The notes under the pieces were generated by a model that made no database searches, was not told the DNA's origin, and worked only from the letters and a program-made list of their open reading frames with translations. Shown in pieces: positions 1 through 64,000 of a stretch of DNA of 64,000 nt (position 1 is the stretch's first letter; each line of letters opens with the position of its first letter). The stretch is taken from positions 62,001 to 126,000 of the forward strand of contig NZ_JAOQNS010000004.1 in NCBI RefSeq assembly GCF_025961475.1, in the 5' to 3' direction. Origin of the DNA: Rhodobium gokarnense. GTDB lineage: Bacteria; Pseudomonadota; Alphaproteobacteria; Rhizobiales; Rhodobiaceae. Both the position numbers and the translations under genes were made by a program.

Positions 1-332
1 CCCTTGAACCCCAGCCAGACCGGATAGAGGTGGCCCAGGAAGGCGCCAAGGCCGGCGATGAGGGCCGCCTCGAACGACCAATCGGCGGCAACCACGACCG
101 GCACCGTTCCCTTCAGGACGTCGCCGAGAAGGGTGAGGGCGGCCACGCCCTTGTTGCCGGTTCGCAGCACGTTGGTGGCGCCGATGTTGCCGGAGCCGAT
201 GGAGCGGATGTCGCCGAGGCCGAACAGCCGGGTGAAGAGGAGGCCGAAGGGGATCGAGCCCAGCAGATAGCCGAAGAGAAGGGCGATCGCCATGTGCGGC
301 CAGGGAAGGGACCAGGAGAGGATGTCGGTCAT
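1..332 (-). CDS. plsY: Glycerol-3-phosphate acyltransferase PlsY (partial, 3' end beyond window)
   Basis: Inner-membrane acyltransferase that moves an acyl group from acyl-phosphate to glycerol-3-phosphate, the first step of phospholipid synthesis. The visible N-terminal 110 residues start MTDILSW and carry the family signature GSIPFGLL near residue 25 followed by SGNIGATNV and a hydrophobic GDVLKG segment, all typical of PlsY active-site loops. The C-terminal half is outside the window. It follows pyrC on the same strand with about 20 bases between them, so it is probably the third gene of a pyrB-pyrC-plsY operon, an order common in alphaproteobacteria. The identity is firm; the length cannot be judged. 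Confidence 0.93.
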
Positions 333-353
333 GGCCGGACCCCAAAGGATGCG

Positions 354-1661
354 TTACGTGTCAGAGTAGGTATATCTGGTTAGCCCTGCAACCATCGTGC
401 GCAGCACCCGGCCCTGGAAGCGGGCGCCCTCGAAGGGCGTGTTCTTGGCCCGCGAGCGCATCTTGGTCTCGTCGAGGATCCAGGGCGTGTCGGGCGCAAA
501 GACGACGACGTCGGCGCGCGCGCCGGTGCGCAGGGTGCCTGCCTCGATGCCGAGGATCTCGGCCGGCCGGGTGGACAGGGCGCGGATCGCCGTCGACAGG
601 TCGATGTCGCCAGAATGGACCAGGCGCAGGATCGCCGGAAGCAGGGTTTCCAGGCCGATGGCGCCGTCGGCGGCCTCAGCGAAGGGGTGGCGCTTGGTCT
701 CCACGTCCTGGGGATCATGGCTGGAGACGACGACGTCGATGGTGCCCTCGGCAAGGGCCGCGACCATCGCCATGCGGTCGTCCTCGGAGCGCAGCGGCGG
801 CGACATCTTGAAGAAGGTGCGGTAGGCGCCGATGTCGTTCTCGTTGAGGGTGAGGTGGTTGATCGAGACGCCGGCGGTGACGGCGAGCCCGCGTCCCTTG
901 GCCGCGGCAATGGCGGCGGCGGAGTCGGCGCAGGAGATCTGGGCGGCGTGGTAGCGCCCGCCCGTCAGCGCCACGAGCCTGAGGTCGCGTTCGACGACGA
1001 TGACCTCCGCCTCGCGCGGCACGCCGCCAAGGCCGAGCCGGGTCGCCGTCTCGCCCTCGTTCATGACGCCGGCGCGGGCAAGGTCGGGATCCTCGGTGTG
1101 GTGGACGATGAGGCCGTCGACGCTCTGCGCATAGGTGAGGATGCGGCGCATGACGCGGGCGTTGGTGACCGTGTTGCGGCCGTCGGTGAAGGCGACGGCG
1201 CCGGCCTCGCGCAAGAGGCCGAGTTCGGCCATTTCCTCGCCGGCAAGGCCCTTGGTGAGGGCAGCCATCGGGTGGACGTTGACGATGGCGGTGTCGCGGG
1301 CCCGGCGGTGCACGAAGTCGACCAGCGCCGGCTCGTCGATGGGCGGCTCGGTGTCCGGCATGGTGACGATGGTGGTAATGCCGCCGGCCGCCGCCGCATG
1401 GCTCGCCGAGGCGAATGTCTCGCGGTGCTCGAAGCCCGGCTCGCCGACGAAGACGCGCATGTCGACGAGGCCCGGCGCGACGACGGCGCCGCGGCAGTCG
1501 ATGGTCTCGAAGGTGCCCGGATAGCTCTCGTTGCCGCCGGCCTCGGTGGCGGCGACGCGCCCGTCGATGATGATGAGGTCGCCGACGGCGTCGATGTGGC
1601 GCGCCGGGTCGACGATGCGCCCGCCCTTCAGAACCGTCGGCTTGTTGCTATCGGCCATCAT
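354..1661 (-). CDS. pyrC: Dihydroorotase-like protein PyrC', probably catalytically inactive
   Basis: Amidohydrolase-fold protein of 435 residues; the start is one of two consecutive ATG codons (1661 or 1658), 14 bases after the pyrB stop. The overall dihydroorotase architecture is clear (APGLVDM near residue 65, GEPGFEHRET near 75, VHHTEDP, and C-terminal TRPAEILGI). The metal site is not intact. The HxH pair expected after PGLVD reads R69-V70-F71. The histidine expected before the STAES-like strand is Q (AQISCADS). The TDHAPH aspartate motif reads SSHDPQ. In pseudomonads a similar inactive pyrC' is fused or coupled to pyrB and is needed for aspartate transcarbamoylase assembly, and I infer the same role here. 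An active dihydroorotase should lie elsewhere in the genome. Confidence 0.88.
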   Translation of the reverse strand: MMADSNKPTVLKGGRIVDPARHIDAVGDLIIIDGRVAATEAGGNESYPGTFETIDCRGAVVAPGLVDMRVFVGEPGFEHRETFASASHAAAAGGITTIVTMPDTEPPIDEPALVDFVHRRARDTAIVNVHPMAALTKGLAGEEMAELGLLREAGAVAFTDGRNTVTNARVMRRILTYAQSVDGLIVHHTEDPDLARAGVMNEGETATRLGLGGVPREAEVIVVERDLRLVALTGGRYHAAQISCADSAAAIAAAKGRGLAVTAGVSINHLTLNENDIGAYRTFFKMSPPLRSEDDRMAMVAALAEGTIDVVVSSHDPQDVETKRHPFAEAADGAIGLETLLPAILRLVHSGDIDLSTAIRALSTRPAEILGIEAGTLRTGARADVVVFAPDTPWILDETKMRSRAKNTPFEGARFQGRVLRTMVAGLTRYTYSDT

Positions 1662-1675
1662 TGTCCTCGCTGGGG

Positions 1676-2632
1676 TCAGCGGTTCGGCAGGTGGGCGGCG
1701 AGGGCCTCCAGAACGGCCATGCGCACGGCAACGCCCATCTCGACCTGCTCGTTGATGACGCTCTGCGGACCGTCGGCGATCGCCGGGTCGATTTCGACGC
1801 CCCGGTTCATCGGACCCGGATGCATGACGAGGGCGCCGGGCTTGGCGTAGTCGAGCTTTTCCTGGTCGAGCCCGTAATAGCGGAAATATTCGCGCACCGA
1901 CGGAATGAAGGAACCGCTCATGCGCTCGCGCTGCAGGCGCAGCATCATGACGACGTCGGCGTCCTTCAGGCCCTCCTTCATGGAGGTGAAGACTTCGGGC
2001 ACCATGTTCTCGATGCCGACCGGCAGCAGCGTCGGCGGCGCCACCACCCGCACGCGGGCATTGAGGGCGGACAGGAGAAGAATGTTGGAGCGGGCAACGC
2101 GCGAATGCAGCACGTCGCCGCAGATCGCCACGGTCAGGCCCTCGATGCGGCCGATGTTGCGGCGGATGGTCAGCGCATCGAGCAGCGCCTGGGTCGGGTG
2201 CTCGTGGGCGCCGTCGCCGGCATTGACGACCGAACATTCCACCTTCCTGGCCAGCAGCGCGACGGCGCCGGCAGCGTGGTGGCGCACGACCAGGAGGTCC
2301 GGGTGCATGGCGTTCAGGGTCGCCGCGGTGTCGATCAGGGTCTCGCCCTTCTTCACCGAGGAGGAGGCGACCGACATGTTCATGACGTCGGCGCCGAGGC
2401 GCTTTCCGGCGATCTCGAAGGACGACTGGGTCCGGGTCGAGGCCTCGAAGAAGAGATTGATCTGGGTGCGCCCGCGCAGCACCGCCTTCTTCTTCTCCAC
2501 CTGCCGGCTGACGCCAACCGCCTCGTCGGCGAGGTCGAGAAGGGTGACGATCTCCTCCGGCGTCAATCGCTCGATGCCGAGGAGATGGCGGTGCGAATAA
2601 ATCGCGGCTTCTTTGGAACTTTCAGCGCTCAT
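1676..2632 (-). CDS. pyrB: Aspartate carbamoyltransferase catalytic subunit
   Basis: Condenses carbamoyl phosphate with L-aspartate to give carbamoyl-aspartate, the committed step of pyrimidine synthesis in the cytoplasm. The 318-residue protein begins [12 protein letters not shown]. It has the carbamoyl-phosphate loop [13 protein letters not shown] near residue 60, [10 protein letters not shown] in the middle and [12 protein letters not shown] near the C-terminus, all catalytic-chain hallmarks. The reading frame stays open further upstream, but those residues are not family-like, so the ATG at 2632 is chosen. It is first in a leftward run with pyrC' and plsY. No pyrI regulatory chain is visible, as expected for a PyrB/PyrC'-type complex. 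Confidence 0.96.
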
Positions 2633-2980
2633 TAAAGCAATGCGTATAGGAGGAATCACGGGGTGCGGCAAGCGTCCGGCGGCGGCTCCGGCCCCCCGGA
2701 ATGGCAGGGGTTCGCGCAATGCTTGAACGACAGGCAGGCTTCGCGCGCGCCATTGCGCGGGTGTCGTTCGTTCGGGGGGTTCCGAGAAGGGTAAGAGCCG
2801 GGTCGGGAAAGGGCCGATTTGCGCCACTTTGCGGGGCGATGCGTCTTCTAATACCGCGCCTTGTCGACGCCCGCCGATCGGTGCCGGCGATGGTTTGCCG
2901 CCTTTGCGGCGTGGAACGATCCGGTACGGACATGCTTAAGTCATCCACAGCTAATCGAATCGCAAGGGACAGCCGCGGTC
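2633..2980. other. Divergent intergenic region between pyrB and aidB-like gene
   Basis: About 350 bases without a convincing gene. Short open frames exist on both strands but have no family resemblance or ribosome-binding site. A small GCCGC-CTTT-GCGGC hairpin lies at 2897-2910. The last 50 bases before the rightward gene are the least GC-rich part and should hold its promoter; no clear -35/-10 pair can be assigned. Confidence 0.5.
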
Positions 2981-4624
2981 ATGAATGAACGGAACGACGC
3001 GACGCACGAGGTGACGAACCAGGCGCCGCCCTTTGCCGGACGCAACATCTATGAGAGCGATTCGCTCCTGATCGGCGTCCTTGAGTCCGTCATCGACCCG
3101 CCGATCGAGGCCGAACTCGTCAAGCTCGGCGCCTTCTACGGCTCGCGCGAGGCGAACGAGTTTGCCCGGCTCGCCAACACGCAAGGCCCGAAGCTGCGCA
3201 CCCACGACGCCTGGGGCAACCGGCTCGACACGGTGGAGTTCCACCCGTCCTACCACGCCTTCATGCGCCGGGCCTTCGAGGCCGGGCTGGCCGGCTCGCT
3301 GTGGCAGGAAGGCGGTGCGGAGACCGGGCGCCGCTACCAGCTTCGCGCGGCGCGGATGTTCCTCGCCGCCCAGGCGGAAAGCGGGCACCTGGCGCCGATC
3401 GTCACCACCAGCGCGGCGATCGGGGCCGTCGGGCGGGTGCCGGATCTCGGTGCCTGGCGGGCAAAACTCGTCTCACGGCGCTACGACCACCGGTTCCTTC
3501 CCGTCGACAAGAAGCTCGGCGCCTCCATCGGCATGGGCGTTGCGGAAAAGCAGGGCGGCACGGACCTCACCGCGACGACGACACGGGCGGCAAAGGCGGA
3601 CGACGGCACTTACCGGCTCACCGGCCACAAATGGTTCGTCGCCGGCCCGATGAGCGACGGTTTCATCGTGCTGGCCCAGGCCGAAGGCGGACTGACCGCG
3701 TTCCTGGTGCCGCGCCTTCTGCCGGATGGCAGCGTCAATGCGATCCGCTTCCAGCGCCTGAAGGACAAGCTCGGCAACCGCTCCAACGCGACCGGGGAGG
3801 CGGAGTTCGCCCACGCCGTCGCCTATCTCCTCGGCGCGCCGGGCAACGGGTTCGAGACGATCGCCGGGATGGCCGACCATATCCGCCTCGACTGCTGCGT
3901 CGGCTCTGCTGCCCTGATGCGCAGCGCGGCGGCGCAGGCCGTCCACAACGCCCGGCACCGGTTCGTCTTCGGGTCCGAACTGATCGAGCAGCCGCTGATG
4001 GCGCGCTCGCTCGCCGACATGACGCTCGACGTTGCCGCAGCGACGGCACTCGCGTTCCGTCTGGCGCGGGCCTACGACAACCGCGACAGCGATCCGGCCG
4101 AGGCGGCCTATGCGCGGATCATGACGCCGGCGGCGAAATACTGGATCACCAAGGCCGCCCCGCCGCTGATCGCCGAGGCGCTCGAATGCTTCGGCGGCAA
4201 CGGCTATGTGGAGGATTTCGACCTTGCCCGCATCTACCGCGAGGCGCCGTTCAACGCGCTCTGGGAAGGCGGCGGCAACGTCATGTGCCTTGAGGTGCTG
4301 CGGGTTCTGGAAGCCGACGGCGAGGCGCTCGATGCGGTGCTCTCCGACATCAAGGGGGCGCTGGGCGACACCTCTCTCGTTTCCATCGACGTCCTGCGCG
4401 CGGCGGCACGGGCCTGCATCAACGATGTGGGCTCTGCGCGCATTCTCACCGAGCAACTGGCATTGACCGCAGCGGCCGCTGCCGTCCGCCGCTACGCGCC
4501 GCGGCTGATCGCCGATGCCTTCCTGCATTCCCGTCTCGGCAGCCAGTGGCGCGCGACCTACGGCATGCTGGATGCCCGCTTCGACGCCCAGGCCATCGTC
4601 GACTACGCCTTCCCGGATGTTTGA
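2981..4624 (+). CDS. aidB: AidB-like acyl-CoA dehydrogenase family flavoprotein
   Basis: 547-residue protein resembling E. coli AidB, an FAD enzyme of the adaptive response to alkylation that binds DNA and has weak acyl-CoA dehydrogenase activity. It opens with THEVTNQAPP near residue 7 and has GMGVAEKQGGTDL near 180, the RLKDKLGNRSNATGEAEF block near 265 and CFGGNGYVED near 405, matching AidB along its length. The ATG at 2981 is preferred because upstream in-frame residues look non-coding and AidB proteins start with this THEVxNQ segment. The gene stands alone and is divergent from pyrB. Actual involvement in alkylation defence is inferred from the family. Confidence 0.9.
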   Translation: MNERNDATHEVTNQAPPFAGRNIYESDSLLIGVLESVIDPPIEAELVKLGAFYGSREANEFARLANTQGPKLRTHDAWGNRLDTVEFHPSYHAFMRRAFEAGLAGSLWQEGGAETGRRYQLRAARMFLAAQAESGHLAPIVTTSAAIGAVGRVPDLGAWRAKLVSRRYDHRFLPVDKKLGASIGMGVAEKQGGTDLTATTTRAAKADDGTYRLTGHKWFVAGPMSDGFIVLAQAEGGLTAFLVPRLLPDGSVNAIRFQRLKDKLGNRSNATGEAEFAHAVAYLLGAPGNGFETIAGMADHIRLDCCVGSAALMRSAAAQAVHNARHRFVFGSELIEQPLMARSLADMTLDVAAATALAFRLARAYDNRDSDPAEAAYARIMTPAAKYWITKAAPPLIAEALECFGGNGYVEDFDLARIYREAPFNALWEGGGNVMCLEVLRVLEADGEALDAVLSDIKGALGDTSLVSIDVLRAAARACINDVGSARILTEQLALTAAAAAVRRYAPRLIADAFLHSRLGSQWRATYGMLDARFDAQAIVDYAFPDV

Positions 4625-4691
4625 CTTCTTTTCGCGTTCAGGCGCCACGCAGGCTTGACGGCGCACTTGCGCCGGCGCGCATTCGCGCTTG

Positions 4692-4726
4692 CCATATCCC
4701 GACGAGGGCACCTCGTCGGGATATGG
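4692..4726. terminator. Perfect 15-bp inverted repeat between convergent genes
   Basis: Left arm 4692-4706 (CCATATCCCGACGAG) and right arm 4712-4726 are exact reverse complements around the 5-base loop GGCAC. It sits between the 3' ends of the aidB-like gene and the AEC permease gene. No T-run follows on either strand, so it may end transcription in both directions without the classic U-tract, or protect 3' ends. Confidence 0.6.
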
Positions 4727-4734
4727 AATGGTGT

Positions 4735-5670
4735 CTAAACCAGGATCAAAAGGGCGATCGGCAGGGTGACGGCCGCGACCACCGTCTGGAACGTCAGGAT
4801 CTCGGCCATCAGCTTGTCGTCGCCGCCCATTTTTCTGGCGAGGACGTAGGACGAGGACGCCGCCGGGACGGATGTCGCAATGATGGCGACCGCAAGGGCC
4901 ATTCCCGTTACCCCGATGAGCGTGCAATAGGCCGCTGCGATCAGCGGCATGCCGACGAGCCGGGCGGCGACGCCGAGGCCGAGGGCGCCCGTCGGCCGGC
5001 GCAGCACGGACAGGTCGAGCCCGGCGCCGATGGAGAGGATGCTGGCGGCGAGCGCGGACCGGCCGAGGGTTTCCAGGGTCGTCATGGCAACGATCGGCAG
5101 CTCGATATCGAGCAGGTTCAAAAAGATGCCGATGGCGCAGGAGATGATGAACGGGTTGCGCGCCAGGTTGAGGACGAAGCCGCGCACGGTGGGCGCCGGG
5201 CCGTCCACATAGATGGTGAGGGCGCTGACGACGATGAGGTTGAGGAGCGGGATCATCGAGACGACCGCGACCGCCATCAGGGCCAGGCCGGCATCGCCGA
5301 AGAGATTGGCGCCGAGCGCAAGGCCGATGAAGGTATTCCAGCGGATCGAGCCCTGCAGCACGGAGGTGAAGCGCGGGCCGGTCAGCCGCAGCGGCCCGGC
5401 GATCAGCGGGCGCACCGCGATCAGGATCGCGGCCATGGTGGCGACCGTCAGGAAAAGGGCAAGGCCGAGCGAGCCGAAGGGCAGGGTGTCGAAGTTGGCG
5501 CGCATCAGCGTGTAGATGATGATCGCCGGAAAGAAGACGTTGTAGGCGAGCGTCTCAAGGCCGCGCCAGCCTTCCTCGCGGACGATATTGTAATGGGCGA
5601 GCGCCCAGCCGGTCGCGGTCATGATGATGACCGGCAGGAGCGCGTTGAGGGCGTCGGCAAAGGAGATCAT
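4735..5670 (-). CDS. AEC (auxin efflux carrier) family permease
   Basis: 311-residue membrane protein of the auxin efflux carrier/malonate transporter family. It begins [22 protein letters not shown] and has about ten hydrophobic segments with a hydrophilic gap near residues 150-165, the usual 5+5 arrangement. Conserved features include [13 protein letters not shown] near residue 45 and [10 protein letters not shown] near 175. Substrate cannot be told from sequence; relatives move dicarboxylates or auxin-like acids. Its ATG overlaps the ruvX stop (ATGA at 5667-5670), so the two genes are translationally coupled although functionally unrelated. Confidence 0.88.
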
Positions 5671-6158
5671 GGGGCGGACACCGCGCGCCGGTTGGCGAGC
5701 CGATCCAGAAACCCTTGCAGGATGAAGGCCGCCGCCGCGGCGTCGATCTTCGCCGCCCGTTTCTTGCGCGACATGTCGGCCTCAAGCATCGCGCGCTCCG
5801 CGGCGACGGTCGACAGCCGCTCGTCCCAGTAGACGACGGGAAGCTCGGTGAGGGCGGAGAGGTTGCGGACGAAGGCGCGGGTCGCCTGGACGCGTGGGCC
5901 TTCGGAACCGTCCATGTTGAGCGGCAGGCCGAGGACGAGGCCGGAAATCTCGTTCTTGTCGGCAAGCTCCAGCAGCGCTGCGGCGTCCTTGCCGAACTTC
6001 ACCCGCCGTATCGTCGTCAGCGGCGTTGCGATCTGGCGGCCGCCGTCCGAGACGGCGATGCCGATGGTCTTGGTGCCGAGATCGAGGCCGAAGAGGCGCG
6101 CGCCGGGGCTGAGCCCGTCGGCGAAATCGTCGAAGGAAAGTGTCGGGTCGTTGGCCAT
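5667..6158 (-). CDS. ruvX: Holliday junction resolvase-like RuvX / YqgF (16S pre-rRNA nuclease)
   Basis: 163-residue RNase H-fold nuclease, involved in 16S rRNA 5' end maturation and proposed as a Holliday junction resolvase. Visible motifs are [16 protein letters not shown] near residues 23-38 (first catalytic Asp), [15 protein letters not shown] near 75, [10 protein letters not shown] near 112 and [12 protein letters not shown] near 138 (last acidic residue). The ATG at 6158 gives the normal family length; the frame continues upstream but without family similarity. It is divergent from the serine hydrolase gene and overlaps the AEC gene by four bases. Confidence 0.94.
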
Positions 6159-6319
6159 TCCGAACCCTCTAGCACGCGAGGCGCAAAAGGACACAGGCAA
6201 TCGCAAATTGCCGGGGGACCTCGGCGTCGTCGGCCCGCGCAGTTTCGCCGCGCAGCGAGACTGTTTGACCGCTCCGGGTTTCTGCGTAGCATGGCGCCAA
6301 CGAAAAAAGGGAGGGCAGG

Positions 6320-7480
6320 GTGCGCGATCTGGAGGGGATCCTTGGGGATGCCGTCGCCGCCGGCGATGCGCCGTATCTGGTGGCGATGGTCGCCGACCGC
6401 GACACGGTTCTTTGGTCAGGCGCGGCAGGCGAGGCGGCGCCGGGCCGGGCGGCAGCAACCGACACCGTCTTTCGCATCTATTCCATGACCAAGGCGGTCG
6501 GCTCGCTGGCGGCGATGCTTCTGGTGGAGCGCGGCCAGCTCGGCCTCGACCAGCCTGTCGACGAGGTGCTGCCGCAATTTGCCGAACTGAAGGTACTTGA
6601 GGGCTTCGACGGCGAAGAACCGGTGCTGCGGCCGCCGAAGACGCGGGCGACGATCCGGCATCTGGCAACGCACACGTCGGGCCTCGTCTACGAATACTGG
6701 AACGCCGACCTTGCCGCGTACCTCACGCACACCGGGCTGCCGTCGGTGATCTCCGGGCGCGGGGCGGGGCTCGCCTATCCGCTCGCCTTTGATCCGGGAA
6801 CGCGCTGGGGCTACGGCATCGGCATCGACTGGCTCGGCCGTGTCGTCGAGGCCGTCGACGGCCGGCGCATCGACCGGTTCTGCGCCGAGGAGGTTTTTGC
6901 GCCCCTCGGCATGACGGACACGGGATTCGAAGCCGGCGAAGCGGATCCGGACCGCCTCGCCACCGGCATGTCGCGCGGCCGCGACGGCAACCATGCGCCG
7001 TTCGGCATGACGCCGCCCTCGGAGCCGGAATTCTACGGCATGGGCCATGCCCTTTTTTCCACTGCGCCGGACTATCTGAAATTCCTGCAGCTCTTCCTCA
7101 ATGGCGGCGCCTATCCCGGCGGGCGGCTGATCGACCCGGAAAGCTATGAGGTCATGACGACGAATCAGATCGGCGATCTCAGGGTGACGCCCATGGTCTC
7201 GGCGATGCCGCGGCTTTCCGCCGACGTCGATCTTTTCCCGGGCGTGGAGAAAACCCACACATTCGGTTTCGTGCGCGTGGAAGAGGGCGTGCCGGGCATG
7301 CGCTCCAAGGGCAGCCTCGGCTGGGCCGGCATCTTCAACACCCATTACTGGATCGATCCGGCCACGGGGATCGCCGCGGTCCTGATGACGCAGGCGCTGC
7401 CCTTTGCCGATCCGCGATTCATGGAGGTTTTCCATGGGTTTGAGCGGGCCGTCTATGGCCGTTTCGGCAATACATCGTAG
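6320..7480 (+). CDS. Serine hydrolase of the class C beta-lactamase / EstB-like esterase family
   Basis: 386-residue alpha/beta penicillin-binding-fold hydrolase. The nucleophile motif SxxK is S55-M-T-K58 in [12 protein letters not shown] second-motif tyrosine is probably in [14 protein letters not shown] near residue 160, and the C-terminal loop [16 protein letters not shown] near 330 replaces the KTG of true lactamases, as in esterases. There is no signal peptide, which argues for a cytoplasmic esterase rather than antibiotic resistance. The start is GTG with GGGAGGGCAG just upstream. It heads a possible rightward group with the next two genes. Confidence 0.88.
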
Positions 7481-7590
7481 CACATTTTTTCGCTCGACCC
7501 CTTTGGAATCCTCCAAGGTAGCGCCACATTCCTGAACGAGACCGGTGGCACATTCAGGCCGCCGCACATAAGCTATCTTCGGAGGTCGAC

Positions 7591-8292
7591 ATGCAGCTTA
7601 CCTGGTTCGGACATTCAGCCTTTCGCATCGATATCGACGGCGCGTCGATCCTGATCGACCCGTTCCTGTCCGGGAACCCGTCCTATGAGGGCACGGTGGA
7701 GGCGGCGTCCGAGGGCGTCACCCATGTGCTCCTCACCCACGGCCACGACGACCACCTGGGCGATGCCATCGACATCTGCAAGGCGACGGGCGCGCAGCTC
7801 ACCGCCAATTTCGAGATCTGCATGTGGCTCGCCTCCAAGGGCGTGGAGAACGTCAATCCGATGAATTCCGGCGGCACGGTCGATGTCGGGCCGTTCAAGG
7901 TCAGCCTGACGGTGGCGCACCATTCCTCCTCGACCCAGTCGGAGGGCCAGCCGCCGGTCTATCTCGGCAATCCCCACGGCATCGTGGTGACGGCGCCGGG
8001 CGAGCCGGTGCTGTTCCACATGGGCGACACCGACATCTTTTCCGACATGGCGCTGATCGACGAGATCTATGCCCCGAAGGTCGGGATCGTGCCGATCGGC
8101 GACCGCTTCACCATGGGTGCCAAGACCGCGGCGATGGCCTGCACCCGCTTCTTCAATTTCGAGACCATCGTGCCCTGCCACTACGGCACCTTCCCGATCA
8201 TCGACCAGGACGCGGAAAAGTTCGTTTCCGAGCTCGGCCCGGACGGCGACAAGGTGGCGGTGCCGCAGGTCGGCAAGCCGATGTCCCTTTGA
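7591..8292 (+). CDS. UPF0173 metal-dependent hydrolase (metallo-beta-lactamase fold)
   Basis: 233-residue protein starting MQLTWFGHSAF, the diagnostic N-terminus of UPF0173 proteins. The metal motif THGHDDHLGD is near residue 50, a further ligand lies in VAHHSSSTQSE near 110, the aspartate in HMGDTDIF near 145 and the last histidine in PCHYGTFPI near 195. The dinuclear site is therefore intact; the substrate is unknown for the family. A strong ribosome-binding site (GGAGG at about 7581) precedes the ATG. It is followed after 33 bases by a small CWC protein gene. Confidence 0.92.
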   Translation: MQLTWFGHSAFRIDIDGASILIDPFLSGNPSYEGTVEAASEGVTHVLLTHGHDDHLGDAIDICKATGAQLTANFEICMWLASKGVENVNPMNSGGTVDVGPFKVSLTVAHHSSSTQSEGQPPVYLGNPHGIVVTAPGEPVLFHMGDTDIFSDMALIDEIYAPKVGIVPIGDRFTMGAKTAAMACTRFFNFETIVPCHYGTFPIIDQDAEKFVSELGPDGDKVAVPQVGKPMSL

Positions 8293-8325
8293 GGTTATTT
8301 CGACAAGCAAAGAGGATTGAAACCC

Positions 8326-8574
8326 ATGTCAGGACGCAGGACCCCGCCCTTCGGCGGCGGCGTCAAGGCCGCAACGCCGACCAAATGCCCGCGCTGCGGC
8401 ACCATCTTCGACTGCGAGATGGAGAGCGGCGACTGCTGGTGCATGAAGCCGGACTACAAGCTGCCGATGCCGGACTCCGGCGAGCCGGCCTGCTACTGCC
8501 CGAAATGCCTGAAAGAGGTGGCCGGGGAGAAGGTCGCGGCCGAGCTTGAGGCCTTCAAGGTCAAGCGGCCTTAG
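8326..8574 (+). CDS. Cysteine-rich CWC-family protein
   Basis: 82-residue cytoplasmic protein with a CPRCG pair near residue 21, a CWC motif near 39 and a CYCPKC set near 58, suggesting a zinc-binding fold. This matches the small cysteine-rich CWC family, whose role is unknown. The start is set by AGAGGA at 8311-8316; an in-frame TTG three codons upstream is less likely because it overlaps that site. It lies 33 bases after the UPF0173 gene and is probably co-transcribed. Confidence 0.82.
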   Translation: MSGRRTPPFGGGVKAATPTKCPRCGTIFDCEMESGDCWCMKPDYKLPMPDSGEPACYCPKCLKEVAGEKVAAELEAFKVKRP

Positions 8575-8589
8575 GGCGGCCATCGGCCG

Positions 8590-9417
8590 TCAGGCGGGCT
8601 TTCGCGCCAGCACAAGGTCGCCGGGCACCGGGACGCCCTCCTGATGGCGGACGGTGATCGGCTCGGTGTGGAAGCGCGTCAGGCCTGAATCCGTCAGCGT
8701 CCGATCGATATAGCTGCCCGCATGGGCGAAGCGCTGGTTCGGTCCGACCATATAGGGTCGGCCGGCGAACACGTCGTCGGGAAGCGTTTCGGAGGAAAAG
8801 CCGAACACGCCGCCGGGGGCGAGGTTTGCGGCGACGCCGGCAAAGAAGCCTTGCAGATCCCCCATGTAGGGCAAGACGTCGGTGGCGACGACGAGGTCGA
8901 AGGGCGTTCCGTCCTTTGCCGCCTCAAGGAACGTTGCCGCCTCGGCGACATAGAGTTCGTCATAAACCTCGCGCTCGTGGGCGACCTCGATCATGCCCTC
9001 CGAAATGTCCACGCCGACACGGAAGGTGGTGCGCTCCTCCAGCGCCTCGCCGGAAAGGCCGGTGCCGCAGCCGAGGTCGAGGAGGCGTCCGTAGGGGCCG
9101 GGCGCCAGGTCCTTCAGCCGGTCCTCCACCAGGAGCGGGACGCAATAGCCGAGCTGGTCGACGAGGATCATGTCGAAGACGTCGGCGTGCTGGTCGAAGA
9201 GGGTGGCGACGTAGGCATCCGGCGCCTTTGCCGGCGTGTCGCCGCGACCGATGGCGGCAAGGCGCACGGCAACGCCGCCATGGTCGGCCGGGTCAAGCTC
9301 TAGGACACGTCGGTAGGCGATAACGGCGGCTTCCAGGTCGCCGGCCTTTTCCAGGTCGAGCGCCGCGTTGTAGGCCTCGGCAAGGGCGTCGTCGGTGTCC
9401 GTCTCGGGGTCGGTCAT
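8590..9417 (-). CDS. Class I SAM-dependent methyltransferase with N-terminal TPR-like segment
   Basis: 275-residue protein. Residues 8-45 form a TPR-like helical pair (AAVIAYRRVLELDPAD). Residues 75-275 are a Rossmann methyltransferase with motif I LLDLGCGTGLSGEAL near 112, the acidic ribose-binding residue in VGVDISEGM near 137 and motif IV VVATDVLPYMGDL near 180. The substrate is unknown; the TPR-methyltransferase layout is common in proteobacterial tellurite-resistance/biotin-type methyltransferases, but no specific call is safe. It begins 19 bases after the AbrB-type permease gene and is probably its operon partner. Confidence 0.85.
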   Translation of the reverse strand: MTDPETDTDDALAEAYNAALDLEKAGDLEAAVIAYRRVLELDPADHGGVAVRLAAIGRGDTPAKAPDAYVATLFDQHADVFDMILVDQLGYCVPLLVEDRLKDLAPGPYGRLLDLGCGTGLSGEALEERTTFRVGVDISEGMIEVAHEREVYDELYVAEAATFLEAAKDGTPFDLVVATDVLPYMGDLQGFFAGVAANLAPGGVFGFSSETLPDDVFAGRPYMVGPNQRFAHAGSYIDRTLTDSGLTRFHTEPITVRHQEGVPVPGDLVLARKPA

Positions 9418-9436
9418 TTCAAATCTTCACAGCGGG

Positions 9437-10504
9437 TCAGGCGTCCGGACCTTTCTTCAGCATACGCCGGGCAAGGATCGGCAGCACCACGATCATCATC
9501 AGGAATCTGGAGGTGTGGTGGGCAGCGACGAAGGCGGGGTCGAGGGCGAGCGCGAAGGCGAGAACCGTCATGGCATCGAGGCCGCCCGGCGCGAACGCCA
9601 GCAGCGTCTTGGCGAACGGCGCGTTCAGCAGTTCCGCGATGCCGATGGCGAGCACCGTGTTGACGGCCATGGCGATGGCAAAGGCGATGGTCGCCGGCTT
9701 GAGGACGGCGGCGACGTTGGAAAAGGTCGCGCCGACGAAGCGCCCGCCGATGACGCTGCCCATGATGACGAGGCCCGGCACCAGGAAATAGGCCGGCAGC
9801 CGGCCCTCGGCGATGCCCGTGCCGTGCAGCACTGCGCTGCCGGCAAAGGCGCCGAGCAGGACGCCGGCGGGAACCCGGAGCCAGTAGAAGAGGGCGGCGC
9901 CGACGCTGCCGGCGGCAAGCTGGATCGCCGCCTGGTCGAGGCCGGAGGCGGCCTTCAGCGGCAGGCCGCTTGCGGCCTCGCCGCCGGAGCCGATCAGCGT
10001 GACGATGGCCGGCAGCGAGATGACGAGGATAAAGACCCGGATCGACTGGGCGACCGTCACCTTCTGCATGTCCGCATCGGACTGGTCGGCGACCGCGACC
10101 ACATAGGAAAGGGCCCCCGGGATTGCCGAAAAGAGCGCGGTCGAGGACGTCCAGCCGACGATGCGGTGGAGGTAGAGCCAAACGAGGCCGATGACGACGG
10201 GCTGAATCAGGATGAGGGCGGTGATCGAGACCGGCCACTTGCTGACGTTTTCCACGATGTCGGGGGTGACGCTGGCGCCCATGGAGACGCCGAGGAGCAG
10301 GAAGGCGATCGCCCGGAGCCAGCGCGGGATCGGGCCGCTGACGCCCGTCAGCGAGGCGAAGGAGACCGCGACCATCGACCCGCAGAGCCAGGATGCCGGC
10401 ACGCCCAGAAGCGTCAGGACGCCGCCGCCGACGGTGCCGATGGCCAGCGTCTGGGCGATCTTGCCGAGGCTGCCGGCGCGGAGGGGAAAGGCGGGTCGTG
10501 TCAT
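9437..10504 (-). CDS. AbrB-family membrane protein (putative ammonia monooxygenase-like permease)
   Basis: 355-residue integral membrane protein of the COG3180 AbrB family, often misnamed ammonia monooxygenase or transcriptional regulator. It has two similar hydrophobic halves; the family motif GGVLTLLGVPASWLCGSM is near residue 28, its counterpart GVPAGVLLGAFAGSAV near 225, and APGGLDAMTVLAFAL lies near 310. About ten membrane segments are visible. Function is unproven in the family, and a transport role is likely. The ATG is at 10504. Transcription must start in the 440-base gap shared with the divergent TRAP gene. Confidence 0.85.
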   Translation of the reverse strand: MTRPAFPLRAGSLGKIAQTLAIGTVGGGVLTLLGVPASWLCGSMVAVSFASLTGVSGPIPRWLRAIAFLLLGVSMGASVTPDIVENVSKWPVSITALILIQPVVIGLVWLYLHRIVGWTSSTALFSAIPGALSYVVAVADQSDADMQKVTVAQSIRVFILVISLPAIVTLIGSGGEAASGLPLKAASGLDQAAIQLAAGSVGAALFYWLRVPAGVLLGAFAGSAVLHGTGIAEGRLPAYFLVPGLVIMGSVIGGRFVGATFSNVAAVLKPATIAFAIAMAVNTVLAIGIAELLNAPFAKTLLAFAPGGLDAMTVLAFALALDPAFVAAHHTSRFLMMIVVLPILARRMLKKGPDA

Positions 10505-10946
10505 GTTTTGCTCAAAGCTGGCGGGGCCGGCCGGCGCGCCGGAAAACGGGGCTTGATGCCGTCAGGCCCGCATGCATCGCGGCCCCCGGGGGAGTTCGCG
10601 AAACGCCGTCTATCCGTCTGGTGGAGCGACTTGTTTTCCGGCCGGTCGAGCCTTGGCGAAAGCCTCTCTTATCGCATTTCGGGCGAATTGACACGGGGGG
10701 CGCCGAAAAAGCGGTTGGCGGTGATCACGATGCTATTGGCGGGGCTTGCAAAAACCGGCTACGCAGTTACCCTGAGGCCGCATGTGGCTGGCGCATACGG
10801 GGTTTCCCTGGTTGCGCCGGCCGAACGCGGGGCAAGGCACAGCCGCCCCGACAGGCTGCAGATACGACAGGCTGCAGATAAGACAGACTGTGGATAAGGC
10901 AGACTGGACATTGAACAGACTGGACACAATCAGGAGGAGTAACGTG
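10505..10946. other. Divergent regulatory gap between AbrB-type and TAXI genes
   Basis: About 440 bases with no gene I can support. It must contain the promoters of the leftward AbrB-type operon and the rightward TRAP operon. The last 80 bases before the TAXI ribosome-binding site are the five-unit tandem repeat listed separately. Open frames running through it lack ribosome-binding sites and family similarity. Confidence 0.5.
10850..10929. repeat. Five degenerate 16-bp tandem repeats upstream of TAXI gene
   Basis: Units at 10850, 10866, 10882, 10898 and 10914, each exactly 16 bases: GACAGGCTGCAGATAC, GACAGGCTGCAGATAA, GACAGACTGTGGATAA, GGCAGACTGGACATTG, AACAGACTGGACACAA. Units 1 and 2 differ at one position and similarity decays toward the gene. 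The array ends two bases before AGGAGGAG (10932), so it is either an operator array or the 5' leader of the TAXI mRNA. Confidence 0.85.
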
Positions 10947-11909
10947 ATGATCCGCAAGATCGGCCTTTCGGCCCTTGTCGCGATCGGTATGGCCCTGCCG
11001 GCGTCCGCCGCCGAGCAGCAGTTCATCTCGATCGGCACGGGCGGCGTCACCGGCGTCTACTATCCGACCGGCGGCGCGATCTGCCGCCTCGTCAACAAGG
11101 CCCGCAAGGAGCACGGCATCCGGTGCTCGGTCGAATCGACCGGCGGGTCCGTCTACAACATCAACACCGTGCGTGCCGGCGAGCTGGAATTCGGCGTCGC
11201 CCAGTCGGACTGGCAGTACCATGCCTACAAGGGCACCTCGAAGTTCGAGGACCAGGGCCCGTTCGAGAAGGAACGCGCGGTCTTTTCCGTCCATCCGGAG
11301 CCGTTCACGCTGCTCGTGCGCTCCGATGTGGACGTTGAGAAGTTCGAGGACCTGAAGGGCAAGCGCGTCAATGTCGGCAACCCCGGTTCCGGCCAGCGCG
11401 CCACCATGGAAGTCGTCATGGACGCCTTCGGCATGACCATGGACGATTTCTCGGTCGCCGCCGAACTGAAGGGCTCCGAGATGGCCCAGGCGCTGTGCGA
11501 CGGCAAGATCGACGCCATGATCTACACCATCGGCCACCCGGCCGCGGCGATCACCGAAGCCACGACCACCTGTGACGTCAAGCTGGTCGACGTGGCCGGC
11601 GATCCGATCGACAAGCTGGTCGCCGACAACCCGTACTACCGCACCGCGGTGATCCCGGGCGGCATGTATCGCGGCACCGACGAAGACACCCACACCTTCG
11701 GTGTCGGCGCCACCTTCATCACCTCCGCCGACGTGCCGGACGAGGTGGTCTATGTGGTCGTCAAGGCCGTCTTCGACAACTTCGAGGACTTCAAGAAGCT
11801 TCACCCGGCCTTCGCCAACCTGAAGGAAGCGGAGATGATCAAGGACGGTCTGTCCGCGCCGCTGCACCCGGGTGCGGTGAAGTACTACAAGGAACGCGGC
11901 TGGATGTAA
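10947..11909 (+). CDS. TAXI-family TRAP transporter solute-binding protein
   Basis: 320-residue periplasmic binding protein. Residues 1-21 are a signal peptide ending ASAA, followed by the TAXI-family opening [21 protein letters not shown]. Also typical are [13 protein letters not shown] near residue 66, [11 protein letters not shown], and [19 protein letters not shown] near 150. The ATG at 10947 lies 7 bases after a strong AGGAGGAG; a GTG immediately before it is too close. It pairs with the fused permease downstream. The ligand is unknown; TAXI proteins bind carboxylates such as glutamate or 2-oxoglutarate. Confidence 0.94.
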
Positions 11910-11925
11910 TCCGGTCTCGTCGGAA

Positions 11926-11954
11926 GGGGCGGTCCTGACGGGCCGCCCCTTTTT
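11926..11954 (+). terminator. Rho-independent terminator or attenuator after TAXI gene
   Basis: Stem GGGGCGGTCC / GGGCCGCCCC (one G-T pair) with loop TGAC, followed by five T at 11950-11954. It lies 16 bases after the stop codon and before the permease gene, so it probably reduces read-through and keeps binding protein in excess over permease. Confidence 0.85.
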
Positions 11955-12125
11955 CGATCCCGCGGGAGTGCCCCCAAGGGGAGCCAGCAAGGGGCGCTCC
12001 GGTCATCAGTTCAGTTCTTTCCGCCGGGCCGGCCAGTGCGGTCCCGTCCGGCGCGCCGCAAGGGGCCGGCCGACCGACGCCAAGATCGGAGGCCATGCGA
12101 AAAGCCCGCGGCCGAGGGGGTATGC

Positions 12126-14762
12126 ATGTCGGACAGCAACGGTTCTGGCACGGCCAGCAAACGGCCCGAAATCGATGTCGACGAACTGGTTGCCCAGGTC
12201 GACAGCGGCGCGCGGGCGCCGACGGGGGCCGTCGGCCTTTTCGTCGTCGCCCTGGCGTTCATCTGGTCGACGTTCCAGCTCTACATCGCCTCCGGGGTGC
12301 CGTTCTGGCTGAATGAGGTGACCGGCCTCAACCTCGTCTTCAACAATTCCGAAGCGCGCATCATCCATCTCGCCTTTGCGATCGCGCTCGCCTCGCTCGC
12401 CTATCCGCTGTTCAAGACCAGCTCGCGCCATTCGGTGCCCTGGTATGACTGGGTGCTGGCCATTCTCGGCGCCGGCGCCTGCCTCTATCTGATCATCAAC
12501 AAGGAGGCGATCGCCAACCGGGCCGGCCTGCCGACGACGGCGGACCTCATCGCCTCCACGATCGGCATGCTGTCGCTGGCGCTCGCCGTCTACCGCACGC
12601 TCGGCCTGCCGATGCTGATCGTCGCCGGCGTGTTCGTGTTCTACGTCTTCTTCGGCCATCTCAGCTTCTGGCCCGACGCGATCCAGTGGAAGGGTGCGTC
12701 GTTCGGCAAGGCGATGTGGCATTACTGGATGCAGCTTGAGGGCGTCTTCGGCGTCGCGCTCGGCGTCTCCGCCTCGATGATCTTCCTCTTCGTGCTGTTC
12801 GGCGCGCTCCTGGAAAAGGCCGGCGCCGGCAACTACTTCATCAAGCTCGCCTTTGCCCTTCTGGGACACCTGCGCGGCGGGCCGGCCAAGGCCGCGGTCG
12901 TCGCCTCGGCGATGAGCGGGCTCTATTCCGGCTCCTCGATCGCCAACACGGTGACCACCGGCACCTTCACCATCCCGCTGATGAAGCGCACCGGCTTTGC
13001 GCCGGAAAAGGCCGGCGCCGTTGAGGTCGCGTCCTCGACCAACGGCCAGCTCACGCCGCCGGTGATGGGCGCCGCCGCCTTCCTGATCTCCGAATTCACG
13101 GGCATTTCCTATACCGAGATCATCAAGCACGCCCTGGTGCCGGCGCTCGTCTCCTACATCGCGCTCGTCTACATCGTGCACCTGGAAGCCCTGAAGCTGA
13201 ACCTGAAGGGCATGGAGAAGCCGCCGGCACACCTGACGGTCATGCAGAAGCTGATCGGCTTCCTCACCGGCTTCATCGGCATCGCGGCCCTCGGACTTGC
13301 GGTCTATTACGGCCTTGGCTGGATCAAGGTCGCGTTCCCGGACATGACGGTGTGGGCCTCGACCCTGCTGTTCGCCGCTGCCTATCTGGTGCTCGTCTTC
13401 ATCGCGGCGAAGCGGCCGGACCTGGAAGTCGACGATCCGGACGCGCCGCTGGCCGTGCTGCCGCGGGCCAATGAAGTGGCGCTCACCGGCCTCCATTACC
13501 TGTTGCCGATCGTCGTCCTCCTCTGGTGCATCCTGATCGAGCGGCTGTCGCCGGCGCTGTCGGCGTTCTGGGCGACGGTGGCGATGATCTCCATCGTGCT
13601 GACCCAGCATTCGCTGAAGTCGATCTTCCGCGGCGAGGCGGCCATTGCCAGCGGGTTTGCCCAGGGCGTCGGCGATTTCGTCACCGGCATGATCGCGGGC
13701 GCCCGCAACATGGTGCCGATCGGGGTGGCCACCGGCGTTGCCGGCGTCATCATCGGCACGGTGTCGCTGACCGGCGCGCACCAGATCGTTGGCGAGTTCG
13801 TGGAGTTCGTCTCCGGCGGCAACCTGATGGTCATGCTGCTGCTCGTCGCCGTGATGAGCCTCGTCCTCGGCATGGGCCTGCCGACGACGGCGAACTACAT
13901 CGTCGTCTCCTCGCTGATGGCGCCGGTGATCGTCTCCGTCGGCGCCCAGTCCGGCCTCGTCGTGCCGCTGATCGCCGTCCACATGTTCGTGTTCTATTTC
14001 GGCATCCTCGCCGACGACACGCCACCGGTGGGCCTTGCGGCGTTTGCCGCGGCGGCGATCTCCGGCGGCGACCCGATCAAGACCGGCCTGCAGGGCTTTG
14101 CCTACGACATCCGCACGGCGCTGCTGCCGTTCATGTTCATCTTCAACACGGAGATCCTGCTGATCGACGTGACCATCTTCAAGGCGGTGGCGGTCTTCGT
14201 CATTGCCGTGGTCGCGATGATGCTGTTCGCCGCGGCCACCCAGGGCTATTTCTTTGCCCGCAACCGGATCTGGGAGTCGGCGCTGCTGCTGGTCATTGCC
14301 TTCACGTTGCTGCGGCCGGCCTTCTGGCTCGATTTCGTGCAGCCGCCCTACGACATCCGGCCGGGCGCGGAGGTCGTTCAGATCGCGGAAAGCATGCCGC
14401 CGGGGTCGCACCTCAGACTGCTCGTGCGCGGGCCGGATTTCGACAAGCCGGACAAGACCAGCGAGCTGACCATCCTGGCCGCTCTCGGACCGGCCGGCGA
14501 TGGCGTCAGCCGCCTCAATAATGCCGGATTGACGGTATTGGACGAGGACGGCAAGGCCAAGCTGGACGAACCGATGGCCGGTACCTCGTTCTTCACCAAG
14601 TTCCAGATGTTCGATTTCTACGGGGACAACCCGGTCGAGATCGCCGAGGTGCAGCTCGAGGCCGAACGCATGCCGAAGGAGATCTTCTACATCCCGGCCG
14701 TGCTGCTGCTCATCGGCGTCATTCTGCTGCAGCGCCGGCGCCAGACACAGCCGGCGTTCTGA
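12126..14762 (+). CDS. TRAP transporter permease, 4TM/12TM fusion protein
   Basis: 878-residue inner-membrane protein combining the small (DctQ-like, roughly residues 25-190) and large (DctM-like, roughly 190-690) permease subunits, the form that partners TAXI binding proteins. The DctM part has SGLYSGSSIANTVTTGTFTIPLMKR near 265 and GMGLPTTANYIVVSSL near 580. A C-terminal extension with a periplasmic stretch and a last membrane helix before QRRRQTQPAF matches the DUF3394-type tail. ATG 12126 is chosen because the soluble N-terminus begins there; upstream in-frame codons lack any signal. It imports substrate using a Na+ or H+ gradient. The Usp gene follows. Confidence 0.93.
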   Translation: MSDSNGSGTASKRPEIDVDELVAQVDSGARAPTGAVGLFVVALAFIWSTFQLYIASGVPFWLNEVTGLNLVFNNSEARIIHLAFAIALASLAYPLFKTSSRHSVPWYDWVLAILGAGACLYLIINKEAIANRAGLPTTADLIASTIGMLSLALAVYRTLGLPMLIVAGVFVFYVFFGHLSFWPDAIQWKGASFGKAMWHYWMQLEGVFGVALGVSASMIFLFVLFGALLEKAGAGNYFIKLAFALLGHLRGGPAKAAVVASAMSGLYSGSSIANTVTTGTFTIPLMKRTGFAPEKAGAVEVASSTNGQLTPPVMGAAAFLISEFTGISYTEIIKHALVPALVSYIALVYIVHLEALKLNLKGMEKPPAHLTVMQKLIGFLTGFIGIAALGLAVYYGLGWIKVAFPDMTVWASTLLFAAAYLVLVFIAAKRPDLEVDDPDAPLAVLPRANEVALTGLHYLLPIVVLLWCILIERLSPALSAFWATVAMISIVLTQHSLKSIFRGEAAIASGFAQGVGDFVTGMIAGARNMVPIGVATGVAGVIIGTVSLTGAHQIVGEFVEFVSGGNLMVMLLLVAVMSLVLGMGLPTTANYIVVSSLMAPVIVSVGAQSGLVVPLIAVHMFVFYFGILADDTPPVGLAAFAAAAISGGDPIKTGLQGFAYDIRTALLPFMFIFNTEILLIDVTIFKAVAVFVIAVVAMMLFAAATQGYFFARNRIWESALLLVIAFTLLRPAFWLDFVQPPYDIRPGAEVVQIAESMPPGSHLRLLVRGPDFDKPDKTSELTILAALGPAGDGVSRLNNAGLTVLDEDGKAKLDEPMAGTSFFTKFQMFDFYGDNPVEIAEVQLEAERMPKEIFYIPAVLLLIGVILLQRRRQTQPAF

Positions 14763-14851
14763 CGAACGCCCGGCAGGGTTCGGTTAAGGTTTGCGCGGCA
14801 TTGATAGGGGTGCGTTTCAGTGAAGCCGTGCCGCGTGTGACGGTTGGCCGG

Positions 14852-14882
14852 CGGCGCCCGGGTAGGGCGGCGCCGGGCGCCG
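14852..14882 (+). terminator. GC-rich hairpin between TRAP permease and Usp genes
   Basis: Perfect 9-bp arms CGGCGCCCG (14852-14860) and CGGGCGCCG (14874-14882) with a 13-base loop in a 274-base gap. There is no T-run. It may be a processing or partial termination site. Confidence 0.45.
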
Positions 14883-15036
14883 GAGTGAACGGGACGATGC
14901 GGATTTGGCCGCTGCGTACGTCGGTTGAGGCATCCTGTGCGGGGCGCTCGCCCCGCCCTTCGGGAAGCGGCCAAATGCGCTTCCGCCCAGAACCGTCCGC
15001 GCATTTCGCGACCACGCACATCAAAGAAAGAATGAC

Positions 15037-15468
15037 ATGTTCGACAAGATCCTCCTGCCGATCGACCTCGATGAGGAGAGCTCCTGGCACAAGGCGCTGC
15101 CGGTTGCCGAGCTGCTCGCCGCCGACTACGGGGCCGAACTCAACGTCCTTGCCGTCATCCCGACCTTCAACATGTCGGTCGTCGGCTCCTACTTCCCGCA
15201 AGGCTACGAAAAGCAGGCGATGGCCGACGCCAAGGAGCGCCTGAAAGAGCTCCTGGAAGCCAAGTGCACGCGCGACGGCGTCAAGGTGAAGGGCCATGTC
15301 GCCCACGGCACCATCTACCAGGAGATCATCCAGGTCGCCGACGACCTCAGCTGCGACCTCATCGTCATCTCCAGCCACCGGCCGGAACTGAAGGACTACC
15401 TCCTCGGCCCGAACGCGGCGCGCGTCGTGCGCCACGCCGGCCAGTCCGTGTTCGTGGTGCGCAACTAG
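15037..15468 (+). CDS. Universal stress protein UspA family, TRAP-associated
   Basis: 143-residue cytoplasmic Usp protein. It starts MFDKILLPIDLDE (first nucleotide-loop Asp) and has VKGHVAHGTIYQEIIQVADD in the middle. The C-terminal block DLIVISSHRP...LLGPNAARVVRHAGQSVFVVRN is the ATP-binding G-2x-G-9x-G(S) region, here with alanine residues in place of some glycines, so nucleotide binding may be altered. Usp genes next to TRAP permeases (for example TeaD) modulate transport. It sits 274 bases after the permease gene. Confidence 0.92.
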   Translation: MFDKILLPIDLDEESSWHKALPVAELLAADYGAELNVLAVIPTFNMSVVGSYFPQGYEKQAMADAKERLKELLEAKCTRDGVKVKGHVAHGTIYQEIIQVADDLSCDLIVISSHRPELKDYLLGPNAARVVRHAGQSVFVVRN

Positions 15469-15517
15469 GCTCCCTTTCCGGGCCTGAGCCTCCCATCCGC
15501 AGAAAGGGCGTTCGAAG

Positions 15518-16861
15518 ATGCGCTCGCGCCACCTGTTCGGCCGGCACACAAAGGCCGATCTTCCCGTCGCCGTTGCCGGCGAGGGGCCGTATCTGATCGA
15601 CGCCGAGGGCCGGCGCTATCTCGATGCCTGCGGCGGGGCCGCCGTCTCCTGCCTCGGCCACGGGCCGAACCCGGTGACGGAGGCGGCAAAAGACCAGCTC
15701 GACCGGATGGCCTACGCCCATACCAGCTTCTTTACCTCCGAGCCGGCCGAGGAACTCGCCGACCGGCTGATCGCGCTCGCGCCCCAGGGCATCGAGCGGG
15801 TCTATTTCGTCTCCGGCGGCTCGGAGGCGACGGAAGCGGCCATGAAGCTGGCGCGGCAGTATTTCCTGGAGACCGGCGAGCCGGAGCGGCGGCACATCAT
15901 CGCCCGCTGGCAGAGCTACCACGGCAATACGCTCGGCGCCCTTTCGGCCGGCGGCAACCGCTGGCGGCGCGGCCAGTTCGAGCCGCTGCTGTCGGGCGCC
16001 ATGCACCATATCGACGCCTGCCACTACTGGCGCTTTGCCGAGGAGGGCGAGGGGCCGGAGGAATACGGCCTCAGGGTCGCCAACCAGCTTGAGGAAAAGA
16101 TCCTGGCGCTTGGGCCGGAAACGGTCGCCGCCTTCATTGCCGAGCCGGTGGTCGGGGCGACCATGGGCGCTGTGCCCGCTGTTCCCGGCTACTTCCAGCG
16201 CATTCGCGAGATCTGCGACCAGTACGGCGTGCTCCTCATCCTTGACGAGGTGATGTGTGGCACCGGGCGCACGGGGACCCTCTTTGCCTCCGAGCAGGAG
16301 GGTATCTTCCCGGACATGGTGTGCATCGCCAAGGGCATCGGCGCCGGCATCCAGCCGCTCGGCGCGATGCTGTGTTCGGACAAGATCTTCGCTGCCGTGG
16401 AGGCCGGGTCCGGCTTCTTCCAGCACGGCCACACCTATATCGGCCATCCGGTGGCGACGCGGGCCGGGCTTGCCGTCCTCGACGAGTTCGAGAAGCACGA
16501 TCTCCTGTCCAATGTCCGGGAGATGGGCAATCGGCTGATGACCGCGCTCATCGGCCGTTTCGGCAACCGCTCCCATGTCGGCGACATCCGCGGTCGCGGC
16601 CTCTTCCTCGGCCTGGAACTGGTCGACAACCGGATGACCAAGACGCCGTTCGACCCGAGCCTCAACCTCCATGCCCGGATCAAGAAGGCGGCGATGGCCG
16701 AGGGGCTGATGTGCTACCCGATGGGCGGCACCGTTGACGGCCTTCGCGGCGACCACATCCTCCTGGCGCCGCCCTATACGATCGGCGAGGAGCACGTGGA
16801 AGAGATCGTCGACAAGCTCGACCGGGCTCTCGAGGTGGCGTTCGAGCAGGTGGCGGCATGA
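15518..16861 (+). CDS. Class III PLP-dependent aminotransferase
   Basis: 447-residue omega-amino-acid-type aminotransferase. Visible features are the VSGGSEATEAAMKLARQY phosphate-binding segment near residue 98, ARWQSYHGNTLGAL near 129, ILDEVMCGTGRTG with the cofactor Asp near 243, and the Schiff-base lysine K272 in CIAKGIGAG. Annotation as adenosylmethionine-8-amino-7-oxononanoate transaminase would be over-specific. Its stop overlaps the ATG of the beta-keto acid cleavage enzyme (ATGA at 16858-16861), so the two act together: the aminotransferase could turn a beta-amino acid into the beta-keto acid cleaved next. Confidence 0.9.
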   Translation: MRSRHLFGRHTKADLPVAVAGEGPYLIDAEGRRYLDACGGAAVSCLGHGPNPVTEAAKDQLDRMAYAHTSFFTSEPAEELADRLIALAPQGIERVYFVSGGSEATEAAMKLARQYFLETGEPERRHIIARWQSYHGNTLGALSAGGNRWRRGQFEPLLSGAMHHIDACHYWRFAEEGEGPEEYGLRVANQLEEKILALGPETVAAFIAEPVVGATMGAVPAVPGYFQRIREICDQYGVLLILDEVMCGTGRTGTLFASEQEGIFPDMVCIAKGIGAGIQPLGAMLCSDKIFAAVEAGSGFFQHGHTYIGHPVATRAGLAVLDEFEKHDLLSNVREMGNRLMTALIGRFGNRSHVGDIRGRGLFLGLELVDNRMTKTPFDPSLNLHARIKKAAMAEGLMCYPMGGTVDGLRGDHILLAPPYTIGEEHVEEIVDKLDRALEVAFEQVAA

Positions 16862-17703
16862 GCGGTCCGGCCGTCGTCATGGCAGCGCCCAATGGCGCCC
16901 GGCGCCTGAAATCCGACCACCCGGCGCTGCCGGTGACGATTGCCGAGACGGCCGCGACGGCGCGGGCCTGCCTTGCCGCGGGCGCCCAGGCGATCCATTG
17001 CCATGTGCGCGATGCTGACGGGGGCCATGTGCTCGATGCCGGGCTCTATCGCGAGGCGATTGCCGAGATCACCCGGCTGACGGGCGGCCAGATGGCGATC
17101 CAGATCACCACAGAGGCCGTTGGCCGCTATCGGCCCGAAGAGCAGGCGGCGGTCGTGCGCGACGTGGGGCCCGATCTCGTCTCCGTTGCGCTCAGGGAAA
17201 TGGCGCTTGCCGACGAGGCCGAGGCGCGGGCGTTTTACGCCTTTGCCGCGGAGGCCGGGATCGGCGTCCAGCATATCGTCTATGAGCCGGGCGAGGTGAG
17301 GGCGTTCGCCGATTGCGTTGCCGGCGACATCATCCCGTCCGCTGCGCGCCATGCCCTCCTTTTCGTGCTCGGGCGTTACAGCGCCAGTCTTGAATGTGAT
17401 CCGACAAGCCTCGTCGGGTTCCTTGCAGCGCTCTCCGCCGCGGAACTGACAGACCGCACCGACTGGATGGTCTGCGCCTTCGGGCGCGGCGAGACGGCGG
17501 CGCTGACCGCGGCGCTGGCGCTCGGCGGCCACGCCCGGGTCGGCTTCGAAAACAGCCTCGTCCATGCGGACGGCTCGACCGCCATCGACAATGCCGACCG
17601 GGTCGGCGGAATCGCGGATGTGGTGACGGCGCTCTGCCGGGGCCGTGCGAGCAAGGGCCAGACGGCCACCGTTCTCGGCGCGGCGGCCGGCGCGAGTGCC
17701 TGA
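16858..17703 (+). CDS. Beta-keto acid cleavage enzyme (BKACE, DUF849 family)
   Basis: 281-residue zinc TIM-barrel enzyme. The family splits a beta-keto acid with acetyl-CoA into a CoA ester and acetoacetate; the best-known member is 3-keto-5-aminohexanoate cleavage enzyme. The N-terminus MAAPNGARRLKSDHPALPVT is typical. The zinc HxH is in AIHCHVRD near residue 55, and the glutamate ligand is in ARVGFENSLVHADG near 230. Substrate specificity varies widely and is not readable here. Translational coupling to the aminotransferase and the upstream TRAP genes suggests a single catabolic unit. Confidence 0.9.
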   Translation: MSGPAVVMAAPNGARRLKSDHPALPVTIAETAATARACLAAGAQAIHCHVRDADGGHVLDAGLYREAIAEITRLTGGQMAIQITTEAVGRYRPEEQAAVVRDVGPDLVSVALREMALADEAEARAFYAFAAEAGIGVQHIVYEPGEVRAFADCVAGDIIPSAARHALLFVLGRYSASLECDPTSLVGFLAALSAAELTDRTDWMVCAFGRGETAALTAALALGGHARVGFENSLVHADGSTAIDNADRVGGIADVVTALCRGRASKGQTATVLGAAAGASA

Positions 17704-17816
17704 CGGAACAGCCCCTTCAATCGTTTAAAATATCTGTTTTGCAATCGCTTATGGGCGTTTCCCTGCGATGCGCCGGGGCCGCCCGTTGCGGCATTGTGGC
17801 TATTTTTGAGAACGCT

Positions 17817-17835
17817 ATTGCAAATCATTCGCAAT
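17817..17835. promoter_or_regulatory. Fur-box-like 19-bp dyad upstream of ArsR-type gene
   Basis: ATTGCAAATCATTCGCAAT, nine-base arms with one mismatch around a central C, in the 260-base gap before the regulator gene (start 17964). Length and form resemble alphaproteobacterial Fur/Mur operators. A near-identical site occurs at 62003-62021 on the other strand. Confidence 0.55.
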
Positions 17836-17963
17836 TGGTGCAGAAACAAGCATGTGACCCGGCTGAATCACGGCCGCGGAGCCGCGCCTCCCGGTGCCCT
17901 ATCCCGGTGCCACACTCCCGGCGCCCGTTGCCGATGGCACGACAACCACAGGAAGACAGAGCG

Positions 17964-18437
17964 ATGACGCAAGCCACCGTGAATGCCACAGACCTCCGGA
18001 CCAAGGTTGCCCGGCGCGACGCCGCGCGTGAAGCGGTCGGACGGCGCCAAGCCGCGGCGCGGGCCCGCCGCGCGGTGGCGACCTCGCTGGAAACCTCGAC
18101 CCTGATCGGCTCGTCCTCGGCCGCCTGCCAGTTCCTGAAGCTGTTCTCCAACGAGACCCGGCTGCAGATCCTTGCCCTCCTTGCCGAGGGCGAGAAGGCC
18201 GTGCACGAGATGGAATCCCTGCTCGGCATCCGGCAGCCGGCGCTCTCCCAGCAGCTCGCCTATCTCCGCGCCGAGCGCATCGTCACGACGCGGCGCGAGG
18301 GCAAGTCGATCTACTACACGCTGACCAGCGGCCAGGCCCGTTCGGTGCTCGACGTCGTCTATCGGATGTTCTGCCAGGACGGCTGCCGGGAAACCAACTG
18401 CGCCATGCAGCGGGTGCGCCACGACGCCGATGCCTGA
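17964..18437 (+). CDS. ArsR-family transcriptional regulator, BigR/SqrR-like
   Basis: 157-residue repressor. Residues 1-45 are a basic, alanine- and arginine-rich tail; residues 50-140 are a winged helix (KLFSNETRLQILALLAEGEKAVHEM, then IRQPALSQQLAYLR as recognition helix and RREGKSIYYTL as wing). Closest resemblance is to the sulfide/persulfide-sensing BigR/SqrR group, which use two cysteines. The distal one is present (C137 in RMFCQDGC), but the proximal position is A71. Other cysteines are C55, C141 and C146, so sensing may differ. ATG 17964 follows GGAAGA; an ATG 30 bases upstream is possible. Confidence 0.87.
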   Translation: MTQATVNATDLRTKVARRDAAREAVGRRQAAARARRAVATSLETSTLIGSSSAACQFLKLFSNETRLQILALLAEGEKAVHEMESLLGIRQPALSQQLAYLRAERIVTTRREGKSIYYTLTSGQARSVLDVVYRMFCQDGCRETNCAMQRVRHDADA

Positions 18438-18592
18438 GCGTCGGGCCTCAATCTTGGGGCCTGATCCCCGGCACTGACGGTGCGACGTCGCAGGGCGCGT
18501 TGCCGCTCTGGACGGATTGCGGCTTTCCCTCCTACCATATGGGCTGAGTGGCCGCCTTGCGGCGGCCGCGTGCCGTTTCGGAGGAGGGAAGG

Positions 18593-19114
18593 ATGCACTG
18601 TTTCTGTCGCGCCAAGCTGATCGCCCTTGTTGCCGTCATCGCCTGGCTGGCGATCGCCGCCGTCGGCGCGAAGGCCGCGGACGTGACGGAGGCCGATGCA
18701 CGGGCGCTGCTCACCCGCTTCCTCGATCCGGCCGCCGACCGGGCCTCGCTGACGGGTGAACTGCAGCCGTTCACCGAGGACTATGCCGCCGCCTACAAGG
18801 AGCCGGTGGCGACGCGGCTTGAGCAGATCTACGCGAACCTCTGGGGCACCGGCGTTGCCATCGGTCCGAAGCCCGGCCAGACCGAGCTCCTCGTCACCTT
18901 TGCAACGACCGACCAGCTCATTGCCGGCGAGCCGGTGCTTGCCGAATTTCCCGGCGGCTACAAAGCGGTGCTGCCGCACCTGAAACCCGGCAACGCCATC
19001 GTCCGGTTCAAGTTCGTGGAGCCGGGCGAGACCATCGGCATGGCCTTCGATGGACTGATCCACGTCAACGGCCACTGGGTCTTGATCCCGAAGCCCTGGC
19101 TGGCGGCGGAGTAG
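18593..19114 (+). CDS. Exported protein of unknown function
   Basis: 173 residues with a signal peptide or N-terminal anchor (residues 1-30, hydrophobic core IALVAVIAWLAIAAVGAKA). The mature part begins ADVTEADARALLTRFLDP and has a mixed alpha/beta look with a conserved-looking C-terminal VNGHWVLIPKPWL. I do not recognise the family. The start is fixed by GGAGGAGGGAAGG ending just before the ATG. It lies 155 bases after the ArsR-type gene on the same strand and could be under the same iron-type control, but this is not shown. Confidence 0.75.
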   Translation: MHCFCRAKLIALVAVIAWLAIAAVGAKAADVTEADARALLTRFLDPAADRASLTGELQPFTEDYAAAYKEPVATRLEQIYANLWGTGVAIGPKPGQTELLVTFATTDQLIAGEPVLAEFPGGYKAVLPHLKPGNAIVRFKFVEPGETIGMAFDGLIHVNGHWVLIPKPWLAAE

Positions 19115-19177
19115 ATATTCAGCACGTCCTGGCGCAGTGCAGCTTTGCGAACGTTGGGGCTACGCCGAACCGCCGCA

Positions 19178-19270
19178 TGGATTGCCGCGTCGGCCTAGCG
19201 GCCTCCTCGCAATGACATTGAAATATTTGAGGAATATCCTCCGTCATTGCGAGCGCAGCGAAGCAATCCA
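19178..19270. repeat. 93-bp palindromic intergenic repeat (REP/MITE-like)
   Basis: Ends TGGATTGC and GCAATCCA are reverse complements, and inner arms CTCGCAATGAC and GTCATTGCGAG are too, around an AT-rich centre (19213-19240). The right half reads as the GTCATTGCGAGCGCAGCGAA type of palindromic repeat seen in many bacterial genomes. It lies between the exported-protein gene and the 3' end of metC. Confidence 0.8.
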
Positions 19271-19304
19271 GGGCGGCATTCTCTGGGCGTGGACGTGATG
19301 CCGC

Positions 19305-20486
19305 TCAGGCAGACGCCATCGCTGCAAAGCCCGCTTCCAGATCCGCAATCAGGTCCGCCGGATCTTCCAGGCCGATATGGACACGGATCAGCGGGTTGGT
19401 GTCGTCATATCGGGTCGCCGTGCGGTTCGGGCCGGGCTTGGCGAGGATGGCGAGGCTCTCAAAGCCGCCCCAGGAATAGCCGAGGCCGAACAGTTCCAGC
19501 GTGTCGAGGAAGGCGGCAACGGCTTTGGCCGGAGTGGACGGCTGCAGCTCGAAGGCAAAGAGCCCGCAGGCGCCGGAAAAATCGCGCTTCCAGACGGCGT
19601 GGCCCGGATCGGTCTCCAGCGCCGGATGGCGCACGGCGACGACCTCGGGACGGCCCTGCAGCCAGCGCGCGATCGTCAGGGCGCTCGCCATATGCCTTTC
19701 CAGCCGGACGGCCATGGTCCTGAGGCCCCTGAGGGCCAGGTAGACGTCGTCCGGGCCGACATGCTGGCCGAGGGCGCGGTGGGTCGCCTTCAGGTCCGGG
19801 AAGGTCGCGTCGTTGGCCGAGACGGTGCCGAGCATCACGTCGGAATGGCCGACGATGTATTTGGTGCCGGCCTGGATGGAGAGGTCGATGCCGTTCTCAA
19901 GCGGCCGGTAGAAGAGGGGCGTCGCCCAGGTGTTGTCGATCGCGGTGCGGATGCCGCGGGCCTTGGCGACCTCCACGAAGGCCGGGAGGTCGACCATCTC
20001 GAAGGTGAGCGAGCCGGGGGCCTCCAGGAAGATCAGCCTGGTGTTGTCGCGAATGAGGTCGGCGATGCCGGCGCCGATCGCCGGATCGAAATAGGTCGTC
20101 TCGACGCCCATGCGCTTCAGCACTGTCTCGCAGACATTGCGGGTCGGCGCGTAGACCGTGTCGATCATCAAAAGGTGATCGTCGGCGCCGAGCATCGACA
20201 GGAGCGCCACGGAGATCGCCGCAAGGCCGGACGGGGCAAGGCAGGTGCCGGCCGCGCCCTCCAGATCGTTGAGGGCCGCCTCCAGCGCTTCCGACGTCGG
20301 CGTGCCCTGGCGCCCGTAGGTGTAGGGCTGGGTGCGGGTCTGCATCGCCTCCACGGAGTCATAGAGAACGGTCGAGGCGTGGATGACCGGCGGATTGACG
20401 AAGTAGCGGTTTTCACCGTGGTTGCGGCCGCTATGGGCGAGCACGGTGGCAGGACGGCGGTCATGGGTCGTTTTACGATCAGGCAT
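19305..20486 (-). CDS. metC: Cystathionine beta-lyase
   Basis: 393-residue PLP enzyme that converts cystathionine to homocysteine, pyruvate and ammonia in methionine synthesis. The cofactor phosphate site is YTYGRQGTPTSEALE near residue 56, the PLP-stacking region LAPSGLAAIS near 83, the cofactor Asp in IDNTWATP near 183 and the Schiff-base lysine K209 in QAGTKYIVGHSDVMLG. The HSDVMLG signature separates MetC from cystathionine gamma-synthases. The gene is divergent from aapJ, the arrangement usual in rhizobia. Confidence 0.94.
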   Translation of the reverse strand: MPDRKTTHDRRPATVLAHSGRNHGENRYFVNPPVIHASTVLYDSVEAMQTRTQPYTYGRQGTPTSEALEAALNDLEGAAGTCLAPSGLAAISVALLSMLGADDHLLMIDTVYAPTRNVCETVLKRMGVETTYFDPAIGAGIADLIRDNTRLIFLEAPGSLTFEMVDLPAFVEVAKARGIRTAIDNTWATPLFYRPLENGIDLSIQAGTKYIVGHSDVMLGTVSANDATFPDLKATHRALGQHVGPDDVYLALRGLRTMAVRLERHMASALTIARWLQGRPEVVAVRHPALETDPGHAVWKRDFSGACGLFAFELQPSTPAKAVAAFLDTLELFGLGYSWGGFESLAILAKPGPNRTATRYDDTNPLIRVHIGLEDPADLIADLEAGFAAMASA

Positions 20487-20760
20487 TGTCGCTAGGTCTT
20501 GAGCTTGCCCCGGGACGGAAATCCGGGCCGGGCAGGTGGGGGAGGGATCGATGAAGCATTTTTGGTTTGTGCGCGCAACCCCTTGACCCGGGGTGCTAAA
20601 TGGCCTGTGATGGCAACCGACGGACGGCGGTTCCGCCGGTGTGGTGGGGAGTTCTGAATGCGCTCTCCCGACGCGCCGTCGGCCAGCCGCGCGGCGGGTT
20701 CCTTTCCGCCCATCCGTGAAAAATCATAAACGAGGGTAACAGAAAAGGCTGCGAGTGATC

Positions 20761-21777
20761 ATGACAATGAAAATTATGCCTTTGGTATTGGGTGCCGCCG
20801 TCGCGCTGGCCGCGACCGCCGCCAATGCCGGCACGCTTGACGACGTCAAGGCGAAGGGCTTCGTGCAGTGTGGCGTCAGCCAGGGCCTGCCGGGCTTTTC
20901 CAACCCGGACGACCAGGGCAACTGGACCGGCCTCGACGTCGACTATTGCCGGGCGCTGGCCGCGGCGATCTTCAACGATCCGGAAAAGGTGAAGTTCTCC
21001 CCGCTGTCGGCAAAGGAGCGCTTCACGGCCCTGCAGTCCGGCGAGATCGACGTCTTGCCGCGCAACACGACCTGGACGATGAGCCGCGACACGGCGCTCG
21101 GCCTCAACTTCGTCGGCGTCAACTATTATGACGGCCAGGGCTTCATGGTCCGCAAGTCGCTCGGCGTCGCCTCGGCGCTGGAGCTGTCGGGCGCCAATGT
21201 GTGCACCAATACCGGCACCACCACCGAGCTCAACGTCGCCGACTATTTCCGCTCCAAGGACATGCCGTACCAGATCGTCGCCTTCGAGAAGGCCGACGAG
21301 GTCGTGCAGGCCTATGATGCGGGCCGCTGCGACGTCTACACCACGGACGCCTCGGGCCTCTATGCCCAGCGCCTGAAGCTGACCAATCCGGACGAGCACA
21401 TGGTGCTGCCGGAAATCATCTCCAAGGAGCCGCTCGGCCCGGTCGTGCGCCAGGGTGACGACGAGTGGTTCAACCTCGCCAAGTGGGTGCATTTCGCCAC
21501 CATCAACGCCGAGGAACTGGGCGTCACCAGCGCCAATGTCGACGAGATGAAGAACAGCGAGACCCCGTCGATCAAGCGCCTGCTCGGCACCGAGGGCGAA
21601 TACGGCAAGGCGATCGGGCTCGACAACGACTGGGCCTACAACGTCATCAAGCACGTGGGCAACTACGGCGAGATCTTCGAGCGCAATGTCGGTCCGTCGA
21701 CCCAGCTCGGCATCGCCCGTGGCCTCAATGCCCTGTGGTCGAAGGGCGGCCTGCAATACGCGCCGCCGGTCCGCTAG
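20761..21777 (+). CDS. aapJ: General L-amino acid ABC transporter, periplasmic binding protein AapJ
   Basis: 338-residue binding protein of the broad-specificity amino acid uptake system. Signal peptide about residues 1-23 (MTMKIMPLVLG...ANAG), then TLDDVKAKGFVQCGVSQGLPGFSNPD, the AapJ-type start. The ligand-binding segment RNTTWTMSRDTALGLNF is near 105 and DVYTTDASGLYAQR near 200. An in-frame GTG at 20755 with AAGG six bases before it is an equally possible start. First gene of aapJQMP, divergent from metC; a strong hairpin after it probably limits read-through. Confidence 0.96.
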   Translation: MTMKIMPLVLGAAVALAATAANAGTLDDVKAKGFVQCGVSQGLPGFSNPDDQGNWTGLDVDYCRALAAAIFNDPEKVKFSPLSAKERFTALQSGEIDVLPRNTTWTMSRDTALGLNFVGVNYYDGQGFMVRKSLGVASALELSGANVCTNTGTTTELNVADYFRSKDMPYQIVAFEKADEVVQAYDAGRCDVYTTDASGLYAQRLKLTNPDEHMVLPEIISKEPLGPVVRQGDDEWFNLAKWVHFATINAEELGVTSANVDEMKNSETPSIKRLLGTEGEYGKAIGLDNDWAYNVIKHVGNYGEIFERNVGPSTQLGIARGLNALWSKGGLQYAPPVR

Positions 21778-21790
21778 GGATCCTCAAGAA

Positions 21791-21829
21791 GCAGCGTCCC
21801 GGCCCTTGCGGCCGGGGCGCCCGCGCTGC
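21791..21829 (+). promoter_or_regulatory. Strong intercistronic hairpin between aapJ and aapQ
   Basis: Inner stem CCCGGCC (21798-21804) / GGCCGGG (21810-21816) with loop CTTGC, and outer arms GCAGCG / CGCTGC (21791-21796, 21824-21829). There is no T-run. Such hairpins commonly stabilise the binding-protein mRNA and lower permease expression. Confidence 0.7.
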
Positions 21830-21941
21830 GGACGGACATATAAAAATCCTTCCAACCGCCGCAGCGAGCTCAATTGCACATGGGGTGCCCCGTCGGGGCG
21901 ACGGGCGTGCCACGTCTGCGTGACGAGGCAAAGAGGGGACT

Positions 21942-23156
21942 ATGGCCGTTGAAGACGCCCGTCCTGCACGGGCAACCGATCGCGCATCCTTGGTGAACGA
22001 TCCCAAGGTTCGCGGTGCCGTCTACCAGATCCTGCTGGTTCTGGCGCTTGCCTGGTTGATCTGGGAAATCATCGACAACACCAGAACCAACCTCGAACAG
22101 CGCAACATGGCGACCGGCTGGGGGTTTCTGGACGAGACCGCCGGTTTCGGCATCATCCTGAACCTGGTCCAGTACTCGGAGGTCTCCAGCTACGGCCGGG
22201 CGCTTTTCGTCGGCTTTCTCAACACGCTGCTGGTCGCCGGCATCGGCGTCTTCTTCGCCACGGTGATCGGCTTCATCGTCGGCATCGCGCGGCTGTCGAA
22301 GAACTGGGTGATCTCGCGCATTGCCTATGTCTATATCGAGGTGCTGCGCAACATCCCGCTCCTCTTGCAGATCTTCTTCTGGTATTTCGCGGTGCTGCGT
22401 GCCGTTCCCGGAAAGCGGGAAATGGGCACCATCATTCCCGGGTTCCATCTCAACATTGCCGGCCTTCGTGGCCCGGCGCCGGTGTTCCAGGAGGGCTCGA
22501 CCGCAACGGTGGTCGCGTTCATCCTCGCCGTCGCCCTGACAGTTGCCGTCAAGATCTGGGCCGGCAGGCGCCAGGCCGCGACCGGCGAGCAGTTTCCGGT
22601 GCTGTGGACGGCGATCGGGCTGATCGTCGGGCTGCCGCTGATTATCTTTCTCGCCACCGGCATGCCGATCAGCATCTCCTATCCGGAATTCAAGGAGACC
22701 GGGCCGATCCTGATGCGCGGCTTCCAGGAGGGCACCGGCTTCGTGCTGATCCCGGAATTCCTGTCGCTGCTGCTGGCGCTGTCGCTCTATACGGCGACCT
22801 TCATCGCCGAGATCGTCAGGGCCGGCATCCTCGCCGTCAGCCACGGCCAGACCGAGGCGTCCTACGCGCTCGGCCTGAGGCCGGGATCGACGCTGCGCCT
22901 GGTGATCATTCCCCAGGCGATGCGGGTGATCATCCCGCCGCTGACCAGCCAGTATCTGAACCTCACCAAGAATTCCTCACTGGCCGTCGCCATCGCCTAT
23001 CCGGACCTCGTCTCGGTCGGCGGCACGGTGCTCAACCAGACCGGCCAGGCGATCGAGATCATCGCCATCTGGATGCTCGTCTATCTGACGATCTCGTTGC
23101 TGACCTCGGCCTTCATGAACTGGTACAACAAACGCATGGCGTTGGTGGAACGGTAG
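21942..23156 (+). CDS. aapQ: General L-amino acid ABC transporter, permease AapQ
   Basis: 404-residue inner-membrane permease of the HisMQ type, longer than most because of an inserted region between the first and later helices, as in rhizobial AapQ. It contains FVGFLNTLLVAGIGVFFATV near residue 90, YVYIEVLRNIPLLLQIFFWY near 128 and the EAA loop SYALGLRPGSTLRLVIIPQAMRVI near 310 that contacts the ATPase. AapQ and AapM form the membrane channel. The aapM start lies 9 bases after its stop. Confidence 0.95.
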   Translation: MAVEDARPARATDRASLVNDPKVRGAVYQILLVLALAWLIWEIIDNTRTNLEQRNMATGWGFLDETAGFGIILNLVQYSEVSSYGRALFVGFLNTLLVAGIGVFFATVIGFIVGIARLSKNWVISRIAYVYIEVLRNIPLLLQIFFWYFAVLRAVPGKREMGTIIPGFHLNIAGLRGPAPVFQEGSTATVVAFILAVALTVAVKIWAGRRQAATGEQFPVLWTAIGLIVGLPLIIFLATGMPISISYPEFKETGPILMRGFQEGTGFVLIPEFLSLLLALSLYTATFIAEIVRAGILAVSHGQTEASYALGLRPGSTLRLVIIPQAMRVIIPPLTSQYLNLTKNSSLAVAIAYPDLVSVGGTVLNQTGQAIEIIAIWMLVYLTISLLTSAFMNWYNKRMALVER

Positions 23157-23165
23157 GTGACGGAC

Positions 23166-24515
23166 ATGACCATGACGCACGCCGACGAATCCACCAGCGA
23201 GGCCTATGTCCGCGACCACATGGTCGAGGCGTCGGCGCCGCCCGCCAACAGCGTCGGTGCCATCGGCTGGATGCGGGCCAATCTCTTCTCCAGCATTCCC
23301 AACACCATCCTGACGCTGCTCGGCGCCTACATCGTCTATCTGGTGGTGCCGCCGCTGATCGAGTTCGCCTTCGTCAATGCGGTCTGGGAGGGCGAGAACC
23401 GGGAAGCCTGCGCCCCGGTGAAGGACGGTGCCTGCTGGCCCTATGTGGAGGCCTATTTCTGGACCTTCATCTACGGCCGCTATCCCGATCCGGAGCGCTG
23501 GCGGGTCAATCTGACCTTCCTGATGTTCGCGATCGGCCTGGTGCCGCTCCTGGTGCCGCAGATGCCCTTCAAGCGCGAGGGCCTGCTCTATATGCTGGCC
23601 GTGTTCCCGGTCGCCGCGCTGATCCTGCTCTCCGGCGGCGATTTCACCTATGCCGGCTTCTTCCTGCCGATGCCGGAGGGCGAACTGCGGTTCTGGATCG
23701 AGTTCGGGTTGTTCGCCGCCGTCGTCACCGGGGCGATCTACCTGTTGACCCGTGAGGCCGGCGGCAACGCCAAAGGCACGGCCGTCAGCATCCTTGCCGG
23801 GTTCGGAGTGCTGGCGATCCTGTTCTTCGTGGCAAGCATCGATTTCGGCCTGGTGGAGGTGGAAACGCCGCGCTGGGGCGGCCTGCTCGTCACCCTCGTC
23901 ATCGCCGTCACCGGCATTGCGGCGTCGTTGCCGATCGGCATCGCGCTCGCCCTCGGGCGGCGCTCCAACCTGCCGATCGTGCGGCTGATCTCGGTGATCT
24001 TCATCGAGTTCTGGCGCGGCGTGCCGCTGATCACCGTGCTCTTCATGTCGAGCGTGATGCTGCCGCTGTTCCTGCCGGAGGGGATCACCTTCGACAAGCT
24101 GCTCAGGGCGCTGATCGGCGTGGCGCTGTTCGCGTCGGCCTATATGGCGGAGGTGGTGCGCGGCGGCCTGCAGGCGATCGGCAAGGGGCAATATGAGGGC
24201 GCCATGGCGCTCGGGCTGAGATACTGGCAGATGATGTCGAAGATCATCCTGCCGCAGGCGCTGACGCTGGTCATTCCGGGCATCGTCAACACCTTCATCG
24301 GCCTCTTCAAGGACACGACCCTGGTGCTGATCATCGGTCTCTTCGACCTCCTGGGCATCATCCAGCTTTCCTACACCGACCCGAACTGGGCCTCGCCGAC
24401 GCAGAGCCACACCGGCTATCTCGTCGCCGCGATGATCTTCTGGGTCTTCTGCTTCAGCATGAGCCGATACTCCATCTACATGGAGCGCCGTCTCGATACC
24501 GGGCACAAACGCTAG
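23166..24515 (+). CDS. aapM: General L-amino acid ABC transporter, permease AapM
   Basis: 449-residue permease partner of AapQ. About seven hydrophobic segments precede the transport domain; GIAASLPIGIALALGRRS near 255, FIEFWRGVPLITVLFMSSVMLP near 280 and the EAA loop GAMALGLRYWQMMSKIILPQALTLVIPGI near 350 mark the HisMQ core. ATG 23166 is preferred because AGGTGA (23155-23160) lies five bases before it; a GTG at 23157 is the alternative and would overlap this site. A 198-base gap with a hairpin separates it from aapP. Confidence 0.95.
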   Translation: MTMTHADESTSEAYVRDHMVEASAPPANSVGAIGWMRANLFSSIPNTILTLLGAYIVYLVVPPLIEFAFVNAVWEGENREACAPVKDGACWPYVEAYFWTFIYGRYPDPERWRVNLTFLMFAIGLVPLLVPQMPFKREGLLYMLAVFPVAALILLSGGDFTYAGFFLPMPEGELRFWIEFGLFAAVVTGAIYLLTREAGGNAKGTAVSILAGFGVLAILFFVASIDFGLVEVETPRWGGLLVTLVIAVTGIAASLPIGIALALGRRSNLPIVRLISVIFIEFWRGVPLITVLFMSSVMLPLFLPEGITFDKLLRALIGVALFASAYMAEVVRGGLQAIGKGQYEGAMALGLRYWQMMSKIILPQALTLVIPGIVNTFIGLFKDTTLVLIIGLFDLLGIIQLSYTDPNWASPTQSHTGYLVAAMIFWVFCFSMSRYSIYMERRLDTGHKR

Positions 24516-24535
24516 AGGACCGGCTTCAAGATCGA

Positions 24536-24574
24536 TGCCCGGAACCGGCGACGGACGGGTGATGGTTCCGGGCA
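24536..24574 (+). promoter_or_regulatory. Hairpin in the aapM-aapP gap
   Basis: Perfect 11-bp arms TGCCCGGAACC (24536-24546) and its complement (24564-24574) with a 17-base loop, starting 21 bases after the aapM stop. It has no T-run. It may be a partial terminator, with aapP read from read-through or its own promoter in the remaining 140 bases. Confidence 0.6.
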
Positions 24575-24713
24575 GAAATGCCTTGAAAACAGAAAAACAG
24601 GCTCGTTGCGCGGGACTCCGATCGACCGTGACATGCGCCGGCAAGATGGAAAACGACCAGGGCAATATGAACCTTTTGCGCGCTGGCGCATTTGAATGAC
24701 TGAGGAGCATGCC

Positions 24714-25508
<795 letters not shown>

Positions 25509-25519
25509 CGCCGCGGCCT

Positions 25520-25546
25520 GGCAGGGAGGCGCGGGTCCGCCCTGCC
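25520..25546 (+). terminator. Possible terminator after aapP
   Basis: Arms GGCAGGG (25520-25526) and CCCTGCC (25540-25546) form a hairpin 11 bases after the aapP stop. There is no clear T-run, so it may be Rho-dependent or only a 3'-end stabiliser. Confidence 0.45.
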
Positions 25547-25616
25547 GCCGGCCCACGCGCCAAACAGGAAAGGACGGAATGCGGCGTCGGGTCCGCCCGG
25601 CGTTCAAACCTCCCAA

Positions 25617-26096
25617 ATGCCACAAAGCTTTCAACTGTCAGGAAACGTCTCGAGCGTCGGCCGCACGCTCGATCTTCAAGTCACCCCCGGCGCCCGCTTC
25701 GGCGCCAAGATCGATATCGATCCCGGCGTTGCGGATGCCGCCGCCGTGACCGACCTCATCGGCACCTATCCGGAAGTCATCAAGGGGGCCGAAATCGATG
25801 TCGGCGGAAGCCTCCGGCTCGTGCTCGCCAACCCGACCACCACGAAGATCACCAAGCGGGTCGCCGACCCCTATGCGTGGCTTCTGGAGGCGGAAATCGA
25901 GTCGCCCGACGGACCGGCGGTCGCGCGCGGCAATTTCGAGGTCGTCCTGCAGCGCCGCTCCGAGCACGCGCCGGACGACGACGTCGACGACCTCGGCCCG
26001 CCGGTCGTGCGCAACTACATGCAGCGCATCTGGCGCATCTGGCTGATCCTCAACGGTGCCCCGCCGAGCAAGATCGAAGGCGTCCTGAGCGACTGA
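25617..26096 (+). CDS. Hypothetical protein, no recognised family
   Basis: 159-residue soluble protein starting MPQSFQLSGNVSSVGRTLDLQVTPGARFG, predicted mostly beta in the first 110 residues, then an acidic DDDVDDLGPP linker and a C-terminal amphipathic segment RNYMQRIWRIWLILNGAPPSKI. There is no signal peptide and no cysteines. No ribosome-binding site is evident before the ATG, so the start is uncertain. Codon choice fits the neighbourhood, which argues for a real gene. It is read away from aapP and ends at a double-hairpin repeat facing sseA. Confidence 0.65.
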   Translation: MPQSFQLSGNVSSVGRTLDLQVTPGARFGAKIDIDPGVADAAAVTDLIGTYPEVIKGAEIDVGGSLRLVLANPTTTKITKRVADPYAWLLEAEIESPDGPAVARGNFEVVLQRRSEHAPDDDVDDLGPPVVRNYMQRIWRIWLILNGAPPSKIEGVLSD

Positions 26097-26142
26097 CCCT
26101 TCTCACGTCTTCCCCTGCCAGCCTGATCGGCGCCGCTTGATG

Positions 26143-26237
26143 CATGTTGCGTATTTTCTGAAACACGCAACATGCGCCAGGTCTTTGTTTTGACGCGATT
26201 TCCTATCCGGAAGGCCTGTCGCCTTTTTGGGCAAGCG
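26143..26237. repeat. Double-hairpin intergenic repeat, copy A
   Basis: First hairpin has perfect 11-bp arms GCATGTTGCGT (26143-26153) and its complement (26166-26176). Second hairpin is CCGGAAGGC (26208-26216) with GCCTTTTTGG (26222-26231), paired partly by G-T. About three quarters of the bases match copy B at 61363-61457. It lies between the convergent 3' ends of the hypothetical gene and sseA. Confidence 0.75.
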
Positions 26238-26239
26238 CG

Positions 26240-27124
26240 TCAGGCGGCGCCGCGCGCCGGTCCCCTGTCCTCGATCTCGCCGCCGGCGCTGGCCCATTCG
26301 GTCCACGAGCCGTCGAACAGCGCATGGTGCGGGTGGCCGATCACTTCCAGGGCAAGGTTGAGGACGGCGCCGTTGACGCCCGATCCGCAGGACGAGACGA
26401 TCGGCCGGTGCAGGTCGACGCCGGCGGCGGCCAGCGCCGCGCGGATGCCGTCGGCGTCCTTCATCCGGCTGCCGTCCGCGGTGAGGAGTTCCGGCATCGG
26501 CAGGGAGATGCCGCCCGGCATGTGGCCGGAGGGCAGGCCCTCGCGGGGCTCCGGTTCCGTGCCGTTGAAGCGCGCCGCGGGGCGCAGGTCGACGACTTGT
26601 GCGCTGTTGCCGGCAAGGGCGTGCTGCACCTCGGAAAAGTCGCGCACGGCGCCATGGTCGAAGCGGGCGGTGAAGTGGCGCTCGGGGCGGTCGGGGATGT
26701 CGTCGCTGACCGGGCGCCCCTCGGCGCGCCAGGCGGCAAGGCCGCCGTCGAGGATGACGACGTCCTCGACGCCCATCAGCCGGAACGTCCACCAGACCCT
26801 TGCTGCGGAGAACATGCCGACGGCGTCGTAGACGACGATCCTCTGGCCGTCGCCGATTCCCATCTTTCGCATGGTGGAGGAAAACGCCTCCGGCCGCGGC
26901 AGCATGTGGGGCAGGGACGAGGTCGTGTCGGCGATGGCGTCGATGTCGAAGAAGACGGCACCGGGGATGTGCTCGGCGCGGTATTCGGCCGCCGCGTCGC
27001 GGCCGCTGGTCGGCAGGTACCAGGACGCGTCGACGATGACGACGTCGGGGGCGTCAAGGTGCCCGGCCAGCCAGTCGGTCGATACGATCCAGCGGGACCG
27101 GGCGTCGATCATGGAGGCGCTCAC
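26240..27124 (-). CDS. sseA: 3-mercaptopyruvate sulfurtransferase
   Basis: 294-residue tandem rhodanese protein that moves sulfur from 3-mercaptopyruvate to an acceptor. The N-terminal inactive domain includes VVIVDASWYLP and AAAEYRAEHIPGAVFFDID near residue 45; the C-terminal catalytic domain has ARFNGTEPEPREGLPSGHMPG near 185 and the active cysteine C246 in SSCGSGVNG. The loop CGSGV is the MST type rather than the CRKGVT of thiosulfate sulfurtransferases; the following N-G replaces the more usual T-A. It starts 48 bases after alaX and closes a cysK-alaX-sseA run concerned with cysteine. Confidence 0.92.
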   Translation of the reverse strand: MSASMIDARSRWIVSTDWLAGHLDAPDVVIVDASWYLPTSGRDAAAEYRAEHIPGAVFFDIDAIADTTSSLPHMLPRPEAFSSTMRKMGIGDGQRIVVYDAVGMFSAARVWWTFRLMGVEDVVILDGGLAAWRAEGRPVSDDIPDRPERHFTARFDHGAVRDFSEVQHALAGNSAQVVDLRPAARFNGTEPEPREGLPSGHMPGGISLPMPELLTADGSRMKDADGIRAALAAAGVDLHRPIVSSCGSGVNGAVLNLALEVIGHPHHALFDGSWTEWASAGGEIEDRGPARGAA

Positions 27125-27172
27125 GGGTGTCTTCCTTCCGTTCAGATGTTCTCTTGTCCTGGGCGTCAGGTT

Positions 27173-27904
27173 TCAGGCGTCGGCGAAGCGGATGCGGACG
27201 CGGCGGTTCTGCTTGCCCTTCTTTTCGATCTTGGCGACGACCACCGCGCCGATCTCGCCGGTGGCGGCCACATGGGTGCCGCCGCAGGGCTGCAGGTCGG
27301 TCTTCTCGCCGATGCGCACCAGGCGCACGCGGCCGGAGCCGGAGGGCGGCTTGACGGCCATCGTCTTGACGAGGCCCGGATTGGCGTCCAGCTCCTCGTC
27401 GGTGATCCATTCGGTGGCGAGCGGCTCGTCGAGGGCAACGAGGCGGTTCAGTTCGGCCGTGATCTCGTCCTTGTCGAGGCCGGCCTCCGGGATGTCGAAG
27501 TCAAGACGTCCGTCATCGGCGCCGATAGAGCCGCCGGTGACGGGATAGGGCAGGACGGCGGAGAGGAGGTGCAGCGCCGAATGGATGCGCATGTGCCGGT
27601 AGCGCCGCTCCCAGTCGAGGTGGCAGACGATCTTTTCGCCCGGATCGGGCAGGGCGGCGCCTTCCGCGGGAACGTGGACGATCTCGCTCTTGTCGTCGCC
27701 ATAGACCGTCGTCGCGATGGCGATGGTCGATCCGTCCTGGCGCTCCAGCCGGCCGCTGTCGCCGGGCTGGCCGCCGCCGGTGGGGTAGAAGACGGTGCGG
27801 TCGAGGATGATGCCGCCGCGGTCGTTGACGGCAACGACTGTCGCCTCGCAGGTCGCAAGGTAGCCGTCTTCGCGGAACAGCGGCTCGGTCTCATATGCCA
27901 TCAT
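27173..27904 (-). CDS. Free-standing alanyl-tRNA editing protein AlaX
   Basis: 243-residue editing-domain protein that hydrolyses mischarged tRNA-Ala (with serine or glycine). The zinc site is complete: HSALHLL (HxxxH) near residue 105 and PCGGTHV (CxxxH) near 205. The N-terminal TVFYPTGGGQPGDSG near 40 is the standard AlaRS-editing/AlaX signature. The first of two ATG codons overlaps the cysK stop (27904-27906), giving translational coupling. Linkage to cysteine genes is frequent in alphaproteobacteria, but its reason is unknown. Confidence 0.9.
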   Translation of the reverse strand: MMAYETEPLFREDGYLATCEATVVAVNDRGGIILDRTVFYPTGGGQPGDSGRLERQDGSTIAIATTVYGDDKSEIVHVPAEGAALPDPGEKIVCHLDWERRYRHMRIHSALHLLSAVLPYPVTGGSIGADDGRLDFDIPEAGLDKDEITAELNRLVALDEPLATEWITDEELDANPGLVKTMAVKPPSGSGRVRLVRIGEKTDLQPCGGTHVAATGEIGAVVVAKIEKKGKQNRRVRIRFADA

Positions 27905-28965
27905 CAGGCCTCCTCGATCTTTTCGAACGGCACCTCGACGCTCGGCGCGCGCTCCATCCAGTCCGGCACCGGCAGGTCCTTGGAGCGCAGGAAGTCCGGG
28001 TTGAACATCTTGGAGGCATAGCGCGTGCCGTAGTCGCACAGGACCGTCACGATGGTGTGGCCGGGGCCGAGCTCGCGCGCCAGCCGGATGGCGCCGGCGA
28101 CGTTGACGCCGGACGATCCGCCGAGGCAGAGGCCTTCGTTCCTGAGGAGGTCGTAGACGATGGTTAGCGCTTCGGTGTCGTCGATCCGGAACGCGGTGTC
28201 GACGGGCGCGCCCTTCAGGTTCTCCGTCTCGCGGCCCTGGCCGATGCCTTCCGTGATGGACGAGCCCTCCGACTGGAACGCACCGGTCTTGAAGAAGGAG
28301 TAGATCGCCGAGCCCATCGGGTCCGCAACGCCAATCGTAATGTCCCTGTTGCGTTCCTTCAGCGCCATGGAGACGCCGGCGAGCGTGCCGCCGGTGCCGA
28401 CGGCACAGATGAAGCCGTCGATCTTGCCGCCGGTCTGGCGCCAGATTTCCGGCCCGGTGCCGTCGATATGGGCCTGCCGGTTGGCGACGTTGTCGAACTG
28501 GTTCGCCCAGATCGCGCCGTTCGGATCGGTGGCGGCGAGCTTTTCGGCGATGCGGCCGGAAATCTTCACATAGTTGTTGGGGTTCTTGTACGGAACGGCC
28601 GGCACCTCGATCAGCTCGGCGCCGTACATCCTCAGCGTGTCCTTCTTCTCCGCCGTCTGGGTCTCCGGGATGACGATGACGGAGCGAAAGCCCATGGCGT
28701 TGGCGACGAGGGTCAGGCCGATACCCGTATTGCCGGCGGTTCCTTCGACGATGACGCCGCCGGGCTTCAAGCTGCCCTTGTCGATGGCGTCGCGCACGAT
28801 GGAGAGCGCCGCGCGGTCCTTCACCGACTGGCCGGGATTGAGGAATTCGGCCTTGCCGAGGATCTCGCAGCCGGTCTCCTCGGAGGCGCGGTTGAGGCGG
28901 ATCAGCGGCGTGTTGCCGATGGTGTCGATGACGGAGGCGTCGATGTTGGGCGTTTCGATGGCCAT
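27904..28965 (-). CDS. cysK: Cysteine synthase A (O-acetylserine sulfhydrylase family)
   Basis: 353-residue PLP enzyme forming cysteine from O-acetylserine and sulfide. The Schiff-base lysine is K49 in NPGQSVKDRAA, the substrate loop is VEGTAGNTGIGLT near 73, and the phosphate loop is GTGGTLAG near 200. At about 350 residues it is the long form seen in Rhizobiales, with an extended C-terminus (CDYGTRYASKMFNPDFLRSKDLPVPDWM). The ATG at 28965 is taken because upstream in-frame sequence is low-complexity and lacks family residues. First gene of cysK-alaX-sseA. Confidence 0.93.
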   Translation of the reverse strand: MAIETPNIDASVIDTIGNTPLIRLNRASEETGCEILGKAEFLNPGQSVKDRAALSIVRDAIDKGSLKPGGVIVEGTAGNTGIGLTLVANAMGFRSVIVIPETQTAEKKDTLRMYGAELIEVPAVPYKNPNNYVKISGRIAEKLAATDPNGAIWANQFDNVANRQAHIDGTGPEIWRQTGGKIDGFICAVGTGGTLAGVSMALKERNRDITIGVADPMGSAIYSFFKTGAFQSEGSSITEGIGQGRETENLKGAPVDTAFRIDDTEALTIVYDLLRNEGLCLGGSSGVNVAGAIRLARELGPGHTIVTVLCDYGTRYASKMFNPDFLRSKDLPVPDWMERAPSVEVPFEKIEEA

Positions 28966-29295
28966 GCTGCTCGCTTGGTTGCTGCTCGTTTGATTGCGGG
29001 CGGGCGGTTGCCGTGCCGGGGCTCCCAGGACGGGTCCGAATTTAGAGGTATTTGCCGGCGGCGGGCAAGCGCGGCAGCCGCGCGCGCCGGTCCGGGCGGG
29101 CGACGCGGCGGATATCCCGTGCCTGCGTCGATTTCCCTTGGGGTTTTCCAGTGTATACCGCCCGAATTGGCAACGACTTGCTATTTTGGGGGCTATTTGT
29201 TGATCCAATTTGCAGTATTTTGCGTAGCCAGACTTGGAATATGTGTTCTCGAGAAACGCAGGCCAGACGGGGAGCCGGGCGACACGCCTTAATTC
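28966..29295. other. Divergent promoter region between cysK and ChrR-like gene
   Basis: 330 bases without a gene. The stretch 29150-29245 is clearly less GC-rich than the surroundings (runs such as TATTTTGGGGGCTATTTG) and probably carries the divergent promoters. I see no recognisable operator dyad. Confidence 0.5.
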
Positions 29296-29910
29296 ATGTC
29301 CGATTACGCTGACGCCATCGACGATCTGCTCTCGGCCCATGTCGCGGGGTCGCTCGCGCTGCCTCTCGACGTACTGGCGCGCAGCTATCTGGAATTGTCA
29401 CCGGACGCACGGACATTTACCCACGGTCTGGAGGCCGCCTCCGGCCATCTCCTCGAAGATATTCAGCCGGTCACGGTGAGCGCCCGGGAGACCATGCTTG
29501 AACGCGTGTTCGCGGTTCCCCAGGACGGTGCTTCGCCGGCCGTGGCGCCGCAGCCGGACGGGCCCGTGCCGGTCGCGCTGAGGCGCTTCATCGGCTGCGA
29601 CCTCGACCAGATCCCATGGACGGAGATGATGCCGGGCATCCTGTCCCACGAGATCGGCTCTTATGACGGGATTGCCGCACGCATCGTCAGGCTCGCTCCC
29701 GGCCTTGTCATTCCCGCCCACGACCACGAGGGGATCGAGAGCGCATTGATCCTCGACGGCGGGCTGACCGACGAACACCGCCAGTACCTTCGCGGCGACC
29801 TGTCGATGGCCGGCGCCGGCATCGTGCATCGCCAGCAGGTGGACTACGACGGCGAATGCCTGTGCTTTGCCGTCACCGTCGGCACGCTGAAATTCATCGA
29901 GCCGCTCTGA
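29296..29910 (+). CDS. ChrR-like cupin protein with degenerate anti-sigma domain
   Basis: 204-residue protein with the two-part layout of ChrR anti-sigma factors. Residues 1-90 match the helical anti-sigma region (DDLLSAHVAGSLALPLDVLARSYLEL), but the zinc H-x3-C-x2-C motif is absent: LSPDARTF stands where a C-P-A-C-like motif is expected, and the protein has no cysteine there. Residues 95-204 are a cupin with plausible metal ligands in PAHDHEGIESAL and IVHRQQ. No ECF sigma gene lies next to it. It may be an orphan, zinc-independent anti-sigma or simply a cupin sensor. Confidence 0.78.
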   Translation: MSDYADAIDDLLSAHVAGSLALPLDVLARSYLELSPDARTFTHGLEAASGHLLEDIQPVTVSARETMLERVFAVPQDGASPAVAPQPDGPVPVALRRFIGCDLDQIPWTEMMPGILSHEIGSYDGIAARIVRLAPGLVIPAHDHEGIESALILDGGLTDEHRQYLRGDLSMAGAGIVHRQQVDYDGECLCFAVTVGTLKFIEPL

Positions 29911-29950
29911 GCCGCGGATAGGGAGCTTCCATTCCAAGCGCCAAAGGAAA

Positions 29951-29976
29951 CGCCCGGCAGCGGGGACTGCCGGGCG
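29951..29976. terminator. Bidirectional hairpin terminator
   Basis: Perfect 10-bp arms CGCCCGGCAG (29951-29960) and CTGCCGGGCG (29967-29976), loop CGGGGA, between the convergent ChrR-like gene and the leftward exported-protein gene. There is no long T-run. Confidence 0.7.
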
Positions 29977-30066
29977 CTCATCTGCGACGCGGGGATGGAG
30001 GTCTTCTTCAGGTGGCCTCAGGATGTTGCCCAAGACGGATTTCCGGCCTTGGACGGAAGCGGGATA

Positions 30067-30612
30067 TCAGAGACCGGCGATGCGCATGGTGCCGAAGGCT
30101 TCCTTCATGCGGCGGATGGTGTCCTCGGCGTTCGCCACCTTGGCGCCGCGAATGGCCGTCTCGTGGGCGGCGCGGATATCGCGCTTCGTCTCAGTGGACA
30201 CCTTCTCGACGTTCTTCGGCTCGCGAATGATGCGGGTGGTGGCCACCTGGGTGGCGTCCGGCGCAACGCGGTCGGTATAGGTCTTGGCGTTCACCATCTG
30301 CGCCGGGGCGTTGCTGCGAACGACGATCGCATAGCCGCCCGGCAGGACATGGCTTTCGTTGGCATGGATGGCGGCCTCGTAGACGACCTCGCCGTAGCGA
30401 TCGGAGAGCTGCAGCCAGGTCTCCGTCTTACCGTCGCGGGTGACGTCGCCGACCCACATGCCCTTGTAGAGGGCGTCGGCGCCGGTCACGGCGTCATCGG
30501 CAATGGAAACGGTATACTTGTCCGTCTTGAAGGTTTCGGCGGATGCGGGGACAGTCGTCGCGGCGATGCCCAGTGCAATCCCAACTACAGCGATCTTCGA
30601 CAGACGGGTCAT
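30067..30612 (-). CDS. Exported protein of unknown function
   Basis: 181-residue secreted protein. Residues 1-26 form a signal peptide (MTRLSKIAVVGIALGIAATTVPASA). The mature chain ETFKTDKYTVSIADDAVTGADALY looks beta-rich in the first half, and the last 60 residues are charged and helical (EPKNVEKVSTETKRDIRAAHETAIRGAKVANAEDTIRRMKEAFG). It has no cysteines. AAGGAGG lies seven bases before the ATG, fixing the start. I do not recognise a family. It stands alone, ending at the hairpin shared with the ChrR-like gene. Confidence 0.8.
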   Translation of the reverse strand: MTRLSKIAVVGIALGIAATTVPASAETFKTDKYTVSIADDAVTGADALYKGMWVGDVTRDGKTETWLQLSDRYGEVVYEAAIHANESHVLPGGYAIVVRSNAPAQMVNAKTYTDRVAPDATQVATTRIIREPKNVEKVSTETKRDIRAAHETAIRGAKVANAEDTIRRMKEAFGTMRIAGL

Positions 30613-30996
30613 GGTATGCCTCCTTGGCATTGAATTGACCGAGTAACTGCTTCCTTAACGAGGTTCGGTTCAATTCTGTTCCATGACGGTAGATGGTGTC
30701 GCCGATTTTCCGTTTAAAGAATGACAGGGGCCTGGGGCGGTAACGTTTTGCGTGATCGGCCCTTCGCGATTGCGAGACGTTGTGGCCTGCACGGACTGCC
30801 AGGCGCTGAAAACTGCGGGTTTTTCCATATCTTGCGGAAAACCGGCCCCTCGTTCGCGACGCAGCATCGGCGGGCGCAAAAAGTTACCGAAAAATATCTT
30901 TTTCACGGATGTGTGATCGTCGAAGGCGCGATTTGGGTGCGTTTTGGCGCGTTTCGGGTTCGCGCGAGCGGTCGCCGCATCACTCCGGGGGCGCCC
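30613..30996. other. Intergenic region between exported protein and KpsC-like gene
   Basis: About 380 bases without a gene. It should carry the promoter of the leftward exported-protein gene. An A/T-rich patch at roughly 30878-30906 (AAAAAGTTACCGAAAAATAT) stands out from the GC-rich background. No hairpin with a T-run follows the KpsC-like stop, so its terminator is not evident. Confidence 0.45.
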
Positions 30997-32649
30997 TCAA
31001 AGCCCGATCTTGCGGCCGAACCAGGAGACGAACTTGATGGCGGCGTAGCGCAGATGGTGCCGCCGGTCGCTCCGCAAACGCGAGAGGTTGCCGATCAGAC
31101 GCTCCGGCCGGCAATGGAGCATCGTTTCCGGGTCGATATAGCGGCAATAGGCGATCATGGCGCAAAAGACGAGTTCGTCGATGCTGCGTTTGCGGGTCCG
31201 CCGCGGCGTCGAAGCGAGGTCCTCGGTGAGGCCCCAGCCGGCATAGAACGGCATGCCGTGGACCGTCACCGCCTTGCCGCGCATCAGCGCCTCGAAGCCG
31301 GCAAGTGACGACACGGTCTCGATACGGTCGCAGCCGTCGATGAGGTCGAGGATGTCGACATCGCGCACGATCGCGTCGGCGTAGCGCCTGGCGACGTCCT
31401 CCGGCACCTTGCCCTTGCGCAGGTCCGCTTCCACGTCCGGATGGGGCTTGTAGACGATGAAGGCGTCCGGGTTGCGGGCGCGCACAGCCTCAAGCAGGGA
31501 CTCGTTGACGTTGGTGGCACCGCTGCAGTCAACGGTCTGCGACAGCGTCTTCAGGATGCCGGCGTCGTCGGCGACCTGGCCGGGGACGAGGATGCCGGTG
31601 CGGTCTTTCGGAAAGATATTTTGCGCCGCCGGCCGGCCGACATTGTACTTCGTCAGCCGCGCGGCAACGACGGCCTCTCTCAGGTGCCGGCCGCGGGCGA
31701 TCTCCCGATCGGTGAGGTCGCGGGTTTCCAGCATTGTTTCGAGGTCGCTGGGACGCGTGGCGTCGAAATAGATACCGGTCGCATCGAAGGCGGCCGAGGC
31801 GCCGCGGGCGAGCGCCGCCCCGAGGCCGACGGAACGCAGGAACCCGTCCTCCATGCGCGAGAAGGGAACGCCGGCCTCGCGAGAGGCGGCTTCGCGTTCG
31901 GGCGTCGCACTCGCCGACCAGGCGATCAGCCGGCCGTTTTCTTCTTTGGCCTGGCCGAGGGCTGCATCGAAATCGTCGGTGAAGACGGCGGGTTTGGCCG
32001 GCCCGGCAAGGAGCGCTGCGACGCCCTTGTGGTTCCACCATTTGACGCCGACGCAGAAGGCGCGGCGGTCGTTTTCCCGGATGCGCTGGCCGAGGAAGGC
32101 GTAGAGGTCGAGGGCGTCTTCCGCCTCGAGCGCGCCATCACCGTAGGGGTCGCGATAAAGAACGCTGCCGGCCAGGGCGGCATCGGCGAATGCCTCCGGC
32201 GACGCCACGGGATCGAGGGCGGTGCGGATCGCCTCCGGCAGACCATCGGGGGTGTCGTCGGCAAAGCCGCCGTCCTGCCACAGCGCCAGCAGGCGTTTGC
32301 CCCGGACCTCGTCGGCGTCGCTGAGGGCTTCCTCGATGGCGGCGCGGCGGGGATGGTCCGGCAGCGGGGCTCCGGGCTCAAGGTCGAGCAGCCAGAAGGA
32401 GAGGGGGCAACCGTGTGGCTCGACCGGGCCGACCGGGCCGCGGCCGAGAATGGTGAGCGGCACCTGCGCCGTCTCGGCGATCCGCTTGGCGCGCCTGATG
32501 TCGCCGGGCGATGCGCTGCAGATGACGCGCGCGATGCCCGCCAGGCTCCTCGGCATCCAGGCCGGCGCACCGGCAACGCCGAGGAGCGCTTCCAGCTCGC
32601 GGCGCCAGCGGCCGATGGCTGGCGAGAAGAGGACCTTTTGGCGGGACAT
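30997..32649 (-). CDS. KpsC/RkpJ-like capsule Kdo transferase, one well-conserved module
   Basis: 550-residue cytoplasmic protein related to KpsC, which adds beta-Kdo residues to the lipid anchor of capsular polysaccharide. Residues 1-200 are a shortened, poorly conserved version of the first module. Residues 210-500 form a well-conserved module: FCVGVKWWNHKG, SRMEDGFLRSVGLG (substrate loop), LTKYN, VYKPHPD and GMPFYAGWGLTED. This second part matches the C-terminal KpsC module. The ATG at 32649 is chosen since the MSRQKVLFSP opening resembles a domain start. Third gene of a leftward run after two KpsS-like genes. Confidence 0.85.
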   Translation of the reverse strand: MSRQKVLFSPAIGRWRRELEALLGVAGAPAWMPRSLAGIARVICSASPGDIRRAKRIAETAQVPLTILGRGPVGPVEPHGCPLSFWLLDLEPGAPLPDHPRRAAIEEALSDADEVRGKRLLALWQDGGFADDTPDGLPEAIRTALDPVASPEAFADAALAGSVLYRDPYGDGALEAEDALDLYAFLGQRIRENDRRAFCVGVKWWNHKGVAALLAGPAKPAVFTDDFDAALGQAKEENGRLIAWSASATPEREAASREAGVPFSRMEDGFLRSVGLGAALARGASAAFDATGIYFDATRPSDLETMLETRDLTDREIARGRHLREAVVAARLTKYNVGRPAAQNIFPKDRTGILVPGQVADDAGILKTLSQTVDCSGATNVNESLLEAVRARNPDAFIVYKPHPDVEADLRKGKVPEDVARRYADAIVRDVDILDLIDGCDRIETVSSLAGFEALMRGKAVTVHGMPFYAGWGLTEDLASTPRRTRKRSIDELVFCAMIAYCRYIDPETMLHCRPERLIGNLSRLRSDRRHHLRYAAIKFVSWFGRKIGL

Positions 32650-32716
32650 CGGTCGGATCAGCCTTGGAAACGGACGGAGGATCGCGCCGGGTGGGGCCGG
32701 GAAACGATCGGGGCGG

Positions 32717-34006
32717 TCATAGAGGTGCCCCGAGCGCGCGCGCGCGGTCAAGCCGTGGGGGAGGATCCACATAGGCGTCGGGCATGTTGAGCCGGCGCGA
32801 CAGGATCCGTTCGGCCATGTTCTCCACCGCCGCCTTCAGACCGTCATCATTGTAGATCGAGCCGCGCACCTGGACCGTTCCGGTCAGCGCGCGGATGAAG
32901 GCGGCGAGCAGCTCCTCGTCGGGCGGCTCCGGCGCCGACCAGAAATCGTAGAGTTCGCGCCGGTCGGTCAGGCCTTCGATGTCGTAGATCGCCGGTGTCA
33001 GGGTTTTCGTCGGGCAGCCATGCATCAGCGCCTCGATGCCGGCGGTGCTGTTGACCGTGACCATGCCGGAGGCAAAGGGCAGCATCTCGTCGAGCCGGCC
33101 GCCGTCGAGATAGTGGATGCGGTCTTCAAGGTCATAGGCCGAGACAATGGCACCGATGGTCTTTGGCCAGTTTTCCAGGCCGTTGTCGAGCGGGTGTCCC
33201 TTGATGAGGAGGTGGGCGTCTTCGGGCGCATTCGCCGCGAAAGAGGCGATCACCGGCCGCAGCGCATCGGCCATGCCGTCAAAGGGCGAGTGATCGCGGA
33301 TCTGGAAGTCGCCCTCAAGCTGCATCGGGAAGACGAAGAACGGGATATTGCCTCGCTTCAGGCGTTCCACGACCGCTCCAGCTTCGCGGTTGCGCCGCTT
33401 CTCGCTGGCGAGTCGCGCGATCCAGGCAAGGTATTCCGGCACAGGGTGGTAGATCGTGTGGCGACGGTAGTGCGGCCAGAGCGGGGTGAAGAGCACGTTT
33501 GAGAGATTGTAGACGACGTCGGGGAACGCGACCTTGAAGAAGCTGCCGCGGTAGATCGGCGTCAGGTCCGGCTCCGGCACCTTCTCGGCAATCGCGCGAA
33601 TCGCATCCGGGTCGTCCGGGAAGTGGGAGCCGGTCGAGGTGGCGTCGCGCTCGATCGTCATCCAGTCGGGCCGCAGATAGCCGAGTTCCGTGGCGATCAC
33701 CCGGATGCTGCGGTGCCTGGCGCAGTCGGCGGCCAGCCGGTGGTAGATGCGCCGGTCGCCGTGCAGGATAAGGTCGGTGATGCCGTTGTCGGCCATGAAG
33801 CGGTCGACGAAGTCCGGCCAGTCGCGGACGCGGCCGCGATAGGCGACGGCACCGGGACGGCGCCAGTGCAGCCAGTCGCCGAAGCACAGGTTGATGCGGT
33901 GGACGGTGCTGCCGGCGCCCTCCAGGGCATCGGCAAGGCGCGCATAGAGTGGCGACAGCGGGCCTTGCAGGAAGAGGAACGTGCGATGCCGCGCCGCGAT
34001 CGGCAT
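32717..34006 (-). CDS. KpsS-like capsule Kdo transferase (copy 2)
   Basis: 429-residue protein of the KpsS family; KpsS puts the first Kdo on the lyso-phosphatidylglycerol anchor of group 2 capsules. Visible features are FLFLQGPLSPLY at the N-terminus, NLCFGDWLHWRRPGAVAYRGR near 40, ELGYLRPDWMTIER near 105, PFFVFPMQLEGDFQIRDHSPF near 225 and LLIKGHPLDNGLENWP near 265, then VNSTAGIEALMHGCP near 320. It aligns along its whole length with the preceding gene and starts three bases after that stop, so it arose by tandem duplication. Confidence 0.88.
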   Translation of the reverse strand: MPIAARHRTFLFLQGPLSPLYARLADALEGAGSTVHRINLCFGDWLHWRRPGAVAYRGRVRDWPDFVDRFMADNGITDLILHGDRRIYHRLAADCARHRSIRVIATELGYLRPDWMTIERDATSTGSHFPDDPDAIRAIAEKVPEPDLTPIYRGSFFKVAFPDVVYNLSNVLFTPLWPHYRRHTIYHPVPEYLAWIARLASEKRRNREAGAVVERLKRGNIPFFVFPMQLEGDFQIRDHSPFDGMADALRPVIASFAANAPEDAHLLIKGHPLDNGLENWPKTIGAIVSAYDLEDRIHYLDGGRLDEMLPFASGMVTVNSTAGIEALMHGCPTKTLTPAIYDIEGLTDRRELYDFWSAPEPPDEELLAAFIRALTGTVQVRGSIYNDDGLKAAVENMAERILSRRLNMPDAYVDPPPRLDRARALGAPL

Positions 34007-34009
34007 GGC

Positions 34010-35410
34010 CTAGCCCGCCGGGTCGGTGGGGGCGGACCCAGACTGTTCCGCGGGGGCGGCCGGCTCGCTCGGCGGATTGCGCCGCTGCTTGGGCTTGAAG
34101 GAGGCGAGCATCGTCTCGTCGTCGACGACCGGGACGCCGGCGGCCTTGGCCGCTTCAAGGCGCGGCGGGGGATCGATGAAGGCGTCCGGCTCGTTGACCG
34201 TGCCCTCGATCAGGCGCTTTGCCATTTCCGGGATGGCGACGGCGCGGCCTTCCTTCGTATAGAAATTGCCCTTCACCTGGATGGTGGCGCCGACGGCGCG
34301 CACGAAGGCGTCGCGCAGTGCCGGGTCGGGCGGCTCGGACTTGGTCCAGAACTCGTCGAGCGATCCCTGGAAGGTGAGGCCGGGAATGTCGAAGACGGCG
34401 GCGCCCAGCACCTTGATCGGGCAGTTGGCGCGCATGGCGTGCAGGCCGACCGTGGAGTTGATGAGGATGGTGCCGCGCACCCGGTTCAGCATGACGTTGA
34501 GCTTGCCGCCATTGATCAGGTAGACGCGCTTCCAGACGCCGGCATCGCGGGCGATGCGCCGGACGATCCGCGGCCAGCCCTCAAGGCCGTTGTCGAGCGG
34601 ATGGACCTTGAAGATCAGCCGGGCGTTCTTCGGCGCATGGGCGGCAAAGGAGCGGATCGTCAGGTCGATGACTTCGGAAAGATGCGTGAAAGGCGAATTG
34701 GCGCGCACCTGGTAATCGCTCTGCATCTGCATCGGCAACAGGAAGAACGGGAACTTCTGGCGCTTCACCTTCTGGGTCACCAGCTTGGCGAGCCGGTGGT
34801 TCACATAGCTCGACATCAGGCCGGGAATATAGCTCAGATAGTCGACCAGAGGGTGGTAATACTTATCCGCGTCGTAGTGCGGATGCAGGAACGGAAAGAA
34901 CACCTGCGAGAGGTTGAAGATGACCTCGTGGCTGGCCTCGTGGCGGAATTTGTAGGGATACTTGGTCTCGCCGTCGAGTTCGGGAACCTTTGCCGCCAGT
35001 TCTCGGATCTTGTCCGGATCGTTCGGGAAATGGGAATAGGCGGACATGCCGCCGCGTTCCAGGGTGATCCAGTCGGGCCTGAGATACCCGAATTCATAGG
35101 TCGTCGGGACGATGCCGTGCTTCCTGGCGACGGCGGCCGCGACCTTGTGATAGGGCAGGCGGTCGGCATAGTAGACGACGTCGGTAACGCCCTCGCGGAG
35201 CATCAGCTCCTCGACGAAGTCGGCCCATTCCTCGAACTTGCCGCGGAAATTGACGGCCCCCTTCTTGCGCCAGTTGAAGCGGTCGCCGGCGCACAAATTG
35301 ACCCGGATCGTGCGCTGGCCGCGCCGGTCAAGCTCGTCGCTCAGGAGCTTGGCGAAGCTGGACGGGGGACCCTGAAGGAAAAGAAAGACGCGGCGCCGTT
35401 TCGCTGTCAT
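34010..35410 (-). CDS. KpsS-like capsule Kdo transferase (copy 1)
   Basis: 466-residue paralogue of the next gene. Shared blocks include FLFLQGPPSSFAKLL near residue 10, NLCAGDRFNWRKKGAVNFRGKFEEWADFV, YEFGYLRPDWITLERGGMSAYSHFPND, PFFLLPMQMQSDYQVRANSPF and LIFKVHPLDNGLEGWP, ending in a low-complexity tail rich in proline, alanine and serine (last 40 residues). ATG 35410 is preferred; the frame is open to a TTG at 35416. First gene of the leftward run, divergent from the rkpH-like gene with 272 bases between them. Confidence 0.88.
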   Translation of the reverse strand: MTAKRRRVFLFLQGPPSSFAKLLSDELDRRGQRTIRVNLCAGDRFNWRKKGAVNFRGKFEEWADFVEELMLREGVTDVVYYADRLPYHKVAAAVARKHGIVPTTYEFGYLRPDWITLERGGMSAYSHFPNDPDKIRELAAKVPELDGETKYPYKFRHEASHEVIFNLSQVFFPFLHPHYDADKYYHPLVDYLSYIPGLMSSYVNHRLAKLVTQKVKRQKFPFFLLPMQMQSDYQVRANSPFTHLSEVIDLTIRSFAAHAPKNARLIFKVHPLDNGLEGWPRIVRRIARDAGVWKRVYLINGGKLNVMLNRVRGTILINSTVGLHAMRANCPIKVLGAAVFDIPGLTFQGSLDEFWTKSEPPDPALRDAFVRAVGATIQVKGNFYTKEGRAVAIPEMAKRLIEGTVNEPDAFIDPPPRLEAAKAAGVPVVDDETMLASFKPKQRRNPPSEPAAPAEQSGSAPTDPAG

Positions 35411-35682
35411 ACCCAATTACCAAACCGGAACGCTCGCCGGTTTTCCGGAGCGATGGACACGGCGAAGGGAGAATTGAGGCTCGGGTAGCATCCGCGCCGG
35501 GGGGTGTCAAGAAATGGCACCCGGCTGTCGCTATTCAGTTTCCATACCCGCAAAAAGTCGCGCAAATTCAACTCACTTGCAATTGCCGGCAGGGTGCCGC
35601 GCGCCTCGACAGCGCCGGATTCCGCTGCTACTCGGTGGCCCGGCCCGAGCGCCGATTATATCCTTGAAAGGACACGAAAAGC

Positions 35683-36477
35683 ATGGCCCGACCCGATCCG
35701 ACATCGATCCTCATTACCGGGGCCACCGGCGGCATCGGCATGGCGCTGGCCAGGGCCTATGCCGGGCCGGGGATCGTGCTCGGCCTGACCGGCCGCGACG
35801 GGGCGAAGCTCGAGGCGATTTCGGCCGAATGCCGGGACAAGGGGGCGACGGTCGTCGCCGCAACGGTCGACATTCGCGACCGTCCGGGTCTGCACGCCTG
35901 GCTCGCCGATCTCGATGCGCGGCATCCACTTGACCTTGCGATCGCCAATGCCGGGGTGACCGGCGGGCTCGGGCCGGGGCGCAGCCGGGAGAGCGATGCC
36001 GATGCGGAGCGCCAGGCGGAGATCAACTACAAGGGCGTCGTCAATACGGTTTCCGGCATCGTCGAACCCATGCGGGCGCGCGGGCGCGGGCAGATCGCGC
36101 TCGTCTCCTCGCTCGCCGGGATCATGGCGCTGCCGGACATGCCCTCCTACAGCGCCAGCAAGGCGGCCGTCGTCGCCTATGGGGATTCCTTGCGCGGCTG
36201 GCTGAAGCCGTTCGGCATCCATGTGACGATCATCTGTCCGGGCTTCGTCACCTCGCCGATGTCGGCGCGCCACCAGGGCGCAAAACCCTTTGAAATCTCT
36301 GCGGAAAAAGCGGCGACGATCATTCAGAAGGGGCTCAGGGGCCGGCGCGCGATGGTCGCCTTTCCGCTGCCGCTCGTGGTCGGCATCACCCTCAACAAGA
36401 TGCTGCCGAGGAAGATCGGCGACCTTTTCATGGGCGGATTTTCGGCCGAGATCGAGCCGGACGGAAGAAAGGACTGA
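35683..36477 (+). CDS. rkpH: Short-chain dehydrogenase/reductase, RkpH-like
   Basis: 264-residue NAD(P)-dependent reductase. Cofactor motif TGATGGIG near residue 12, NAG near 90, catalytic Ser in ALVSSLAG near 140 and YSASK near 154. A hydrophobic C-terminal part (MVAFPLPLVVGITLNKMLPRKIGDLFMGGF) suggests membrane attachment and lipid substrates. In Sinorhizobium rkpH lies next to rkpG in the capsule lipid cluster; here it converges on rkpG with ten bases between the stops. Together with RkpG and RkpA it could reduce a keto-lipid intermediate. The specific rkpH label rests on context. Confidence 0.8.
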   Translation: MARPDPTSILITGATGGIGMALARAYAGPGIVLGLTGRDGAKLEAISAECRDKGATVVAATVDIRDRPGLHAWLADLDARHPLDLAIANAGVTGGLGPGRSRESDADAERQAEINYKGVVNTVSGIVEPMRARGRGQIALVSSLAGIMALPDMPSYSASKAAVVAYGDSLRGWLKPFGIHVTIICPGFVTSPMSARHQGAKPFEISAEKAATIIQKGLRGRRAMVAFPLPLVVGITLNKMLPRKIGDLFMGGFSAEIEPDGRKD

Positions 36478-36487
36478 GTTTTTGCGT

Positions 36488-37864
36488 TCAGGCGCCGCCT
36501 AAAATCTTGCCGAACTGGGAGCCCTGTTCGCGGATCTTGCCGAGTTCCTCTGCCGTTGCGGCAACCGTCTGGCGGATCTGCTCGCGGGTGTGCTCCGACG
36601 TGATGAAGAAGCGCAGGCGCGCCGACTTCTCCGCCACGGCCGGGTAGATGATCGGCAGCGCGTTAATGCCGCGCTCGAAGAGACTGTTGGAAAGCATTGC
36701 TGCGCTTACCGAATCTCCCGTGATCACCGGGATCACCGAATAGCCCATGGACGGGCCCGTATCGAGCCCGGCCTCGGCGGCCAGCTCCAGGAACAGGCGG
36801 CCGTTCTCGCGCAGGGCCTCGACCCGGTGCGGCTCGCGCAGCATGATCTCCACGGCCTTGGCCGAGGCGGCGCCGACCGGCGGGGCGATGCCGACGGAAA
36901 AGACGAAGCCGGGGGCGCCGACCTTCAGATATTCCACCAGCGCCGAGGAGCCGGCGATGTAGCCGCCGCAGCCGGAAAGCGTCTTGGAGAGGGTCCCCAT
37001 CCAGATCTCGACCTCGGTGGGATCCGTCCCGAAATATTCCGCAATTCCGCGACCCGTCTCGCCGAGGACGCCGATCGAATGGGCCTCGTCGACCATCAGC
37101 CAGGCATCGTGGCGGCGTTTGATCTCGATGAGGCGCGGCAGGTCGGGGAAATCCCCGTCCATGCTGTAGAGGCCTTCCACCGCGATCAGCACCCGCTCGA
37201 AGCGGGAGCGGTGGTTGGCAAGCATCTCCTCCAGCGCATCGAGATTGTCGTGCGGAAAGAGCATGCGGGCGGCGCCGGAGAGCTTGATGCCTTCGGTGAT
37301 GGAGTTGTGGATCAGCGCGTCGCAGATGACGAGGTCGTTCGGCCCCATCAGATGGCCGATGGAGGTGACGTTGGTGGCGTGGCCGGAGACCATGACGACG
37401 GCGTCCTCGACGCCGTGCATGTCGGCGAGGGCCTTTTCCAGATCCCGGTGGAACGGCCGTTCGCCGGCAACGACCCGGCTCGCCGAAACGGTGGTGCCGT
37501 AGCGCCGGATCGCCTCGGTGGCGGCCTCGGCGACCTCCGGATGGCCGTTGAGGCCGAGATAGTTGTAGGACGCGAAGTTGATGTAGGTCTGATTGCCGAT
37601 CAGCGTGGTGTCGCGGGCGAGCGCCTCGTGCGGCCGGAAGAACGGGTTATCGATGCCGATCAGTTCGGCCGCGGCGCGCTGCATGCGGTACTGCTTGACG
37701 TCGTCCAGTTCGGAGAAGTCGAAGGCCTTCTTGCCGGCCTTGGCGCTCTGGCGGGCAGGGGCCGGACGGCGCTCCTTCCTGGTCTTCTTGGCCGAGCGGA
37801 TGTCGGCCAGGAGCTGGTCCTTGGCGCCGCCGGTGAGGCCGCCGATACCGCGTTGCTTGGTCAT
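36488..37864 (-). CDS. rkpG: Alpha-oxoamine synthase family PLP enzyme, RkpG-like
   Basis: 458-residue enzyme of the family containing 8-amino-7-oxononanoate synthase, 2-amino-3-ketobutyrate CoA ligase and serine palmitoyltransferase, which join an amino acid to an acyl thioester with loss of CO2. Residues 1-55 are a basic extension absent from housekeeping members. Then INFASYNYLGLNGHPEV near 93, GTTVSASRVVAGE near 125, DEAHSIGVLGETGRGI near 258 (cofactor Asp and His) and the Schiff-base lysine in TLSKTLSGCGG near 293. Its ATG overlaps the stop of the giant synthase gene, so both are made together; it may release the synthase product. Confidence 0.87.
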   Translation of the reverse strand: MTKQRGIGGLTGGAKDQLLADIRSAKKTRKERRPAPARQSAKAGKKAFDFSELDDVKQYRMQRAAAELIGIDNPFFRPHEALARDTTLIGNQTYINFASYNYLGLNGHPEVAEAATEAIRRYGTTVSASRVVAGERPFHRDLEKALADMHGVEDAVVMVSGHATNVTSIGHLMGPNDLVICDALIHNSITEGIKLSGAARMLFPHDNLDALEEMLANHRSRFERVLIAVEGLYSMDGDFPDLPRLIEIKRRHDAWLMVDEAHSIGVLGETGRGIAEYFGTDPTEVEIWMGTLSKTLSGCGGYIAGSSALVEYLKVGAPGFVFSVGIAPPVGAASAKAVEIMLREPHRVEALRENGRLFLELAAEAGLDTGPSMGYSVIPVITGDSVSAAMLSNSLFERGINALPIIYPAVAEKSARLRFFITSEHTREQIRQTVAATAEELGKIREQGSQFGKILGGA

Positions 37865-40800
37865 TTCAGGAAGTTCCTGAGCGTCTGGCTCTTTTCCTCG
37901 ATGGCCGCGGCGATCGCGGTCATGTCTTCGCTGCCGGCGGTCTCGTGGTCCATGTGCCGCTGCGAGAGGGTTTCCATATCGGCCGAAATGCCGCTTTCTT
38001 CTTCGCCCAGCACCCGGGCGGTGACCTTGCCGGCGATGTCGGAGAGGGTGGCGCCGTTGGCGATCGACATCAGGGGGATGTCGATGCCGAGGCGCTGCTC
38101 CGCCGCCATCCTGAGTTCCAGCGCCATCAGCGAATCCATGCCGATCTCGGAGAGCGGCCGGTGGCGGTCGATCTCCTCGGCCGGCAGGCGCAGGATGCGG
38201 GCGATCTCGCCGGACAGCAGCTTGGCGACCGTCTCGATGGCCTGGGGCCGGTCGAGGCCGGAGATCAGTTCCGCAACGTCGATCTCCGCGCCGCCTTCCG
38301 AACTCTCCGCCTCAAGGTCGGAGGCAAGGTCGGCAAAGAGCGGCGTGGCGAGCAGCGCCAGCTCCTTCTGGGCCGAGGCCCAGTCGATGCGGGCGTAGGA
38401 GATGGCAGCGTCCGGCGAATGGACGAGCAGGCGGCCGAGGCCGTCCAGCGCCTCGCGGGCACCGAGCGCATGGCGGCCGAGCTTGCGGCTCAGCATGTCG
38501 TTGACGTCGGTGTTGCGGGCGAGGTAGCCGGCATCGGAAATCGCGCCCCAGGCGACGGCCAGCCCGGCCTTGCCGTCGGCGCGGCGCTTGCGGGCGAGCG
38601 CTTCCAGATAGGCGTTGGCGGCGACGTAGTTGGCCTGTCCCGGATTGCCGACGATGGTGGTCGCCGAGGAGAACAGGACGAAGAGGTCGAGATCGATGTC
38701 GGCGGTGAGCCGGTCGAGATTGGCCGCGCCCGCGATCTTCGGGGCGAGCACCTTTTCGATGCGGCCCTCGTCGAGATTGGCGATGAGGGCGTCGTCGAGC
38801 ACCATGGCCGTGTGCAGGATGCCGGCGAGCGGCGGCATGTCGGCCTTCAGCTCGGCGAGCATCTTTTCGGTCGCAGCGGCATCCGCGACGTCGCAGGCGA
38901 TCGGCTTGACGGTGACGCTGGCGGCCTCCAGCTCGGCGACGGCGGCTTTGGCCTCGTCCGTCGCGGCGCCGCGGCGGCTGGTGATGGCGAGATTGCGGGC
39001 GCCGAGGCCGACAAGCCATTTAGCGGTCTCAAGGCCGAAACCGCCGAAGCCACCGACGATCAGGTAGGTGGCGTTTTCCTTCAGGGCGAGCGGTGCGGCG
39101 GGCGGGCGGGCCTCCACCGCGCGCGGCGCGGTGAGGATGATCTTGCCGATATGGCCGGACTGCTGCATCAGCCGGAAGGCGCGGGTCGCATCGTTGCCGG
39201 AGAACTTGCGATAGGGCAGCGGCGTCAGCACGCCTTCCTCGAACAGCTCGACCAGTTCGGCGAAGATGCGGTCGGCGATCTTCGGCTGGCGGGTCAAGAG
39301 CTGGTCGGCGTCGATGCCGAAATAGGAGAGGTTCTGGCGGAACGGGCGAAGGCCGATGCGGGTGTTGGCGTAGTAGTCGCGCTTGCCGAGCTCCAGGAAC
39401 CGGCCGAACGGTTTCAGCACGTCGATGGAGCGCATCATCGCCTCGCCGAACAGCGAGTTCAGCACCACGTCGATGCCCTCACCATTGGTGATCTCGGCGA
39501 TCTCGTCGGCAAAGGTGAGGGAGCGGGAATCGAGCACGTGCTCGGCGCCGAGCATCCTCAGGAACGCGCGCTTCTCCTCCGAGCCCGCCGTGGCGATGAC
39601 CGTGGCGCCGCGCCAGCGGGCGATCTGCAGGGCGGCAAGGCCGACACCGCCGGCACCGCCATGGATGAGGACGGTCTCGCCCTCTTCCAGATGGGCAAGA
39701 TAGACCAGGGCGTAATAGGCGGTGAGGAAGGTGACCGGGATGGTCGCGGCTTCTTCCAGCGTAACCGTGGACGGCATGGGCGCGCAGGCGCGCTCGGAAA
39801 CCGTAACGTGGGTGGCGAAGCAGGCAGGCGCAAAGGTCAGCACCTTGTCGCCGGGCTTGAAGCGGGCAACGTTCGGCCCGACGCGGGTGACCGTGCCGGC
39901 GCCTTCCATGCCCAGCGTCGGGCCGGCAAAGCCGTCCTCCAGCGCCTCTTCGGGAAGCAACCCGAGGGCCCACATGACGTCGCGGAAATTGAGGCCGCTG
40001 GCGGCCATCTCGATCTCGATCTCGCCGTCGGCCGGTTCGGCCCGGGCGATGCGGTGCCAGGCAAGGCCGTCGAGGGAGCCCTGGCGAACCATGTCGAGGC
40101 GGTAGCCGGCGTCGTCTTCCGGTCCGTCGAACTCGCCAGGAGAGGGCAGCACGCCGCCATGGACGACACGGATGCCGCTGCGGCGGCTGGCGTCGAGCAC
40201 GACCTCGCGTTCGGTGCCCGGCTCGGCGATCTCGGCGGCGAGCCGGCTGGCGGCCTCGCCCGGCTCGAGCGCCGGGGCGACGTCGACCATGCGCAATTCG
40301 ATGCCGGGGAACTCGTTGGCGGCAACGCGGCCGAAGCCCCAGAGCGCCGTCTGCACCGGCCGGTGGACGGCGTCGTTGACGAGGTTCTGGGCGGCGCCCG
40401 GCGCCACCAGCCAGAGGCGCAGCTCGGCATTGCCGAGGGACTGCAGGAGGGCGGTAAGTTCGCTCGTCCTGGCGGTGACGGCGGCGAGCGGCGCCGCTTC
40501 GTCGGCACCGACAGCGGACAGGTAGACGATCTCCGTGCCGGGCTCGGCCATGACGAGGGCCTTGAAGGCGGCGCGGTCGTCGTCGCTTGCCAGCGACAGC
40601 GTCCAGGTGCCGTCGCCCTTGTCCTTGGTGCGCTCGCCGGGGATTGCCGTGACGAGCGTGCGGCCGTCGGCAAAGCTTGCGGCCAGCGCATCGGCCAGCG
40701 TCCGCGGAGCACCGCCGGCCTCCGTGACCATGACGATGCGGGCGGGCGCGACGGCGGCTTCCTCGGCCGGGGCCGCACCGTTGACGCGCCGCTTGGCGCG

Positions 40801-43800
40801 CGCCGACAGCATCAGCATATCGGTGTCCGGATCGTCGATCTGGACGATGCCGCAATCGGCGAAGCCAGCCTCTGAAAGCTGGGCGGCCCAGTCCTCCGGC
40901 CCGCGCAGCATGGAGACCGGCAGGTCGTGATCCGCGGTTTCCGACCACCAGTCGGCGCCGATGCCGAACAGGAGGTCGAAGGTCAGGCTCGGCGCGATCT
41001 CGGTGGCGATCAGCGCGCCGCCGGAGGCCATCAGGTTCTTGATGTCGCGCAGCCTTGCCTCGTCTGCCTGGGCAAGGCCATTGGCGGAGACGACGAGGTC
41101 GAAGCCGCCATGGGCGGCGGTTTCCGCGGCAACGTCCTGGAAGGCCGTATAGCTGCGGCCCGGCATGGCGGTCGCCCGCGCCTTGGCGCGTTCCAGCTCG
41201 TGGTCGTCGAGGTCGCTGACGGTGAGGCTGGTGAAGGCCGGATCGAGGAAGCGCGACAGTTCGTAGGTGAGCTGGCCGTTGCCGGCGCCGAGCTGCAGGA
41301 TGCGCAGCGGCGCCTCGCGCGGCCAGTCGGCGGCGATCGCCTCCACGGTGCGGGCGACGGAGCAGATGCCGGGGATGAAGGACGGCGAACCGGTGACCAG
41401 ATGGTCGACGACGGCCGGCGTGAAGAACGCGGTCGCGGTGTCGACAAAGCCGTCCCTGAGGATGCCGGGAAGGGCGTCGTGCAGGTGGGTGAGGAGGGCG
41501 ACCTCGGCGATGCGGTCGGGATGTTCCGCGACCAGCGTCGACAGGATGTCGCGCGGGTCAGGCAGGCCGCTTTCGGCCTCGATGCGCCAGGTGCCGTCGG
41601 TCTCTTCGGCAAGGTCCGCGGCCTCGAGCGCCAGCAGCAGCCGGTTGGCGAGGGTCTTCGTCTCCGACGCGAGCAGGCCCTTGGTGATCGCGGTGTCGGT
41701 CCTGAAGGCGGCAAGGTCGCCATCGGCGATCGCGGCGATGCCGGCATAGGCGATGGCCCGGGCAGTCGCCTCGATGAGAAGCCAGGCTTCCGAGGTGTCG
41801 CGCTCTTCCGGATCGGCGTCGGCGGCCAGCACCAGCTCGTGCTTGCGGGCATAGGCAAGGACGTCGCCGGCAGCGAGGTCGGCAAGGGCGGAGGCCTCGC
41901 CGCGGCGGCCGAGCCGGCGGCCGACCGTGCGGTAGACCAGTTCGTCGGGCAGTTCACGGCGGGCGAGCGGCACGGCGCGGAAGCGGGTGCCTTCCAGCAC
42001 GGCGACGATCTCGCCGTCGGCGTCGATCAGCTCGAAGGTCGCCTCGATGGAGCGGGGCGAGGCCCTGGTGACGCGGATGATGCCGTGGTCGGCCTGGACG
42101 CCGGCCTTGAAGAGCCTGAGGCGGCCGATGCGGACCGGCAGGAAGCTGGTGTTGGCCGGCGCCTCGCCGACGCGGGCGATCAGGGCGAAGAGGCCGTGGA
42201 AATGGCTGTCGAGCAGCGTCGGGTCGAGGGCGAAGCCGGCAGTCTCGGTGAGCGCGCCGGGGGCCTTGAAGTCGACACGGGCGATGCGGTCGCCGGCGGT
42301 GGCGACGCCGGCCGCGCGGCGGAAGGCGGGGCCGTAGAAGAGGCCGAACTCCTCGGTCAGGCGATAGAGCGGCTCGGCCTCAAGGCCGCCGTCCACCTCC
42401 GGCACCGGCTCCTGCCGGTACGGGATATCGGGAAGCTTTGCCAGCGTGCCGCGGACATGCATCGACCATTCGTCGTCGGAGAGCCGGGCGCGGCTGTAGA
42501 TCTCGAAGACGAGGTCGTCGGGCGACAGGCGCAGCAGGGTTTCGCGGGTGTCGTGGCCGTCGGCGGTGAGCGGGCGCATGATGTCCATGTCGCGCAGCTC
42601 CAGCCGGTCGGAGCCAAACCATTCGCGGCCGGCCGCAAGGGCCATCTCGACGAAGCCGGCGGCGGGGACGACGACGGAGTCCTCGATCTTGTGGTCTTCC
42701 AGGAGCGGGACCAGTTCCGCATCGATATGGTTGAACCATTCGCCGGCCTCGGCCCGCATGCGGTAGCCGAGCAGCATGTGGTTGCGGCCGTCGAGATAGG
42801 AGACGGCCTCCGACGTGCGGTCCGGGCGGAAGCTCTGGTTCTGCCAGGGATAGGTCGGCAGCACGACGTTCGCGCGCACCGGCTTGCCGAACAGGACGTC
42901 CTTGTCGACGGTGCCGCCGGCGGCAAAGGTGCTGGCGACGATCTGGCCGATCGGGTCGACCTTGGTGCTGTCGTCCTTGTCGAGGGAGGAGACGCAGGCG
43001 ACCGAGATGTCGCGCGCGCGATAGGTGTCGTTGGCGTAGGTGTTGAGCACCGGCCGCGGGCCGATCTCCACCAGCACCCGGTGGCCCATGTCGGCGAGGG
43101 TCTCAAGGGCGGCCTGGAAATAGACCGGCCGGCGGACATTTTCCCACCAGTAGTCGGCATCCAGCGAGCTGCCGGCGACCTTTTCGCCGTAGACGGCGGA
43201 AATGAAGGTGACGTCGCCGTCGACCGGGGTGATATCCCTCAGCGACTGGTTCAGGGGCGCCTCGATCGGATCGACGAGGGCGCAATGGAACGGGTAGTCG
43301 AGCTTCAGCCGGCGTACGGCCCAGCGCTTCTTGCGGGCGTATTTGCCGAAGGCGTCGAGCAGGTCGCTCGGCCCGGAAATGGTGACGGAGCGCGGGCTGT
43401 TGACGGCGGCGATCTCGATGCCCTTGAACTCGGGCGGGGAAATCGCCTCGCGCGCCTGATCCTCCGGCAACAAGAGGGCGGCCATGCCGCCGAGGTGACG
43501 GATCACCTCCTGCTGGGTCGAGCGGGCGTGGATGACGCGCACGGCCTGGTCGAGGTCGAGGGCGCCGGCGGCCCAGGCCGCGGCAACCTCGCCGACGCTG
43601 TGGCCGGTGACGGCGGCCGGCTTCAGGCCGCGCTTGGCGAGCGCCTCGGTCAGCGCAACCTGGATGGCAAAGAGCAGCGGCTGGGCGATCTCCGTGCGCT
43701 CGATTTCCGATTCCAGCTCGGCCGAGAACAGGGTCGTCAGCAGCGACCAGCCGGCGACGGAGATGAAGCGCTTGTCGACCCGCTCCAGCGAAATGCGGAA

Positions 43801-45465
43801 GTCGGCATCGTTCTGGTAGGCGTCGCGGGCCATGCCGGCCCATTGCGAGCCGTTGCCGGAATAGAGGAATGCCACCTCGGTCGCCTTGGCGACGGCACGG
43901 GCCTCCACATAGGAGGTCGACTTCTCGCGGGCGATGAAGGCGTCGATGCCGGCGAGCTTTTCCTTGCGGTCACGGCCCATGATGACGAGCCGGCGGTCGA
44001 GCGCCTCGCGGCTATGGGCGGCGGCGTTGACGATCGCCGCCGTGCGGGCGTTGTCGGCGCGCTCGATTTCCTCGCGATAAGCCGAGGCCAGCGCCGTCAG
44101 CGCCTCGGCCGACTGGGCCGACAGCACCAGCGGCGTATGCTCGTCGGGCTCATGGTCGGGGGCGGCAAGGTCGGAGGCGTCCGGGTCGCGCAGGATGACG
44201 TGGGCGTTGGTGCCGCCGAAGCCGAAGGAGTTGACGCCGGCATAGCGCGGCTCGCCGTTGCGGGCGATCCTGGTCGGCTTGGTGACGACCTTGAGGTTGA
44301 GGCCCTCGAAGTCGATGTCCGGGTTCGGCGTGTCGAAATGCAGGGACGGCGGCAGCACGTCGTGCTCCAGCGCCATCACGGCCTTCAGGAGGCCGGCAAG
44401 GCCCGACGCGGGCTCCAGGTGGCCGATATTGGTCTTGACCGAGCCGATCTTCAGGACATCGGAACGCTTGGTGCCGAGCACCCTGCCGAGCGCGGAGGTC
44501 TCGGCCGGATCGCCGACGCGGGTGCCGGTGCCGTGGGCCTCGATGAAGGCGAGCGCATTGGGGTCGACGCCGAACTCGCGGTAGACGTCGTCGAGCAGGA
44601 CCGCCTGGGATTCCGGCGAGGGCAGGGACATGCCGACGGTGCGGCCGTCCGAATTGATGCCGGAGCCGACGAGCAGGCTGCGGATGCCGTTGCCTTCTGC
44701 GCGGGCGACGTCGGCGCGGCGGATGACAATGGAAACCGCACCCTCGGAGCGGACATAGCCCTGGCCGTCGGCGTCGAACGCCCGGCACAGGCCATCCGGC
44801 GACAGCATGGAGGCGCGCGCGAAGCCGATGAAGGCGAGCGGGGCCAGCAGCAGGTTGACGCCGCAGACGACGGCCGTGTCGATATGGCCGGTGCGGATCG
44901 CCTCCAGCGCCTCATGCAGGGCGACGAGGGAGGACGAGCAGGCGGTATCGACCGTGAAGCTCGGGCCGCGCAGGTCGTAGATATAGGAGATGCGGTTGGA
45001 GATGATCGACAGCGTGTTGCCGGTCATCAACTGCACGTCGCCGGCGGCCGGATCGAAGATGAAGCGATAGGAATAGTCGAGTGAGGAGGCGCCGACATAG
45101 ACGCCGACCTTTTCGCCGGCGATCTTGCTGGCCGGAATACCGGCATTCTCAAGCGATTCCCAGACCACCTGCAGAAGCAGGCGCTGCTGCGGGTCGATCT
45201 GCACGGCCTCGCGCGGCGAAATGCCGAAGAACCCCGGATCGAATCCCCACACGTCGTCGAGCTGGCCGGCGGCCCAGGTGTAGCTCTTGCCGGGAACCGC
45301 ACGGTTCGGGTGGCCGAAACGGGAGGTCGGCCAGCGGTCGCCGGAAACTTCGCCGATGACGCACTTCCCGTCTACGAGAACCTTCCAGAAGTCCTCCGGG
45401 GAATCGGCCGACGGAAGTCGGCATGCATAGCCGACGATCGCAATGTCGCGGGTTTCACCGTACAT
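37861..45465 (-). CDS. rkpA: RkpA-like single-module reducing polyketide/fatty acid synthase (KS-AT-DH-MT-ER-KR-ACP)
   Basis: 2534-residue type I synthase. KS 1-430 has C176 in DTACSSS, H311 in EAHGTGT and H349 in KTNIGHL. AT 530-830 has S623 in GHSVGE, and PFHCALV points to malonyl-CoA. DH 890-1170 has H925 with a D in place of the usual G in HxxxGxxxxP, and D1086 in LLDSHFH. A methyltransferase-like domain lies around 1340-1560 (LQLGAGNGQLT near 1391). ER has HGGAGGVGLAALQ near 1935. KR has GGFGGFGLETAKWL near 2140, an LDD motif and catalytic YVAANAY near 2283. ACP has GMDSLMALEL near 2443. There is no thioesterase. It is homologous in layout to rhizobial RkpA for the K-antigen lipid. Confidence 0.93.
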   Translation of the reverse strand: MYGETRDIAIVGYACRLPSADSPEDFWKVLVDGKCVIGEVSGDRWPTSRFGHPNRAVPGKSYTWAAGQLDDVWGFDPGFFGISPREAVQIDPQQRLLLQVVWESLENAGIPASKIAGEKVGVYVGASSLDYSYRFIFDPAAGDVQLMTGNTLSIISNRISYIYDLRGPSFTVDTACSSSLVALHEALEAIRTGHIDTAVVCGVNLLLAPLAFIGFARASMLSPDGLCRAFDADGQGYVRSEGAVSIVIRRADVARAEGNGIRSLLVGSGINSDGRTVGMSLPSPESQAVLLDDVYREFGVDPNALAFIEAHGTGTRVGDPAETSALGRVLGTKRSDVLKIGSVKTNIGHLEPASGLAGLLKAVMALEHDVLPPSLHFDTPNPDIDFEGLNLKVVTKPTRIARNGEPRYAGVNSFGFGGTNAHVILRDPDASDLAAPDHEPDEHTPLVLSAQSAEALTALASAYREEIERADNARTAAIVNAAAHSREALDRRLVIMGRDRKEKLAGIDAFIAREKSTSYVEARAVAKATEVAFLYSGNGSQWAGMARDAYQNDADFRISLERVDKRFISVAGWSLLTTLFSAELESEIERTEIAQPLLFAIQVALTEALAKRGLKPAAVTGHSVGEVAAAWAAGALDLDQAVRVIHARSTQQEVIRHLGGMAALLLPEDQAREAISPPEFKGIEIAAVNSPRSVTISGPSDLLDAFGKYARKKRWAVRRLKLDYPFHCALVDPIEAPLNQSLRDITPVDGDVTFISAVYGEKVAGSSLDADYWWENVRRPVYFQAALETLADMGHRVLVEIGPRPVLNTYANDTYRARDISVACVSSLDKDDSTKVDPIGQIVASTFAAGGTVDKDVLFGKPVRANVVLPTYPWQNQSFRPDRTSEAVSYLDGRNHMLLGYRMRAEAGEWFNHIDAELVPLLEDHKIEDSVVVPAAGFVEMALAAGREWFGSDRLELRDMDIMRPLTADGHDTRETLLRLSPDDLVFEIYSRARLSDDEWSMHVRGTLAKLPDIPYRQEPVPEVDGGLEAEPLYRLTEEFGLFYGPAFRRAAGVATAGDRIARVDFKAPGALTETAGFALDPTLLDSHFHGLFALIARVGEAPANTSFLPVRIGRLRLFKAGVQADHGIIRVTRASPRSIEATFELIDADGEIVAVLEGTRFRAVPLARRELPDELVYRTVGRRLGRRGEASALADLAAGDVLAYARKHELVLAADADPEERDTSEAWLLIEATARAIAYAGIAAIADGDLAAFRTDTAITKGLLASETKTLANRLLLALEAADLAEETDGTWRIEAESGLPDPRDILSTLVAEHPDRIAEVALLTHLHDALPGILRDGFVDTATAFFTPAVVDHLVTGSPSFIPGICSVARTVEAIAADWPREAPLRILQLGAGNGQLTYELSRFLDPAFTSLTVSDLDDHELERAKARATAMPGRSYTAFQDVAAETAAHGGFDLVVSANGLAQADEARLRDIKNLMASGGALIATEIAPSLTFDLLFGIGADWWSETADHDLPVSMLRGPEDWAAQLSEAGFADCGIVQIDDPDTDMLMLSARAKRRVNGAAPAEEAAVAPARIVMVTEAGGAPRTLADALAASFADGRTLVTAIPGERTKDKGDGTWTLSLASDDDRAAFKALVMAEPGTEIVYLSAVGADEAAPLAAVTARTSELTALLQSLGNAELRLWLVAPGAAQNLVNDAVHRPVQTALWGFGRVAANEFPGIELRMVDVAPALEPGEAASRLAAEIAEPGTEREVVLDASRRSGIRVVHGGVLPSPGEFDGPEDDAGYRLDMVRQGSLDGLAWHRIARAEPADGEIEIEMAASGLNFRDVMWALGLLPEEALEDGFAGPTLGMEGAGTVTRVGPNVARFKPGDKVLTFAPACFATHVTVSERACAPMPSTVTLEEAATIPVTFLTAYYALVYLAHLEEGETVLIHGGAGGVGLAALQIARWRGATVIATAGSEEKRAFLRMLGAEHVLDSRSLTFADEIAEITNGEGIDVVLNSLFGEAMMRSIDVLKPFGRFLELGKRDYYANTRIGLRPFRQNLSYFGIDADQLLTRQPKIADRIFAELVELFEEGVLTPLPYRKFSGNDATRAFRLMQQSGHIGKIILTAPRAVEARPPAAPLALKENATYLIVGGFGGFGLETAKWLVGLGARNLAITSRRGAATDEAKAAVAELEAASVTVKPIACDVADAAATEKMLAELKADMPPLAGILHTAMVLDDALIANLDEGRIEKVLAPKIAGAANLDRLTADIDLDLFVLFSSATTIVGNPGQANYVAANAYLEALARKRRADGKAGLAVAWGAISDAGYLARNTDVNDMLSRKLGRHALGAREALDGLGRLLVHSPDAAISYARIDWASAQKELALLATPLFADLASDLEAESSEGGAEIDVAELISGLDRPQAIETVAKLLSGEIARILRLPAEEIDRHRPLSEIGMDSLMALELRMAAEQRLGIDIPLMSIANGATLSDIAGKVTARVLGEEESGISADMETLSQRHMDHETAGSEDMTAIAAAIEEKSQTLRNFLK

Positions 45466-46230
45466 TCAAAAGCCGTTTGTTATTTGTCCGTTTTGCTTGT
45501 TTCGGCGCCGCGACGCAAGGAGCGTGCCGGGTGTGCTGGGTGTTTGAGCCACAAAAACGCATGTCGTCCCTCAAGGTCAACCAATCCCCACGCGCGGCTG
45601 CCCGCGGTCCGCGCAGGACGCTTGGTTTCTGGCCCCCACGACACCAAACTAAGCCTCGGGTCATACTGTATCGGTCAAAACTGCGCAAGCAGCGGACAAC
45701 AGCCCGCGGGCGCGGGAAACCCTCGCCATCTTGCATCGCGCCGAACGTTGATTCCTGTGGTTTTTTCAAATTTTGCCGCTCCCCGGTCGGTTCAGTGTCG
45801 AATTCGCAAAGGTTTTCTTGCCGTATTCCTTTGCCGTGGCCGACGCTTCAAAATTTGTAAACCATTGTTACGCCCGGCCGTCGACCGCTGTCCGGGCGGT
45901 GCTTGCGGGATGTCGATCGGACGACAGCGCACCGGCGCAAACCACGATGCCCCGGGCACGCCAAAGCGCGCGCCGGGACCGGCCGTGCCGCGGTCACCGT
46001 CTCCTGGTCTTTTCCCCGAGCGTTTGCCGCAGTCCATAACGCGCTCCCGTTGCGCCGACCCGGCAGGGATTCCCCTTGTTGTCCCTAAGTCCGACGACTA
46101 ATGGTCAAATGTGTCAGGTTTCGGGACAGGGAAAGGGCCTGCTCCGGGATCACGCCCGGGCGTTTGTCAGCGGCCGGCGAAGCGGGTAAGGAGACGGCTT
46201 CCCTGTTTCCGTTGCTGCCGGGGCGTTCCG
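45466..46230. other. Long divergent region between rkpA-like and KpsC-like genes
   Basis: Up to 765 bases without a supported gene (less if the KpsC-like frame starts at 46111). Less GC-rich patches occur at 45466-45500, about 45745-45780 and 45840-45875 and probably hold the synthase promoter and upstream control sites. Open frames here are short and unlike any family. The length suggests more than one promoter or a small RNA, but neither can be shown. Confidence 0.45.
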
Positions 46231-48318
46231 TTGGACCTTTCGAACCGTTCGATCCGCAAAGACGTGGCGGCCGTGTTTTCCACCGGCATGGTCAAGATCC
46301 CGCATCTTGAGGCGCTGCTCGGCGTCTCCGGCGTGCTGGAATGGCCGTCCGACGCCCATGCCGGCGACGTCGACATCGTCATCGGCTGGGGCACCAAGCC
46401 GACGGCGCGCAAGGCCCGTGCCTATGCGAGCCGCAACGGCCTTCCTTACGTCGCCGTGGAGGACGGGTTCCTGCGCTCGGCCGGTTCGGCCTCGGCGAAG
46501 CTGCCGCCGGTCTCCGTCGTCGTCGATGACCGCGGCATCTACTATGAAGCCGCGCGGCCGTCGCGCATCGAGCACCTCATCCGCAGCGCATCGCACCTCG
46601 ACGCACGGCGCCGGGCCGAGGCGGAGGAGGGGTTCGACCTCTTCCTGCGCCACCGGCTGACCAAGTACAACACGGTCGCACCGGCCGGCAGCGGAAGCGG
46701 ATCGGCGCGGCGGCGCTGGAAGGTGCTGCTCGTCGACCAGGTGTTCGGCGACCAGTCGATCGCCGGCGGGCTCGCCAGTGCCGGCAGTTTCCTCAGGATG
46801 ATCGAGACCGCGCTGAGGACCTTTGCCGCGGCCGACATCGCCGTGAAGGTGCATCCCGACGTGATGGCCGGACGCGCCCGGGGCTATATCGACCGGGTCG
46901 CGCGGGACCAGGGCCTCCATCTCATCGCCGACATGGGCAATCCGCATGACCTCCTGGAACGGGTCGATGCGGTTTGGACCGTGACCAGCCAGCTCGGCCT
47001 TGAGGCCGCGTTCAGGGGCCTTCCGGTGCGCTGCTTCGGCGTGCCGTTCTTTGCCGGCTGGGGCCTCACCGAGGATACGCCCGACGACGGCAAGGCGCGG
47101 ATGGCGCTCTCGCGCCGCGGCGAGACCCGCACGGCCCTCGATATCTTTGCCGCCGCCTATCTGGAATACGCCAACTATGCCGATCCGGTGGGCGGCAGGG
47201 TCTTCGGGCTCCTTGAGGCGATCGACCGGCTCGTTTCCTGGCGCGATCACGCCGAAGGCAACCGCATCGACACGGTTTGCGTTTCCTGGCCGCTTACCGA
47301 GCGCAAGGCGGCGCGGTCGTTCTTCAACGACGGCGGCAACCGGCTCTCCTTTGCCGGGCGGCTTGTCGGCCCGATCCTGGCGCGGCGGACCGATGCGCGG
47401 CTCCTGTTCTGGAAGGAGGCGCCGGGCATCGACCGGCATGCCGATCCGCGCCGGGCCGACCGGGGCGTCGTCGGGATAAGCCCGATGGATTTCTTCGAAG
47501 GGCGCGGGCCGGGCAGGGCCGCCACCTCACTGGTCGTCGACGACCGGGCGCCGTTCGGCAAGGAGGGGCGGCTCGACTGGGTGCTCGGGCATTATCCCTT
47601 CAACGAGCGCCTCAGGGCGCGCGGCAAGGCGCTGGCTACGACCCTCGTTGCCGGCCTTGCGGCCGCTGCCGGCGACGGCGAGGCCGCGGAGCGGAGCACG
47701 GATCAGGTCCTAGTGGTGCTGGGGGAAAAACTCGACGGTGTGCGCCGCCATGCGGACCATCCGTTCGCCAGCAATCTCCTCTTCCTGCGCGCCGTGCGCG
47801 ACGCCTTTCCCGACGCAAGGCTCCTCTATGTCGATCATCCCGACTGCGCGGCGCGCGCGGCGCCCGGCTGGCTGACCGAGGACATGGCCGCGGCCTGGGC
47901 CGACGGCTTCGAGACGCTGGAGCGCATCGTTGCCGGCAAGGTCGCGGTCGACGGCGTCCACACGGTCGGCTCTGACGCCGGCTTTGCCGCGCTGATGGCG
48001 GGTCTTCCCGTCACCTGTTGGGGAGCGCCTTTCTATGCGGGGCGGGGTCTCACCACCGACCGGGCGCCCGTTCCGGATGGCCGCCGTCGGCTCACGCTCG
48101 ACGAACTGGTCGCCGGCACGCTGATCGTTGCCTCCAGCCACATTGATGCGCGCACCGGCATTCCCTGTTCGGCCGAGGACGTCGCAACCCGCATCCTGGC
48201 GGAGCGGGAAGGGCGGCTGACCCGGCGCCTCCTGCCGCGCACGGCCTGGTACGCCCCGGCGCTCGCGGCCGCGAACCGGCTCAGGGCACGCTTTCGGCAG
48301 TTCGTCTCGTTCTCCTGA
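46231..48318 (+). CDS. kpsC: KpsC-like capsule Kdo transferase, long two-module form
   Basis: About 695 residues from TTG 46231. The first module is well conserved: KIPHLEALLG, WGTKPTARKARAYA, VAVEDGFLRSAGSASAKLPPVSVVVDD, LTKYN, VKVHPDVMAG and GVPFFAGWGLTED. The second half keeps GAPFYAGRGLTTD and the GLPVTCWG core, but the EDGFLRS loop is missing and the HPD region reads LYVDHPD, so its activity is doubtful. Start options are GTG 46111, TTG 46231, GTG 46264 and ATG 46288; none has a good ribosome-binding site, and E. coli KpsC begins close to the 46264 position. Divergent from rkpA. Confidence 0.84.
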   Translation: MDLSNRSIRKDVAAVFSTGMVKIPHLEALLGVSGVLEWPSDAHAGDVDIVIGWGTKPTARKARAYASRNGLPYVAVEDGFLRSAGSASAKLPPVSVVVDDRGIYYEAARPSRIEHLIRSASHLDARRRAEAEEGFDLFLRHRLTKYNTVAPAGSGSGSARRRWKVLLVDQVFGDQSIAGGLASAGSFLRMIETALRTFAAADIAVKVHPDVMAGRARGYIDRVARDQGLHLIADMGNPHDLLERVDAVWTVTSQLGLEAAFRGLPVRCFGVPFFAGWGLTEDTPDDGKARMALSRRGETRTALDIFAAAYLEYANYADPVGGRVFGLLEAIDRLVSWRDHAEGNRIDTVCVSWPLTERKAARSFFNDGGNRLSFAGRLVGPILARRTDARLLFWKEAPGIDRHADPRRADRGVVGISPMDFFEGRGPGRAATSLVVDDRAPFGKEGRLDWVLGHYPFNERLRARGKALATTLVAGLAAAAGDGEAAERSTDQVLVVLGEKLDGVRRHADHPFASNLLFLRAVRDAFPDARLLYVDHPDCAARAAPGWLTEDMAAAWADGFETLERIVAGKVAVDGVHTVGSDAGFAALMAGLPVTCWGAPFYAGRGLTTDRAPVPDGRRRLTLDELVAGTLIVASSHIDARTGIPCSAEDVATRILAEREGRLTRRLLPRTAWYAPALAAANRLRARFRQFVSFS

Positions 48319-48546
48319 GCGGTCCCTGGAGCCGTTCCTTCGGCAACAAAAGACCTCTTGGCGCCACAATCGGGCCGCACGCTCGCCCACCTTTAGGAGG
48401 GCGCGCAGCATCCGGCAAAAGATCGGCCGCGCTCATAAGCAAAAACCCGCAACCCGCGCTTTACCGGTGCTGCGGCGCGCCGTACACTTCTCGCCCGCCC
48501 CCGGGGGGCCAACGGGCGGATCCGGCTTTGAGGGAGGAACCGGACC

Positions 48547-51500
48547 ATGCGTTGCCATCGCCGCCAGATTTTGCAGTTCAATACCGGGATTCTCGCCGCG
48601 CTCCTCGTGATGCTTGCGGCGTTCGCCGTCATCGGCTCTGCGCCCGGGCGTGCCGCCGAGCGGAGCCTCGTCATCACCGAGGACGCCGACTATTTCGGCC
48701 GCGACTACGACATCCTGAAGGATGTGGAGCTTGAGGCCTGCAAGAGCTCCTGCCTCGGCAATCAGCAGTGCGTCGCCTTCACCTATAACACGTCTGCAAA
48801 GTGGTGCTTCCTGAAGGCCGATTTCGGCGACCTTCGCGCCTTTGCCGGCGCCGTCTCCGGGCGCATCGTCAGCGTCGATGCGCCGAAGCCCGACGTGGAA
48901 AAGGAACGGGCGGCCGAGCTCGGCTTCCTGCCGAAGGGCATGGTGGAGGGCGCCAGGACCTTCGCCGCCAGCCTTTCCCGTCACTACGATCCGGGCGCGC
49001 GCAGCTACGGCCAGCTCATCGATGCGGCCGAGGTGCAAAAGCTCGCGGGCGACAATGAGGGTGCGGCGGCGCTCTATGGCGCTGCGCTCTCCGTCTCGCC
49101 GGACAGCCGCAGCCTCTGGACCCGCTTCACGGAGGCGCTGATCGCCTCCAATCCCTCCGACTGGCAGGTCAAGCGCCAGACCGAGGAGTTCGGCTCCGGG
49201 GCCGCCATCAACGCTTACTTGAGATCCGGCGACGAGGCGGAGCGGGCGGGTTCCCTGTTCCTCCTGGGCAAGGCGCTGGAAAAGCGCCGCATCTGGCGCG
49301 AGGCGATCCGCTCCTACCGGGCGAGCCTTGCCCTCATCGACGACAAGATGGTGCGCGCCGCCTATGACGCCGTGGTTGCCCAGCACGGGTTCCGGGTTGT
49401 CAGCCACGAGGTGGATTCCGACGCCGCATCGCCGCGCATCTGCCTCGTCTTTGCCTATCCGCTGCCGGCCGAGCGCGAGGGGCTCGTCGACTACCTGTCC
49501 GTGCGCGGCGGCTCCGGGCTCTCCAAGGAGGCCGAGGAGCGGCAGATCTGCGTCGACGGCGTCGAGCACGGCAAGCGCTATCAGTTGACCTTGCGTCCCG
49601 GCCTGCCGTCGGCGGACGGGGAAAAGATCGAAAAGGCGGTCAATCTCGACATCTATGTGCGCGACCGCTCGCCGGCCGTGCGCTTTACCGGGCGCTCCTA
49701 TGTGCTGCCGAAGGGCGGCAGCGCGGCGATCCCGATCGTTTCCATCAACAGCGACACCATTGCCGCCGAGATCCACCGGATCGGCGACCGCTCGATGGCG
49801 CGGGCCGTTTCCGACAGCGTCTTCCTCGGCCAGCTCAATCCTTATCAGATCAACCAGATCGAGGAGGAAACGGGCGAGAAGGTGTGGCAGGGCGAGATCG
49901 ACGTGACCTCCAAGCTCAACGCGGAGGTGACCACCGCCATTCCGGTCGGCGAGGTGATCGACACGCTGGAGCCCGGCGCCTATGTGATGACGGCGGAGGC
50001 CAAGGACGCGCGCGGCGAGAGCTGGGGCTCCAAGGCGACCCAGTGGTTCGTCGTCTCCGACCTCGGGCTGACGGCGCTGAAGGGCAATGACGGGCTGACG
50101 GCCGTGGTGCGGGCGCTGTCGAGCGCCGAGGCGCTTTCCGGCGTCAAGCTCAGGCTCGTTGCCGTCAATGACGAGATTCTCGGGACGGCCGCTACGGACG
50201 ATAAGGGCGTCGCCAATTTCCAGCCGGGGTTGTTGCGCGGCACCGGCGGTCAGCGGCCTGCACTGCTGGTGGCCGAAGGCGCGGACGGCGACTACGGTTT
50301 TCTGGACCTTACCAAGTCTCCCTTCGACCTGACGGATCGCGGCGTTGCCGGACGTCCGTCGCCGCCGCCGCTCGATGTGTATCTGACGACGGAGCGCGGC
50401 ATCTACCGGCCGGGCGAGACGGTGCACGCCACCGCGCTGGTGCGCGACGCCGAGGTGAAGGCCGTGTCGGACCTGCCGCTGACGGTGGTGTTCCGCCGGC
50501 CGGATGGCGTGGAATCGACGCGGATGACGAGTTCGGGGTCCGGCGCCGGCGGCCATGCCGTCGACCTTGCGCTTTCGCCGAACGCCATGCGCGGCACCTG
50601 GCAGGTCGCGGTCTACAGCGATCCCAAGGGCCAGTCCCTTTCGGAGGAAGGCTTCCTCGTCGAGGACTTCCAGCCGGAGCGCATCGACTACGACCTTGAG
50701 ACCGACGCCAAGGCCATCGACCCGAGCGGTGTCACCGATCTCTCCGTGGAGGTGCGCTATCTCTACGGCGCGGTCGCGGCCGATCTTGCCATCGAGGGTG
50801 AGATCAACGTGTCGCCGAGCCGCGAGATGGACGGCTTCAAGGGTTATCAATTCGGCCTTGCCGAGGAGCGGGTCGAGGCCGGCTACCAGGCGCTGCCGGA
50901 GGGGCTCAGGACCGGCGCGGACGGCACCGCGACGATCCCCGTTTCCCTGCGCGACCTGCCGTCGACGACCGGCCTCCTGAAGGCCGCCATCGCGACACGG
51001 GTCGTCGATGCCGGCGGGCGCCGGGTGGAGCGGCGGCTGGAGCTTCCCGTGCGCCCCGATGGAGCGCGGATCGGCATCAAGCCGATGTTCGACGGATCGG
51101 TGGAGGAGGGCGGCAATGCGGCCTTCGAAATCATCGTCGTTCAGCCCGACGGCACGCGCATCGCGGCCGAAGACCTGAAATGGTCGCTGCTCGACATCGA
51201 GACCTCCTACCAGTGGTATCGCCAGAACGGGAGCTGGAACTACGAGCCGGTGACGACCACCAGGCGCGTGGAGACCGGCACCGTCTCGACCGGCCCCGAA
51301 GAGGCCGGCAAGATCGAGATGCCGGTGAAATGGGGCCGCTACCGCCTGCAGGTGGAGACCACCGACGGCGATCCCATCGCCTCCAGCGTCTCCTTCGATG
51401 CCGGCTGGTACATCGCGGCGAGTTCGTCGGAAACGCCCGATTTCCTGCGCGTTGCCCTCGACAAGGAGAAATACGCGATCGGCGAGACCGCGCGGGTCAA

Positions 51501-54063
51501 TATCGAGCCGCGCTTTGCCGGCACGGCGATGGTCATGGTGATGTCCGACCGGGTGCTTTCCATGCAGGCCGTGGAGGTACCGGAAGAGGGCACGACGGTC
51601 GAGCTTCCGGTGACGGAGGAGTGGGGCGCCGGGGCCTATGTCACGGCGAGCCTGATCCGGCCGATGGACCTTGAGGCCAAGCGCATGCCGGCCCGGGCCC
51701 TCGGCCTTGCCCATGCCGGCGTCGACGTCGGCGACCGGGACCTTGCCGTCGAGATTACCGCGCCGGAGACCCTGCGCCCGCGCGGCACGCTCGATGTCGA
51801 CATTGAAATCACAAACCTGCCGGCCGGCGGGGAGGCGTTCGTTACGCTTGCCGCCGTCGATGTGGGCATCCTCAACCTCACCGGCTACGAGGCGCCGGCG
51901 CCGGACGACTATTATTTCGACCGCCGCCGGCTCGGGGTGGAGATCCGCGACCTCTACGGCCAGCTCATCGACCGCATGCAAGGGGTGCCGGGCACCATCC
52001 GCACCGGCGGCGACGGCATGGCCGGCCAGTTGCAGGGAACGCCGCCGACCGAAAAGCTGATGGCGTTCTTTTCCGGCATCGTCCGCCTCGACGAAAACGG
52101 GAAGGCGACCATTCCCGTCGATATCCCTGACTTCAACGGCACCATCCGGCTGATGGTCCAGGCCTGGACGGCCGACGGCGTCGGCCACGGCACCAGGGAA
52201 GTGATCGCCCGCGATCCGATTGTCGTCGCCGCCTCCGTGCCCCAGTTCCTGGCGCCGGGCGACCGCTCGCGGCTGCTCCTGGAGCTTACCCATGTAGAAG
52301 GCCCGGCCGGTGAAGTTCGCTATTCGGTGCGCACCGACGACAGGCTGGCGCTGACACCGGGGACCGGCGAGGGCACCGTCACGCTCGGCGAGACCGAACG
52401 CACGGAAATCTCCGTTCCGATCAACGGCGAGCGGGTCGGCGATGCCGGGCTCGACGTGGTGGTGACGACGCCGGACGGCGATCTCCTGACCAAGTCGCTG
52501 ACGATCCCGGTGCGTGCGAACGAACCGCCGGTCTCGCGCCGCAACGTCGTCAGCCTTGCCGCCCGCACCGGGCGGTTGACCATCGACGGCGAGGTGCTCG
52601 AGGAGTTCCTGCCGGGCACCGGCTCCGTGGCGGTCTCCATCAGCGGTGCCGGCGCCCTCGACATTCCGGGCATCGTCGCCGCCCTCGACCGCTACCCCTA
52701 TGGCTGCGCGGAGCAGATCACCAGCCGGGCGCTGCCGCTCGTTTACCTGGACTCTGTCGCCATTGCCGCCGGCCTCGGCCGCGACGCGGAGGTGGCGCCG
52801 AGGGTCGCCGAAGCGGTCAAAGGCGTGCTCGCCAAGCAGGCGTCCTCCGGCAGCTTCGGCATGTGGTATCCGGGGTCGGACAATCTCTGGCTCGACGCCT
52901 ATGTCTCGGACTTTCTGACCCGGGCGAAGGAAAAGGACTACCCGGTGCCGCGCATCGGCTACGACCTTGCCATCGACAACCTCTCCAACCGGCTCTCCTA
53001 TGCCACCGATTTCGAGGATGGCGGCGAGGATGTCGCCTATGCGCTCTATGTGCTGGCGCGGGCCGGGCGGGCATCGATCGGCGATCTGCGCTACTACGCC
53101 GATATCAAGATCAACAGCTTCGCAACGCCGCTCGCAAAGGCCCAAATCGGTGCCGCGCTGGCGCTCTATGGCGACCGGCTGAGGGCCGACAAGGCGTTCA
53201 AGGCGGCCTATGCGGACCTGTCGCGCGGCCAGGACGACGTGCGCGTCTCGCGCCACGACTACGGCTCGGACCTGCGCGACGGGGCGGGGCTGGTGACGCT
53301 CGTTGCAGAATCCCGCTCAAAGGCCCTCGACATGAAGCGGCTGGTCGCCGGGCTGGCAAAGCGGAGCCTCCGCTCGCGCTACACCAGCACCCAGGAAAAG
53401 GCCTGGATGTTGTTGGCCGCGAATGCCCTCGTGGAGACCTCGGCGAAGCCCGACCTTCGCGTGGATGGTCGCGGTCTTGACCGGGCGCTCTATGCCCGCT
53501 TCGATGCGGAACGGCTGACCGGCAATCCGGTGGAGGTGGAGAATCTCGGGGCCGACGGGCTCGACGCGGTTATCACCGTCTCCGGCGTGCCGCGCGTGCC
53601 GGAGCCGGCAGGCGGCAATGGCTACCGGATCGAGCGGGCCTATTACACCATGGAGGGAAAACCGCTCGACATCGCCGAGGTCAAGCAGAACACCCGCTTC
53701 GTCACGGTGCTGACGGTGACGGCCGAGGCCGACGTGCGCGGCCGGCTGCTGATCGTCGACCCGCTGCCGGCGGGCATCGAGATCGACAATCCAAACCTCC
53801 TTTCGGGCGGCAGCATCCAGGCGCTCGACTGGCTGGGGCTCTCCTCCAGCGCCGACCACCTGGAGTTCCGCGCCGACCGGTTCGTCGCCTCGGTCGACCG
53901 GCAGCCGCGGTCGCCGCTGTCGTTCCGGCTCGCCTATATCGCGCGGGCTGTGTCGCCCGGCAGCTTCGCCCATCCGGCGGCGCTGGTCGAAGACATGTAT
54001 CGGCCCGAGCAACGCGGCCGCACGGCGAGCGGGCGGGTCGACGTCATCGGTCCGGTCCGGTAA
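48547..54063 (+). CDS. Bacterial alpha-2-macroglobulin with N-terminal PAN/Apple domain
   Basis: 1838-residue periplasmic protease trap. Residues 1-37 are a long signal peptide or anchor without a lipobox. Residues 40-105 are a PAN/Apple domain with paired cysteines (EACKSSCLGNQQCVAFTYN, WCFL). Helical repeats follow to about 280, then MG domains, the YLTTERGIYRPGETV signature near 615, the A2M domain around 1180-1290 and the thioester C1387-A-E-Q in YPYGCAEQ with the helical TED to about 1640. The thioester is intact, so covalent trapping of attacking proteases is expected. AGGGAGGA sets the start. Followed after 102 bases by pbpC, the usual partner. Confidence 0.95.
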   Translation: MRCHRRQILQFNTGILAALLVMLAAFAVIGSAPGRAAERSLVITEDADYFGRDYDILKDVELEACKSSCLGNQQCVAFTYNTSAKWCFLKADFGDLRAFAGAVSGRIVSVDAPKPDVEKERAAELGFLPKGMVEGARTFAASLSRHYDPGARSYGQLIDAAEVQKLAGDNEGAAALYGAALSVSPDSRSLWTRFTEALIASNPSDWQVKRQTEEFGSGAAINAYLRSGDEAERAGSLFLLGKALEKRRIWREAIRSYRASLALIDDKMVRAAYDAVVAQHGFRVVSHEVDSDAASPRICLVFAYPLPAEREGLVDYLSVRGGSGLSKEAEERQICVDGVEHGKRYQLTLRPGLPSADGEKIEKAVNLDIYVRDRSPAVRFTGRSYVLPKGGSAAIPIVSINSDTIAAEIHRIGDRSMARAVSDSVFLGQLNPYQINQIEEETGEKVWQGEIDVTSKLNAEVTTAIPVGEVIDTLEPGAYVMTAEAKDARGESWGSKATQWFVVSDLGLTALKGNDGLTAVVRALSSAEALSGVKLRLVAVNDEILGTAATDDKGVANFQPGLLRGTGGQRPALLVAEGADGDYGFLDLTKSPFDLTDRGVAGRPSPPPLDVYLTTERGIYRPGETVHATALVRDAEVKAVSDLPLTVVFRRPDGVESTRMTSSGSGAGGHAVDLALSPNAMRGTWQVAVYSDPKGQSLSEEGFLVEDFQPERIDYDLETDAKAIDPSGVTDLSVEVRYLYGAVAADLAIEGEINVSPSREMDGFKGYQFGLAEERVEAGYQALPEGLRTGADGTATIPVSLRDLPSTTGLLKAAIATRVVDAGGRRVERRLELPVRPDGARIGIKPMFDGSVEEGGNAAFEIIVVQPDGTRIAAEDLKWSLLDIETSYQWYRQNGSWNYEPVTTTRRVETGTVSTGPEEAGKIEMPVKWGRYRLQVETTDGDPIASSVSFDAGWYIAASSSETPDFLRVALDKEKYAIGETARVNIEPRFAGTAMVMVMSDRVLSMQAVEVPEEGTTVELPVTEEWGAGAYVTASLIRPMDLEAKRMPARALGLAHAGVDVGDRDLAVEITAPETLRPRGTLDVDIEITNLPAGGEAFVTLAAVDVGILNLTGYEAPAPDDYYFDRRRLGVEIRDLYGQLIDRMQGVPGTIRTGGDGMAGQLQGTPPTEKLMAFFSGIVRLDENGKATIPVDIPDFNGTIRLMVQAWTADGVGHGTREVIARDPIVVAASVPQFLAPGDRSRLLLELTHVEGPAGEVRYSVRTDDRLALTPGTGEGTVTLGETERTEISVPINGERVGDAGLDVVVTTPDGDLLTKSLTIPVRANEPPVSRRNVVSLAARTGRLTIDGEVLEEFLPGTGSVAVSISGAGALDIPGIVAALDRYPYGCAEQITSRALPLVYLDSVAIAAGLGRDAEVAPRVAEAVKGVLAKQASSGSFGMWYPGSDNLWLDAYVSDFLTRAKEKDYPVPRIGYDLAIDNLSNRLSYATDFEDGGEDVAYALYVLARAGRASIGDLRYYADIKINSFATPLAKAQIGAALALYGDRLRADKAFKAAYADLSRGQDDVRVSRHDYGSDLRDGAGLVTLVAESRSKALDMKRLVAGLAKRSLRSRYTSTQEKAWMLLAANALVETSAKPDLRVDGRGLDRALYARFDAERLTGNPVEVENLGADGLDAVITVSGVPRVPEPAGGNGYRIERAYYTMEGKPLDIAEVKQNTRFVTVLTVTAEADVRGRLLIVDPLPAGIEIDNPNLLSGGSIQALDWLGLSSSADHLEFRADRFVASVDRQPRSPLSFRLAYIARAVSPGSFAHPAALVEDMYRPEQRGRTASGRVDVIGPVR

Positions 54064-54165
54064 CGGTCGCGGGGGACGTTTGCGGGTCGAGCCGATGGTG
54101 GCGTTGAAAACCGGGACGGCAGGGCATGCCTGCCGGGCCCCGACCGGGGTGCAGCGGGGTTGGCG

Positions 54166-56250
54166 ATGCGTGTGAGCGCACGGCGTCTCTCCGTTGCCGC
54201 CGGTGTCCTTGCGGTCGTCGTCGGGGCGCTTGCCGTTGCCGGTTACCTTGCCTTTGACCGCTGGGTCGAGACGGCGGTCCTGCCGCGCATGACGATCGCC
54301 ACCTCGCCGCTCGTCGTCGACCGCAACGACCGGCTGTTGCGGCCCTTCACCGTCGCCGACGGGCGCTGGCGGATGGCGATCACGCCGGACGAGGTCGACC
54401 GGCGCTATCTGCAGATGCTGATCGCGTTCGAGGACAAGCGCTTCTTTGATCATCCCGGCGTCGATCCCCGCGCGGTCCTTCGCGCCGCCTGGCAGTTCGT
54501 TTCCGCCGGCGGCGAGATCGTCTCCGGCGCCTCGACGCTGACCATGCAGGTGGCGCGTCTCCTCAGCGAGCGTGACACGCGCTCCGTCCCCGGCAAGCTG
54601 CAGCAGATGCGCCTGGCGCTCGCCCTTGAGCGCAACCTCTCTAAGGAGCGGATCCTGGAGCTTTATCTGCTCCATGCGCCGTTCGGCGGCAATCTGGAGG
54701 GCGTGCGGGCGGCAACGCTCGCCTATTTCGGCAAGGAGCCGGAGCGGCTGACGGTCGGCGAGGCGGCGCTCCTCGTCGCCCTGCCGCAATCGCCGGAGCG
54801 CCGGCGGCCGGACCGCGGCAACGAAGAGGCCCACGCTGCGCGCGACCGGGTGCTTGACCGCATGGTGCGCGAGGGCGTCATCGACCGCGACGAGGCCGAG
54901 GCGGGCAAGCGCGAGCCCGTGCCCGACGGGCGAAAGCCGTTCCCGATGCTCGCCGGCCATCTCGCCCAGCACATCGTCGCCGCCCATCCGGAGCGCGACG
55001 TCCACCACACGACGCTCGACCGATCCTTGCAGGCACGGCTGGAACAGCTCGCCCATGACCGCGCCCGGCGCCTCGGCACGGGCGTTTCCGTCGCCATCCT
55101 CGTTGCCGATCATCGCAATGGCGAGATCCTCGCCTCCGTCGGCTCGTCCGGGCTGCTCGACGAGGCGCGTGAGGGCCATGTGGACATGACCCGGGCCGTG
55201 CGCTCCCCGGGTTCGACCCTGAAGCCGCTGATCTACGGGCTCGCTTTTGAGGGCGGCATCGGCCATCCGGAGAGCCTCATCGACGACCGGCCGACGGATT
55301 TTGCCGGCTATGCGCCGACCAATTTCGACGGCGGCTATCGCGGCACGGTGACGATGCGCGAGGCGCTGCAACTGTCGCTCAACGTGCCGGCCGTGGCGCT
55401 GCTGGATGCCGTCGGGCCGGCCAAGCTCGTCGCCCGGCTCGGGCGGGCCGGCGCGCATCCGCAGCTTCCCGACCTTGCCGCGCCGAACCTTGCCGTCGGG
55501 CTCGGCGGCGTCGGCATCACCCTTTTCGACCTCACGGAGGTCTATGCCGCCATTGCCGAGACAGGCACGGCGGTGACTCTCTTTGCCAGCCGGGACGATC
55601 CGCCGGCAAAGCCGAGGCAGGAGCGGGTTCTTGAGGCCCGGGCGGCCTGGCAGGTCGCCGACGTCCTTTCCGGTACGCCGCCGCCGCCGAATGCGCCGGC
55701 CGGCGACATCGCCTTCAAGACCGGCACCTCCTACGGCTATCGCGACGCCTGGGCCGTCGGCTTCGACGGCGCCCATGTGGTGGGGGTGTGGACCGGCCGG
55801 CCGGACGCCGCGCCCGTCCTCGGCCTCACCGGTATTTCCTCGGCCGCGCCGATCCTCGTCGATGCGTTCGCCCGGCTCGGCGAGAAGGTGCCGCTGCCGC
55901 GCGCGCCCGCCGGAACGCTGGTGGCCTCGACCGCGCAACTGCCGCCGCCGCTGCGGCGCTGGCGGCATCCGGAGACCGGCATTTCGGAGCGGGCGCGGGG
56001 GCCGAGCATCGCCTTTCCGCATAACGGCACGACGGTCGACCTCGGGCTCGACGCGGGGCGCAGCGTGCCGCTGGCGCTGAAGGTCCGCGACGGCGCGCCG
56101 CCCTTCATCTGGTTCGCCAACGGCCGGCCGATCGAGAGGACGCCCTTTGCCCGCGAGGCGCGCTGGCTGCCCGACGGGCCGGGCTTCGTCACCATCGCCG
56201 TCGTCGACCGCAACGGCGAGGCCGACCGGGTCACCGTATACATCGAATAG
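54166..56250 (+). CDS. pbpC: Penicillin-binding protein 1C
   Basis: 694-residue inner-membrane peptidoglycan synthase. One anchor helix (residues 10-30), then the GT51 transglycosylase with EDKRFFDHPGVD near 88, GASTLTMQVARLL near 125 and LYLLHAPFGGNLEG near 165; the transpeptidase has SPGSTLKPLIYG (nucleophile Ser near 347), a SLN motif near 404 and KTGTSYGYRDAW near 518. A C-terminal BiPBP_C-like beta domain (about 600-694) is present. ATG 54166 is used; a TTG two codons earlier is possible. PbpC with alpha-2-macroglobulin is thought to repair the wall where proteases breach the envelope. Confidence 0.95.
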   Translation: MRVSARRLSVAAGVLAVVVGALAVAGYLAFDRWVETAVLPRMTIATSPLVVDRNDRLLRPFTVADGRWRMAITPDEVDRRYLQMLIAFEDKRFFDHPGVDPRAVLRAAWQFVSAGGEIVSGASTLTMQVARLLSERDTRSVPGKLQQMRLALALERNLSKERILELYLLHAPFGGNLEGVRAATLAYFGKEPERLTVGEAALLVALPQSPERRRPDRGNEEAHAARDRVLDRMVREGVIDRDEAEAGKREPVPDGRKPFPMLAGHLAQHIVAAHPERDVHHTTLDRSLQARLEQLAHDRARRLGTGVSVAILVADHRNGEILASVGSSGLLDEAREGHVDMTRAVRSPGSTLKPLIYGLAFEGGIGHPESLIDDRPTDFAGYAPTNFDGGYRGTVTMREALQLSLNVPAVALLDAVGPAKLVARLGRAGAHPQLPDLAAPNLAVGLGGVGITLFDLTEVYAAIAETGTAVTLFASRDDPPAKPRQERVLEARAAWQVADVLSGTPPPPNAPAGDIAFKTGTSYGYRDAWAVGFDGAHVVGVWTGRPDAAPVLGLTGISSAAPILVDAFARLGEKVPLPRAPAGTLVASTAQLPPPLRRWRHPETGISERARGPSIAFPHNGTTVDLGLDAGRSVPLALKVRDGAPPFIWFANGRPIERTPFAREARWLPDGPGFVTIAVVDRNGEADRVTVYIE

Positions 56251-56314
56251 GCATTTCGCCGCGCCCCGTATTTCTGCCGGTTGCCATTATCCGCCGTCGT
56301 CGCTAGCGTTTTCA

Positions 56315-56508
56315 GCGACGGTCGTCCCGCGCCGGAATCACGGCACGGGATCCAAGGGAACCCGGAAGACCCTCCTTAAATCGAGGGCCGAAGCCGGGGC
56401 TGCCCCCGCAACTGTGAGCGGCGAGCCCGTCCGATCATGCCACTGGCCTTTTCAAGGCCGGGAAGGCCGGACGAAGCGTCGACCCGCGAGCCAGGAGACC
56501 TGCCGTCA
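56315..56508 (+). ncRNA. Cobalamin riboswitch
   Basis: The aptamer core is unmistakable: GCCGGGGCTGCCCCCGCAAC at 56393-56412 followed by TGTGAGCGG, then GCCACTGG at 56439-56446, GGGAAGGC after 56460, and AGCCAGGAGACCTGCC at 56489-56504. The segments GACGG (56317-56321) and CCGTC (56503-56507) can close the outer helix. It lies between pbpC and a DUF1636 gene on the same strand and should lower expression of the latter when adenosylcobalamin is abundant. The expression platform probably overlaps the GGAGGAG ribosome-binding site at 56541. Confidence 0.93.
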
Positions 56509-56555
56509 TGACCGCAACCCCAACCCGGACGGGGTGTTCCGGAGGAGATACGATC

Positions 56556-56774
56556 ATGGATGCTTCCCGCCTTCGCCGGGTCCTCGACCGTTTCGCCGTG
56601 CCCCAAGCGGGCCGACACGGATCGATGCCATGGACCCGAGCAACGCCAGGACCCAGCCCTTCCGCCGCCTCGACGGCGCCGACCTTGCCGCCGCGATGCG
56701 GCTGCGCCGGGTCATCACCCTCAACACGATCTGTCCGCATACCGGAACGGTGTGCCGGCCGGGCCTCAGCCTGA
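56556..56774 (+). other. Alternative start frame behind the riboswitch (leader ORF or frameshifted N-terminus)
   Basis: An ATG at 56556 has the best ribosome-binding site in this region (GGAGGAG at 56541-56547). It opens a 72-codon frame beginning MDASRLRRVLDRFAVPQAG. Its second half overlaps the DUF1636 gene in another frame and looks like out-of-frame noise. Either it is a leader peptide coupled to the DUF1636 gene, or a one-base indel near 56625 has split the true N-terminus from the body. Confidence 0.4.
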
Positions 56775-57031
56775 TCGCCCAGCTCGATGCCGCGCGCGCC
56801 TTCGGCGGGGCGGGCAGCGGCGCTGGAACCGACTTCGCCTTTGACGGCTGCGCCATCGTGGAAGAGTGCGGGCGGTCCTGCCGGCTCGGCTTTTCCGTCT
56901 CGGCCGTCCGCTCCTACGTCTTCGGCGATATCGCCCGGAGCGCCGATCTCGGCGACCTCATCGCGGAAGCAGAGACGGTCGGCGAGCCGGCATCGGCGCG
57001 GGTCGTCTCGGAGACCGTTCCGGTCAACTGA
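56630..57031 (+). CDS. DUF1636 family putative metal-binding protein
   Basis: 133 residues from ATG 56630. The family has a small ferredoxin-like fold with cysteines. Here are TICPHTGTVCRPGLSLIAQLDAA near residue 33, DGCAIVEECGRSCRLGFSVSAVRSYVFGDI near 75-105 and DLGDLIAEAE. The C-x2-4-C pattern and YVFGD are the DUF1636 signature. Genes of this family often follow cobalamin riboswitches near cobalamin synthesis or cobalt genes, which matches the riboswitch just upstream, but no cob gene is present in this window. The chosen ATG lacks a ribosome-binding site; see the alternative frame at 56556. Confidence 0.78.
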   Translation: MDPSNARTQPFRRLDGADLAAAMRLRRVITLNTICPHTGTVCRPGLSLIAQLDAARAFGGAGSGAGTDFAFDGCAIVEECGRSCRLGFSVSAVRSYVFGDIARSADLGDLIAEAETVGEPASARVVSETVPVN

Positions 57032-57154
57032 GGCGGTTTCAAGTGCTCCTTGCGGCTGAGGCGAAAGGGCCGATTGCCGTCGCGCCTGCGTCCGATAGAT
57101 TGGGCCCTTGAGATGAAGGAGCGCGACAGGCGCACCGCCGCAGGGGGTTGGTCG

Positions 57155-59080
57155 ATGGCAACGAGCGATGGCAAGCCGGAGGAAAAGGCTCCGGGTGCGA
57201 CGGGTCCGGACGCGGCCAAGGCAGCGGATGCGCCCGTGCCCGGGCCGGCGCCTGCGGGTGGCCCGCCGGCCGCTGAGGCGCCGACGGCCGAAGCTCCCGC
57301 CTTTCACAGGGGCGGACCTGCTGAGCCGGAACCGGTCGAGGCCGAGGACCCGAAGCCCGAACCGCCGAAGGCCGAGCCCCCAAAAGGCGAGGCGCCCAAG
57401 CGGCCGCGCCGGGATCTCCTCGATGCGCTGGCAAAGTTCCCGCCGCTGACGGCGCTGGTGCTCGTCGCCGTGTGCCTGGCCCTGTTCCTGCCGGGCTTTT
57501 TCAACATTCCCCCGGTCGACCGGGACGAGGCGCGGTTCGCCCAGGCGAGCCGGCAGATGGTCGAGACCCGCGATTTCGTCGACATCCGCTTCCAGGACGA
57601 GGCCCGGCACAAGAAGCCGGCCGGCATCTACTGGCTGCAGGCGGCGTCCGTCGAGGCGAGCGGCATGGGCGACAAGGCGCCAATCTGGATCTACCGGATG
57701 CCCTCGCTCGTCGGTGCCGTGCTTGCGGTGCTTTTGACCTGGCGCATCGGGGCGGTCCTCTTCGGGCCGACCGTGGGCTTCGTCGGGGCACTGTTCTTTG
57801 CCGCCGTCATCCTACCGGGCGTCGAGGCGCGGCTTGCCAAGACCGACGCCATGCTGCTGGCGGCGATCCTTGCCGCCCAGCTTGTGCTTGCCCGGCTCTG
57901 GGTCGGGCGCAAGGTCGGCTTTTTCTTCACCGCGTTCTTCTATGTCGCGCTTGCCGCAGGCGTGCTTCTCAAGGGGCCGATCATCGTGATGGTGACGGGC
58001 CTGACGATGATCGGCTGCATCGTCTGGAAGCGCTCGGTGCGCTGGCTGAAGCCGCTCGCCAGCGTCTTCGGCGTTCTCCTGTTCCTCATCCTCGCCGTGC
58101 CGTGGTTCGTCGCCATCGGCATCAGGACCGACTGGGCGTTCTATACCGCCTCTTTCGGCGGCGACATGCTGGCCAAGGTCGCCGGCGCCAAGGAGAGCCA
58201 CGGCGCGCCGCCGGGCGCCTATCTGCTCGTTGCGCTGGCAACGCTCTGGCCGCTCTCGGCCTTCCTGCCGGCCGGGCTCAACCACATGCGCCGGCATCCG
58301 GGCAACTCGGCGGTCTGGTTCTGTCTCCTCTGGGTCATTCCGAGCTGGGTGATCTTCGAGCTGGTGCCGACCAAGCTGCCGCATTACGTGCTGCCGCTCT
58401 ATCCGGCGCTGGCGCTCGTCATCGTGGCCGGCGTGCTTGAAACCTTCGACGGCCACCGGCCGACGCTCATCGGGCGCATCTGGTCGGTGCTGCTCTTCGT
58501 GTTGCCGGTGCTGGTGCTTGCCGCCGTCATTGCCGGTGCCGTCTATCTCAACGGCACGCCGATGGCGTTCTACGCCATTCCGGTCGTCGGCCTCGGCGTC
58601 GTCGTCTCGCTGCTGGCCTGGTATTATTATCGCGGCGGCCACGCGCGGGTGCGGTTCGTCGCGACCTCGCTGCTGGCCGCTGCCATCGTCTATGGCGGCG
58701 CCCTCGGCCTTGCCGCGCCGGCGTTCTCCGATCTGTGGATCAGCGGACGGCTGGCAGCAAGGATCGCCGCCTTCGATGCCTGCCCCGATCCGAAGGTCGT
58801 CAGCGTCGGATTTTCCGAGCCGAGCCTCGTCTTCCTGTCGCCGCGACCGGTCGATTTCGCCAACAAGGACAACGCGGCCGAGGCCGTCGGTGACACCGCC
58901 TGCGGGCTCCTCCTGGTCGATGCGCGGCATCAGGACACGGTGATGGCTGGCCTTTCCGGCCTTTCCGCCGCACCGCGAGAACTGGGCCGCGAGGAGGGGC
59001 GCAACCTCAATGGCGGGCGCGCCCTCGACATCGGCGTCTTTGCCATCGGCGGTTCGGAGGGCGGCACGGCGAGCGATTGA
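57155..59080 (+). CDS. GT39/ArnT-like polyprenyl-phosphate sugar glycosyltransferase
   Basis: 641-residue integral membrane glycosyltransferase. Residues 1-85 are a proline/alanine/glutamate-rich cytoplasmic tail. About ten to eleven membrane helices follow. The first periplasmic loop carries the catalytic acidic residues in PPVDRDEARFAQASRQMVE near 123, and FQDEARHKKPAGIYWLQA near 147 is the ArnT/PMT substrate loop. It uses a polyprenyl-phosphate sugar as donor, and likely acceptors are lipid A or other envelope molecules. ATG 57155 follows AGGGGG at seven bases. It heads a rightward group with PAP2, GT2 and LABN genes. Confidence 0.88.
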   Translation: MATSDGKPEEKAPGATGPDAAKAADAPVPGPAPAGGPPAAEAPTAEAPAFHRGGPAEPEPVEAEDPKPEPPKAEPPKGEAPKRPRRDLLDALAKFPPLTALVLVAVCLALFLPGFFNIPPVDRDEARFAQASRQMVETRDFVDIRFQDEARHKKPAGIYWLQAASVEASGMGDKAPIWIYRMPSLVGAVLAVLLTWRIGAVLFGPTVGFVGALFFAAVILPGVEARLAKTDAMLLAAILAAQLVLARLWVGRKVGFFFTAFFYVALAAGVLLKGPIIVMVTGLTMIGCIVWKRSVRWLKPLASVFGVLLFLILAVPWFVAIGIRTDWAFYTASFGGDMLAKVAGAKESHGAPPGAYLLVALATLWPLSAFLPAGLNHMRRHPGNSAVWFCLLWVIPSWVIFELVPTKLPHYVLPLYPALALVIVAGVLETFDGHRPTLIGRIWSVLLFVLPVLVLAAVIAGAVYLNGTPMAFYAIPVVGLGVVVSLLAWYYYRGGHARVRFVATSLLAAAIVYGGALGLAAPAFSDLWISGRLAARIAAFDACPDPKVVSVGFSEPSLVFLSPRPVDFANKDNAAEAVGDTACGLLLVDARHQDTVMAGLSGLSAAPRELGREEGRNLNGGRALDIGVFAIGGSEGGTASD

Positions 59081-59296
59081 GGGCGGCGGGGCCGGTTGTG
59101 TCCTTCGGCAACACATTCGATTTTTGTTGTGCGAGTGGTCCCATTTCCGCCTGACAATGCGGTATCACTGCGCTATTCGAACGCCGGTTGCCGGGGCGGC
59201 CGGCACCGGACCACCATCGCAAGCGGCCGGATACGCAATGAGGGGTCTCCTTGCCGGATATGACGCCGGGCGCGGCAAGAACGGGCCGCGATCGTC

Positions 59297-60202
59297 GTGA
59301 GGGACGAGGTCGCCCGCGCGCCGGATTCCGGCTCCGGGGGGGCCCCCCTGGATCGCGCGCGCGCCGTCGGCCGCCGGCTGAAGGCCAATGCTGCGGCCAC
59401 CTATGCACTGATCCGGCGCCGCGGCCGGGCGAGCAGGAGTTGCCGCCATCCCTTCATGGCGGGGCGCCGGTTTGAGGATTTCCTCGGCATCGCGCTGCTC
59501 CTGGTCGGTTTCGCCGCCGTCTTCCTCGATCCCTTTTCCGTCGAATTCCGCCGCACGCTGACGCCGGAGATCGCCCGGACCTTCCGCTCCATCACCGATC
59601 TTGGAAAATCCGACTGGATCCTGATCCCGACCGGACTGTTGTGCCTCCTGCTCCTGTCGCTCGACTGGAAGCGCTTCGACCGCCGTCTTCGGGCGGGCCT
59701 CTCCACGCTCCTCATCTATGTCGGCTATGTCTTCACCTCGGTGGCGGCGAGCGGCATCGTCGTCATCCTCCTGAAGGTGCTGTGCGGCCGGGCGCGGCCG
59801 AAATATTACGACCAGCTCGGCGCCTTCGACTTTTCGCCCTTCACCATCGATGCGGGCTATGCCAGCTTTCCCTCCGGCCACGCCACGACCATCTTCGCGC
59901 TCGTCACTGCCGGCTTCTTCATCTTCCGGCGGGCGCGGCTGCTGCTCTTTGCCATTGCCTTCTGGTCGGCCGTCAGCCGCTTCATCATCGGCGCGCACTA
60001 CCCGAGCGATCTGGCCATGGGCATGCTGATCGGCATCAGCTTTTCCTACTGGCTGGCGCGGCAGATGGCCGTGCGCCGGCTCGGTTTTCGGATCGACAGG
60101 GACGGCAGCATCAAGCCGCTGCACACACGCTGGCCCCTTGTTGCGGTCCGGGATTTGGTGCACATAGCCCGCGAAAGATGGCAGGCGTTGAAGCCGTTCT
60201 AG
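59297..60202 (+). CDS. PAP2-family membrane phosphatase (LpxE-like)
   Basis: 301-residue membrane phosphatase with the full three-part active site: KVLCGRARP near residue 162, FPSGHATT near 195 and SRFIIGAHYPSD near 230. Five or six membrane helices surround these. The fold serves lipid A 1- or 4'-phosphatases, undecaprenyl-diphosphatases and phosphatidylglycerophosphatases; the neighbourhood favours lipid A or polyprenyl-phosphate substrates. The start is GTG 59297. The first 55 residues are basic and may be a cytoplasmic tail; an internal ATG at residue 54 is another possible start. Confidence 0.88.
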   Translation: MRDEVARAPDSGSGGAPLDRARAVGRRLKANAAATYALIRRRGRASRSCRHPFMAGRRFEDFLGIALLLVGFAAVFLDPFSVEFRRTLTPEIARTFRSITDLGKSDWILIPTGLLCLLLLSLDWKRFDRRLRAGLSTLLIYVGYVFTSVAASGIVVILLKVLCGRARPKYYDQLGAFDFSPFTIDAGYASFPSGHATTIFALVTAGFFIFRRARLLLFAIAFWSAVSRFIIGAHYPSDLAMGMLIGISFSYWLARQMAVRRLGFRIDRDGSIKPLHTRWPLVAVRDLVHIARERWQALKPF

Positions 60203-60265
60203 CCCGACTTCCTAGCTCTCGGCATCGGCACACACGCGCCTCGCCGACCTACTCGACGGACCGTC

Positions 60266-61048
60266 ATGACTTCTGAGGTTTCCGCTTTGCCAGACGAGAC
60301 CGCGGCAGCCGATGTCAGCGTCGTCGTGCCGGCGCGGGACGAGGCGGAGAACCTGCCGATCCTGATCGAGGAGATCGCCGCGGCGCTGTCGGGCCGGGCG
60401 TTCGAGGTGATCGTCGTCGACGACGGCTCGGGCGACGGGACGGGCGAGGTCGTGCGCGCGCTGGCCGGCGAGCGGGCGTGGCTCTCCTGCCTCAGGCACG
60501 AGGCGGCCTGCGGCCAGAGCGCTGCGGTGCGCACCGGGCTCCTTGCCGCGCGTGGGCGTATTATTGCCACCATCGACGGGGACGGCGAGAACGATCCGGC
60601 CTATCTGCCGAGGCTCGTAGATGCGCTTGAGGCGGCCGGGCCGGCCATCGCCATGGCGGCGGGACAGCGGCTGAAGCGCAAGGCCTCGTTCCTCAAGAAG
60701 ATCGCCTCGCGGATCGCCAACCGGGTGCGCGGCGCGATCCTTGCCGACGGCACGCGGGACAGCGGCTGCGGGCTGAAGGCGATCCGCCGTGAGGTGTTTC
60801 TCCGGCTGCCCTATTTCGACAGTTGGCACCGCTTCCTGCCGGCGCTCGTCATCCGCGAAGGCTTTGGGGTCGTCCATCTCGACGTCCTCGACCGGCAGCG
60901 CCGCTTCGGGCAGTCGAAATACGGCATCTGGGACCGGTTCTGGACCGGGCTCCTGGATCTTTTCGGCGTGTGGTGGCTGCGGCGCCGGCGTCGGCGCATT
61001 CCCCAGGTCACGGAGGTCGTCGGCCATGACGGCGAGCGTCATCTCTGA
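60266..61048 (+). CDS. GT2 polyprenyl-phosphate glycosyltransferase (DPM1/ArnC-like)
   Basis: 260-residue family 2 glycosyltransferase. VSVVVPARDEAENLPILIEEI near residue 17, the nucleotide-binding VIVVDDGSGDGTGEVV near 48 and the metal-binding IDGDGENDPAYLPRL near 103 are dolichyl-phosphate-mannose-synthase-like. It has no long C-terminal membrane helices; the basic LRRRRRRIPQ near 240 could sit at the membrane. It would load a sugar onto polyprenyl phosphate as donor for the upstream GT39 enzyme. It overlaps the next gene by 23 bases, showing close coupling. Confidence 0.9.
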   Translation: MTSEVSALPDETAAADVSVVVPARDEAENLPILIEEIAAALSGRAFEVIVVDDGSGDGTGEVVRALAGERAWLSCLRHEAACGQSAAVRTGLLAARGRIIATIDGDGENDPAYLPRLVDALEAAGPAIAMAAGQRLKRKASFLKKIASRIANRVRGAILADGTRDSGCGLKAIRREVFLRLPYFDSWHRFLPALVIREGFGVVHLDVLDRQRRFGQSKYGIWDRFWTGLLDLFGVWWLRRRRRRIPQVTEVVGHDGERHL

Positions 61049-61361
61049 AATCCAGGCGTGGTTCCACGTCGTCTTCGTCGAACAGTTCGACGTCTGGGTG
61101 ATCCTCGGCTTCGTCGCCCAGGCGATGTTCATGATGCGCTTCGTGGTGCAGTGGATCGCCAGCGAGCGGGCCGGGCGCTCCATCGTGCCGGTGGCGTTCT
61201 GGTTCTTCTCCGTTGCCGGCGGCGCGCTGCTTTTGACCTACGCCATCATCCGCAAGGATCCGGTGTTCATCGCCGGCCAGGGGCTCGGGCTGCTGATCTA
61301 TTTCCGGAATCTGTGGTTCATCTTCCGCGAGGCGCGCGGACCCGTCGACCCGATGAAATAG
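61026..61361 (+). CDS. Small membrane protein with lipid-A-biosynthesis N-terminal (LABN) domain
   Basis: 111 residues, three membrane helices. The LABN signature is visible: VILGFVAQAMFMMRFVVQWIASERAGRSIVPVAFWFFSVAGGALLLTYAIIRKDPVFIAGQGLGLLIYFRNLWFI is one continuous domain from residue 24. Such proteins are found fused to or beside DPM-type GT2 enzymes and may help transfer or flip the polyprenyl-linked sugar. The start ATG lies inside the GT2 gene. Confidence 0.9.
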   Translation: MTASVISEIQAWFHVVFVEQFDVWVILGFVAQAMFMMRFVVQWIASERAGRSIVPVAFWFFSVAGGALLLTYAIIRKDPVFIAGQGLGLLIYFRNLWFIFREARGPVDPMK

Positions 61362-61362
61362 G

Positions 61363-61457
61363 CCTGAAGCACGTTGCGTCTTTTCTGAAGCACGCACCGT
61401 GCTTCAGGTTTTTGTCTTCACGCGATGTCTTATCCAAAAAGTCTGCCAACTTTTTGG
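61363..61457. repeat. Double-hairpin intergenic repeat, copy B
   Basis: First hairpin has perfect 11-bp outer arms CCTGAAGCACG (61363-61373) and its complement (61398-61408) plus inner TGCGT/ACGCA. Second hairpin is CCAAAAAGT (61434-61442) with ACTTTTTGG (61449-61457). Between them the conserved block ACGCGAT is shared with copy A (26143-26237). It lies between the convergent LABN and YbaN-like genes. Confidence 0.75.
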
Positions 61458-61466
61458 GAAAGCGCT

Positions 61467-61850
61467 TTATTCCGCGGCGACGCCGGCGGGAACGCGCTGC
61501 GGCGAGGGCCGGGTCCAGATGAACAGGCATACCGGGATCATCACGGCCGCCTGGACCGCGAGCAGCATCGGCGGCACGCCGATGGCGGCGGACAGGGCGA
61601 CGGCGCCGGCCATGGCGGTGGTGCCGAGGATCTTGGCGCGCGGACTGATGGCGCCGCTCTCGCGCCAATCGCGGATCGGCGGGCCGAAATAGCGGTGGTT
61701 GACCAGCCAGTCGTGGAAGCGCTCCGAGGAGCGGGCGAAGGAAAAGGCGGCAAGCAGAAGGAAAGGCGTCGTCGGCAGCAGCGGCAGCACCGCACCGGCA
61801 GCGCCGAGCGCAAGGCTCAGAAACCCAAGTGCCATCCAGATCAGTCGCAT
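61467..61850 (-). CDS. YbaN-like DUF454 inner-membrane protein
   Basis: 127-residue membrane protein. The N-terminus MRLIWMALGFLSLALGAAGAVLPLLPTTPFLLLAAFSFARSSERFHDWLV and RYFGPPIRDWRESGAI near 60 are the DUF454 signature. Two further helices follow. ATG 61850 is selected because GGGAAG lies six bases upstream and the length fits the family; an ATG 36 bases earlier is possible. Function is unknown. A Fur-box-like dyad about 150 bases upstream suggests iron or manganese control. Confidence 0.87.
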   Translation of the reverse strand: MRLIWMALGFLSLALGAAGAVLPLLPTTPFLLLAAFSFARSSERFHDWLVNHRYFGPPIRDWRESGAISPRAKILGTTAMAGAVALSAAIGVPPMLLAVQAAVMIPVCLFIWTRPSPQRVPAGVAAE

Positions 61851-62002
61851 CGTGGTCTTCCCGTTGTTGCCGGACCGGTCCGTCACCTTGCCTTACGACA
61901 ATGGCGGCCGGGCGGATCGGTTCCTGTCGTGCCGTGACGGGAGCGGGGAGGCGCAGCGCCCGGCACGCCAGGCAACCTGTTGTATACATATCTAGTGCAA
62001 AT

Positions 62003-62021
62003 GCGAACGATTTGCAAGTAA
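62003..62021. promoter_or_regulatory. Fur-box-like dyad upstream of YbaN-like gene
   Basis: On the minus strand it reads CTTGCAAATCGTTCGCATT, matching the site at 17817-17835 at 16 of 19 positions. On the plus strand the same region is TGCAAAT-N7-ATTTGCA (61999-62019), a perfect dyad of the kind bound by Fur/Mur regulators in alphaproteobacteria. Confidence 0.6.
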
Positions 62022-62082
62022 AATCCGCGTTAGAACCTGGTTTGCGGCACGCAATGGGGAAAACTGCCCGGCGACGGGCGGC

Positions 62083-63162
62083 TCAGGTCTCCCAGTCGGT
62101 GCCGATCGGCTCGCGGTCGCGGCTTTTCTCCGTCCGGATGATGTCCCGGGCTTCTTCGCGGTCGTCTTCGGACGGTTTTTCGGGCGGGTCGTTGCGGTCG
62201 ACCGGCACCAGCGCGAAGCGGTAGTACATGGGGAAATGGTCGGAGCCGACGAAGGGCAGGCGGCGGATGTCGACCAGCTCGAATTCCCTTGAATGGAAGA
62301 TGTGGTCGAGCGGCCAGCGCAGCAGCGGATAGCGCGCATCGAAGGAGTTGTAGGTACCTCGGCCCTGGCGCGGGTCGAGCAGGCGCGAGATGCGCAGGAA
62401 GCGCCGCGTGGTGCGCGACCAGGCGACGTCGTTGAGGTCGCCGGTGACGATGGTGGGAAGGGTTTCCTTGCGCGCCATGCGGCCGGCAACAAGGATCTCC
62501 GCGTCGCGCCCCATCGTGTCATTGGTCGGGATCGGCGGTTCCGGGTGGAGGGCGATCAGGCGCAGCGGCGCGCCGCCCCTTGTCTCGGCCTTGATCGAAA
62601 TGCTCGGAACCTCATCGTTGAGGAGGTGCTGGACGCCGGCCTCGCGCAGCTTCAGCCGTGAGGCGACGATCATGCCGTAGCTGTTGTCCAGCGGGCATTC
62701 GACGGTCTCGGCAAAGTCGTCGAGGACAGGGCGCAGGCCCTTGGCCCAGCCGGGATCGGTCTCCATGAAGACGGCGATGTCCGGCTTTTCCTCGGCGACC
62801 ACCGCGCAAAGCTTGTCGTAGTCGCGGTTGCTCTGCTTGACGTTGGAGACCAGCAGGGAGAGGAAATCGGCAGTGCCGTCCGCGCCCTCGTAGCGGGCCG
62901 TCTGGGTCGGCCAGACCGGCGTGAAGGGGATGACGTGGACGATCTGGATGGCGGCAGCGGCAAGGGCCGCGCCGATGATCACAATCGCCGCGGTGTCGAA
63001 GGGCAGAAGAGCCGCCGCCAGCACCAGCGTTGCCGCACTGAAGGCGAGGATCTGCAGGCGCGCGAAATCGAACATCCGCACGGCGCCATGCGGGATCGGC
63101 AGGAGCGGTATCAGGCTCGCCAGAAGGCAGAGCGCTGCGGCTATTCCCAGTCCCAGATGCAC
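62083..63162 (-). CDS. Endonuclease/exonuclease/phosphatase superfamily membrane protein
   Basis: 359 residues from GTG 63162 (preceded by GGGGGAGA) or 378 from ATG 63219. Three hydrophobic segments occupy about residues 2-85, and the rest is a periplasmic or cytoplasmic EEP-fold domain: LLVSNVKQSNRDYDKL near 105, METDPGWA (catalytic Glu) near 132, TGDLNDVAWSRTTRRF (D-x-N) near 242, DHIFHS near 287 and GSDHFPMYYRF (S-D-H) near 307. All catalytic residues are present. The substrate, nucleic acid or phospholipid, cannot be told; related membrane-anchored members are common in proteobacteria. The C-terminal 40 residues are charged and disordered. Confidence 0.85.
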   Translation of the reverse strand: MHLGLGIAAALCLLASLIPLLPIPHGAVRMFDFARLQILAFSAATLVLAAALLPFDTAAIVIIGAALAAAAIQIVHVIPFTPVWPTQTARYEGADGTADFLSLLVSNVKQSNRDYDKLCAVVAEEKPDIAVFMETDPGWAKGLRPVLDDFAETVECPLDNSYGMIVASRLKLREAGVQHLLNDEVPSISIKAETRGGAPLRLIALHPEPPIPTNDTMGRDAEILVAGRMARKETLPTIVTGDLNDVAWSRTTRRFLRISRLLDPRQGRGTYNSFDARYPLLRWPLDHIFHSREFELVDIRRLPFVGSDHFPMYYRFALVPVDRNDPPEKPSEDDREEARDIIRTEKSRDREPIGTDWET

Positions 63163-63383
63163 GTGTCTCCCCCGGTGGTTGATGACGGTCGGCGGCAACG
63201 GGCGCCGGCAGGACGCCAAGCGTGCCGGCGCCGACTACGCCGATGTGACGGTGCCGGCATCGTTGCTCGACCAACGCGGGAGCCGGCGCCAACGTTCCCG
63301 GAAAACCTCAGCTTTGCGCCGGGAGATCGCCGTCCTCCCGCATTGCGTCTGCCAGGTTGGCAGCTACGGGCGCGCGCGACGGA

Positions 63384-63806
63384 TCAGCCGGCGCCGGCAA
63401 CGCGCTGTCTTCCGCCGCCATAGCGGGAAATCACCATCAGGGCGGCGAACAGGAAGGCAAGCACGGAGCCGCCGAACACGGCCATCGGGCCGAGGCCGTA
63501 GCCGACGGGCAGCGCAAAGGGGGTCGGCACGGTCACGCTGGTCGCCGGACCGGCCGCGAAATAGGCCGTCAGAGCGATGTTTACGGGCAGGATCACGAGG
63601 CTGGTGATGCCTTCGCCGAAGCCGCCGGCGACCATCATGATGAAGCCGGAAATGACGATCCATACGCTAAGCACCGGCAGGGCGGAAAAAAGCGAGGGCG
63701 AGGTGCCCACTCCGACGAAGATGCGGACCGAGTGGGCCGGGAAGATGATCCCCATCACCGCCACCCCGACGCCGACCAGTATTCCGATTTTGGCGATTTG
63801 TTTCAC
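63384..63806 (-). CDS. Small membrane protein of unknown function
   Basis: 140 residues from GTG 63806, which follows GGGAGAG; the longer frame upstream has no helix or site. Four hydrophobic segments: KIGILVGVGVAVMGIIFPA, LPVLSVWIVISGFIMMVAGG, ITSLVILPVNIALTAYFAAG and PMAVFGGSVLAFLFAALMVI. No catalytic motif is seen. It stands alone, 221 bases from the EEP-fold gene on the same strand. Confidence 0.72.
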   Translation of the reverse strand: MKQIAKIGILVGVGVAVMGIIFPAHSVRIFVGVGTSPSLFSALPVLSVWIVISGFIMMVAGGFGEGITSLVILPVNIALTAYFAAGPATSVTVPTPFALPVGYGLGPMAVFGGSVLAFLFAALMVISRYGGGRQRVAGAG

Positions 63807-63933
63807 AATTGGCTCTCCCGTTCGGGCTGCAACGGCGCCCCCGCGAGGAGGAGAATAGCCCGGCCGGGCGGTGCCGTGCCAGGCGGCGGATGGCCGCCCG
63901 GAAAAGGACGCACCCGGCGGGTGTTTTTTCAAG

Positions 63934-63968
63934 AAAAAAGCGGCGCTCCACTGCCCGTGAAACGCCGC
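63934..63968 (-). terminator. Rho-independent terminator on the minus strand
   Basis: Reading leftward, GCGGCG (63963-63968) pairs with CGCCGC (63940-63945) and is followed by six T (63934-63939 as A on the plus strand). It would end a leftward gene lying beyond the right edge. A separate small CACCC-GGC-GGGTG hairpin with six T on the plus strand is at 63911-63929. Confidence 0.6.
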
Positions 63969-64000
63969 CGTCTTCCTGTGTCCGGAGAGAATTGCGAGAG

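Follow-up and report, generated by a model that had tools for sequence, protein, structure and literature searches.

A polyketide synthase and alpha-oxoamine synthase gene pair of Rhodobium gokarnense that may provide a Kdo-linked capsule with a sphingoid-type lipid anchor

The gene cluster of Rhodobium gokarnense described here, in which a reducing polyketide synthase (PKS), an alpha-oxoamine synthase (AOS) and a short-chain dehydrogenase (SDR) lie beside KpsS- and KpsC-type genes, probably provides a Kdo-linked, ABC-exported capsule with a lipid anchor of sphingoid type; we put this reading forward with moderate confidence. For the large fatty-acid-synthase-like gene of rhizobial (rkpA) and Burkholderia-type (wcbR) capsule clusters, published descriptions of its role go no further than "a specific lipid carrier" (PMC4881576) or "fatty acid synthesis" of the capsule (PMC7858667). 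An experimental precedent for PKS-AOS chemistry, uncited in an earlier sequence-only reading of this DNA, is PfSgaAB(C) of Pseudomonas fluorescens MYb115, in which, according to the accessible parts of Peters 2025 (PMC12134224), a PKS and a serine-specific AOS make sphinganines and mass-assigned phosphoglycerol-sphinganines. The capsule link to the PKS-AOS sphingoid genes is an addition of the present analysis; among the open-licence PMC matches listed, no title or abstract start joined PKS-AOS sphingoid synthesis to capsule anchoring. If the reading is true, it solves a step of rhizobial capsule assembly that has long lacked an explanation. Should the carrier be a sphingoid base, there would be two or more anchor chemistries among Kdo-linked capsules, and such a base would be made by many bacteria that are not reckoned among the sphingolipid producers.

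Organization of the Locus

The window, meaning the whole stretch of DNA that was analysed, comprises 64,000 nt of R. gokarnense (NZ_JAOQNS010000004.1, 62,001-126,000), and feature coordinates are window positions. The principal genes are as follows.

30997..32649, minus strand: KpsC-like protein; its HMM match covers 256-660 of the 682 KpsC model positions
32717..34006, minus strand: KpsS-like copy a (first Kdo transferase type); 208 bits, KpsS cut-off 600
34010..35410, minus strand: KpsS-like copy b; 212 bits, KpsS cut-off 600
35683..36477, plus strand: SDR in the RkpH/SgaC position, candidate 3-keto reductase; gene convergent with that of the AOS
36488..37864, minus strand: AOS (RkpG/SgaB type), 458 aa; HMM, alignment, tree
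37861..45465, minus strand: PKS (RkpA/WcbR/SgaA type), 2534 aa, KS-AT-DH-(psi)MT-ER-KR-ACP; Pfam and alignment
46111..48318, plus strand: KpsC-like poly-Kdo transferase, transcribed away from the PKS; start uncertain, 46111 or 46231

The RkpA-type mono-modular PKS is followed directly by the RkpG-type AOS, a feature of rkp-1 and wcb-type loci, and the printed sequence and coordinates bear out the earlier claim that the PKS stop and the AOS start overlap in an ATGA. The stretch singled out by the sequence-only reading, 35683-45465, does contain the PKS, AOS and SDR, but leaves outside it the four Capsule_synth proteins (PF05159, KpsS/KpsC-type) of the cluster, which make this an rkp-1-like capsule locus.

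PKS-AOS pairing is more than chance: ketosynthase (KS) and AOS occur together in 62/80 related loci, these being the best 80 of 590 relatives and biased to near kin, and 16 of the remaining 18 loci are shorter than 20 kb. Loci of at least 20 kb (49/80) were treated as full-length. An open frame took its label from the top-scoring model alone, and a fused PKS-AOS was thereby counted as AOS, so that the KS counts are minima. The HMM thresholds for the locus gene labels were self-chosen, and the models were trained on genes of the same loci, several including the window's own gene, so that the locus scores are not independent; the control loci of canonical serine palmitoyltransferase (SPT) had no part in this training.

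The Polyketide Synthase

The order of Pfam matches in the PKS is KS, acyltransferase (AT), dehydratase (in two halves), a weak methyltransferase (MT), enoyl reductase, ketoreductase and one acyl carrier protein (ACP), located as follows.

44176..45465, minus strand: ketosynthase domain, about residues 1-430; Pfam
42973..43869, minus strand: acyltransferase domain, YPFH motif; Pfam and alignment
41968..42780, minus strand: dehydratase domain, His925, Pro934 and Asp1086 intact; Pfam and alignment
41017..41301, minus strand: methyltransferase-like domain, weak Pfam match, GAGNG SAM motif kept
39133..40029, minus strand: enoyl reductase domain; Pfam and alignment
38536..39072, minus strand: ketoreductase domain; Pfam and alignment
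38029..38217, minus strand: acyl carrier domain, Ser2445; Pfam and alignment

No thioesterase family was found among the 17 Pfam families matched at E<=0.001, which upholds the earlier description of a single-module reducing synthase without thioesterase; by sequence, the enzyme appears to be a fully reducing PKS of this kind, a feature of the SgaABC type. It is 38-40% identical over 98-99% of its length to copies from S. meliloti, Pseudomonas and Paraburkholderia, and C176/H311/H349, S623, H925/D1086, Y2280 and S2445, which we take to be the catalytic residues, are identical in 67/67 aligned PKSs. Residue 726 of the AT is Phe in 65/67, and by the motif rule the YPFH motif with Phe726 is presumed to denote the malonyl type. 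Most of the 67 PKSs have a degenerate SAM motif in the MT, although the window copy retains GAGNG; the module is thus akin to a fatty-acid synthase that keeps a vestigial methyltransferase, and the MT domain was rejected as a defining active part of the family. The earlier comparison with a KS-AT-DH-MT-ER-KR-ACP synthase holds for the domain order, with the correction that the MT, a weak match here, is degenerate in most relatives.

Association with Capsule Genes

A strong PF05159 match (E<=1e-40) is present in 15/22 RkpG-positive genomes versus 43/376 others; by genus the counts are 10/17 versus 35/196, and within the class 6/8 versus 6/182. The E-value cuts were self-chosen (1e-100 for RkpG, 1e-40 for PF05159), the overlaps of the two genome lists were counted by hand, and the two 398-genome draws, like the two 190-genome draws, were taken as the same since their handles agree. 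At the level of loci, capsule genes occur in 26/49 full-length RkpG-type loci (best 80 of 590) versus 0/20 canonical SPT loci, and such neighbourhoods support the capsule link that had earlier been proposed for the lipid genes. In the capsule cluster of Acidisoma, the neighbour of the AOS is a protein of the fatty-acid-hydroxylase family, and no KS turned up across the 31 kb examined, an arrangement that sphingoid chemistry would allow.

These counts bear on an alternative that we consider unlikely, namely that the products of the PKS, AOS and SDR are free sphingolipids, either secreted or kept in the membrane, and that the genes lie near capsule genes only because surface-lipid genes travel together, the capsule being built on phosphatidylglycerol or lyso-phosphatidylglycerol (lyso-PG) primed by KpsS. 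The poly-Kdo of S. meliloti 1021 reportedly carries a phospholipid anchor, going by the title of Fraysse 2005, which favours this alternative and brings partly into play the glycerophospholipid anchor that the sequence-only reading had named as the refutation of its pathway; since a phosphosphingolipid is also a phospholipid, the title neither settles nor removes the sphingoid anchor idea. Capsules can evidently do without RkpG, as in the 43 genomes with a PF05159 match and no RkpG, and conversely 7/22 RkpG-positive genomes have no such match at E<=1e-40, which, together with the 23/49 full-length loci (best 80 of 590) without a capsule gene within 10 kb on either side, suggests that some members may serve other roles. 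The accumulation of free sphinganines and mass-assigned phosphoglycerol-sphinganines in MYb115 (PMC12134224) also speaks for the alternative. Nevertheless, the association by genome, genus and locus lies far above the controls, and genetics as well as position ties the lipid genes to the capsule: rkpA is reported to be one of the genes in which mutation alters the KPS of S. meliloti 1021, and the lipid carrier ascribed to the rkp-1 region is said to serve KPS secretion (PMC4881576).

The Alpha-Oxoamine Synthase and the Dehydrogenase

HMM matches and alignment place the AOS among BioF/Kbl/SPT-type PLP enzymes, with K294 (the PLP lysine), D259, H262 and H186, and the earlier assignment to the SPT family stands in this broad sense but not for canonical SPT. 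The enzyme scores 256 of 500, 288 of 640 and 191 of 670 bits with the canonical SPT models NF047599, NF047600 and NF047603, is below the cut-off of all 14 NCBIfam models listed for it, and belongs to the RkpG-type enzymes, which form a clade separate from canonical SPT in a tree that took in 43 of the best 80 (of 590) loci and 10/12 fetched plasmid loci; its identification as canonical SPT was accordingly rejected. It shares 58.5% identity with the AOS from a plasmid-borne Pseudomonas cluster containing PKS, SDR, LtaS-like, KpsS, KpsC, kdsA and kdsB genes.

Position 129 is Ser in 55/56 RkpG-type enzymes and in 20/20 SPTs, Val in 5/5 KBL-clade rows and Thr in 2/2 ALAS rows (3 further rows of the set stand outside these counts), and is presumed to correspond to ALAS Thr83, the position barring amino acids larger than glycine. 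At column 416, RkpG-type enzymes keep Arg, as do the KBL-clade and ALAS rows, versus Leu in 20/20 canonical SPTs. This Arg, and a BioF model score of 335 bits, above the 288, 256 and 191 bits of the SPT models (all below cut-off), would suit an RkpG that condenses alanine or glycine rather than serine, yielding fumonisin-like 1-deoxy or desoxymethyl bases and an anchor in the form of an amino alcohol or aminoketone without primary hydroxyl. We regard this as quite improbable, as a base without the C1 hydroxyl offers no obvious site for phosphoglycerol or Kdo, and Ser129 disfavours glycine by the Thr83 rule. Moreover, PfSgaB uses L-serine almost exclusively (PMC12134224, accessible parts). From PfSgaB and residue S129, serine is most likely the amino acid of the window's AOS, and given the separate clade and Arg416, this specificity rests on PfSgaB.

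The SDR is encoded on the plus strand, convergent with the AOS and with 10 bases between the two stops, and is thus not co-transcribed with it. Its translation contains TGxxxGIG, NAG and YxxxK, taken here as SDR motifs, and within a very large superfamily it shares 44% identity with the SDR from a PKS-AOS capsule cluster of Pseudomonas and 30% with S. meliloti RkpH. The neighbouring dehydrogenase noted earlier is real by Pfam, but its membership in the PKS/AOS operon was rejected because of the opposite strand.

Kdo Transferases, Exporter and LtaS-Like Protein

KpsS-like copy a is 48% identical to S. meliloti RkpJ, and copies a and b are paralogues from one old duplication in the KpsS tree. 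All 7 PF05159 matches of the genome are inside the cluster; KpsT, KpsE and KpsD are on the same contig, approximately 176 kb away, with no KpsM match in the 40 kb read there. In many relatives, including S. meliloti rkp-1 (RkpI), the cluster also encodes an LtaS-like protein of the phosphoglycerol-transferase superfamily, which could supply phosphoglycerol and whose topology was estimated by a crude hydropathy and positive-inside reading without a control protein. No RkpI-type gene was found in the R. gokarnense genome (25 contigs, 98.8% complete) by one-sequence and 10-row profile searches, and against the LtaS-like model its two PF00884 matches reach 6.2 and 0.1 bits, so that the presence of such a protein was rejected.

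Across 32 loci, the LtaS-like protein is found in 0/8 with two KpsS versus 20/24 others, with a p of 5e-5; since the KpsS tree shows essentially one duplication, this split comes near to a single event, and the p is not evidence of independent switches. The rule that two KpsS means no LtaS-like protein was rejected in that form. Two of the loci (L043 and L176) share an identical KpsS, and the 32 are thus not all independent.

Proposed Pathway

In the preferred reading, the iterative PKS would assemble malonyl units, held on its own ACP, into a long saturated chain, as suggested by its intact, invariant active sites and by PfSgaA. The AOS would then free this chain as a 3-ketosphinganine, through decarboxylative condensation with an amino acid that is most likely serine (a step argued from PfSgaB and S129), and the neighbouring SDR would reduce the ketone to sphinganine. 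The gene neighbourhood suggests that the sphingoid base, bare or with a head group, would be the acceptor for beta-Kdo from KpsS and KpsC, the capsule growing on these residues and being exported by a KpsMT-KpsE-KpsD type machine. For the RkpA/RkpG/RkpH pathway advanced earlier, homology to the Pseudomonas pathway supports chain building and AOS release, whereas ketone reduction by the SDR is itself only a proposal in that system.

In relatives with the LtaS-like protein, the acceptor would probably be phosphoglycerol-sphinganine, a mimic of lyso-PG, and the earlier wording that the sphingoid anchor stands "instead of lyso-phosphatidylglycerol" is unsupported in that form. If so, the phosphoglycerol-sphinganines of Pseudomonas gain a likely purpose as capsule anchor precursors, and the LtaS-like gene becomes the candidate for their head-group enzyme. 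As no LtaS-like gene was found and KpsS is duplicated in the window, the priming step there must differ. It is conceivable, if rather doubtful, that in the window, in Stappiaceae with Pseudovibrio, and in Pseudohalocynthiibacter the phosphoglycerol step is gone and the duplicated KpsS starts beta-Kdo directly on the unphosphorylated sphingoid base, the whole capsule being a giant Kdo-glycosphingolipid whose anchor contains neither phosphate nor glycerol. It seems highly unlikely that the sphingoid product acts as a cofactor lipid of the export machine, or as a carrier dedicated to transport or assembly, rather than as the final surface anchor; against this, a review describes the purified capsules of E. 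coli K1, E. coli K5 and N. meningitidis group B as having their lipid terminus intact (PMC12220298).

Comparison with Known Systems

In fumonisin biosynthesis, a reducing PKS is released by an AOS and the ketone is then reduced; the product is a fungal toxin formed with C-methylation and alanine. The reducing PKS, AOS release and ketone reduction match what is proposed for the window, but fumonisin synthesis is not a capsule pathway. Its Fum13 is mentioned in the accessible parts of PMC12134224. Canonical alphaproteobacterial SPT, of the Caulobacter type with AcpR (PMC9386255, accessible parts), has the PLP oxoamine-synthase chemistry of the window's AOS and Ser at the selector position (20/20), but forms a separate clade, and no PKS, capsule or LtaS-like genes were found near 20 canonical SPT loci (of 24 genomes over the cut-off). 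Within the class sample, both enzyme types occur together in three genomes or more (among them G080, G159 and G186).

Burkholderia wcb-type loci, on plasmids of Paraburkholderia dioscoreae and Caballeronia insecticola, resemble the window in having SDR, PKS and AOS beside capsule genes, with export genes in both plasmids and a KpsS type in Paraburkholderia, and differ in their extra LtaS-like and LpxC-family genes; the names wcbO-wcbT are putative assignments to these genes, made by gene order.

PfSgaAB(C) is likened to the window by description, both having a single-module, presumably iterative PKS followed by an AOS, along with an SDR put forward as 3-ketosphinganine reductase, whereas the window's genome has two KpsS and no LtaS-like gene that could be found. 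According to the accessible parts of PMC12134224, deletion of sgaA or sgaB abolishes C24, C26 and C28 sphinganines, and PfSgaC is an SDR for which ketone reduction is proposed; the pathway is described as a secondary-metabolite one, and "capsul" appears 0 times in the main text. Between AOS and SDR, the Pseudomonas TMW 2.1634 cluster has four genes (dioxygenase, KpsC type, GNAT and LtaS type), and if the MYb115 locus tags step by five, there are four genes between sgaB and sgaC as well, so that the MYb115 sga locus might also belong to a capsule cluster. The TMW 2.1634 plasmid cluster was rejected as a near-copy of the MYb115 cluster, with 0 matches to primer-derived gene ends.

S. meliloti rkp-1 (rkpAGHIJ) differs from the window in having the LtaS-like, sulfatase-superfamily RkpI, for which neither the window nor its genome yielded a counterpart, a single KpsS-like gene where the window has two, and a co-directional SDR of 30% identity; it shares with the window PKS, AOS, SDR and KpsS-type genes in that order, with 54% identity for the AOS and 48% for KpsS-like copy a.

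Organization of the capsule cluster

The window covers bases 62001-126000 of contig 4 of its host genome. The cluster contains a polyketide synthase (PKS) of the RkpA/WcbR/SgaA type, an α-oxoamine synthase (AOS) of the RkpG/SgaB type and a short-chain dehydrogenase (SDR) at the RkpH/SgaC position, together with several KpsS- and KpsC-like genes:

30997-32649, partial KpsC-like gene
32717-34006, KpsS-like gene, one of two in the cluster
34010-35410, second KpsS-like gene
35683-36477, plus strand, SDR, convergent
36488-37864, minus strand, AOS, the gene after the PKS
37861-45465, minus strand, PKS of 2534 aa with KS, AT, DH, a weak methyltransferase-like stretch, ER, KR and one ACP
46111-48318, plus strand, KpsC-like gene

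The sequence-only reading had described a reducing PKS without a thioesterase, whose stop overlaps the AOS start, and both features are confirmed by a domain search of the PKS, which gave no thioesterase match, and by the ATGA overlap. The SDR adjoins the AOS as described there, but it lies on the plus strand and is convergent with the AOS. All seven Capsule_synth (PF05159) matches in the 5.1-Mb host genome fall within the KpsS- and KpsC-like genes of this cluster; a KpsT-KpsE-KpsD set is located about 176 kb away on the same contig, and no KpsM was recognised in the stretch around that set. The cluster is bordered at 48571-56250 by a bacterial alpha-2-macroglobulin, 1830 aa long as judged by codon score, beside penicillin-binding protein 1C, a common pair, and a ChrR-type anti-sigma factor (29296-29910) is found near its opposite end.

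Predicted product of the PKS

An alignment of 67 PKSs was examined: the window sequence, 62 gene-called sequences from the 80 best of 590 related loci, and four from plasmid loci. The residues at the catalytic positions of the KS, AT, DH, KR and ACP, which we take to have their usual roles, show no variation, and few sequences depart from the ER nucleotide motif. The AT specificity motif carries Phe in 65 of the 67, presumably indicating malonyl-CoA as the extender. Conservation does not extend to the SAM motif of the methyltransferase region: its central glycine is kept in 27/67, and the column of its last glycine holds mainly gaps or other letters; the window PKS itself retains GAGNG. Intact catalytic residues, a malonyl-type AT and a degenerate SAM motif together lead to the expectation that the product would be an ACP-bound chain that is saturated and largely without branches.

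The proposed release enzyme

The best solved relatives of the window AOS are AONS/KBL-type enzymes and serine palmitoyltransferases (SPTs), and it scores with the bioF, KBL-type, SPT and ALAS NCBIfam models, below every cut-off. A tree of 86 rows was built by a quick method with SH-aLRT support and no bootstrap, comprising the window, 43 of the best 80 of 590 loci, 10 plasmid loci, two class loci, 20 SPTs and 10 others. The 56 RkpG-type rows cluster together (SH-aLRT 96); among them the window AOS is nearest to rows from Stappiaceae (Roseibium, Stappia) and Pseudoxanthobacter. The 20 canonical alphaproteobacterial SPTs (SH-aLRT 100) stand apart. This separate clade, together with scores under the SPT cut-offs, rules out the window AOS as a canonical SPT, a point against the sphingoid reading.

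K294, D259, H262 and H186 are invariant among the aligned oxoamine synthases. Position 129, presumably an amino-acid size selector as in work on ALAS, is Ser in 55/56 RkpG-type and 20/20 SPT rows, Val in 5/5 rows of the KBL clade and Thr in 2/2 ALAS rows, the latter two being glycine users; these counts omit three other rows of the alignment, and NCBIfam identification applies solely to the KBL and ALAS rows of the host genome, the remaining KBL rows having been assigned by tree position. Column 416 is Arg in 56/56 RkpG-type rows versus Leu in 20/20 SPT rows. Serine is the likely co-substrate of the window AOS, and the SDR probably reduces the resulting ketone. By record annotation, the oxoamine synthase is fused into a type I PKS on a Planktothrix agardhii plasmid (L144:8533-16131) and into a 1607-aa protein on a Streptomyces anthocyanicus plasmid (L145:11371-16194), arrangements that would fit an AOS acting on a carrier-bound chain to release it.

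Association with capsule genes

In a phylum sample of 398 genomes (RkpG-type E<=1e-100, PF05159 E<=1e-40), 22 had an RkpG-type match; PF05159 was matched in 15 of these 22 and in 43 of the 376 others (Fisher p 4e-9), leaving seven RkpG-positive genomes without a strong match, which counts against the capsule link. Counted by genus, the proportions are 10/17 with RkpG and 35/196 without (p 4e-4), and in a class sample of 190 genomes they are 6/8 and 6/182. Among the best 80 of the 590 loci found, 49 span 20 kb or more, and these contain a KS and an AOS in 47 cases, an SDR in 27, at least one capsule gene in 26 and an LtaS-like gene in 15; a capsule or LtaS-like gene is present in 32 and neither in 17. 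Of 12 plasmid loci (from 16 plasmid matches), nine have a capsule gene and nine an LtaS-like gene. Control loci of the same size around canonical SPTs, taken from 20 of the 24 genomes over the cut-off, showed a capsule, KS or LtaS-like gene in 0/20 and an SDR in 1/20. We infer that the PKS-AOS product serves as a capsule anchor.

Possible head group and duplication of KpsS

The LtaS-like family of these clusters has invariant E226, T268, D448 and H449 in two partly shared alignments of 10 and 12 rows, residues which we take to be catalytic in LtaS. Average charges along the family alignment (including L055:790-2385) give, as a crude and uncontrolled estimate, an N-out, C-in pattern, opposite to the topology of LtaS and weakly suggestive of a cytoplasmic catalytic domain. 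In capsules that KpsS primes in the usual way, the finished terminus is lyso-PG. The best guess for the LtaS-like protein is phosphoglycerol transfer, which would explain three additional compounds of Pseudomonas fluorescens MYb115, described as most likely phosphoglycerol-sphinganines by mass (PMC12134224). Phosphoglycerol-sphinganine would be an analogue of PG, the acceptor that KpsS is described as using (PMC12220298). In S. meliloti Ak57, the gene in the rkpI position (L140:17343-18905) encodes an LtaS-like PF00884 membrane protein whose first ~80 residues look unrelated; a frameshift in this strain, or a start in another frame, may account for this.

Searches of the window's host genome gave no LtaS-like gene. 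A scan of 121 loci identified 32 with KpsS-like genes, eight with two copies and 24 with one. An LtaS-like gene is nearby in 18 of the 24 one-copy loci and elsewhere in the genome in two more; it is nearby in none of the eight two-copy loci, for which a genome-wide search gave only two partial 37-bit matches. Since the two copies form two sister groups from one duplication in the KpsS tree, one Pseudohalocynthiibacter row excepted, this split represents mainly one evolutionary event. The paralogues at 32717-35410 stem from this old duplication, in a lineage without an LtaS-like gene found. From this pattern, priming appears to have passed to the second KpsS.

Comparison with known systems

The S. 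meliloti rkp-1 order is PKS, AOS, SDR, LtaS-like (RkpI position), KpsS type and KpsF, and rkpA is listed among the genes affecting KPS in that species. By its title, Fraysse 2005 reportedly places a phospholipid anchor on S. meliloti poly-Kdo, contrary to the sphingoid reading. A Pseudomonas plasmid cluster unites PKS, AOS, dioxygenase, KpsC, GNAT, LtaS-like, SDR, KpsS, KpsC, KpsF, kdsB and kdsA genes. On Paraburkholderia and Caballeronia plasmids, SDR, LtaS-like, PKS, LpxC-family and AOS genes sit alongside capsule export genes, the LpxC-family deacetylase gene lying between PKS and AOS (L143:13887-14801 and L146:13940-14866; family checked in Paraburkholderia and taken from the annotation for Caballeronia). 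An Acidisoma plasmid (L179:14025-24007) combines capsule genes with AOS, SDR, fatty-acid-hydroxylase-family and LtaS-like genes, and no KS was found in its 31-kb stretch, which suggests that this pathway can also be supplied with ordinary acyl chains.

For the biochemical half of the sequence-only reading, in which the synthase-bound chain is condensed with an amino acid, a comparable system already provides the demonstration: PfSgaAB of MYb115 is reported to produce C24, C26 and C28 sphinganines and PfSgaB to condense L-serine almost exclusively with long acyl-CoAs, the SDR PfSgaC being proposed as the ketone reductase (PMC12134224); its capsule half is what we infer here. The likeness of PfSgaB to the window AOS is drawn from the published description of that enzyme. 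That study reports 6,101 homologous clusters, with Burkholderia dominant, and its main text contains no occurrence of 'capsul', 'rhizobi' or 'swf' and no discussion of capsules. If its locus tags (KW062_RS19775-RS19805) rise in increments of five, sgaB and sgaC are separated by four genes, as are AOS and SDR in the capsule cluster of Pseudomonas TMW 2.1634; by this analogy, the published MYb115 'secondary metabolite' cluster may itself belong to a capsule locus.

Among the matches listed from open-licence PMC papers, none was encountered that described a sphingoid capsule anchor, an assignment of RkpI to the LtaS-like family or a lineage in which KpsS is duplicated and an LtaS-like gene is lacking. 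The locus belongs to the rkp-1/wcb type and, in its chemistry, to the PKS-AOS sphingolipid type, the link from PKS-AOS to the capsule being the new contribution of this analysis.
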